Of a stretch of DNA of 27,207 bases, positions 1 through 27,207 are shown one piece after another. The DNA is from a virus. Location of the stretch: positions 1 through 27,207 of the IMG/VR virus record IMGVR_UViG_3300027906_002203. The stretch is one strand, 5' to 3'. The position numbers were made by a program, and so were the translations under genes. Below the pieces are notes generated by a model that saw nothing but the letters and a program-made list of their open reading frames with translations, searched no databases and had not been told where the DNA came from. Positions within the stretch are counted from its first letter, which is position 1; every line of letters begins with the position of its first letter.

Positions 1-381
1 ATTATGAGTTACAGTACAAAGTTTAGAAGTACGTTTTACAGCGGCTACCGTAAAGCAGTTAACGTAGAAAAGGGTATACATAGAGATTACCAATTAGAAG
101 TTAGCGATCGCCAAGGTGCAATAGAACGTAGTATAAAGTATGCTAAAGATGGAGCGGACTACTTAATGGTTAAGCCGGGCATGACTAGTATAGATTTAAT
201 ACACGACATTAAAAAGTCTGTGAGAGATGCAACACATGGAATAGAACTTCCTGTGGGCGTGTTCCAGACGTCAGGCGAGTGGTCTGCACTAGAAAGCACA
301 GAACAATTAAAAGAAACTTATAACATCTTTAAACGTGCTGGTGCTGACTATATGATTAGTTATGGTGCTAGATTACTTTAG
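1..381 (+). CDS. hemB: Delta-aminolevulinic acid dehydratase (porphobilinogen synthase), 3' part
   Basis: This is the C-terminal part of a HemB-like enzyme, which condenses two 5-aminolevulinate molecules to porphobilinogen early in tetrapyrrole synthesis. The reading frame is open from base 1, and the first ATG (4) is internal by homology: the ISYS/KF..FY.G(F/Y)R segment normally lies mid-protein. About 126 residues are visible. MVKPGM (residues 55-60 counted from that ATG) carries the lysine that forms the Schiff base with substrate, and it is followed by the family's Q-x-SGE motif (QTSGE) and a K-RAGAD segment close to the end. The metal-binding half lies outside the window and cannot be judged. 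It ends nine bases inside the convergent small gene on the other strand. HemB is uncommon among phage metabolic genes, so a functional copy would suggest support of host haem or bilin synthesis during infection (inference). Confidence 0.85.
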   Translation: MMSYSTKFRSTFYSGYRKAVNVEKGIHRDYQLEVSDRQGAIERSIKYAKDGADYLMVKPGMTSIDLIHDIKKSVRDATHGIELPVGVFQTSGEWSALESTEQLKETYNIFKRAGADYMISYGARLL

Positions 382-600
382 TTTAGCTACTTGCTTTACT
401 ATTTTAGCTTTGGTTTCACGACGATCAACTTCAAATCCAAACTTACGACCGTAAGCTTCAAGTTCCGTTTTAGTCATTTTGTCTAGCTTTGCTTTAGATA
501 GCTTTTTAGACTTAACTTCATCTTTAAGTATCAAAGGCTTTAGCTTCTTAGACTTAACTTCGCTTATACCAAAAACGTTCTTTTTAATCCAATTAAACAT
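373..600 (-). CDS. Small basic protein with SAP/HeH-like C-terminal domain
   Basis: This 75-residue, lysine-rich protein has a short aromatic N-terminus (MFNWIKKNVFG) and two copies of EVKSKKL (about residues 14-20 and 28-34). Its C-terminal ~38 residues follow the helix-extended-helix/SAP pattern (LDKMTKTELEAYGRKFG, then DRRETKAKIV), a fold often used for DNA or RNA binding. Similar short tails recur in phage proteins. The start has GGAG nine bases upstream, and a late promoter octamer lies at 618-625, so late expression is likely. The stop overlaps the convergent hemB stop by nine bases. The precise role is unknown; nucleic-acid binding is inferred from the domain type only. Confidence 0.7.
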   Translation of the reverse strand: MFNWIKKNVFGISEVKSKKLKPLILKDEVKSKKLSKAKLDKMTKTELEAYGRKFGFEVDRRETKAKIVKQVAKLK

Positions 601-617
601 TGTATATTCTCCAACTG

Positions 618-625
618 TATTTATC
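618..625 (-). promoter_or_regulatory. T4-type late promoter octamer (GATAAATA)
   Basis: The minus strand reads GATAAATA, one base from the T4 late consensus TATAAATA. It is followed about 17 bases later by the ATG of the small SAP/HeH-like gene, with GGAG in between. The same octamer occurs at two other gene fronts in this window. Confidence 0.6.
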
Positions 626-891
626 TACGCAGTTAACCAATTCTCGGGCGTGTTATGGAATGTGTGCAACGGAGTTTACACACGGGTTAAACTACGTATA
701 TAAGGTGTCTTAAACGCACACAGACGTCATTATAGCAACGATTAGTACCTAACTAGTGTCAAAGTACTTAAAGGCGAAATAAGAGCCATTTAGACGGTAA
801 AAACCATTGTTTTAGGTGTCTACAAGCACTATGGTTAAAAGAGGGTGTAGCTCGTATAAAGAACCAAATTGCTAGTATGGTGTATACAAAA

Positions 892-936
892 TTTACAAAA
901 CGAAGGTATAAATTTACAAACTTTACATTGTTTACA
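892..936 (+). repeat. Four TTTACA repeats with regular spacing
   Basis: TTTACA begins at 892, 913, 922 and 931, giving spacings of 21, 9 and 9 bases; the first two sit within the larger match AATTTACAAA. The cluster is AT-rich and lies directly before a GC-rich hairpin stretch in the only long non-coding region. The arrangement resembles short binding-site arrays or iterons, but no protein partner can be named. Confidence 0.5.
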
Positions 937-982
937 CTCGGCGTAGAGAGCCAAAAACCTCGCTACTTTTTTGCTTACCGCT

Positions 983-1056
983 AGTCGCTCTGCGACTTGA
1001 AAAATTTCCGCTACCGATTGCTCTAAATGGCTTTACCGCTCCGCGGTCGCTCCGCT
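983..1056. repeat. GC-rich hairpins with repeated CGCTC(T/C)GC motif
   Basis: The motif occurs at 986-994 (CGCTCTGCG), 1037-1045 (CGCTCCGCG) and 1048-1056 (CGCTCCGCT). Two perfect small hairpins are visible: AGTCGC-TCT-GCGACT (983-997) and ACCGC-TCC-GCGGT (1035-1047). The stretch is much richer in GC than the DNA around it. It could be part of a structured RNA leader for speD, a terminator cluster or a protein-binding array. Confidence 0.5.
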
Positions 1057-1086
1057 CTCTTAATTCTCGCATATCTGACCTGCGAA

Positions 1087-1094
1087 TATAAATA
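1087..1094 (+). promoter_or_regulatory. T4-type late promoter octamer (TATAAATA)
   Basis: This is an exact match to the T4 late promoter consensus TATAAATA, 17 bases before the speD start codon. The leader would be about ten bases, and no Shine-Dalgarno site is obvious in it. It should drive speD and the gene overlapping its end late in infection. Confidence 0.75.
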
Positions 1095-1111
1095 CCTCTG
1101 AATTGACCTAA

Positions 1112-1504
1112 ATGGCCCTCGTACATAAACACGTGATTATAAGAGCGGAAGTACTTAATCCGCCACAAGATGAAAACAAAGCAAGTGACCAAGTAAAAGA
1201 TCTCATTAATAAAATAGGTATGAAAATACTTATGGGTCCTTACGCAAAGTATTGTACTATGGTAGGGAACAGAGGATTAACAGTTGCCGCTATTATAGAA
1301 ACAAGTCATGTTGTAATGCATAGTTGGGACGAGAACGCACCAGCACTAGTTCAATTAGATGTATATACTTGCGGACCATTTAACAAGAGTATAGTGTTTA
1401 AATGGTTAGAGCAATTTGAACCTACCGATATAAAATTCAAATACTTGGATCGTGAATATGGTCTGAGAACTCTGAGTACCAGTCGCAATAAATATACTAT
1501 ATGA
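1112..1504 (+). CDS. speD: S-adenosylmethionine decarboxylase (SpeD, small bacterial/archaeal type)
   Basis: This 130-residue protein matches the short class of AdoMet decarboxylase proenzymes, which supply decarboxylated AdoMet for spermidine synthesis. These enzymes self-cleave at a serine to form a pyruvoyl cofactor. Visible here are the cleavage region with Ser65 in T-SHVVMHSW, His70 (proton donor position) and Cys87 in DVYTCG (the catalytic acid position). The usual Glu just before the serine is Thr, a small deviation. Length fits the family. It has a consensus late promoter upstream and its stop overlaps the next gene's ATG (ATGA), so the two are translationally coupled. SpeD is a known auxiliary gene of marine T4-like phages; polyamines may help condense phage DNA, which would suit late expression (inference). 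Confidence 0.92.
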   Translation: MALVHKHVIIRAEVLNPPQDENKASDQVKDLINKIGMKILMGPYAKYCTMVGNRGLTVAAIIETSHVVMHSWDENAPALVQLDVYTCGPFNKSIVFKWLEQFEPTDIKFKYLDREYGLRTLSTSRNKYTI

Positions 1505-1860
1505 AAGCAACGTTTAAAAAGTTTTGTAAGTGGCAAGAGGATCACTGTGAACGTATGAGAAAGCTAACAGGCATAACTCATATGCAAATGGCGTGGATCA
1601 GTTTCACTAAAGGTTTACTACTAGGTATGCTTTTAATGTTACTAGTGTCTTGTGCAAATACAAAATCAGCTGACGTTGGTTATGAAGAACAACCAAGAAA
1701 CCTTCCAACACTATTCAAACTTGATGCTATGTCAAAAGTTTTAACTTGTATGTTTGCACCTGAAACAGAGGAATGCAAAAAGTTAAGAGAAGAAACTAAG
1801 AACATGGACAAAGAGTGGGACGAACAAGAAGAAACTCAATACGATAATAAAGCAAAGTAA
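1501..1860 (+). CDS. Small membrane or lipoprotein-like protein, unknown function
   Basis: This 119-residue protein has a basic, cysteine-containing N-terminus (about 35 residues), one hydrophobic stretch (about residues 38-50, GLLLGMLLMLLV) ending in a lipobox-like LVSC, then a polar and increasingly acidic tail rich in E, D and K. The hydrophobic stretch begins late for a signal peptide, so a type II-oriented membrane anchor is as likely as a processed lipoprotein. Its ATG overlaps the speD stop. An AATAAATA octamer lies at the end of speD (1487-1494), but whether it acts as a late promoter is doubtful. No family is recognised. Envelope location is inferred only from the hydrophobic segment. 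Confidence 0.7.
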   Translation: MKATFKKFCKWQEDHCERMRKLTGITHMQMAWISFTKGLLLGMLLMLLVSCANTKSADVGYEEQPRNLPTLFKLDAMSKVLTCMFAPETEECKKLREETKNMDKEWDEQEETQYDNKAK

Positions 1861-1865
1861 TCTTG

Positions 1866-1893
1866 TTGACAAGATGTTTTTTTGAGGTATAAA
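1866..1893 (+). promoter_or_regulatory. Sigma70-type promoter upstream of the 1961 gene
   Basis: TTGACA (1866-1871), a 16-base spacer, then TATAAA (1888-1893). It lies directly after the stop of the preceding gene and 14 bases before a late promoter octamer, giving tandem host-type and late promoters. An inverted repeat brackets its -10 box. Confidence 0.6.
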
Positions 1894-1905
1894 AATAAAA
1901 CATCT
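1872..1905. repeat. Inverted repeat around the -10 box
   Basis: AGATGTTTT (1872-1880) and AAAACATCT (1897-1905) are perfect 9-base arms around a 16-base centre that contains TATAAA. The left arm lies in the promoter spacer and the right arm ends just before GATAAATA. It could be an operator for a dimeric regulator, or a terminator-like hairpin for the upstream unit. Because it embraces the promoter core, an operator seems more likely. Confidence 0.5.
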
Positions 1906-1906
1906 C

Positions 1907-1914
1907 GATAAATA
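1907..1914 (+). promoter_or_regulatory. T4-type late promoter octamer (GATAAATA)
   Basis: GATAAATA with the same flanking TC as the octamer at 10927-10934 (TCGATAAATA in both). It lies 46 bases before the ATG at 1961 and would give a leader containing the 1925-1947 hairpin. Confidence 0.6.
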
Positions 1915-1924
1915 CTATTGTAGA

Positions 1925-1947
1925 TGAAAGCAAGTTGAGGGCTTTCA
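1925..1947 (+). promoter_or_regulatory. Hairpin and mini-ORF in the 5' leader
   Basis: TGAAAGC (1925-1931) pairs perfectly with GCTTTCA (1941-1947) around a 9-base loop. The left arm begins inside an ATG (1924-1926) that opens a four-codon reading frame (MKAS, stop 1936-1938). The hairpin ends 13 bases before the start codon at 1961, so it could affect ribosome access. Confidence 0.4.
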
Positions 1948-1960
1948 AATAGTAACATAG

Positions 1961-2455
1961 ATGGAGAGGGTAATAGTAGATCCATTTACTGCAATAGCCG
2001 CCGCGACAACGGCATTCAACACAGTCAAGAAATTTGTTCAAGCTGGCCAAGACTTCGAAAACACAGTCGGGCAGATGGGCAAGTGGTACACAGCAATATC
2101 AGATTTCCGCAAAGGACAACAGATGCAAAAGAAGCCTCCGTTGTTCAAAAAACTTTTCAATGCAGGGTCAGTAGAAGAAGAAGCACTAGCATTGTTAATG
2201 CACGAAAAGAAAATCCTAGAACAAGAAAAAGAATTACAAGCACTATTAAACTTTCGTTATGGTTATGGTACTTGGGACGAGCTTAAAGAGATGCGTCGTA
2301 AGATTAAAGACCAAAGAGAGAAAGCAGTTTATAAACAAGCACAAATGAGAGCAGACTTCATAGAGACTGCACAAATTGGTACAGCAGTTTTAGTACTGTT
2401 AGCAATAGTAGGTGGATTTCTTTATTGGATATTCAAATCAAAAGGAATTATATGA
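1961..2455 (+). CDS. Conserved phage protein with coiled coil and C-terminal membrane anchor
   Basis: This 164-residue protein has a small-residue-rich N-terminus (DPFTAIAAATTAFNTVKKF), then a long charged helical region (about residues 75-130, many E/K/Q) likely to form a coiled coil, and one C-terminal transmembrane segment (about 139-158, ending before KSKGII). Tail-anchored topology is predicted. From memory, similar proteins occur in marine T4-like phages and often begin at the DP segment, so the first five residues here may be untranslated or a genuine extension; GGAGAGGG (1962-1969) just after the ATG looks like a Shine-Dalgarno but has no good downstream start codon. Early and late promoters precede it. 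Function unknown; a membrane-associated or virion role is possible. Confidence 0.75.
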   Translation: MERVIVDPFTAIAAATTAFNTVKKFVQAGQDFENTVGQMGKWYTAISDFRKGQQMQKKPPLFKKLFNAGSVEEEALALLMHEKKILEQEKELQALLNFRYGYGTWDELKEMRRKIKDQREKAVYKQAQMRADFIETAQIGTAVLVLLAIVGGFLYWIFKSKGII

Positions 2456-2802
2456 TCCATGCCGCGACACTTTTTGGATTTATGGTTACTGCTTTACTAC
2501 CTACAACTAGTGTTCTTGCCAAGGGTGCCAAAACCTATGGTGGCACTAAACCTTATACTTATGAGCAACAAATAAGAAGAGGTGAAAGAGTACAACCCAA
2601 ATTAGTTACAGCACGTAGAGTTTATATGGGCTTTATTGGAGACAGTTTAGTATGCGTATACGTTGGTGCCAAAAACTCAAATGAAGTTATTGTAACTGGA
2701 CGAGACGATAGATGTATGGGTAGTATGCAAGTACCTTATGCACCAGATCCTGACTTTAATTGGCGTAAAACCATTGAAGTAATGAAAAAGGATATGGATT
2801 AG
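2452..2802 (+). CDS. Secreted protein with signal peptide, unknown function
   Basis: This 116-residue protein starts at ATG 2452, chosen because AAAGGA lies six bases upstream and the ATG overlaps the previous stop (ATGA). An in-frame ATG at 2425 would lie inside the previous gene. Residues 1-23 form a signal peptide: a hydrophobic core (FGFMVTALL) ends in SVLA, a good signal peptidase I site before KGAKT, although the N-region lacks a basic residue. The mature part has two cysteines, one in SLVCVYVG and one in DDRCMG, that could form a disulfide in the periplasm. No family is recognised. Together with the tail-anchored protein before it, it may form a late envelope-acting pair (inference). 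Confidence 0.75.
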   Translation: MIHAATLFGFMVTALLPTTSVLAKGAKTYGGTKPYTYEQQIRRGERVQPKLVTARRVYMGFIGDSLVCVYVGAKNSNEVIVTGRDDRCMGSMQVPYAPDPDFNWRKTIEVMKKDMD

Positions 2803-2812
2803 TTCTATCTTG

Positions 2813-2826
2813 TCGAGACTGCTCGA
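2813..2826. terminator. Weak hairpin between convergent genes
   Basis: TCGAG (2813-2817) pairs with CTCGA (2822-2826) around ACTG, followed on the plus strand by a broken T run (2831-2837). It lies in the 40-base gap between convergent genes, the right place for a terminator, but the five-pair stem is weak. Confidence 0.3.
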
Positions 2827-2842
2827 ATACGTTCTTTTCCGT

Positions 2843-3016
2843 CTATCTTCTTTGGAAAAATTCTACTGTATTAGTTAGCGATTTAATTTGAGTTTCTAGA
2901 AAATGAATTCTCTTTTCTGCTTGTTTAATTACATCAACAGTTTTGAATCTACCTTTACCATCACGTTTACAAGTTTCTTCTAACAACTTCCTAAACTCAC
3001 TTTTGAATTTAGTCAT
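2843..3016 (-). CDS. Small helical protein, unknown function
   Basis: This 57-residue, highly charged protein (MTKFKSEFRKLLEETC...) is predicted to be mostly helical, with a C-terminal heptad-like stretch (about residues 28-52) suggesting a coiled coil. The start at 3016 is chosen because GGAGG lies ten bases upstream; an in-frame ATG six codons earlier would put that Shine-Dalgarno inside the gene. It is the last gene of the minus-strand unit containing gp41. No family recognised. Confidence 0.65.
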   Translation of the reverse strand: MTKFKSEFRKLLEETCKRDGKGRFKTVDVIKQAEKRIHFLETQIKSLTNTVEFFQRR

Positions 3017-3035
3017 TATAGGCCTCCTCCACATT

Positions 3036-3161
3036 TTAGTAGGTGCAAAGTATTGGCATCATATAGTCATAGACCATAACTAATGCGTGTGATAAAAACC
3101 ATATTCCGATACTAACTAAAACAAATGTTACTGCCCAGTTTGGTATATGTTCTTCTATCAT
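3036..3161 (-). CDS. Small single-pass membrane protein (41 aa)
   Basis: The protein begins MIEEHIPNW, followed by a hydrophobic helix of about 20 residues (AVTFVLVSIGIWFLSHALVM) and a short tail with two methionines and one cysteine. The start is well supported: AAAGGAG lies seven bases upstream, and the ATG begins one base after the stop codon of the HAD gene. The next gene starts 20 bases after its stop. Small membrane proteins of this size are common in T4-like phages and are easily missed. Function unknown. Confidence 0.7.
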   Translation of the reverse strand: MIEEHIPNWAVTFVLVSIGIWFLSHALVMVYDYMMPILCTY

Positions 3162-3162
3162 G

Positions 3163-3873
3163 TTAAATCTCCTTTAACTTTTTCCATGTATCTTTGTAAT
3201 TACTAACACTATAACAAAAACCCAAGTCATTGTCAAGTATCTTTTTGCTTAATGGATAATCGTTTCCTGCTTCATCCATTCTGTCTCCGTAAAAATGTAA
3301 CACGTCAGTTGCCTTAAAGTCTTTTGTTATTTGACCTTTATCGTTGCCTCTAGGAAAAATATCTATTCCTGTTTCTCCTCCTACTACTGCTTGTATTGTA
3401 GGAAACAACATTTGAAATTCTTTTGCTATTCTATTTCTTTCATTCTCAGCTCTATCAAACTCAACGTACATTTTTCTTTCGCCTAGTGTTGCGTTACGTC
3501 CGACCACACTAAAGTTAACCATGCCAGGGCGTTCTTCAATATGTAAACCTGTGCGTAAAGGAAACTCACTAATGCGACACTCTGATATTAACCAACGTTC
3601 AGCTTCGTTGGGTAATTTCCATTCGCTTGTATGTAAATGCGTACTGCCTTCCCAAACATCAGCACCACTACAATTATAAACACGTTGAGCTAAACTATAA
3701 ATCTCTTCGCCTATTTGTTCTATAGTTTTTTCTCTATCACTACCTGTTATAAGATATACATCTTGTTCTGCACAAAACGTTGAAAAGAAAATTGCAAAGT
3801 CTGTGTTTATCTCACGTCGACTTGGCGTTAGTGTTCCGTCTACATCAAAAATATATTTGTTTAACCTAGCCAA
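3163..3873 (-). CDS. HAD-superfamily phosphatase, phosphomannomutase (PMM)-like
   Basis: This 236-residue protein carries the four HAD motifs: DVDGT with nucleophile Asp10 and Asp12, ITGSD with Thr43, Lys179 in GNDKGQ, and GDRMDEAGND with Asp197 and Asp205. The order and spacing, including the cap segment PGMVNFSVVGR and GIDIFP, match eukaryotic-type phosphomannomutases and the related type IIB-cap sugar-phosphate phosphatases. It therefore probably acts on a phosphosugar. The start is TTG: no ATG exists before the catalytic DxD motif, and AAAGG lies eight bases upstream. It overlaps the SGNH-like gene by 13 bases. With several sugar-related genes elsewhere in the window, a role in nucleotide-sugar or glycan metabolism is plausible. 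PMM versus phosphatase activity cannot be settled from sequence. Confidence 0.88.
   Translation of the reverse strand: MARLNKYIFDVDGTLTPSRREINTDFAIFFSTFCAEQDVYLITGSDREKTIEQIGEEIYSLAQRVYNCSGADVWEGSTHLHTSEWKLPNEAERWLISECRISEFPLRTGLHIEERPGMVNFSVVGRNATLGERKMYVEFDRAENERNRIAKEFQMLFPTIQAVVGGETGIDIFPRGNDKGQITKDFKATDVLHFYGDRMDEAGNDYPLSKKILDNDLGFCYSVSNYKDTWKKLKEI
3208..3236 (-). promoter_or_regulatory. Possible internal sigma70-type promoter
   Basis: On the minus strand, TTGACA (3236-3231), 17 bases, TATAGT (3213-3208). It lies inside the 3' end of the HAD gene and would give a ~40-base leader for the 41-residue membrane protein at 3161, with its Shine-Dalgarno intact. Unlike the four main promoters it is not adjacent to a start codon, and chance occurrence in AT-rich coding DNA is possible. 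Confidence 0.4.
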
Positions 3874-4646
3874 TGCTTTACACCTTTGGGAGAGTCTTTG
3901 TAAAGTTCATTGCTGGTCTCAACTAATTTTGGACCAATTTGTTTATGCGTAAGTCTTTCATTACCTTTAAGTATGTGTCTACTAAATCCTGTTGTTAGAT
4001 CTAATGTGTTACCTGTTAGCACACTATTAACACACTTGGTTGCCATAACTTCATGATTGTCTTTTATCATATGATTATAGCGAGTATCTATTCCATCACT
4101 ATACCATTGCTCATCATCTTTCTCACTAACAAACTCTGCGTTGCTAACACTACCAGTCATATCTCCATACACTTTTATAATGTCTGTGTAATCAATATCA
4201 ACTGTAAAGCCTGGTATTAATAGTAAAGTAAATCCTATATTTCTTTTTAATTCTTTAAGCCAAGCTACCTGTTGCTCCACTCTAAATGAGTCTAGTTCGT
4301 CTCTTTGTAAGTAATTCACGTAACCCATAACAGCATCAACATGACCCTTTTCGTTCTCTGAGGCGAAGTTATTCCAGTTTGCAATACGATAATTGGATAG
4401 TTCAGGCTTGTCTTTAAAGAACCAATACCTATATGGACTTGTTAATACTACAACAACTATATCATCTTTAGTAAGTTTTTCACGTTGCTCTTTAACTTTA
4501 GTTAGTATCCATTCGTTGCTACAACCAATGATACTGTCGTTAAGCATAGCATCTACTCGTAGCTTACTTGCTAACTGTCTTGTCCAAGTCCAGTCTGTTT
4601 TATAGTCTACTGTAAATGAATCTCCAAATATATAAAGTGTTCTCAT
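3861..4646 (-). CDS. SGNH/GDSL-like hydrolase family protein
   Basis: This 261-residue protein starts with a short beta strand and the block I motif IFGDSF (nucleophile candidate Ser10), as in SGNH esterases/acetylhydrolases. A later asparagine-containing segment (GCSNEW, residues 41-46) fits block II/III, and DNH-EVMA (about 196-201) resembles block V, though with one residue fewer than the usual D-x-x-H. The start at 4646 forms TAATG with the previous stop; an ATG nine bases earlier is less likely. In bacteria the family includes enzymes that remove or transfer acetyl groups on glycans and lipids. A second, diverged SGNH-like gene is at 11320-12012. Catalytic competence is uncertain because of the irregular block V. 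Confidence 0.65.
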   Translation of the reverse strand: MRTLYIFGDSFTVDYKTDWTWTRQLASKLRVDAMLNDSIIGCSNEWILTKVKEQREKLTKDDIVVVVLTSPYRYWFFKDKPELSNYRIANWNNFASENEKGHVDAVMGYVNYLQRDELDSFRVEQQVAWLKELKRNIGFTLLLIPGFTVDIDYTDIIKVYGDMTGSVSNAEFVSEKDDEQWYSDGIDTRYNHMIKDNHEVMATKCVNSVLTGNTLDLTTGFSRHILKGNERLTHKQIGPKLVETSNELYKDSPKGVKHWLG

Positions 4647-4855
4647 TACCACCAACCTATTGCTTTTGCGTTACCTAATATAATCATTAAGCACGTTAGT
4701 ATGTGTAGTACAATCCAAAACGTTCTGGCCGCTAAAGCCTTCTTTACGTCTTTCATTGATATTGGTAGGAACTCTGGTTTATCTTCATCGTTGATGCCTA
4801 TTGGCATACCAACTGTTCTAGCCCACGTTTTTAGAAAACGCCTTTGTCCGCTCAT
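4646..4855 (-). CDS. Conserved phage membrane protein (69 aa)
   Basis: The N-terminal half is polar and basic (MSGQRRFLKTWARTVG...), with a DEDKPEF segment, followed by one transmembrane helix (about residues 45-63, FWIVLHILTCLMIILGN) and a terminal GWW. It is coupled to both neighbours by TAATG overlaps: its ATG with the gp41 stop, its stop with the SGNH-like start. From memory, a protein of this pattern sits near gp41 in other marine T4-like phages. Function unknown; a membrane link for the replication region is only a speculation. Confidence 0.75.
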   Translation of the reverse strand: MSGQRRFLKTWARTVGMPIGINDEDKPEFLPISMKDVKKALAARTFWIVLHILTCLMIILGNAKAIGWW

Positions 4856-6294
4856 TACTCGTCCTCGTCATTGCCTAAGTTTTGTAAAAATGATCTTAAC
4901 TTTGTGCTATCTGTTTCTGCTTGTATAGGTTTAACTGCTGAACCTATTCCAGGTTCTTTAGGTGTGTCTGGTTCTTTATCTTGTGTTACATTACTAGATC
5001 TTTTTAGTCCTGCTATAACACTTGAACCTGTTGATTGACTATAACTGTTATCTTCATCTTCTGCTAAATCTGTAATACGCAAACAGTCTATATCAAACTC
5101 TAAATCTATCTTTGCACCAACACCAGAACTACTTCTAGTTTTCATAAGTTGTATTTGATATCTACCACGTTCACGCATAGCTCTACTTGTAAAGATACCT
5201 ATAACATTATCAGCAGTTTGTATTTTACTTAAACCACCTGCTATATGACTGTGATCAAATTCTATTTCTTCTACACTAGCTCTGTTTAACTGTGAAGCAG
5301 TTACAAATATACATTGTAGTTCCATTGCCAAGTTACGTAGTTCTTCTGATACAAACTTATCTTTAACAAACAAATCACTTGGACTTACTTTTTTACTTAA
5401 TGGCATCATTAAGTCTAAATAATCTATTAACAATACATCAATCTTTTTATTGTTTTTAACTTCATACTCTTTAACAAAACTTCTAATATCGTTTGCAGTC
5501 TTACCACTTGGCATATATTTTATCTGCATACCACCTGCTTTTTTACCTACAAGTTTAACTTTCATTTCAACTGTATCTAAATCTCTAAATATTTCTCTAC
5601 TTGGTATATCAGTCATCATACTATCTATACGCATAGCTACCAAGTTCTCACTTAATTCAAATGTTAGATATACAACGTTCATTCCGTTCAATGCCCAGTT
5701 GCAACCTAAGTTTGCTAAAAATAAACTCTTACCTGCACCACTACCACCTGCAAATATATTAAGTTCACCTTTGTTAAATCCACCAAACAGTTTCTTATCT
5801 AAACTTTCCCAACCTGTACTTACTTGTCCATTGTTATCTTTCAAACCCATAAGTCTACCTTTTGGATCTGCAAAGTAATCTATACCTAAGTCTTTTTGTA
5901 AACCTATTTGTACTGCTTCTTTAATTTTAGTTTCAACTGGACCATACTCACCTTTTTCAAGTAAGTCTGCACTTTCTAATATTGCACGTTCTAATGCTTT
6001 ATGTCTACTAAATGTTTCAAAGTCGCTTAACAACCAATCATAATGTTGTTCATTAAGTCCTTGTGGTACTTCTAATTTAACTTGAGTACAAGCACTATTA
6101 ACAATCTTTTGTGTAGGTAATGTATTGTGTTCTTCAACAAAGTTTTTAATAAACTCCGCCGATGGTGCTAGTTTACGATCAAAATTCTGCGGATCAAAGA
6201 CAGCTTGGCAACGCACAAAAGTTTGTGCATCACTTAACATTATTTCCAAATAAGTTTTTTGGATATCGAATCCGTAATCAGTATTTTGCTTCAT
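4855..6294 (-). CDS. 41: Replicative DNA helicase (T4 gp41-like, DnaB family)
   Basis: This 479-residue protein is about the length of T4 gp41 and has its layout: an N-terminal helical domain (about 1-145) followed by a RecA-like ATPase core. Visible motifs are Walker A GGSGAGKS (183-190), Walker B VLLIDYLDLM with Asp291, a TASQLNR segment (motif H3 type) and a C-terminal arginine-rich region (MRERGRYQIQLMKTR) that should include the arginine finger. It unwinds DNA at the replication fork as a hexamer together with primase gp61, which is encoded at 9093-10103. The C-terminal ~65 residues are polar and probably disordered, as expected for a protein-contact tail. Its promoter (6300-6328) ends only five bases before the ATG and no Shine-Dalgarno is present, so a leaderless transcript is likely. 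Confidence 0.95.
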   Translation of the reverse strand: MKQNTDYGFDIQKTYLEIMLSDAQTFVRCQAVFDPQNFDRKLAPSAEFIKNFVEEHNTLPTQKIVNSACTQVKLEVPQGLNEQHYDWLLSDFETFSRHKALERAILESADLLEKGEYGPVETKIKEAVQIGLQKDLGIDYFADPKGRLMGLKDNNGQVSTGWESLDKKLFGGFNKGELNIFAGGSGAGKSLFLANLGCNWALNGMNVVYLTFELSENLVAMRIDSMMTDIPSREIFRDLDTVEMKVKLVGKKAGGMQIKYMPSGKTANDIRSFVKEYEVKNNKKIDVLLIDYLDLMMPLSKKVSPSDLFVKDKFVSEELRNLAMELQCIFVTASQLNRASVEEIEFDHSHIAGGLSKIQTADNVIGIFTSRAMRERGRYQIQLMKTRSSSGVGAKIDLEFDIDCLRITDLAEDEDNSYSQSTGSSVIAGLKRSSNVTQDKEPDTPKEPGIGSAVKPIQAETDSTKLRSFLQNLGNDEDE

Positions 6295-7286
6295 GATTTA
6301 TTATACCATATTTTTTCATTAAAGTCAATATGTTTTTCTTTCAAAGCCAAAACAGCCCCAACACAACTTCCAGGATCACCTGGGTTCTTAGGAACATATA
6401 TGTTGTTCCAATTTCTTTTAATTTGATTTACTGCTACACTATTTAAAGCACAACCTCCTGTTAGTATTAAGTTACGACTTGGTAAGTTATTCAAGCACCA
6501 TTTACTATTTGATTTAAGTATTATTTCAAATACAAATTGAGTAGCATTTGCTAATCTTTTCATATCACCTTCTGTACTTAATTCAGGCTTATACCAATTT
6601 GCGCCTTTATGTAAATTGTGTTTAAACTTAACTCCAGGTTTAGTTCCATTTACAGGACCTTTAAGAAACGTTGCAACCATATCATTAATTAGATGTAAGT
6701 TTTCTGCTGACTCAATATCTCTACCACCTGGTTCAACTTGATACTCATCTCTGTTTGCTTTTAGTCCCATACGTTGCGTCATAGCACTATAAAATAATCC
6801 AACACTATGCGGATAACCTTGTGAGTATATTTTCTTTAGCTTGTCGCCTTTACCTTGCCATATAGTAAACGTTTCGTATTCGCCAATTGAGTCTAAACAC
6901 ATTATAGTTGCATTACGAAATCCACTTGTATAGTAACCATAGGCGGCGTGTGATTTATGATGCTTTACATACTTAATAGGTTGTTTGAATCCCCATTTAG
7001 CTAGATACTCTTTAATATTATTTTCTTTAAACAACCAACCTTGTCCTGCTTGTAGTTGTCTTAAACTTTTCAAGAAAGGTTTTTCGTACCAAACAATTTC
7101 ATCTGGGTAAGGGCAATTTGCTTCTATAAATTTAAGCATTGGTTTGTTCAAATGTGCATCGTTCTCAATGCCACTAAAGTCCTTAGACATTCCTGCCCAA
7201 TCACACGTTAGCTTACCGTATCTGTCTTCTTCAAATACTGCCACACTTGCATCATGACTGTTACCTACTATACCCCAAGTTATCAC
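6291..7286 (-). CDS. Carbamoyltransferase, NodU/TobZ family, N-terminal domain only
   Basis: This 331-residue protein matches the N-terminal (Kae1-like) domain of O-carbamoyltransferases. Motifs: HHKSHAA (109-115, metal binding), LDSIGEYET (131-139, in place of the usual D-G-x-GE), GGCALNS (277-283) and a final NPGDPGSCVGAVL glycine-rich segment. In NodU and TobZ this domain transfers the carbamoyl group from carbamoyladenylate to a hydroxyl, while a C-terminal YrdC-like domain (about residue 350 onward) makes carbamoyladenylate. That second domain is absent, and the reading frame after the stop belongs to gp41. The start is GTG, supported by GAGGAG eight bases upstream and a TAGTG overlap with clpP. 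The protein may therefore rely on a separate activating protein or have another role. Confidence 0.85.
   Translation of the reverse strand: MITWGIVGNSHDASVAVFEEDRYGKLTCDWAGMSKDFSGIENDAHLNKPMLKFIEANCPYPDEIVWYEKPFLKSLRQLQAGQGWLFKENNIKEYLAKWGFKQPIKYVKHHKSHAAYGYYTSGFRNATIMCLDSIGEYETFTIWQGKGDKLKKIYSQGYPHSVGLFYSAMTQRMGLKANRDEYQVEPGGRDIESAENLHLINDMVATFLKGPVNGTKPGVKFKHNLHKGANWYKPELSTEGDMKRLANATQFVFEIILKSNSKWCLNNLPSRNLILTGGCALNSVAVNQIKRNWNNIYVPKNPGDPGSCVGAVLALKEKHIDFNEKIWYNKS
6300..6328 (-). promoter_or_regulatory. Sigma70-type promoter of gp41 (leaderless geometry)
   Basis: On the minus strand: TTGACT (6328-6323), 17-base spacer ending in ATATGG, TATAAT (6305-6300), then five bases (AAATC) to the ATG of gp41. 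Transcription normally starts six to seven bases after the -10, which would be at or within the start codon. It lies inside the end of the carbamoyltransferase gene. Confidence 0.8.
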
Positions 7287-7864
7287 TATCGTTTCTCCTC
7301 GATGCTATCTATAAGGCCAAACTCCTTTGCATCTTCTGGGTTCATAAAGTTATCACGTTCCATTGCATCACAAATCTCTTCATAAGATTTACCTGTATGC
7401 TTTGCGTATATTTCGTTTAAACGTTTCTTTGTATCTATAATATCTTGTGCGTGTATTTCAATGTCAGTTGCTTGTCCACTAAATCCTGCACTAGGTTGGT
7501 GTATCATTATTTTACTATTAGGTAAACTAATACGTTTGTTACCTGCCATTAGTAATAACGATCCTGCACTTGCGGCCAATCCAATACAAACAGTTGTTAC
7601 ATCACATTTAATATATTGCATAGTATCATACATTGCCAAGCCTGCACTTACTAAACCACCTGGAGAATTAATATACATTGATATAGGTTTCTCTGGTGCT
7701 TCACTTTCTAAAAATAACAGTTGGGCACATACAGTACTAGCCATTGTCATATCAATTGGACCTGTTACAAAAACAATCCTATCTTTTAACAAACGACTAT
7801 AAATGTCGTATGCTCTTTCTCCTTTGTTGGTAGACTCTACTACCATCGGTATTAAGTTGCTCAT
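7286..7864 (-). CDS. clpP: ATP-dependent Clp protease proteolytic subunit
   Basis: This 192-residue protein covers a full ClpP subunit. The catalytic triad is visible as Ser99 in GLAASAGS, His122 in MIHQP and Asp171 in ERDNF, almost the same positions as in E. coli ClpP. The SPGG segment (67-70, oxyanion loop) and an N-terminal loop suitable for Clp ATPase docking are present. It lacks a long propeptide. It would form tetradecamers that degrade proteins delivered by host ClpX or ClpA. No Clp ATPase is in the window. The start follows AAGGAGA and overlaps the previous stop (TAATG). Phage ClpP is known in marine myoviruses; it may alter host proteolysis or act in head maturation, neither of which the sequence shows. 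Confidence 0.95.
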
Positions 7865-8100
7865 TATCTCTCCTTAAATTTTTTCCAGCTACTATGTAAT
7901 ACGTAAAACCAAACTCCATTTATCATCGGTTCTACCAACGCATCAATGGCCGCTAACTCTATACTTGCTCCTGTAATCATTGTTACACAGGCAATAGCAA
8001 TTATAAAATGTCCTATTGTATACACAATGGCTAGAGATAAAGAAGAACTATATAGAATACTTTTTGTGGAATTATAAATTCCTCTAGTTAGTTCTGTCAT
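7864..8100 (-). CDS. Small membrane protein, DUF2061-like
   Basis: This 78-residue protein has two hydrophobic segments (about 18-42 and 50-67) separated by [14 protein letters not shown], and ends in [10 protein letters not shown]. The layout (two helices joined by a short acidic region with a conserved EP/K position, then a basic W-containing tail) resembles DUF2061 membrane proteins, whose function is unknown. It overlaps the preceding gene by four bases and the clpP start by one, so it is co-translated with both. Assignment to the family is tentative. Confidence 0.6.
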
Positions 8101-8738
8101 TGTACTGCTCCTTCCATTTGCATACCCATTACATTAAAGCTCATACTAATTCTTGTTGTATCACTTTTGAAAGGATATACTGTGTGTTTAAGTCCGGCTT
8201 GAAACAATAAGAAGTCACCAGTCTTTGGTATTATCTTATGTGTTCCGTTAGCCCCTACGACATCTGGTCCATACATAAATTCGATCTGTCCAGGACAGTT
8301 CATATTAGTATCTTTGGTATGTTCCTCGTTAGCTATAACTTCAGGAACGTCTATGTATACAACTGCACTCAACATTCCTGAATGACTGTGTATAGGATTA
8401 AATTCATGCTTTGTTTGAAAGTTAATCCACGGTCCTGTACCTAAGTTAAAATTAACGTGGTCGTAATTTTTTTCAGCCATTGGAGTAATTAGATGACTGT
8501 TAAACCTTTCGTCTTCGAATTTCATAAAGTTTACAATATGTGGCGTTACCATTTCCATAAACCATTTTTGATCTTTTACTACTATGCCTAATTGTTCTTT
8601 TATATTACCTGCCAAATCGTACCCAACATTGTTACGTGCTATTCTTGTTTCTTCAGCAATCTCTTTCATAGACTTTATTTCGTCGTCTGACAGTCTACCA
8701 TGATATATTGTTGGGCCGAATGGTCTTATGAATTTCAT
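8097..8738 (-). CDS. 2-oxoglutarate/Fe(II)-dependent oxygenase-like protein
   Basis: This 213-residue protein shows the double-stranded beta-helix signature of putative 2OG-Fe(II) oxygenases: NPIHSHSG with His117-x-His119 (proximal metal site, in the H-x-H form common in one phage-rich subfamily, PF13759-type), followed by VVYIDVP, a GDFLLF strand, His185 in GLKHTV (distal metal ligand) and Arg196 in TTRISMSFN (2-oxoglutarate carboxylate). The substrate is unknown; related proteins in marine phages have been proposed to hydroxylate proteins or nucleic acids. It is one of three 2OG-type genes in the window, but clearly different from the other two in length and motif form. It starts by TAATG overlap with the preceding gene. 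Confidence 0.85.
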   Translation of the reverse strand: MKFIRPFGPTIYHGRLSDDEIKSMKEIAEETRIARNNVGYDLAGNIKEQLGIVVKDQKWFMEMVTPHIVNFMKFEDERFNSHLITPMAEKNYDHVNFNLGTGPWINFQTKHEFNPIHSHSGMLSAVVYIDVPEVIANEEHTKDTNMNCPGQIEFMYGPDVVGANGTHKIIPKTGDFLLFQAGLKHTVYPFKSDTTRISMSFNVMGMQMEGAVQ

Positions 8739-8974
8739 TAGTGCTTCGTAGGTCCTTTTAATTGTGTCTCGTTTCTAGACATAAAAATTGCATCCATGAT
8801 GTCATCAAAGTCATCTGGACGTAAAGTTGCTTTATAAATTTTAATTGCCTGAGCACACATTACTCCTGCAATCTCTAAAGGATCATACATACCATCTTTG
8901 TCTGTTAACAACTCGTTAACTTTAGACTCGATAATTCTGTATGCTTCTTCAGTTCTATCTTTGTGTTCATCCAT
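8738..8974 (-). CDS. Conserved small phage protein, unknown function
   Basis: This 78-residue acidic protein is predicted to be largely helical, with a central YDPLEIAGVMCAQAIKIYK segment and a second short helix after DDFDDIM. A pattern of this kind recurs, as far as I recall, in small proteins of marine T4-like phages and their hosts. The start has AGGA seven bases upstream, and its ATG lies eight bases past the stop of the 40-residue gene before it. It sits between primase and the 2OG gene in the primase operon. No function can be inferred. Confidence 0.65.
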   Translation of the reverse strand: MDEHKDRTEEAYRIIESKVNELLTDKDGMYDPLEIAGVMCAQAIKIYKATLRPDDFDDIMDAIFMSRNETQLKGPTKH

Positions 8975-8982
8975 ATTATATC

Positions 8983-9105
8983 CTATTTGTAAATAAATGG
9001 GTCCTTCTTTTGTAACTCTTTGATTCTCTTTTTGAACTTTCTACGTTCCTTCCAATTCTCAAAGAAGCCAATAAAATTACGCCATAGTTTTTTTAACCAA
9101 ACCAT
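8983..9105 (-). CDS. Small basic conserved phage protein (40 aa)
   Basis: The 40-residue sequence begins MVWLKKLWRNFIGFFENW, an amphipathic aromatic/basic helix, continues with a very basic stretch (KERRKFKKRIKELQKK) and ends DPFIYK. AAGGAG lies seven bases before the ATG. It overlaps the 3' end of the primase gene by 13 bases in another frame. The pattern FENWKE...FKKRI.EL...DPFIY is, as I recall, conserved in marine T4-like phages, which with the strong Shine-Dalgarno makes it a genuine gene. Function unknown; membrane-surface or nucleic-acid contact would fit the composition. Confidence 0.75.
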   Translation of the reverse strand: MVWLKKLWRNFIGFFENWKERRKFKKRIKELQKKDPFIYK

Positions 9106-10103
9106 TTTTTGCTCCTTAACTTAATTTTTAATTCTGTATCTTCTGTACTTGAAACTATTGTGTGAAGTGTGTACATTCTGCCATACTTGATTACTGCGTC
9201 ATTAACATCTTTAACGTCTTCGTCCCAATCTGGCATACTTACTGACCAACCTAATTCTATTGCTTGTTCCATTAGTTTATGTCCGTTATCATCACGATCC
9301 GGAACTAGTATTACTTTCTTATTTAACGCATTGATGGCCAGGGCCTGTTGATCTTTGACTTCGCTACCTAATAGTGCAACACCGTCTACACCAATAGCAT
9401 CAAATGGACCTTCTACAACAATAGTAAACACTCTATTATAACTTTGTGAATCCATATTAAACACATAGCCAACTTGTTGTTCACTCATATACTTTGGACT
9501 ACCTTGTCCTATTTTACGTGCGGTCCAACCTACAATTCTAGTTGTAGGATTATCCCAGTCCCTATGATAAAACGGAACAATCAATCTATCTTTATAACCT
9601 AGTTTAGGTGTCCAATGAAAATTATAATCGTCTATGAATAGCTGTCTAGTTTTCATATACTCTAATATTTTAATTAGATTATCATCTATCATACCAGGCA
9701 TTATTTGAGTAATTGGAACTGCACCTTCTGGTAGTTCTTTGTCGACGAACTTTGGCAACTCTACTATTGTTTGTTTGAAACCTTGAGTTTCATTAAACTG
9801 TAAAACTGCCAAAGCCAATTTAGTAATTGTATCGTCTGAAGCACCTAGCCATTGTAACAGTCTTTTCATCTTGCCAGATAGCTTACGGCCACTCTGCCAA
9901 GATGCCTTGAACCCGCAATTAAAACAATGATAGCTTACACCATCGTTCATGTTGTTCTTTATTAATCCGCCACGTTGTCTTGAGTCTTGAGTAGTCCCAT
10001 TATGGTGACAACACGGAGCATTAAACGAAGTCCAACCTGATGGCGTTGTTTTCCGTTTGCTGGGAAGATGTGAAAATACTGTATCAAAAACTAGACTACT
10101 CAT
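9093..10103 (-). CDS. 61: DNA primase (T4 gp61-like)
   Basis: This 336-residue protein is close to the length of T4 gp61. The N-terminal zinc-binding region has CCHH (31-34) and CFNC (60-63), which select the priming site. The central part carries a TOPRIM-type catalytic core: VVEGPFDAIG with Glu231, and PDRDDNG (268-274) with the metal-binding aspartates. It makes the RNA primers for lagging-strand synthesis, acting with gp41 helicase. It is the first gene of its unit. A consensus promoter places the -10 six bases from the ATG and there is no Shine-Dalgarno, so its mRNA should begin at the start codon. The next in-frame methionine lies after the first zinc ligands, so this start is required. 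Confidence 0.95.
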   Translation of the reverse strand: MSSLVFDTVFSHLPSKRKTTPSGWTSFNAPCCHHNGTTQDSRQRGGLIKNNMNDGVSYHCFNCGFKASWQSGRKLSGKMKRLLQWLGASDDTITKLALAVLQFNETQGFKQTIVELPKFVDKELPEGAVPITQIMPGMIDDNLIKILEYMKTRQLFIDDYNFHWTPKLGYKDRLIVPFYHRDWDNPTTRIVGWTARKIGQGSPKYMSEQQVGYVFNMDSQSYNRVFTIVVEGPFDAIGVDGVALLGSEVKDQQALAINALNKKVILVPDRDDNGHKLMEQAIELGWSVSMPDWDEDVKDVNDAVIKYGRMYTLHTIVSSTEDTELKIKLRSKKWFG

Positions 10104-10109
10104 AATACT

Positions 10110-10138
10110 ATTATAGTATATTATGAGATAAAAGTCAA
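10110..10138 (-). promoter_or_regulatory. Sigma70-type promoter of primase (leaderless geometry)
   Basis: On the minus strand: TTGACT (10138-10133), 17 bases, TATAAT (10115-10110), then exactly six bases to the primase ATG at 10103. With the usual -10 to +1 distance, the A of ATG is the +1 base. It fills the whole gap between the stop of the structural gene and the primase start. Confidence 0.85.
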
Positions 10139-10927
10139 CTAGTTTCTTACCAGAACTTTATCTATTGTACCGTTTTTCTTTTCGTATTGGACACGTAAAT
10201 GGTTATAAACACCGTTGAAGTTTATATACATTGGAGTACTAGGTTCGGACAAAGTTATTGTTCCAATGTTGCCCCAATATGTACTTCCTGTTACTGCATT
10301 ATCCAAAGTAGCTTGTATATGAACATCGCCAGTGAAGTCTGTTGAATATACTGCCGCAGTATGTAATGCTTCGTTACCATTTTTAGCCGGTTCGGCTGTG
10401 ATTGTTTCACTTACATAGATATCTGTATCAATACCTGTTTCAGTAAATGTTTTAATGTTGTATGTTTCAGCTGGACCAGGAAAAGCTTCACCTTCAACTT
10501 TAATAACACCTTTAGCACCGTAATGAGAATTTGCGTATGTTAAAGTCTTGTCACCACTCGTCGCAACCAAGTAAACGTTGTAGCTACAAAATTGTTCTTT
10601 AATGTTTAAAAGATCGTTTTCAGTTACGTTAACTGTAAACTGTCCTTTATAACTAGGTGTTGATGTTTCTTTAATAGTTCCGTCACGTTCTACGATTAAG
10701 TTATTGTTTTCGTCGAACATAACAAACTTAGGCGTATAAGTGTTTAATATACTTATAGGCTTCTGGTCTGGGTTTTTAATCTCAAAGGTTAGAGTATTAT
10801 CTATGCCTCTGTAGACTGTCATATTTCTTGTGTACACTGGTCTATACTCCGTTATGTTATTAGTCAGATCTGCTATCAGTACTGACTTATTGGTTGCTAA
10901 ATATCGATATGTTAACTGCATATACAT
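10139..10927 (-). CDS. Probable virion structural protein (tail or baseplate)
   Basis: This 262-residue, beta-rich protein has few charged clusters and many T, V, Y and N. An N-terminal part (about 30-140) with YRGIDNTLTFEIKN and TPKFVMFD resembles the N-terminal beta-sandwich of phage baseplate or tail-fibre associated proteins (BppU-type), in which a linear term is modified by user-defined segments. The C-terminal part (about 150-262) reads like a second beta-sandwich ending in LRVQYEKKNGTIDKVLVRN. It is the only minus-strand gene with a late promoter directly in front, which supports a structural role. Two starts are possible, ATG at 10927 or at 10921; the late promoter overlaps the first, so 10921 may be the one used. 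Function by pattern only. Confidence 0.65.
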   Translation of the reverse strand: MYMQLTYRYLATNKSVLIADLTNNITEYRPVYTRNMTVYRGIDNTLTFEIKNPDQKPISILNTYTPKFVMFDENNNLIVERDGTIKETSTPSYKGQFTVNVTENDLLNIKEQFCSYNVYLVATSGDKTLTYANSHYGAKGVIKVEGEAFPGPAETYNIKTFTETGIDTDIYVSETITAEPAKNGNEALHTAAVYSTDFTGDVHIQATLDNAVTGSTYWGNIGTITLSEPSTPMYINFNGVYNHLRVQYEKKNGTIDKVLVRN

Positions 10928-10934
10928 ATTTATC
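10927..10934 (-). promoter_or_regulatory. T4-type late promoter octamer overlapping a start codon
   Basis: The minus strand reads TCGATAAATATG: octamer GATAAATA (10934-10927) directly merges with an ATG (10927), and a second in-frame ATG follows at 10921. If transcription starts five to seven bases after the octamer, the message would begin near 10921, excluding the first ATG. Confidence 0.6.
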
Positions 10935-10948
10935 GAGAGAAACGTGAG

Positions 10949-11323
10949 ATGTTACTTAAAGACATAGAAACAAATTTCCCCTTCTTAAGCATTGTACAAT
11001 ACGGTGGGAACGAGTATGTAGGCATCATAAACAACCAGGATAATCACGTTACTAGTATGTACGTTTATACCATGCTACGTAGCGATGAAGAGAAGAAGCA
11101 CTTTATAAGCATGGGCGAAGTATGGTGGTTTGAAAGCAACCGCACTTTACCTATTAGCATATTCCTTCCACGTGAGTTCGATATGTTTAGGCATTGTCTT
11201 ATGACAATGAATAGTAAAGATGTAAAAGTTACAAGTGGACCAGTAGTCAACATAGGCAATCTTGCAATTAAACGTGTTAAAAGAAAAAGTGTTCAATTGA
11301 TGAGAAAGCCCAAAGAAAAATGA
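10949..11323 (+). CDS. Conserved phage protein, unknown function
   Basis: This 124-residue protein contains a short IV-QYGGNEYVGII strand pair, a GEVWWFESNRTLPI(S/N)IF segment in the middle, and a basic C-terminus (KRVKRKSVQLMRKPKEK). As I recall, this protein is widely conserved in marine T4-like phages with the WWFESNR-like motif. It is divergent from the structural gene and is followed by an SGNH-like gene that overlaps it by four bases (ATGA). A CTAAATA on the plus strand (10897-10903) might serve as late promoter, but it lies in the opposite gene's coding sequence. Function unknown; the basic tail suggests nucleic-acid or RNA polymerase contact (weak inference). Confidence 0.75.
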   Translation: MLLKDIETNFPFLSIVQYGGNEYVGIINNQDNHVTSMYVYTMLRSDEEKKHFISMGEVWWFESNRTLPISIFLPREFDMFRHCLMTMNSKDVKVTSGPVVNIGNLAIKRVKRKSVQLMRKPKEK

Positions 11324-12012
11324 AACTAGTAGTAGCAGGTTGTAGTTTTTCAGACTACATGGAAAAGAACAGTAGTGTATACGGAGAGCAGTTGGCCGCT
11401 TTTATAGGAGCAACTTATATACACGAAGGTGCAGGCTCTGGTTCTAATTGGCGTGTATGGCGTACAGTTGGAAACATGATACGTAAAGAAACAATTACTA
11501 GAGATGATATTGTAGTTGTACAATACAGTAACAATGAACGTAATGAATTTTGGACAGCTAATCCACCCGACAAGCAAAGAATAATTAATGGCGTAGCACG
11601 TAATGATTTACGTGAACCTAGTCATGATGATGGTGCTTTGTTAAGATGGAAATTTGATTGTCATACTTGGATGGGACATCCTTATCCTAAAGAAGCCAAG
11701 TTTGCAAAAATGTATGAACAAAATCACGTGTCAGTTAAATTTGCACAAGAACAATTTGACGCACATAACATTATGTTTCAAGCATTGTTAAGACAACACA
11801 AAATAAGATGTGTGTTCTTACGTTCTCGTATTAATCAAAACTTTGAATTAGATGAGGACTTTGAAGCAACTTCATATACAGAAGAAAAAGAAGATCAACT
11901 AGATGAATCTTTTAGATACGAACCTAAAGATGTTAGTCATCTAAATGACAAAGGTCATTATACCCTTGCAAGAAAACTTAATACACATATTAAAAGTTTA
12001 GGTTGGAAATAA
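11320..12012 (+). CDS. SGNH-like hydrolase family protein
   Basis: This 230-residue protein starts MKLVVAGCSFSD, where GCSFS (Ser9) is the block I position of SGNH esterases, followed by GSGSNWR (residues 39-45, block II/III region) and QYSNNER (block III-like Asn). Near the end DVSHLNDKGH (Asp204, His207) gives a regular D-x-x-H block V, so the triad looks complete. It would hydrolyse esters on glycans or lipids; the natural substrate is unknown. Its ATG overlaps the previous stop, and its own stop abuts the stop of the convergent gene with no base between. It is more canonical than the SGNH-like gene at 3861-4646. Confidence 0.75.
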   Translation: MKLVVAGCSFSDYMEKNSSVYGEQLAAFIGATYIHEGAGSGSNWRVWRTVGNMIRKETITRDDIVVVQYSNNERNEFWTANPPDKQRIINGVARNDLREPSHDDGALLRWKFDCHTWMGHPYPKEAKFAKMYEQNHVSVKFAQEQFDAHNIMFQALLRQHKIRCVFLRSRINQNFELDEDFEATSYTEEKEDQLDESFRYEPKDVSHLNDKGHYTLARKLNTHIKSLGWK

Positions 12013-12306
12013 TTACTTACGTAGTTTTTTAATTAACAAAGGTAAGTAAACACCTACTGCAACAACTCCCCAAAAGATTCCTAGTGCTGAAGCATATATT
12101 ATCCAATTAGATAAATCTATAAGTATACCTCCAACAACTCCACCTATCCATACATAGTCAAGTGTTGCGTGAAACTTCTTCCACTTCGCACCATACGTTG
12201 CAATAAGTTGATCTCTTTTGTTAGCGAACCAAGGGTGTACGTGTCGCATTATTACGAAGCCTTCATTTAATACCATTACTGTAAATCCTATCCAGAATAA
12301 TATCAT
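12013..12306 (-). CDS. Integral membrane protein, unknown function
   Basis: This 97-residue protein has three probable transmembrane segments (about 1-19, 46-63 and 66-88) and a basic C-terminus (KKLRK). The loop between the first two contains HVHPWFANKRDQ. The start at 12306 is supported by GGAGG five bases upstream and an ATGA overlap with the SET gene's stop; in-frame methionines further upstream lie inside that gene. It is the last gene of its minus-strand unit and ends flush with the convergent SGNH-like gene. No family recognised. Confidence 0.7.
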   Translation of the reverse strand: MILFWIGFTVMVLNEGFVIMRHVHPWFANKRDQLIATYGAKWKKFHATLDYVWIGGVVGGILIDLSNWIIYASALGIFWGVVAVGVYLPLLIKKLRK

Positions 12307-12740
12307 TTGATCCTCCATCTTGATCCTCGTCTTACAATGTAACCACAGCACTTATCTGAATTACATTTACAAGGAAATTGTTTATAGTCTTGATCGAAAC
12401 TAAAACCGTAGTCGGCTGTTAGTTCCTCGCCCTTCTTAATATCTTTATATGCAGTTACCCATATCTTTAATCCCTTGCCATCATATTCACAATTCTCATC
12501 ACATGAATGATTTATTAACCTTGCAGTATTATATGCAAAGTTTCCATCTAGGTCGTAACGTTTATTAATTGTAAACAAGTAGATTGGCTTTGAGTTATCG
12601 TACTTGGGATTAGTATCAGTTTCTTTCTTTGTAATATACTTGCCTTTATAGTCTAGTATCTTTGTACCTTTTTTAATATCTCTTGAAGCGAAGAGGCCAC
12701 GGCCCTTGTGCTTTGTTTTCCCTACCTTGTACAGCTTCAT
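12303..12740 (-). CDS. SET-domain protein lysine methyltransferase
   Basis: This 145-residue protein is a compact complete SET domain: GRGLFASRDIKKG (13-25, AdoMet-binding loop), ARLINHSCDENC (73-84, the NHSC pseudoknot motif), GEELTADYGF (104-113, with the catalytic tyrosine Tyr111) and a post-SET zinc motif C-x-C-x4-C (Cys124, 126, 131, plus Cys132 and Cys80). SET enzymes methylate lysines of proteins, and minimal ones like this one occur in bacteria and some viruses. The substrate could be host or phage protein, such as a nucleoid or ribosomal protein. It begins by TAATG overlap with the CPxI-motif gene and its stop overlaps the membrane protein's start. The fold assignment is firm; the target is unknown. 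Confidence 0.92.
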   Translation of the reverse strand: MKLYKVGKTKHKGRGLFASRDIKKGTKILDYKGKYITKKETDTNPKYDNSKPIYLFTINKRYDLDGNFAYNTARLINHSCDENCEYDGKGLKIWVTAYKDIKKGEELTADYGFSFDQDYKQFPCKCNSDKCCGYIVRRGSRWRIK

Positions 12741-13477
12741 TATTTGTATCGTTTAGGACTTAACTTAGGTCTATAGTGTTGTGCTTTAAACAAACTATTA
12801 TGTATGAACTGTGTAACTTTGTTGTGCATACTTCTATGGTCACCTGTTAGTACTTCCATTTCATAGTCTTCTCTTTTGAAAGGAATAACTTGACATATAG
12901 GCATACCATAATCAAATGTAATTTCTTCACCCATTGGTGCAGTAAAAAAACTATTAATATGTGCTTCATGATATAAGTCTGTATCTATTATACCATTCAT
13001 TATTTCTAAATTCTTATGCTTGTTATAATAAGGTGCAACAAACATACAACTATATCCCGGAGGTGTTTTTACATACCAAGGGTTCATAAACTTAAAGCTA
13101 CCATGAAACGTATCAGCTTCAAAAGGATAAGCATCCATTTGTTCCATAGGGTGTGTACTAGCACCAAACATACTTTGTTGTCCACCTGGCAATCTCCATC
13201 TTATGCCTTGTGGTTGTTCTGGTGTTTCAGGTACACGTACTACTTTGTAGTCACTCCATAAAGGAATAATGTAACCTTGATTAAGAACATCTAATATACC
13301 TGGGCAACTTTTTACAGTCTTAGGTCCACCTCTATCTTCTAGCTCTTGCGACATTTGTACTTCAGGAGTCTTTTGTTTCTTGAACCATTCAGGCCAAAAC
13401 TTACTTGCTGGTACAGGTGGCAAACTTTCTTTAAGTTCTTCGTAGTTTGTAAAAAATGTTACTTTAGTTGATTTCAT
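12740..13477 (-). CDS. Conserved phage protein with C-P-(A/G)-I motif (paralog 1)
   Basis: This 245-residue protein has an N-terminal VPASKFWPEWFKKQ segment, then KSCPGILDVLNQGYIIPLWSDY, PWYVKTPPGYS, a FVAPYYNKH strand and a FDYGMPICQVIPFKRE C-terminal part. The same order of blocks occurs in the protein at 19394-20113, so the two are paralogs. The family recurs in marine myoviruses without known function as far as I recall. Fold reads as mostly beta with conserved proline and aromatic positions. The start is joined to a 30-residue membrane peptide gene by ATGA overlap. No enzymatic motif is visible. Confidence 0.75.
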   Translation of the reverse strand: MKSTKVTFFTNYEELKESLPPVPASKFWPEWFKKQKTPEVQMSQELEDRGGPKTVKSCPGILDVLNQGYIIPLWSDYKVVRVPETPEQPQGIRWRLPGGQQSMFGASTHPMEQMDAYPFEADTFHGSFKFMNPWYVKTPPGYSCMFVAPYYNKHKNLEIMNGIIDTDLYHEAHINSFFTAPMGEEITFDYGMPICQVIPFKREDYEMEVLTGDHRSMHNKVTQFIHNSLFKAQHYRPKLSPKRYK

Positions 13478-13566
13478 AATAAAAAATTATTAATAGTTCC
13501 GTAAATTAAAAACCCCCAGACAAGACTAATGCAAATCCAAAATCCTATCTTAGTTTTGTTGTTCAT
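13474..13566 (-). CDS. Very small membrane peptide (30 aa)
   Basis: The sequence MNNKTKIGFWICISLVWGFL continues IYGTINNFLL: a short polar N-terminus followed by one hydrophobic helix. It overlaps the preceding DnaE-like gene by 17 bases and its TGA overlaps the ATG of the next gene. AAAGG lies four bases before its ATG, a weak site. The exact double overlap makes a real gene more likely than chance, but the size leaves doubt. Function unknown. Confidence 0.5.
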   Translation of the reverse strand: MNNKTKIGFWICISLVWGFLIYGTINNFLL

Positions 13567-14119
13567 TAAGCCTTTCGCATATTAAATTCATTTGTACTAC
13601 TATTGCGTGTGCGTATGCAACTGCGTGTGCTTTTTTAAAGTAATAAGATCCATCAGTCGGTTTTGTCCACACGTCTTGCATTATACTCTGCCATGACTTC
13701 CCCATAAGTTTTCTCTTTGCGGGTCTTATTATCGCCAGTACCGCCGCTAGTTTCTCTATGCTGTCCGGCTTCAGTTCTTTTAGTATCGTACTGTGTTCTC
13801 CTACGTGAAATAATTTGGTTACGAATTCGTCGTGCGTGAGTAGATCCCATAATGGCTCCTTTTTCATTAATGCGTTTAAGTGTGCTTCGTCTTTAATGTC
13901 CTTATACATACTTACATTTAAAAAGTCTAGCTTAAAGTAGCCTCGCTCCTCTGCTGTTTCATAATCAATAGTAGACATTTTATCAACAGGATTATGTGGA
14001 ACTTCAGTTACATATACTCCCGTGTTATGTTTCTTTTTGTCGTCTAACCTTGCAACTCTATGTTTTAGCTTATCTAAAACAACTTCTCTGTCAGCAAAGT
14101 CTATGTCTATATCTGGCAT
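13550..14119 (-). CDS. Miniature DNA polymerase III alpha (DnaE)-like protein
   Basis: This 189-residue protein keeps, in order, short landmarks of the bacterial C-family polymerase DnaE: PDIDIDF (2-8), which in DnaE holds two catalytic aspartates; YFKLDFLNV (61-69), matching KFDFLGL with the third aspartate; EKLAAVLAIIRPAKR (122-136), matching the IALVALFRPGP region; and YYFKKAHAVAYAHAIVVQM (159-177), matching the KSHAAAYALVSYQT region. DnaE itself is about 1,160 residues, with several hundred between the first and last of these; here everything else (PHP domain, thumb, most fingers, tau and beta binding) is missing. T4-type phages use a family B polymerase, so this is unlikely to be the replicase. 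It may act as an accessory, inhibitor or decoy. Its ATG overlaps the preceding 57-residue gene. Confidence 0.75.
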   Translation of the reverse strand: MPDIDIDFADREVVLDKLKHRVARLDDKKKHNTGVYVTEVPHNPVDKMSTIDYETAEERGYFKLDFLNVSMYKDIKDEAHLNALMKKEPLWDLLTHDEFVTKLFHVGEHSTILKELKPDSIEKLAAVLAIIRPAKRKLMGKSWQSIMQDVWTKPTDGSYYFKKAHAVAYAHAIVVQMNLICERLNEQQN

Positions 14120-14280
14120 CCGTCTTCTCTATCTAATAGCTTATCTAGTTTATCTTCTATTCTAGTTAGCCTTTTGTTAAGTTTCTCCATCTCCTTTAGA
14201 AATATTTCTTTGTTCTCATCACCATATGCTTTCCATAAGGAATAATTCTTTTCATCTTTTGGACTAATACTGTTCGTCAT
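14107..14280 (-). CDS. Small charged coiled-coil protein (57 aa)
   Basis: The protein begins MTNSISPKDEKNYSLWKAYG and continues with a highly charged helix in which leucine and isoleucine recur at heptad spacing (EMEKLNKRLTRIEDKLDKLL), ending DREDGCQI. GGAG lies eight bases before the ATG. It overlaps the 2OG gene by 17 bases upstream and the DnaE-like gene by 13 bases downstream, each in a different frame. A short oligomerising coiled coil is likely. It may partner the DnaE-like protein it is coupled to (inference). Confidence 0.65.
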   Translation of the reverse strand: MTNSISPKDEKNYSLWKAYGDENKEIFLKEMEKLNKRLTRIEDKLDKLLDREDGCQI

Positions 14281-14764
14281 TTATTATCTCCGTTTTAAAT
14301 GCTAAAGTTATTCGCGGTTTATCAGCATCAATTGGTGCGTGTCCTTTGTGCAATTTTTTTGCATCAAAGCAAACTAATGTATTTTGGACAAAAGGAAACT
14401 TTGCTTCGTCCATAATTTCAAATGCACCACTGTCTTTAAGTGTTCCGCTTAACATATAAAGACAAGTTAAATCTCCATCATCAGCATGAAAGTCACTAAC
14501 CATGCCATTGTGTTGTACATTAATATACATTCTTATTAAACGTAATTGCTTGTTTAATGTCTTTTGTAACTTGTGAAACAAATATCTATTTAAAGCATCG
14601 TCTATACGTAATTCACTAATGTAAAATTCTTTTGAACCTTCTACAGATTTTTGACCAAAGTAGTGTGGATAGTTATATGTAAAGTAATCATCTAGATACT
14701 CTACCATATCCGCATTAAGCCAATTATCTACTTTTTTTATCATCTTTATTTTTTCTTCTTTCAT
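14264..14764 (-). CDS. 2OG-Fe(II) oxygenase, prolyl-hydroxylase-like
   Basis: This 166-residue protein is a compact 2OG oxygenase: FHADDGD (92-98) with the proximal His93-x-Asp95 metal site, then CLYMLS, FEIMDEAKFPF, and KKLHKGHAPI with the distal histidine (His139 or His142), followed by KPRITLAFK with Arg151 for 2-oxoglutarate. The form is that of P4H-type and phage-encoded small hydroxylases. The start is uncertain: ATG 14764 overlaps the preceding small gene by 41 bases, and ATG 14743 is an alternative; the longer in-frame extension up to 14836 is a shadow of that small gene. It is one of three 2OG-type genes here. The substrate is unknown. Confidence 0.85.
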   Translation of the reverse strand: MKEEKIKMIKKVDNWLNADMVEYLDDYFTYNYPHYFGQKSVEGSKEFYISELRIDDALNRYLFHKLQKTLNKQLRLIRMYINVQHNGMVSDFHADDGDLTCLYMLSGTLKDSGAFEIMDEAKFPFVQNTLVCFDAKKLHKGHAPIDADKPRITLAFKTEIINDEQY

Positions 14765-14894
14765 AAGGTTCGTCCCACGGTACTGCTCCACGTGGCTTAT
14801 CTTCTTTGCGTCTATCCTTTTTAAATATGTCATCAAAGTTGTTACGATACTTGTCAGTTGATGGTCTACTTCTTCCGTCCCATTTACCTGGCAT
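14724..14894 (-). CDS. Small conserved phage protein with PGKWDGRSRPS start (56 aa)
   Basis: The sequence starts MPGKWDGRSRPSTDKYRNNF, continues DDIFKKDRRKEDKPRGAVPW and ends in a lysine/arginine-rich tail. The KWDG.SRPS...Y..NF..IF pattern is, as I recall, a recurring small protein of marine T4-like phages. GGAGG lies ten bases before the ATG, and the ATG overlaps the stop of the zinc-finger gene (TAATG). It is basic, tryptophan-containing and likely disordered. Function unknown. Confidence 0.75.
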   Translation of the reverse strand: MPGKWDGRSRPSTDKYRNNFDDIFKKDRRKEDKPRGAVPWDEPYERRKNKDDKKSR

Positions 14895-15580
14895 TATAGT
14901 CCCGCCTCCTTAACAATTTCTTTAACTAGTTCAACATCTGCTACGCCTCTTTTAAAACGCATAGCCCAATGATTAGGTTGCATAACATGATATACAATTT
15001 GTAGTTGTTCATCATTCATTTTACCTAACATTTCTTTTCCACTTTTACAATTTAATATTAACCATGGACTTACTTTTCCATCTTTAATGTCTTGACAAAC
15101 ACGATTTAAACTAGCATAGTTAAAGTAATCTTGCCAACGTGCTTCTTTGTCATCACCCCAATCCATCATATGTTTTACACTACGTTCTAATGCAGTTTCA
15201 ACATTTTCTTTTAATATTAACTCTAGTGCATAACGTTCATACATTTCTTCTCTGCACCAATGATCTAATTTTACTCCACTTGTAACAACATAGTCAACAT
15301 ACTTTTCTGGATACAATGGTCGTACATTGTTTACAAATGATCCAAACTTTACAAATGCATTGTAGTACGGACTATCACAAAATTGTTCATATGTTTTGTT
15401 TTCTTTTGCTTTTTGACATAGCTTATAAAATCTATTAAATGTCAAGTAACCTAGTTGTACACGTTTCTCATCTTTTTGAAAGTGTCTACGTTTCTTTTCG
15501 CACATATGAACTGCTAGAGTTTTCTCTCTTGTAAAACTAGCATTACAATAAGGACAAGTAAATGGTTTAGAGTTTGACAT
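14894..15580 (-). CDS. Zinc-finger protein, conserved in T4-like phages, unknown function
   Basis: This 228-residue protein begins with a C2H2-type finger: Cys9-x2-Cys12, then FTREKTLAVH and histidines at 25 and 33. The rest is helical with conserved-looking segments YYNAFVKFGSFV and KLDHWCREEMYERY. As I recall, proteins of this layout are typical of marine T4-like phages, without known function; DNA or RNA binding is suggested by the finger. The ATG at 15580 overlaps the end of the preceding gene by 14 bases; the 22-residue extension upstream lies within that gene and is unlikely to be translated. The finger position at the very N-terminus fits this start. Confidence 0.8.
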   Translation of the reverse strand: MSNSKPFTCPYCNASFTREKTLAVHMCEKKRRHFQKDEKRVQLGYLTFNRFYKLCQKAKENKTYEQFCDSPYYNAFVKFGSFVNNVRPLYPEKYVDYVVTSGVKLDHWCREEMYERYALELILKENVETALERSVKHMMDWGDDKEARWQDYFNYASLNRVCQDIKDGKVSPWLILNCKSGKEMLGKMNDEQLQIVYHVMQPNHWAMRFKRGVADVELVKEIVKEAGL

Positions 15581-16034
15581 CTTTCTTATCCATCCCGAGG
15601 TCCTCTGCGTATTGTTTAAGTTCTTTTGTTGTAGATAATTTAGCAAGTAAGTCTACCTCATCTTCTTTCATGTTAGGAAACATATCTTTTAAAAATTTAA
15701 TTGTTTTAGCATCACCTGACTTTTGTTTTAGCCCTTGCCAAACGTGTTGTCTAGGTTTACTAGAAGCATTGTGCGTAGCACAAAGTAATTGCCATTGTAG
15801 TTTTGGATGTCTTGTACCTAGTACATTCCAATTCTTATTATAATGTTCGTTAGTAGATACTACTGCCCATTCCTTTGCATCGCGATTGCCACTTACGGAA
15901 CTTGCGTATCTGTTAAGTAACCAAAAGTTTAATTCTTTACGTTCTTCTTCTGTCCATTCATCAAATGCACCTTTGGCATTCATGTCCATGGCCATAAAGA
16001 TCTCATTCAGCGGTAATTTTCTTTTCTGCTTCAT
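15567..16034 (-). CDS. Conserved phage protein, first gene of its unit, unknown function
   Basis: This 155-residue protein begins MKQKRKLPLNEIF, with a DEWTEEERKELNFWLLNRYASSV segment, then KNWNVLGTRHPKLQWQLLC and a C-terminal helical region. The pattern (short helices, HPKLQW motif) is one I recall from marine T4-like phages. The start at ATG 16034 is decided by the promoter at 16042-16070: a longer reading frame would begin on the TTG that is the -35 box itself. Transcription from it would start about one base before the ATG, so the message is essentially leaderless. It overlaps the preceding gene by 32 bases. Function unknown. Confidence 0.75.
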   Translation of the reverse strand: MKQKRKLPLNEIFMAMDMNAKGAFDEWTEEERKELNFWLLNRYASSVSGNRDAKEWAVVSTNEHYNKNWNVLGTRHPKLQWQLLCATHNASSKPRQHVWQGLKQKSGDAKTIKFLKDMFPNMKEDEVDLLAKLSTTKELKQYAEDLGMDKKDVKL

Positions 16035-16272
16035 CTTTAATAGTATACCATATTGTACATAATTTGTCAAGTGATTTTTTAAGGGTTGGATAATGTTTTG
16101 AAGCTTTTACCATATCATTGAAGTCATGATGATCAAATAATTCCATTTGCTTTGGTGATCCACCAACTTCCCATCTTGGTATTTTATTATGTGGTGCGTC
16201 TCTGTATCTTGCGTAAACCGTTTCGTCTACTCTTTCGTAAATTAATTTTGCTCCGGGGATTAGTTTGCCCAT
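16003..16272 (-). CDS. Conserved small phage protein, unknown function
   Basis: This 89-residue protein reads GAKLIYERVDETVYARYRD in the first third, then a polar middle (GGSPKQMELFDHHDF) and a helical C-terminus (TLKKSLDKLCTIWYTIKDEAEKK). Start ATG 16272 is chosen because GGAG lies six bases before it; an upstream TTG is part of that Shine-Dalgarno. The gene lies directly after a strong terminator, so it depends on readthrough or on a promoter that I do not see. Its 3' end contains the promoter of the next gene. As I recall it is common in marine T4-like phages; function unknown. Confidence 0.7.
   Translation of the reverse strand: MGKLIPGAKLIYERVDETVYARYRDAPHNKIPRWEVGGSPKQMELFDHHDFNDMVKASKHYPTLKKSLDKLCTIWYTIKDEAEKKITAE
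16042..16070 (-). promoter_or_regulatory. Sigma70-type promoter (leaderless geometry)
   Basis: On the minus strand: TTGACA (16070-16065), a 17-base spacer ending ATATGG, TATACT (16047-16042), then seven bases to ATG 16034. It lies within the 3' end of the 89-residue gene. The spacer end is identical to that of the gp41 promoter. Confidence 0.75.
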
Positions 16273-16282
16273 TTGTTTCTCC

Positions 16283-16313
16283 AAAAAAAAGGAAGGCCCC
16301 GAAGGGCCTATCC
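16283..16313 (-). terminator. Strong intrinsic terminator with UUCG loop
   Basis: On the minus strand: GGATAGGCCC, loop TTCG, GGGCCTTCC, then eight T (16290-16283). The six-pair GC core is extended by three more pairs across a one-base bulge. It begins 10 bases after the transporter stop. The T run is directly followed by the GGAG of the next gene. Confidence 0.9.
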
Positions 16314-16322
16314 TATTAGTTA

Positions 16323-16970
16323 TTATTTTTTAATCCTGTTCTTTAAGTAAGATAACAAGATACCATATGCTGGTAGGAATACAATTAGTCCTACTGCAAT
16401 TTTGGTTAGTGTATTATTTTGTGCAACAATGTGCCAGTTTTCACCGATCCATGTTAAGTTGCCTTCCGCATCTGTTGAACCAGCGAATGCTGTAAAAAAG
16501 AAAGCATAAGTGTCGATGACGTTAGCCGCGATAGTTGATATCGCCGGTGCCGCCCACCACATATCTGTATACTTCTCTCTTATATGTTGGAAAACATATA
16601 CGTCTAGCATAGTACCAATTGCGTAAGCAGTACCAGATGCAAGACCAACTCTGTATGCGTGTTCATCTCCTAGTGCAAGTAATACTAACACCGAGGCTAT
16701 GATTGCCGGAATAATAGCCATTGCAACAACGGCCCTTCCAGCTTCTTTACCAACTAACCTTACAGTTAAGTCAGTTGCAACAACTACGATCGGAAACGTA
16801 AACGCCGCCGCCGCTAAAGGAAATGATCCAAACAATGGTAAATCTGCACCAGGGAATAAATCGAACCTAATTGTTACCAAGTAATTTGATACAGCAATAG
16901 TCAATGTATGCAATATTACAAGTTTAGTGACTAGTGCTTTATCAACACCGTCTAGTAGTTTTGAGAACAT
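16323..16970 (-). CDS. Queuosine precursor transporter, VUT/YhhQ family
   Basis: This 215-residue integral membrane protein has about six hydrophobic segments (roughly 12-33, 48-72, 80-100, 106-128, 145-162, 188-210). Family features of VUT_1/YhhQ are visible: FPIVVVATDLTVRLVGKEAGR, GTMLDVYVFQHIREK, and STIAANVIDTYAFFFTAF, where YhhQ has matching TD, LDV-F and ST..VDT-FF positions. YhhQ moves preQ0 or preQ1, the 7-deazaguanine precursors of queuosine. Phage copies have been described, and some phages use 7-deazaguanine bases in DNA. No queuosine synthesis gene is visible here. It has an excellent AAGGAGG six bases before the ATG, a clean terminator after it, and raised GC relative to neighbours, suggesting strong expression or separate origin. 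Confidence 0.85.
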   Translation of the reverse strand: MFSKLLDGVDKALVTKLVILHTLTIAVSNYLVTIRFDLFPGADLPLFGSFPLAAAAFTFPIVVVATDLTVRLVGKEAGRAVVAMAIIPAIIASVLVLLALGDEHAYRVGLASGTAYAIGTMLDVYVFQHIREKYTDMWWAAPAISTIAANVIDTYAFFFTAFAGSTDAEGNLTWIGENWHIVAQNNTLTKIAVGLIVFLPAYGILLSYLKNRIKK

Positions 16971-16992
16971 AATGTTCCTCCTTCTATTCTAG

Positions 16993-17343
16993 TTACTTTA
17001 CTTTTGTACCGACTGTTCTTCTCACAATGTCATTGTGATTAAACTCAGCCCAATACAACTCAAAGGCAACTCCGTCTTCGACGCCTTCGAACTGATGCAC
17101 TTTACCTGGTTTCACTTGAGTAAAGTCACCTGCGTGTAGGAGAGTCTCATCTACGAGACCATCCTGGTCATCTTGCCAAACTCTAACAATCATCTTGCCA
17201 GACTCGACAAAGAATCCGTTCCATTTGAATTCGTGTTGGTGCTCAGAGCACTTGAAACCTTTCTTGAATTCGATTCTATGGAATTCTAATACACCGTTTG
17301 CGTGTATAAGTTCTGTTTGTCCCCAAATTTTTCCTGCTTTCAT
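16993..17343 (-). CDS. Cupin-domain protein
   Basis: This 116-residue single-domain cupin shows a metal-site segment SEHQHEFKWNGFFVESGK (His35, His37 and a glutamate) and the second cupin motif PGKVHQFEG with His83. Small cupins of this type include sugar epimerase/isomerase-like and sensor proteins; the reaction here cannot be named. Two ATGs are adjacent (17346, 17343); AGGAG lies six bases before the second, which is preferred. It is 22 bases upstream of the transporter and shares its raised GC content (30 of 60 bases in 17041-17100, against 22 of 60 in 17401-17460 of the next gene), so the pair probably moved together. A link to the transported compound is an inference. Confidence 0.8.
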   Translation of the reverse strand: MKAGKIWGQTELIHANGVLEFHRIEFKKGFKCSEHQHEFKWNGFFVESGKMIVRVWQDDQDGLVDETLLHAGDFTQVKPGKVHQFEGVEDGVAFELYWAEFNHNDIVRRTVGTKVK

Positions 17344-17352
17344 CATTATCTC

Positions 17353-18117
17353 CTAATCTTGAAATGCAAACAACTTCTCAACAATATGTCCATCAATATT
17401 AACATAACGTCTTATATGTGTTGGGTCTTTTCTTGGTGTAACACCATGTAAGCTATCTACTGAATTTAAAAAGCAAACCATTGTGTTACGTTTATATGGT
17501 ACGTGATCAACAGCTTTTATATCTTCTGGTAGTGCTTCACGTCCCGTAATTCTACGCCATTGTTTTCCTGCTGTGTTTCTATAAATGTTTAGTCCACCAT
17601 CTTCACCTTTGTCTTCTGGCTTCTTAAAATAAAACAAACAAGCAAATAATTCTTTTGATTGATCAACGTGTGGTGTACGTATTTGTTTGTGGTCTATTGC
17701 ATTCATTACAAATTGCAATTCCATTCTTACTGTACTTCCTACAGGTTGTTTTCTAGGACTTACTTCTGATCTAATATACTTTGTATATAGGTCTTCTGCA
17801 AATCTACCCTTAGGATATAAGTCAGTCATTGGTACTCTAAATGCACGTAACAGTTCGTCTTTATATTGTTTGCTAGTATGATATGCGGCAAAGTCACGCC
17901 ATAAAGGTGTTACTACGTTTTCGTAATCAAACTCGTGTTGTTGATAACGCATTGTACCAAAGCCTGTATCTTTTCCTTTTGTACAATGTTGTTCTGGGTA
18001 TTCTGCTTCTAACTTTTCGTATAAGTCCCAAGGTAATACCTCAGGTATGTATATGTAAGGAAAAGGGTTTGTCTTCAACATAGAGGGTTTGAAGTTTTGT
18101 AATACACTTAGGTTCAT
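17353..18117 (-). CDS. 2OG-Fe(II) oxygenase
   Basis: This 254-residue protein has the 2OG oxygenase core in its second half: RTPHVDQSKEL with His150-x-Asp152, FACLFYFK, GGLNIYR, then DSLHGVTP (His224) and THIRRYVNIDGH with the arginine pair 236-237. The first half (NPFPYIYIPEVLPWDLYEKLE...) resembles the entry helices of a family of such oxygenases often found beside glycosyltransferases and methyltransferases. Here it follows two methyltransferase genes. The start overlaps the previous stop by four bases. The substrate is unknown; a sugar, lipid or modified glycan is possible given the neighbours. Confidence 0.85.
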   Translation of the reverse strand: MNLSVLQNFKPSMLKTNPFPYIYIPEVLPWDLYEKLEAEYPEQHCTKGKDTGFGTMRYQQHEFDYENVVTPLWRDFAAYHTSKQYKDELLRAFRVPMTDLYPKGRFAEDLYTKYIRSEVSPRKQPVGSTVRMELQFVMNAIDHKQIRTPHVDQSKELFACLFYFKKPEDKGEDGGLNIYRNTAGKQWRRITGREALPEDIKAVDHVPYKRNTMVCFLNSVDSLHGVTPRKDPTHIRRYVNIDGHIVEKLFAFQD

Positions 18118-18839
18118 TTATATCTTTCACTTATCTCATCGCTTGTGATGTTTTCTCCCGCATACAACTCCTGTTGTGGGATTTGAAACTTGTTGTTATT
18201 TTTCTTCTTCATAATAGCAACAACCATAGGGTCACGTTCCCAAGTATCTAATTGGAAGTCGTGTCTATAACCTTTATATCTTCTTAATGCAGTAACCTTA
18301 CACTTCTCTATCTTTTGCCCATCACTAGTTCCTATCCATAGTCCTAGTAAATCATAATCATTTTGATTTGCTAAACAAGGATACAAGTTAGGTTGTGTAT
18401 TAAAGAAACCATGATCAACCCAACGATAAAAAGGAAGTACATGAATCATATACCCTCCTACTTTTGTTAAGTCGTGCATATTTTTATATACTGTATATTG
18501 ATTGAATACGTGTTCGCCTGTGCCGTTATTAGTAACTAAATCAAACTGTTTAGTGTAGTTGTATTGTTTACTAATATCAGTATTAAGATCCATTGCTATT
18601 GCATCTTTTTCTGTGTTAACATCAATAGCAACATATTCTTTAAATCCTAATGCAAGGAAAAAGTCTTTTGTAGATGTAATTGTTTGATTGTGAATGTTTA
18701 ACCTATTAAACATAACAGCTCTAGCTTTATTATTTTTAATACGTTGATTGCCTAATTCACATACGGAAGGATCGCCTTTAGCACGTAAGTCGTCTACGAC
18801 TGTATCGATAGCTGTGGTGATTAAATTAGTAAATGACAC
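18114..18839 (-). CDS. Class I SAM-dependent methyltransferase-like protein
   Basis: This 241-residue protein has a Rossmann-type methyltransferase layout: motif I SVCELGNQRI (25-34, with E-L-G-N in place of D-x-G-x-G), an acidic end of strand 2 in YVAIDVN (69-75), MDLN (83-86), FDLVTNNGTGEHVFNQ (99-114, motif IV region) and GGYMIHVLPFY (128-138). Variation in motif I is moderate. The start is GTG; a weak AGGAAAG lies about eleven bases upstream. It adjoins another methyltransferase (18844-19407) and a 2OG oxygenase. The substrate is unknown; the ELGN/NNGTGEHVFNQ combination is typical of glycan-cluster methyltransferases (from memory). Confidence 0.8.
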   Translation of the reverse strand: MSFTNLITTAIDTVVDDLRAKGDPSVCELGNQRIKNNKARAVMFNRLNIHNQTITSTKDFFLALGFKEYVAIDVNTEKDAIAMDLNTDISKQYNYTKQFDLVTNNGTGEHVFNQYTVYKNMHDLTKVGGYMIHVLPFYRWVDHGFFNTQPNLYPCLANQNDYDLLGLWIGTSDGQKIEKCKVTALRRYKGYRHDFQLDTWERDPMVVAIMKKKNNNKFQIPQQELYAGENITSDEISERYK

Positions 18840-18843
18840 TTAC

Positions 18844-19407
18844 TTACTTTCCTAGTACTACAATATATTTATTGTTCGGGTGAACTTTACCTTGTTTGTC
18901 TGTTCTAGTTTTTTCAACAAACTCATGATGTACGATTTTTATACCTGGCATATTCTTTTCAATTTTATCTTTCCACCAACCAGGTGTTTCAACTATTAGG
19001 TGTGCGTTACGTCCATCTGGTAAAAACTTTTTAGCAGGACTTGTAGCAATAATAAGAAAAGCATTTTTATCAAATGTAGAATGAATATCTTGTAAAACGT
19101 TGTCTAGGAATACGGGTTCAATGTGTTCTAGTACATCAGTACTAATAAGCATATCGAAAGTGCCTTCTGGTCTAGCTTGGAAACTTGGATGTCCAGGATC
19201 CCAACCTACTGCATTAATGGCTTTGTAATTTTCTTTTAATGCTTGGACTACTCCTCCTTTGCCACAACCATAATCAAATATTGATTGCGGATCAAATTCT
19301 TTAATCCATTTCTCTATTGCTTTTAACCCTTTAGCATCTCCAAAAGATGCTTTCTCATCATGCAGTTGTGCTAACTGATGAACGTATTCTTCACTAATCG
19401 TCTTCAT
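18844..19407 (-). CDS. Class I SAM-dependent methyltransferase
   Basis: This 187-residue protein has a complete motif set: IFDYGCGKGG (43-52, motif I), GWDPG (68-72, acidic end of strand 2), FDMLISTDVLEHIEP (84-98, motif IV with the DVLEH form seen in ubiquinone and glycan methyltransferases) and FLIIATSPAKK. The C-terminal segment PGWWKDKIEK also fits this class. It would methylate a small molecule or sugar. It overlaps the preceding gene by 14 bases and is four bases from the next. Probably acts in the same pathway as the second methyltransferase and the oxygenase downstream. Confidence 0.85.
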   Translation of the reverse strand: MKTISEEYVHQLAQLHDEKASFGDAKGLKAIEKWIKEFDPQSIFDYGCGKGGVVQALKENYKAINAVGWDPGHPSFQARPEGTFDMLISTDVLEHIEPVFLDNVLQDIHSTFDKNAFLIIATSPAKKFLPDGRNAHLIVETPGWWKDKIEKNMPGIKIVHHEFVEKTRTDKQGKVHPNNKYIVVLGK

Positions 19408-20113
19408 TCAATCTACCTTCCTGTCGTTGTTTATTTTTAATCGACTTCATATAACTACCAACGGCAGATATGTTTGTTGTATTTAATCTATTCATTTCTT
19501 CGTTACTAACAAGCTGGCATTTAACTTCAATTGGCTTTTCAGACATTGGAATTAATTGTAACCAAGGATCTCCTGTATTGATTTTACAACTTGTACCATG
19601 CTTAATCATTACGTTATTAAGTACTGCGTGTTGATGTTTGTACTCAATTATTCCAGGTACTCCCCAATATGCATTTGGATCTTTTTGATGCCAATCAGGT
19701 TTTATCCACAGCCATTTAACTCCTGTGGATTCTTTTATTAACCAAGGACTACCTACTTTTACGTGTGCGTAATTTGGTTTATGGAAATTCCAATCTTGTT
19801 CATCGTGTGGTAGTAATGCAGTATGCTCTGGAAATACTCTTTGGTCTAAATTACCGTTATCATCACAGTCTAAATGTAGTTCACACCAACTAGGAAATAT
19901 AACACCTTGCTTTAATATTTCATTAATAGCAGGACATTGTTTCATACTGCTTATTGGTACAGGACTTCCTCCTGTATGTAGATTAGTATGTTCAGTTCTA
20001 CTAGCCGGTAATGTTCTCCACCATTCAGGTATAAAGTTCTTTGCCAACGTAGGTTGACATTGATCCATTACATATTGTTGGTTAGTAAATACTTCTAATA
20101 CTATTTTGTCCAT
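19394..20113 (-). CDS. Conserved phage protein with C-P-(A/G)-I motif (paralog 2)
   Basis: This 239-residue protein shares the block order of the protein at 12740-13477: a W-containing KNFIPEWWRTLP segment, KQCPAINEILKQGVIFPSW, PWLIKESTGVK, a WIKPDWHQ strand, GIIEYKHQHAVLN and WLQLIPMSEKP. The acidic/aromatic C-terminus is polar. The two copies are clearly diverged, since only the block landmarks are shared. The family is of unknown function; it lies here directly before two methyltransferases, whereas the other copy is beside SET. The start lies one base past the previous stop with no Shine-Dalgarno visible. Confidence 0.75.
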   Translation of the reverse strand: MDKIVLEVFTNQQYVMDQCQPTLAKNFIPEWWRTLPASRTEHTNLHTGGSPVPISSMKQCPAINEILKQGVIFPSWCELHLDCDDNGNLDQRVFPEHTALLPHDEQDWNFHKPNYAHVKVGSPWLIKESTGVKWLWIKPDWHQKDPNAYWGVPGIIEYKHQHAVLNNVMIKHGTSCKINTGDPWLQLIPMSEKPIEVKCQLVSNEEMNRLNTTNISAVGSYMKSIKNKQRQEGRLNEDD

Positions 20114-20114
20114 A

Positions 20115-20621
20115 CTAAATTAATAAGCCGTAATCTATTGTTTCACTTTGTCTTGATATATCTTTTATAAACCAAGCACATAGTGGCTTCTCTCCTTCTG
20201 TTATTGGAACTCCTAGTAACTGTCCATTTTTAGTTTTTGGAAAGTACCATTTCATATCATTATAAAAGTTTACTATTTTTACTTGTCCCCAATTCATTGT
20301 ATAGCTTGACAAAGGGTTAAAAAGAAATGCTTCAAAGCCTCTATCATTTAAACTTGTTAATGGTAGAACTTCTATATCACCTCCGCCTTCATGGTCGCCT
20401 ACTGCTAGACTCCAATCAACTGGCATAGTAATTTCGTGTCCATTTATTTCTAGTACGACAGCAGGGCTGTTAAAACTTTCTAGAAATATCAAGGGTATAA
20501 AATAAAAGTCTGGTTCTTTTGGGTTACTATTATCTAATACACTAAAGCGGACATCTTCTTTTAATTCTTCAGGCAAATTATTCAATAGGAACGTTTCGTT
20601 GTCTAATGTTAATATTCTCAT
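20115..20621 (-). CDS. Conserved phage protein, unknown function
   Basis: This 168-residue, mixed alpha/beta protein contains PDFYFIPLIFLESFNSPAVV, the strand-rich MPVDWSLAVGDHEGGG, then EVLPLTSLNDRGFEAFLFNP and KWYFPKTKNGQLLGVPI. As I recall, this protein is conserved next to UvsW in marine T4-like phages. It overlaps the 74-residue gene by ATGA. It lacks recognisable catalytic motifs. Function unknown; its constant neighbourhood with UvsW suggests a role tied to replication or recombination, or to late transcription. Confidence 0.7.
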   Translation of the reverse strand: MRILTLDNETFLLNNLPEELKEDVRFSVLDNSNPKEPDFYFIPLIFLESFNSPAVVLEINGHEITMPVDWSLAVGDHEGGGDIEVLPLTSLNDRGFEAFLFNPLSSYTMNWGQVKIVNFYNDMKWYFPKTKNGQLLGVPITEGEKPLCAWFIKDISRQSETIDYGLLI

Positions 20622-20842
20622 TCTTTTTTCATTCTCATTATCTGTTTGGGAGTTAGTTTACCTGTGTCAGGGTCTAGCTTTGATAACCGACAACTAAACA
20701 AATTCTTAGGTCCTTTACTCGTTGTTATTACGGGTTGACCTTTGTTGTCGAGACTAATGTCTTTAATTTTAGTTGTTACGTTTCTAAACTTACCAACCAT
20801 AACTTCGTCTCCAACATTAATTTCGACAACAAATTTCTTCAC
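20618..20842 (-). CDS. Small basic protein, possible SH3/KOW-like fold, unknown function
   Basis: This 74-residue protein reads VGDEVMVGKFRNVTTKIKDISLDNKGQPVI, a pattern of alternating strands like KOW or SH3-type domains, followed by a basic tail (KLTPKQIMRMKKE). The start is GTG at 20842, which overlaps the UvsW stop as GTGA with AAGG about ten bases upstream; the frame also offers TTG six bases earlier. It is coupled to both neighbours and would be made alongside UvsW. Function unknown; nucleic-acid binding fits the composition. Confidence 0.7.
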   Translation of the reverse strand: MKKFVVEINVGDEVMVGKFRNVTTKIKDISLDNKGQPVITTSKGPKNLFSCRLSKLDPDTGKLTPKQIMRMKKE

Positions 20843-22296
20843 GACCAATCAACCTTTTCTATTGTAAAAGGATATTGTGCTTCTTTATAAAACTTTTTGC
20901 GAGATGTTAAATGTCTCTTTGCATATTTGCATGAGCTAGTTAAATCCCATATCTGCACAAAATCTTTATCTTCTGCCTTTCTTATGCCTCTGCCTATACT
21001 CTGTATAACTCTTACGAAAGACTTCCCGGGTTCAATAAGAACAAGATTAAATATACGAGGAATATTGATACCAACACTGGCAACACCGTACGTAGCAATA
21101 AGTACTTTATTCGTTGCTTCTTTAACTTCATCATACTGCTCCTTTCTATCTTTAAGTTTTACATCACCTTTAATAAAAACTGAGTCAGGAATAGCCGCTT
21201 GTAATTGTTCACCAGCACTAATCCTATCTACTAGAATTAATGTGTTACCACTATCTTTAATACCACTACACATCTTTGCCAAGTACTTTACTCTATCTTT
21301 GTTTGTAACAAGATATTTTAGTTCTTCTTGATATGAGTTATAAACAGTTGTGTCTAACAGTTGTACAACGTTTACGTGACACTTGGATAACACACCTTTG
21401 TCTTGTAATTCTTTTGCACTAATCTGATTTATTACAGGTCCTATACTTGCTAGAATACTTTGAAATTCAAATTGTTCTTTAGGTATAGTTCCAGTTAATC
21501 CCCAACGTATTGGAGCATTTCTTAAGTTTTGAGTTAATAATTTTTTTAATACATCTGCCTTTGCTTGGTGTACTTCATCTATAATAATTGTTTCTACGCC
21601 TTCTAAAAATTCTGCTAGTGTTAGTTTAGCCTCGCCGTCTTTTGTTTTCTTATCAAGTATGTTTAAACTTTGCCAAGTACAGATTGTATGTGTTTTGCCT
21701 AGTTCTTTTCTATCGCCAAAATAAACGCCGACATCTAATCCGACGTTAATGTAATCTTCTTCTGTTTGTGTTACAAGTGATTTGTTTGGTACAATAACTA
21801 ATGTTCTACCTATCTTCTCGCATATATGCGATAGTGTAGCAGTAATAATAGTTTTACCTGCACCAGTGGCAACCTCTTGTAAGCATTGTGGGGTTTCCAC
21901 AAATTTATTAATTGTTTCGACTTGGTAGTCACGAAGTATAATTTGTTCGCCTTCTGCTGGATGACCTTTTGGCCAAGTCTTATGTGACCAATAGTTTTCA
22001 TCAATAGCTTCAAATGATAGTTCGTGCTTTACTCGGTTATCTTTTATCTCTGCAATTTCAACACCTGCGTCAACAAGTGTGTTTACAATGATATCAAGAT
22101 GATTAACATAACCAGTACCGCCAATTCCGAAAAAAGCCACAGTTCCATCCCATCTCCCTAATTTGTATTGTGGAAGATAACGTGCATAAGGTACTTGGAA
22201 CTTTAGCTTGTTAGCTATTTTCCGTCTATACTCAACGGGCAGATTCTCTACCTTCACATTAACTTCGTCTTGGATTATTATTCTACAACTTACCAT
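20839..22296 (-). CDS. uvsW: UvsW recombination/branch-migration helicase
   Basis: This 485-residue protein has the two-part layout of T4 UvsW: an N-terminal DNA-binding domain (about 1-110, RYLPQYKLGRWDG...) and an SF2 helicase core. Motifs: ATGAGKT (143-149, Walker A), IIDEVHQ (238-244, DEVH box), LTGT (267-270, motif III) and QSIGRGIRK (motif VI, near 440). T4 UvsW unwinds R-loops and branched DNA and drives the switch from origin- to recombination-dependent replication. Here it follows the 428-residue gene with only a two-base gap, so both are transcribed from the promoter at 23592-23620. No Shine-Dalgarno precedes its ATG. Confidence 0.95.
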   Translation of the reverse strand: MVSCRIIIQDEVNVKVENLPVEYRRKIANKLKFQVPYARYLPQYKLGRWDGTVAFFGIGGTGYVNHLDIIVNTLVDAGVEIAEIKDNRVKHELSFEAIDENYWSHKTWPKGHPAEGEQIILRDYQVETINKFVETPQCLQEVATGAGKTIITATLSHICEKIGRTLVIVPNKSLVTQTEEDYINVGLDVGVYFGDRKELGKTHTICTWQSLNILDKKTKDGEAKLTLAEFLEGVETIIIDEVHQAKADVLKKLLTQNLRNAPIRWGLTGTIPKEQFEFQSILASIGPVINQISAKELQDKGVLSKCHVNVVQLLDTTVYNSYQEELKYLVTNKDRVKYLAKMCSGIKDSGNTLILVDRISAGEQLQAAIPDSVFIKGDVKLKDRKEQYDEVKEATNKVLIATYGVASVGINIPRIFNLVLIEPGKSFVRVIQSIGRGIRKAEDKDFVQIWDLTSSCKYAKRHLTSRKKFYKEAQYPFTIEKVDWS

Positions 22297-22297
22297 A

Positions 22298-23584
22298 TTA
22301 TATTATTTCTGCTTTTACTGTTCCATAACTATAATGCGGACTTGCGTCTGCGTCATATTGTATAATAAGATTCTGTGAGCTGACAAAACTCTCAATGTTA
22401 TGAGAGAATTTATTACTGCCTAGTGTGAAAATGCCTTTTGGTTTCCAGCCTTGTATTTTTAATATAGGCTTCGGAATCTTATTATTACTAATATACACTA
22501 CTTTTGTATTTTTGTCAACACTATTATTTAATCCCTGAGCCTTGACATATTGGTTAAATTGTATAGCATCATTACCTATCTTACTGTCCAATCTAAACAA
22601 AACGGCCATTTGTTTAGTATCAATAAAGTTTCTTAACAAGTTATGCATCTTTGTTACTTCGCCATAACTGTCTTTTGGACTAACCATTATCATTAATGGA
22701 TACCTATTCATTTCATCAATACTTTTAACTAACTCTTCCAATGGCCAAGTAGTACTATTAACACAAACAAGACTACTTGTTCTATTAACAATTTTTTTAG
22801 TTAGTTCGGATTTATCTTTTATACTTTCTGCTACTGCATCTAAGTCAAAATGATTTATTCCGTAGTAATGTCTTCTATCATAGTATTGAAATATATTTTT
22901 ATAGTTAGGTTGTCCTAATTCATCTAAACAAATATCAATACCTGATTGTGGATAGTTTTGAAAGTTAAATTTATAAATGCCCGGTACATAGTCTTGTGGA
23001 TTGTCGTCAAAAACTTTTAACTGTTTGTGTATATCTAATATTGATTCGTCAATATCAAACTGCTTATCAAACTTACTTGCAACTTCAACTAACTTCCAAA
23101 TGTACTTTTCTTTTAACGGAAAGTAATGTGTATGCTTGTCGTAAAAGTAATCTTTGTCAGTTTTATTTTTTAGTTCTTCAATATACTTGATTACTTTTTT
23201 ATTAAACGGAAAACGGATAGCAATCATTTTCTCGCCTTTGTATTCTACAAACTTGATCCAATGACTACTATCTATTTCCCGCAGTGGAAATCTTAATTTT
23301 TCCACGGCTTCATGTAGGTCAATTTCATGGGCACTGAATTGATCTACATAGTATTCAGTTAATAACTTTTTAACTAATGAATACTGTTTAGCAGTAAGAG
23401 CCGTGCCTCGAAATACTTGTTTAGCGATACTAAACATTATATTTGCATTGTCTTCATGCAAGTGGAAGTTCTGTAGTTTGGATAACTCAGGATCAGGTGA
23501 ATATTTTAATTCACTTATCCCAGCGGCCAATTCTAAACAGTCTTCTGTATTGAGGGCTTTTTTGGTGATAGTTCTCTTATGCAT
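22298..23584 (-). CDS. Unknown protein paired with UvsW; HARP-like N-terminal segment
   Basis: This 428-residue protein is the first gene of the UvsW unit. Around residues 122-175 a segment beginning AIRFPFNKKVIKYIEELKN and continuing HTHYFPLKEKYIWKLVEVASKF resembles the HARP/SMARCAL1-type DNA-contact pattern (a strand, helix, then W-containing strand), although similarity by eye is weak. The rest contains an alpha/beta part (about 255-415) with VCVNSTTWPLEELVKS and YPLMIMVSPKDS, but no Walker A or DEAH motif. It could be an inactive helicase-like partner of UvsW. The ATG is seven bases after the -10 box and there is no Shine-Dalgarno, so the message is almost leaderless. Confidence 0.7.
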   Translation of the reverse strand: MHKRTITKKALNTEDCLELAAGISELKYSPDPELSKLQNFHLHEDNANIMFSIAKQVFRGTALTAKQYSLVKKLLTEYYVDQFSAHEIDLHEAVEKLRFPLREIDSSHWIKFVEYKGEKMIAIRFPFNKKVIKYIEELKNKTDKDYFYDKHTHYFPLKEKYIWKLVEVASKFDKQFDIDESILDIHKQLKVFDDNPQDYVPGIYKFNFQNYPQSGIDICLDELGQPNYKNIFQYYDRRHYYGINHFDLDAVAESIKDKSELTKKIVNRTSSLVCVNSTTWPLEELVKSIDEMNRYPLMIMVSPKDSYGEVTKMHNLLRNFIDTKQMAVLFRLDSKIGNDAIQFNQYVKAQGLNNSVDKNTKVVYISNNKIPKPILKIQGWKPKGIFTLGSNKFSHNIESFVSSQNLIIQYDADASPHYSYGTVKAEII

Positions 23585-23591
23585 AACTAGT

Positions 23592-23620
23592 ATTATACTA
23601 GATTATAGATAAGAAGTCAA
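23592..23620 (-). promoter_or_regulatory. Sigma70-type promoter of the UvsW unit (leaderless geometry)
   Basis: On the minus strand: TTGACT (23620-23615), 17-base spacer, TATAAT (23597-23592), then seven bases (ACTAGTT) to the ATG at 23584. The -35 lies inside the last codons of the GT-B paralog 1. It has the same -35, spacer length and -10 as the gp41 and primase promoters. Confidence 0.8.
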
Positions 23621-24448
23621 GCGATTTAGCGGTAATCCTGCAGATATTTCTTCCAATGTCCACTCTGTATAAGCAATATCATTAAGCCATTGAGTTCTAT
23701 CAGGACGTTTTGGCATTCCTATTGTACTTAAATTTAAGTTTCCTACATCATATGCTAAACTATCTGGACCAACAAATACAGGAACTCCATTCATTACTGC
23801 TTCTGTGGCAGGGTTACTAGACCAGTTTACAACTGCATAAGCACCTGTACAACTAAAGTCAAAGTCGTCATATGTGTCTTTAACTTGTGATGGTGTTTGT
23901 CTTTCTACTCTTTTGTGATCGTGTTCTATCATAGGAACAGGACATCTTGGGTGAGGTCTCCATACTATTGGCATATCAGTATATTCTCTAATTGTATTGA
24001 TTGTATTTCCTAACCAAGCAGTCATGTTAGGAAGGTTCCTCCACTGGTGACTTTTATCGTGTTGTCCACAAATAATTATTCTATCTCCGCCTAGTGACCA
24101 AGGCTTTAATTGTAAGCCTAATTTATTTGCACGTTCAGGTCCATTACCTTTTGGACCAAAGATAGCTTCTCTATTAATTCCGCCGATAGCTACTTTCCAA
24201 GTAGTTCCTCGCTTTAGTCCTCCGACTTCAAGGACGATAACTTTCTTGCCGAGGGCGTGTAAGTCGTCCCAGACTTTTTTGTTTCCAGCCATTCTACCGT
24301 GCCAAAGCACAGACCAAATAACGCCAACATCGCAATCGTAAGTATTATCAATAACGGTATGCCCAGCACTAGTAAGACTGTTTGCAAAAGCATCAAACAC
24401 TGGTTCTGAATTTTGTGCACCATAGGCTCTAAATAAACTAAACTTCAT
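23603..24448 (-). CDS. GT-B-like glycosyltransferase, paralog 1
   Basis: This 281-residue protein shows features of retaining capsule-type GT-B enzymes (KpsC/KpsS or CDP-glycerol transferase-like): VWRPHPRCP in the second half, then NWSSNPATEAVMNGVPVFVG, in which the EA...G-P part typically contacts the nucleotide. It is homologous to the genes at 25250-26182 and 26173-27168 (shared LG-x-LKPWS, IRxYT-x-P, R-PHP, the serine/EA block and a C-terminal W-RKIA/T-WS-like region). An earlier N-terminal half contains a DVGVIWSVLWHGR segment. It lies between GT-A and the UvsW unit. The target could be phage DNA, a phage protein or a host surface sugar. The ATG overlaps the GT-A stop by 11 bases. Confidence 0.75.
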   Translation of the reverse strand: MKFSLFRAYGAQNSEPVFDAFANSLTSAGHTVIDNTYDCDVGVIWSVLWHGRMAGNKKVWDDLHALGKKVIVLEVGGLKRGTTWKVAIGGINREAIFGPKGNGPERANKLGLQLKPWSLGGDRIIICGQHDKSHQWRNLPNMTAWLGNTINTIREYTDMPIVWRPHPRCPVPMIEHDHKRVERQTPSQVKDTYDDFDFSCTGAYAVVNWSSNPATEAVMNGVPVFVGPDSLAYDVGNLNLSTIGMPKRPDRTQWLNDIAYTEWTLEEISAGLPLNRLTSYL

Positions 24449-25253
24449 TCCAATACGTTTCGCTACGAGGTTGTAGTAGGTCTCTTTTTCTACTACGTCC
24501 TTCTGATTTACGAACTCCTTTCAAGTGGTCAAAGTACTTACCGAGTTCACAGTTGATAAGTGGGTGTCCTTCGCCATTTACTAAATGTCCGCTAAAGTCT
24601 TTTACGTTACCATGTGTCGGTGTGATCTTCTTTAAGACTTCCCAGAATACATAACTATCGTGCCATTCTTCCATTAAAAATATTCCTTGTTCTGCTTCAT
24701 CGTATACACGTTGAAACTCTTTAAGGAAAGCATCGCAACCTGGACTACGTAATGTAAGACCATAAAAGCCACACTCAGGCCATTTTTTATTTCTACCTAA
24801 ATAGTGTAGCCATGCAGTTGCAGGTACTAACAATCTAAACTCACCATATGTAATAGGACTATGTACGTAAGTATCTGCGTCCATCCATACTAGTATGTCT
24901 GTGTCGTCTTTCTTTGCTTCATGGAATACAGCATAAACTTTGTTAGCAAATCTAACTGCGTCCCATTTAAATTCTTTATGATTATCTCTTGGTCTTCTTT
25001 CAGGCCAAGGACATTTGCCATTAGCTTTAGGAACTTGTCCCCATTCGTTTTTAAATTTTTGTAAGTCAGGTAATGTTGCATCAGCATCATATATTGTTAC
25101 TCTGTTTTCGTCTGGATTAACAGGAATACATTTCTCTGCATATACATTTAATTTAATTCTTGGATCAACTTTTTCACAAAATGAATCAATAAAACGTTGA
25201 CCATATTGTTCTAGTCCTGGTTGATGAAACGTTGTTACAACTGTTATGTTCAT
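24438..25253 (-). CDS. GT-A-type glycosyltransferase-like protein
   Basis: This 271-residue protein starts with a beta strand (NITVVTTFH) like Rossmann-type GT-A enzymes and has WMDADTYV (Asp125-x-Asp127), the metal- and nucleotide-sugar-binding DxD motif. FKWDAVRFANKVYAVF (96-110) just before it matches the nucleotide-binding region of such enzymes, and GHLVNGEGHP follows near the C-terminus. The start at ATG 25253 overlaps the previous stop (ATGA); an upstream in-frame ATG lies inside the preceding gene. It sits between two GT-B-like paralogs. The donor and acceptor are unknown. Confidence 0.8.
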   Translation of the reverse strand: MNITVVTTFHQPGLEQYGQRFIDSFCEKVDPRIKLNVYAEKCIPVNPDENRVTIYDADATLPDLQKFKNEWGQVPKANGKCPWPERRPRDNHKEFKWDAVRFANKVYAVFHEAKKDDTDILVWMDADTYVHSPITYGEFRLLVPATAWLHYLGRNKKWPECGFYGLTLRSPGCDAFLKEFQRVYDEAEQGIFLMEEWHDSYVFWEVLKKITPTHGNVKDFSGHLVNGEGHPLINCELGKYFDHLKGVRKSEGRSRKRDLLQPRSETYWNEV

Positions 25254-26182
25254 ATCTTTAGGTACCTTTTCATATGTTGCCAACATTCGCCACTACGTAA
25301 ATCTGCAAAACTCCAATGGCATTGTGCAATCTTTCTTATCCAACTTTCTCTGTCTATTGGACCTAGCTTACTAATTTCTGATAAACTTTTATGTGCTACA
25401 TCTCCTACTTGGCTACCTTGTGCATCTTCAACAATAATTGGAACACCTTCTATAACACTTGCTACTAATGGGCTACTATTAAATCCAATAGTTACCATAC
25501 TCTTTGCAAGGTCGTGTTCTATCATTGGTTCAAAACTAACTCTAACATTTTCACCTGATATCTTTTTAATATACTCTGGTGCTTTTTTATCTCCAGGGTG
25601 TGGTCTTACAATAATAGGTCTTGTAGTATACTTTCTTATTTCAGCAATTTTATGATTAGCCCAAACAACAACGTCTTTACCTTTCATACTCCAGCCGCCA
25701 TTACGTTGTAAGCAAAGTAGTACGTGTTCTCTTTCATTAATGCTCCAAGGCTTTAATTCAACACCTAAATCTCTTTTAATTTTATTCCATTGTTGATCAG
25801 TAGGAGCATCATTACAATACTCTCCTGTATCATTAAACACACCATTAATACTATAACGTAAGTAATGATGTGGTTCGTTTTGTCTTGCTTTGTATAAAAA
25901 TAAATTACTGTCTGCTGTAATAAATGCTTTATTACGTGTGTTCATTGTAATATTTCTACGTAAATTAATATGTGGAACGTGAGCACTATTGTCGTGTAAA
26001 AAGCCTTGCATAATTGCAACATCACAATCCATCATTTCAAAACCATCGTATAGTAAACCATTGTCGCCAGCCATGCGAACCCCATCAACATAATTTTTTA
26101 ATATGTCATACTTGTGATTAGACTTACCAGGCTTTAATGATTTTCCAGGTGGAATAACTTTTGTATATGCTATTACTCGCAT
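25250..26182 (-). CDS. GT-B-like glycosyltransferase, paralog 2
   Basis: This 310-residue protein shares LGVELKPWS, IRKYTTRPIIVRPHPG, GFNSSPLVASVIEGVPIIV and a C-terminal WIRKIAQCHWS block with paralog 1. In paralog 1 the block reads NPATEA, here SPLVAS, so the acidic residue is lost. The start at 26182 is decided by GGAGG ten bases upstream; an upstream TTG is part of that Shine-Dalgarno. It overlaps paralog 3 by ten bases. Predicted to act on a glycan, but no substrate can be named. Sequence divergence between the paralogs is large, so they were not duplicated recently. Confidence 0.75.
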   Translation of the reverse strand: MRVIAYTKVIPPGKSLKPGKSNHKYDILKNYVDGVRMAGDNGLLYDGFEMMDCDVAIMQGFLHDNSAHVPHINLRRNITMNTRNKAFITADSNLFLYKARQNEPHHYLRYSINGVFNDTGEYCNDAPTDQQWNKIKRDLGVELKPWSINEREHVLLCLQRNGGWSMKGKDVVVWANHKIAEIRKYTTRPIIVRPHPGDKKAPEYIKKISGENVRVSFEPMIEHDLAKSMVTIGFNSSPLVASVIEGVPIIVEDAQGSQVGDVAHKSLSEISKLGPIDRESWIRKIAQCHWSFADLRSGECWQHMKRYLKI

Positions 26183-27168
26183 TGTAACGTCCTCCAAGCA
26201 TGACCACTTATCATTTCTTCATAAGTAAATTGGTTATTGCTGAGGTATCTACAAAGCCACGTTAATGCTTTTCTACCAGGGTGTTTAATAAATTCTATTC
26301 TTTCAATTTTAGTTTCGCAAATGTCTTGAGCACAGTTTGGTCCTAATACTATTGCAGGTTTACCATATACCATTGCTTCTAAGGCCGCGATACTATTATA
26401 AGTTACCATACAATGTACGTCCTCTTCTAATGCTTGTTCCATTGTGTTAATACTAACACGAGCTTCTCTACTTGGCTTCTTACGTACTTCAACTGGTCTT
26501 GAAGTATGTTTCTTAATAGTTATAATTGTATTCTGAATCCATTGCTCCAAGTCTTCATTAAAGTATTTCATTACTTTTTCACTTGGTGGAACAATTAAAA
26601 TTTTTCTGCCTGGTACTGGATCTTTAAATTGTATTCCTAATTGTTTAAAACGTTCCCCACCGAACTGTTGTGGCCATAATTCTCTATCTGGCATATGAAG
26701 ATTTTGTAATGCGTTTTTTACAATTCTATGATAAGTCTTTTTACCGTTAGGGTTTCTTGGACTAGGATTGTTACCTAAGTAACCTGTATCCATAAAGTAA
26801 AAGTCTTTTTTACGTGCAATACATTCTTTAATAATCTTTTGTTTACCTAACCCTCTAACTAAAAAAGGAGCAGGATGATCCCAATAATCATTTACGTCAT
26901 CTGCTCTAATATATTTTCCGCCACTACCTAGTGCCATACTCATAATAAAGGAGTCAACAATTCCAAATGAACCTTTGACTTTCTTTTCTACTTTTTTAAT
27001 ACCGCTATCTATACAAATAACTTTAGGATTCTTTACGTCTTCGAATACTTTATTAATTGCTTCAATGGCGTGTCTATTGTCACCAATAGCTACTCCGTAT
27101 AATATTTCGTTAATTACTTCTTTCATCTCAGGTGTTAAATGCCTCGGATCCCATTCGCCATTACTCAT
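26173..27168 (-). CDS. GT-B-like glycosyltransferase, paralog 3 (diverged)
   Basis: This 331-residue protein aligns by blocks with paralogs 1 and 2: LGIQFKDPVPG, IKKHTSRPVEVRKKPS, VTYNSIAALEAMVYGKPAIVLG, and a final TWLCRYLSNNQFTYEE. The R-PHP motif of the other two is RKKP here, with loss of the histidine, while the EA...G-P block is kept. It is longer at the N-terminus, with an additional ~45 residues (DPRHLTPEMKEVINEILYG...). It may be a non-catalytic partner or have altered donor use. The ATG overlaps the TGA of the partial gene at the right edge, and GGGGAA lies about five bases upstream. Confidence 0.7.
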   Translation of the reverse strand: MSNGEWDPRHLTPEMKEVINEILYGVAIGDNRHAIEAINKVFEDVKNPKVICIDSGIKKVEKKVKGSFGIVDSFIMSMALGSGGKYIRADDVNDYWDHPAPFLVRGLGKQKIIKECIARKKDFYFMDTGYLGNNPSPRNPNGKKTYHRIVKNALQNLHMPDRELWPQQFGGERFKQLGIQFKDPVPGRKILIVPPSEKVMKYFNEDLEQWIQNTIITIKKHTSRPVEVRKKPSREARVSINTMEQALEEDVHCMVTYNSIAALEAMVYGKPAIVLGPNCAQDICETKIERIEFIKHPGRKALTWLCRYLSNNQFTYEEMISGHAWRTLQCE

Positions 27169-27207
27169 TTTTTATTCCCCATCATATCAGAAAGTACATC
27201 TTTCCAA
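27165..27207 (-). CDS. C-terminal end of a gene cut by the window edge
   Basis: The last 13 codons of a minus-strand gene are visible (WKDVLSDMMGNKK, then TGA overlapping the ATG of paralog 3). The ATGA overlap, as at most junctions here, supports a real upstream gene in the same operon. Too short to identify. Confidence 0.6.
   Translation of the reverse strand, partial: WKDVLSDMMGNKK

Follow-up and report, generated by a model that had tools for sequence, protein, structure and literature searches.

A conserved block of genes in a widespread lineage of marine T4-like, jumbo-related phages encodes three homologous proteins, here termed P1, P3 and P4, that are predicted to adopt the rearranged GT-B-like fold of the retaining beta-Kdo transferases, bacterial enzymes that attach the sugar Kdo to capsules and lipopolysaccharide, and all three are devoid of the aspartate nucleophile that defines those enzymes. 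With a probability of roughly 0.5, the block is best explained as a conserved phage glycan-assembly operon, in which P1, P3 and P4 would be soluble glycosyltransferases making an oligosaccharide specified by the phage, possibly by direct displacement. The window analysed is a stretch of 27,207 nucleotides that makes up positions 1 to 27,207 of the IMG/VR record IMGVR_UViG_3300027906_002203 and comes from a phage of this lineage.

Gene organization and distribution of the module

The genes considered here are as follows.

20839..22296, minus strand: UvsW helicase, the constant left-hand neighbour of the module
22298..23584, minus strand: P5, an orphan protein whose usual place is between P1 and uvsW, assigned by linkage only
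23603..24448, minus strand: P1, putative glycosyltransferase with the GT-B-like fold of beta-Kdo transferases; 281 aa; retains the HP motif, but another residue replaces the Asp nucleophile
24438..25286, minus strand: P2, putative GT-A (GT2-like) enzyme with an invariant DxD; true start probably 25253
25250..26182, minus strand: P3, paralog of P1; 310 aa; retains the HP motif, with QRNGGWSM where QXXXDXS is expected
26173..27168, minus strand: P4, the most diverged paralog; 331 aa; P stands in place of Q, and K/R-P in place of HP

The initial annotation had the coordinates and reading frames of P1 to P4 right, and it correctly placed a GT-A gene between the first and second paralogs. P3 is counted from an ATG, its longest open reading frame beginning at a TTG (26197), and the probable start of P2 is an ATG that overlaps the P3 stop. 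Adjacent genes among P1 to P4 share a few bases at their ends, in the manner of a co-translated operon, and dN/dS values of 0.08-0.18 mark all four as real, constrained genes. The module lies in the interval from uvsX to uvsW, surrounded by genes for replication and recombination, with no virion gene adjoining it in the window. Comparison at the DNA level with sequenced phages returned no match for the region.

In 49 distinct loci from marine phages the genes follow, as far as each contig reaches, the order cytidylyltransferase/PMI-(TylF)-GT8-P4-P3-P2-P1-P5-uvsW. The genes that in relatives lie just beyond the right edge of the window encode a GT8-like transferase, a TylF-type O-methyltransferase and a fused nucleotidylyltransferase/mannose-6-phosphate-isomerase-like enzyme, and in several relatives the GT8 and P4 genes are fused. 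This strict synteny, together with genes for KdsA and KdsB in some phages, bears out the earlier suggestion of a glycan-building module. A bacterial origin was also considered; scanning species genomes with the P1 profile yielded seven contigs, all with phage-module neighbours, six carrying several module genes and the seventh, a 3.9 kb fragment, bearing GT8, P3 and P1. Since these look like phage contigs binned into metagenome-assembled genomes, the scan found no cellular home for P1. In another jumbo lineage, the moraphages, four core glycosyltransferase groups have been described (PMC12619734).

Homology, age and predicted fold

P1, P3 and P4 are homologous, as judged by BLASTP (P1-P3, 3e-18; P1-P4, 1e-12; P3-P4, 9e-8) and by hhalign of family profiles over 234-283 columns (P1-P3, 1.4e-53; P3-P4, 1.2e-42; P1-P4, 4.8e-38). 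The P2 family, used as a control, scored E 0.17 and is unrelated to the other three. The motifs by which the paralogs were first linked are indeed present, i.e., LG-x-(L/F)K (LGLQLKPW in P1, LGVELKPW in P3, LGIQFKD in P4), RPHP (RKKP in P4) and a block of the S/EA...G-P type (SSNP..A..GVP, NSSP..SVIEGVP and NSIAALEA..GKP, respectively), and within 53 aligned P1 sequences R164, P167, S211, G221, E267 and G271 are invariant. The three proteins are also much closer to each other (4.8e-38 or better) than to KpsC (1e-5 to 3e-3 by hhalign). What had been called a tandem triplication is a row of three adjacent homologs, albeit not a recent one; in the tree the copies of P1, P3 and P4 each form their own clade, so that the triplication is, on phylogenetic grounds, ancient, the three old sister copies having split before the phage lineage as a whole began to diversify.

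P1 to P4 themselves drew no useful match from Pfam, from PHROGs or from profile searches against PDB sequences, and weak matches to ribosomal S20, Cas13d, Ndc80 and EF-G IV were set aside as chance. The Pfam family Capsule_synth (PF05159, KpsC/KpsS) matched none of P1, P3 and P4 themselves and a single P3-family member at E 0.0086. AlphaFold (AF2) models were built for P1 (pLDDT 95.0, pTM 0.90) and P4 (pLDDT 87.2, pTM 0.83). With Foldseek, the 23 best PDB matches of the P1 model were all WbbB (GT99), KpsC modules (GT107) or KrkA (GT140), with a best E of 6.1e-8, and the 20 best of the P4 model (best 3.6e-5) fell within these families as well; against the Kdo transferases, TM-scores were only ~0.5 for P1 and 0.3-0.5 for P4, with an rmsd of at least 6 Å. 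Profiles match KpsC modules at 9.8e-6 (P1) and 7.2e-5 (P3), and at the sequence level P4 is linked to KpsC only weakly (hhalign probability 10 %). The models thus support the rearranged GT-B-like fold for P1 and P4, homology to both supports it for P3, and KpsC, with which the initial annotation proposed a comparison, proves a good choice, being with WbbB and KrkA the best solved match.

The closest predicted structures that carry a name are viral 'capsule polysaccharide biosynthesis' proteins (TM ~0.64-0.76, E down to 6.8e-18), i.e., A0A2P0VNK4 and A0A2P0VP54 of Tetraselmis virus 1 with two relatives, K4JVV7 of Caulobacter phage CcrColossus, and gp525-526 of CcrBL9. These too occur in multiple copies, as in CcrBL9, where two related copies are adjacent within a cluster located behind tail genes, but they belong to other virus groups and have other neighbours, and none has been characterized.

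In the case of P2, the GT-A identity is supported through its family, of which 10 of 53 members match Pfam Glycos_transf_2 (PF00535; best 7.7e-6), P2 itself giving no match.

Catalytic positions kept and lost

Profile alignment to KpsC places the HP motifs on each other, Q129 of P1 and Q159 of P3 on the Gln of QXXXD, and E74 (P1), D91 (P3) and D127 (P4) on the E of EDG, the general-base position, the alignment of P4 being weak. The relevant sites are the following.

24227..24229, minus strand: P1 Glu74, aligned with the E of KpsC EDGFLRS; E in 52/53, D in 1/53
24050..24064, minus strand: P1 Q129-HDK-S133, site of the QXXXD nucleophile motif; Q in 53/53, S in 50/53
23948..23959, minus strand: P1 R164-P-H-P167, HP motif; H in 52/53, P in 53/53
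24873..24881, minus strand: P2 D136-A-D138 (DxD); both Asp invariant in 55 sequences
25910..25912, minus strand: P3 Asp91, general-base position; D in 46/49, E in 3/49
25688..25708, minus strand: P3 Q159-RNGGW-S165, with Gly163 at the KpsC nucleophile-Asp site; Q and S165 each in 49/49
25595..25606, minus strand: P3 R193-P-H-P196, HP motif; H in 49/49
26788..26790, minus strand: P4 Asp127, general-base position; 48/48
26572..26586, minus strand: P4 P195-SEKV, QXXXD site; P in 48/48
26473..26484, minus strand: P4 R229-K-K-P232, in place of RPHP; R229 in 48/48, His position K in 43/48 and R in 5/48

Like GT99, GT107 and GT140, P1 and P3 have the HP motif and the Gln of QXXXD, and all three paralogs have an acid at the position aligned with the general base (Glu, as in the known enzymes, in P1; Asp in P3 and P4). 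Unlike them, P1, P3 and P4 lack the nucleophile Asp, and P4 lacks the Gln and the HP His as well. Furthermore, P1 is shorter, each paralog consists of a single module, and sequence similarity falls below Pfam detection. At the nucleophile position (Q+4), the P1 family has Ser in 50 of 53 members and Asp in only one, and the P3 family has Gly in 42 of 49. With the Asp absent from all three copies, the pathway probably works by a different reaction. This absence had been overlooked in the initial annotation.

Additional paralogs in related phages (L057, L145, L188, L242-L246, L253 and ct7QV12) have QXXXD and the His intact, and Glu, Gln, Asp and His are invariant across ten such sequences when aligned. 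The ancestor of P1, P3 and P4 probably had the QXXXD nucleophile, each copy losing it separately; the tree forks that imply repeated loss have moderate support only. Six distinct phages encode KdsA and KdsB, which carry out CMP-Kdo synthesis, near uvsW or the module, the KdsA matches reaching the NCBIfam equivalog level. This suggests that some related phages make their own CMP-Kdo. An intact QXXXD copy occurs in three of the eight records that encode KdsA and/or KdsB close to the module versus none of 12 others, a comparison in which several contigs are short and the sample is non-random, and so a link between the two is suggestive only. Because the window contains neither KdsA nor KdsB, Kdo is a candidate donor only.

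Proposed function and alternatives

For the glycan-assembly operon, the following scheme is envisaged. The acceptor would bind the N-terminal domain of P1, P3 or P4 and be deprotonated by the retained acidic residue (E74, D91 or D127), the HP His (Lys/Arg in P4) would stabilize the phosphate of the leaving nucleotide, and the sugar would move by direct displacement rather than through an Asp-sugar adduct. Acting in series, the enzymes would yield one defined oligosaccharide from donors supplied by host or phage genes, including CMP-Kdo in phages that carry KdsA/KdsB, and the likeliest acceptor may be a virion protein or another cytoplasmic phage product. Glycosylation of virions by phage glycosyltransferases has been shown experimentally in mycobacteriophages, according to the account in PMC12619734 (citing Freeman 2023), and the use of phage-encoded transferases proposed here would be alike. 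More tentatively, P1, P3 and P4 may be working single-displacement enzymes on a beta-Kdo-transferase scaffold, either descended from the double-displacement family or forming a bridge to it, and a marine jumbo-related phage would use them in series to make a fixed glycan.

Among the targets first suggested (DNA, tail fibres and the host surface), the last gives rise to a possible, if rather unlikely, alternative, whereby residues are added to LPS or O-chain precursors of the infected cell and superinfection is blocked. All known relatives of the fold (WbbB, KpsC and KrkA) act on LPS or capsule, some of the phages carry CMP-Kdo genes, and the GT8 and rfaE-type genes, both in the module, are also LPS-related genes of T4-like marine pelagimyophages and cyanomyophages, being read in pelagimyophages as O-chain modifiers with a proposed superinfection block (PMC7029224). 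GT8, P4-like and P2-like genes occur together in Pelagibacter phage Mosig. The LPS-related genes of the pelagimyophages and cyanomyophages are found largely in the hypervariable region for host recognition or in small, dispersed clusters, whereas the module described here is constant, adjoins uvsW and holds paralogs of the beta-Kdo-transferase fold. Host-surface genes usually vary, and the gene order here is fixed across divergent phages. Moreover, neither a priming transferase (PF02397, WbaP-type) nor a flippase (PF01943, Wzx) was found in ten large related records, possibly incomplete, with positive controls, which makes a complete phage-encoded route to a surface polysaccharide (O-antigen or capsule) unlikely, although host export machinery could still serve.

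Glycosylation of phage DNA, in which hydroxylated bases are decorated for protection as by beta-gt in T4, is improbable. The position of the module among replication and recombination genes would suit it, but no thymidylate-synthase-fold dCMP/dUMP hydroxymethylase (PF00303) was found in the ten related records (up to 268 kb, possibly incomplete), with 9 of 14 control genomes scoring positive, and this counts against DNA as the target. TET/JBP (PF12851) was likewise absent from all ten, a weak result given a silent control, and P1 to P4 match no known DNA glucosyltransferase family in Pfam or PHROGs. It is very doubtful that P1, P3 and P4 are pseudoenzymes, i.e., proteins without catalytic activity that serve the GT-A and GT8 enzymes as scaffolds or regulators; while the loss of Q, H and D in P4 and its fusion to GT8 in several phages would fit, about nine or more positions per family are invariant among very diverged sequences, including the base-position acid or nucleotide-side residues, and purifying selection is strong. 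Least probable is that the three are still retaining transferases of beta-Kdo or another ulosonic acid with, for example, a conserved Ser as nucleophile, in keeping with KdsA/KdsB in some phages and with a Ser beside the lost Asp that is invariant in P3 and nearly so in P1, since the profile alignment puts this Ser on the KpsC Ser two places after the Asp (DxS), which is not the nucleophile, and P1 has just 55 residues from base to Gln versus ~90 in the longer KpsC module, where that stretch holds Kdo-contact residues.

Significance

Through this analysis, genes that go unrecognized by both Pfam and PHROGs acquire an identity. Retaining beta-Kdo transferases are a rare instance of glycosyltransferases for which double displacement is proven, and those who solved their structures call their evolutionary origin unclear (PMC10148158). 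Here, large natural families of one fold, with and without the nucleophile, exist side by side in single phage genomes, and so the question of how this chemistry arose or was lost becomes directly testable.

Gene layout and conservation

Positions 23603-27168 are filled by four overlapping minus-strand genes, after which come an orphan gene (P5) and the gene for the helicase UvsW. The four, with their predicted products, are:

26173-27168, minus: P4, GT-B-like glycosyltransferase
25250-26182, minus: P3, GT-B-like glycosyltransferase
24438-25286 (start probably 25253), minus: P2, GT-A glycosyltransferase
23603-24448, minus: P1, GT-B-like glycosyltransferase

The initial annotation was correct in its motifs and coordinates for these genes; its reading of them as a glycan-building module for phage DNA, tail fibres or host surface is supported in part. 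P1, P3 and P4 are mutually homologous and unrelated to P2, which probably belongs with GT2-type GT-A enzymes. Purifying selection acts strongly on all four (dN/dS 0.08-0.18).

The window, a virus record of 27,207 bases, has no close DNA match among sequenced phages. Scans of IMG/VR with P1, P3 and P4 as queries returned approximately 180 loci. Once duplicate P1 sequences were removed, 49 loci had, within contig reach, the order cytidylyltransferase/PMI fusion, (TylF), GT8, P4, P3, P2, P1, P5, UvsW, some with extra P4 or P2 copies. Orthologs of P2 (e.g. L029:5144-6022, minus) keep their place between P3 and P1 but occur on either strand, inverted in approximately 22 of the 49; gp32 and UvsX lie further upstream of the module. 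Of ten large records in this group, eight carry gp23, whose closest counterparts are in Sinorhizobium phage Phosso, Vibrio phage 2.275.O and the Erwinia/Serratia jumbo phages, and UvsW shows the same affinity. The window therefore most likely derives from a marine T4-like phage related to those jumbo phages. P5 (22298-23584, minus; 428 aa), nearly always located between P1 and UvsW in this lineage, found no genuine counterpart in Pfam, in PHROGs or among sequenced phages, and is perhaps a UvsW partner.

A predicted beta-Kdo transferase fold without the nucleophile

P1, P3 and P4 go unrecognised by Pfam, PHROGs and PDB sequence profiles, with Capsule_synth, Epimerase_2 and DUF6716 touched by single relatives only. 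AlphaFold2 gave models of P1 (pLDDT 95.0, pTM 0.90; input alignment of 50 natural sequences) and P4 (pLDDT 87.2, pTM 0.83), and the best 23 PDB structure matches of P1 and the best 20 of P4 are all WbbB (GT99), KpsC (GT107) or KrkA (GT140), the retaining beta-Kdo transferases. In a viral library, the closest named matches come from Tetraselmis virus 1 (proteins of capsule-synthesis type) and from CcrColossus (one protein). A profile built from 13 KpsC modules of alphaproteobacterial genomes matches P1 (E 9.8e-6), P3 (E 7.2e-5) and, weakly, P4 (0.003). The three proteins have the predicted fold of these enzymes and probably descend from them.

Three features are common to the published beta-Kdo enzymes: a QXXXD motif whose Asp, the nucleophile, is absolutely conserved, the histidine of an HP motif, and a Glu that acts as base (PMC10148158, PMC9587256, PMC12887879). 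Although their predicted fold is alike, P1, P3 and P4 lack this nucleophile, and on that test they fall outside the retaining beta-Kdo transferases. In profile alignments, the Gln, HP motif and base Glu of KpsC fall on Q129, H166 and E74 of P1, on Q159, H195 and D91 of P3, and on P195, K231 and D127 of P4; the base position is acidic in all sequences examined. Position Q+4 is Ser in 50/53 members of the P1 family, where a two-residue deletion in the profile alignment removes the Asp, and Gly in 42/49 of the P3 family; the Gln itself is absent in all P4 members. Some relatives encode extra paralogs with the motif intact, e.g. QRPGDSSL then RPHP in locus L057. In a tree with KpsC as distant group, P1, P3 and P4 form separate clades (100/100, 95/86, 97/92), and the intact copies form one further clade and one deep branch. 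The simplest reading is that the ancestor had the nucleophile and that three lines each lost it, although the deep forks are only moderately supported.

Since the acidic base and leaving-group residue are kept and the nucleophile is gone, direct displacement is suggested for P1 and P3; P4 has diverged further. In the WbbB study, the donor half of beta-Kdo enzymes had already been traced to an inverting sialyltransferase-like ancestor.

Other genes in the window

Two genes, listed first, are possibly further sugar-modifying genes of this phage:

6291-7286, minus: carbamoyltransferase N-terminal domain (PF02543, 5.5e-25)
3163-3873, minus: phosphomannomutase-like HAD protein (PF03332, 6.3e-25)
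8097-8738 and 17353-18117, minus: two 2OG-Fe(II) oxygenases (PF13759, PF13640)
14264-14836: similar by eye to 2OG-Fe(II) oxygenases
12303-12740, minus: SET-domain protein (PF00856, 5.2e-24), unusual in phage
16323-16970, minus: Vut_1 transporter (PF02592, 5.7e-20), of a family that includes queuosine-precursor transporters
13550-14119, minus: 189 aa; PDIDIDF and FKKAHAVAYA recall, by eye only, bacterial DNA polymerase III alpha subunit

The window's 2OG-Fe(II) oxygenases have no TET/JBP match.

Target and donor

The candidates that remain for decoration are the virion or another cytoplasmic protein, and host LPS precursors. The virion is slightly favoured because related copies lie directly behind tail genes in CcrBL9 and near terminase in ct7QV12; for similar genes, those who described the pelagimyophages preferred modification of the host O-chain. 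Ten large records contain no thymidylate-synthase-type hydroxymethylase, Wzx or WbaP-type priming transferase, which disfavours both glycosylation of DNA along the known route and a surface polysaccharide pathway encoded entirely by the phage.

As for the donor, similarity to RfaE domain II and to the PMI part of GMP_PMI is seen in the cytidylyltransferase/PMI protein, and GT8-P4 fusions link P4 to this pathway. KdsA and KdsB genes are absent from the window. Homologs of both are encoded, a few genes beyond uvsW, by six distinct phages (L022, L025, L055, L057, L073, L188); of the two KdsA proteins tested, one clears both NCBIfam equivalog cut-offs and the other clears one of them, and KdsB has KdsB models as best matches at scores below cut-offs. 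Because six phages encode both, CMP-Kdo could be supplied for some modules of these marine phages.
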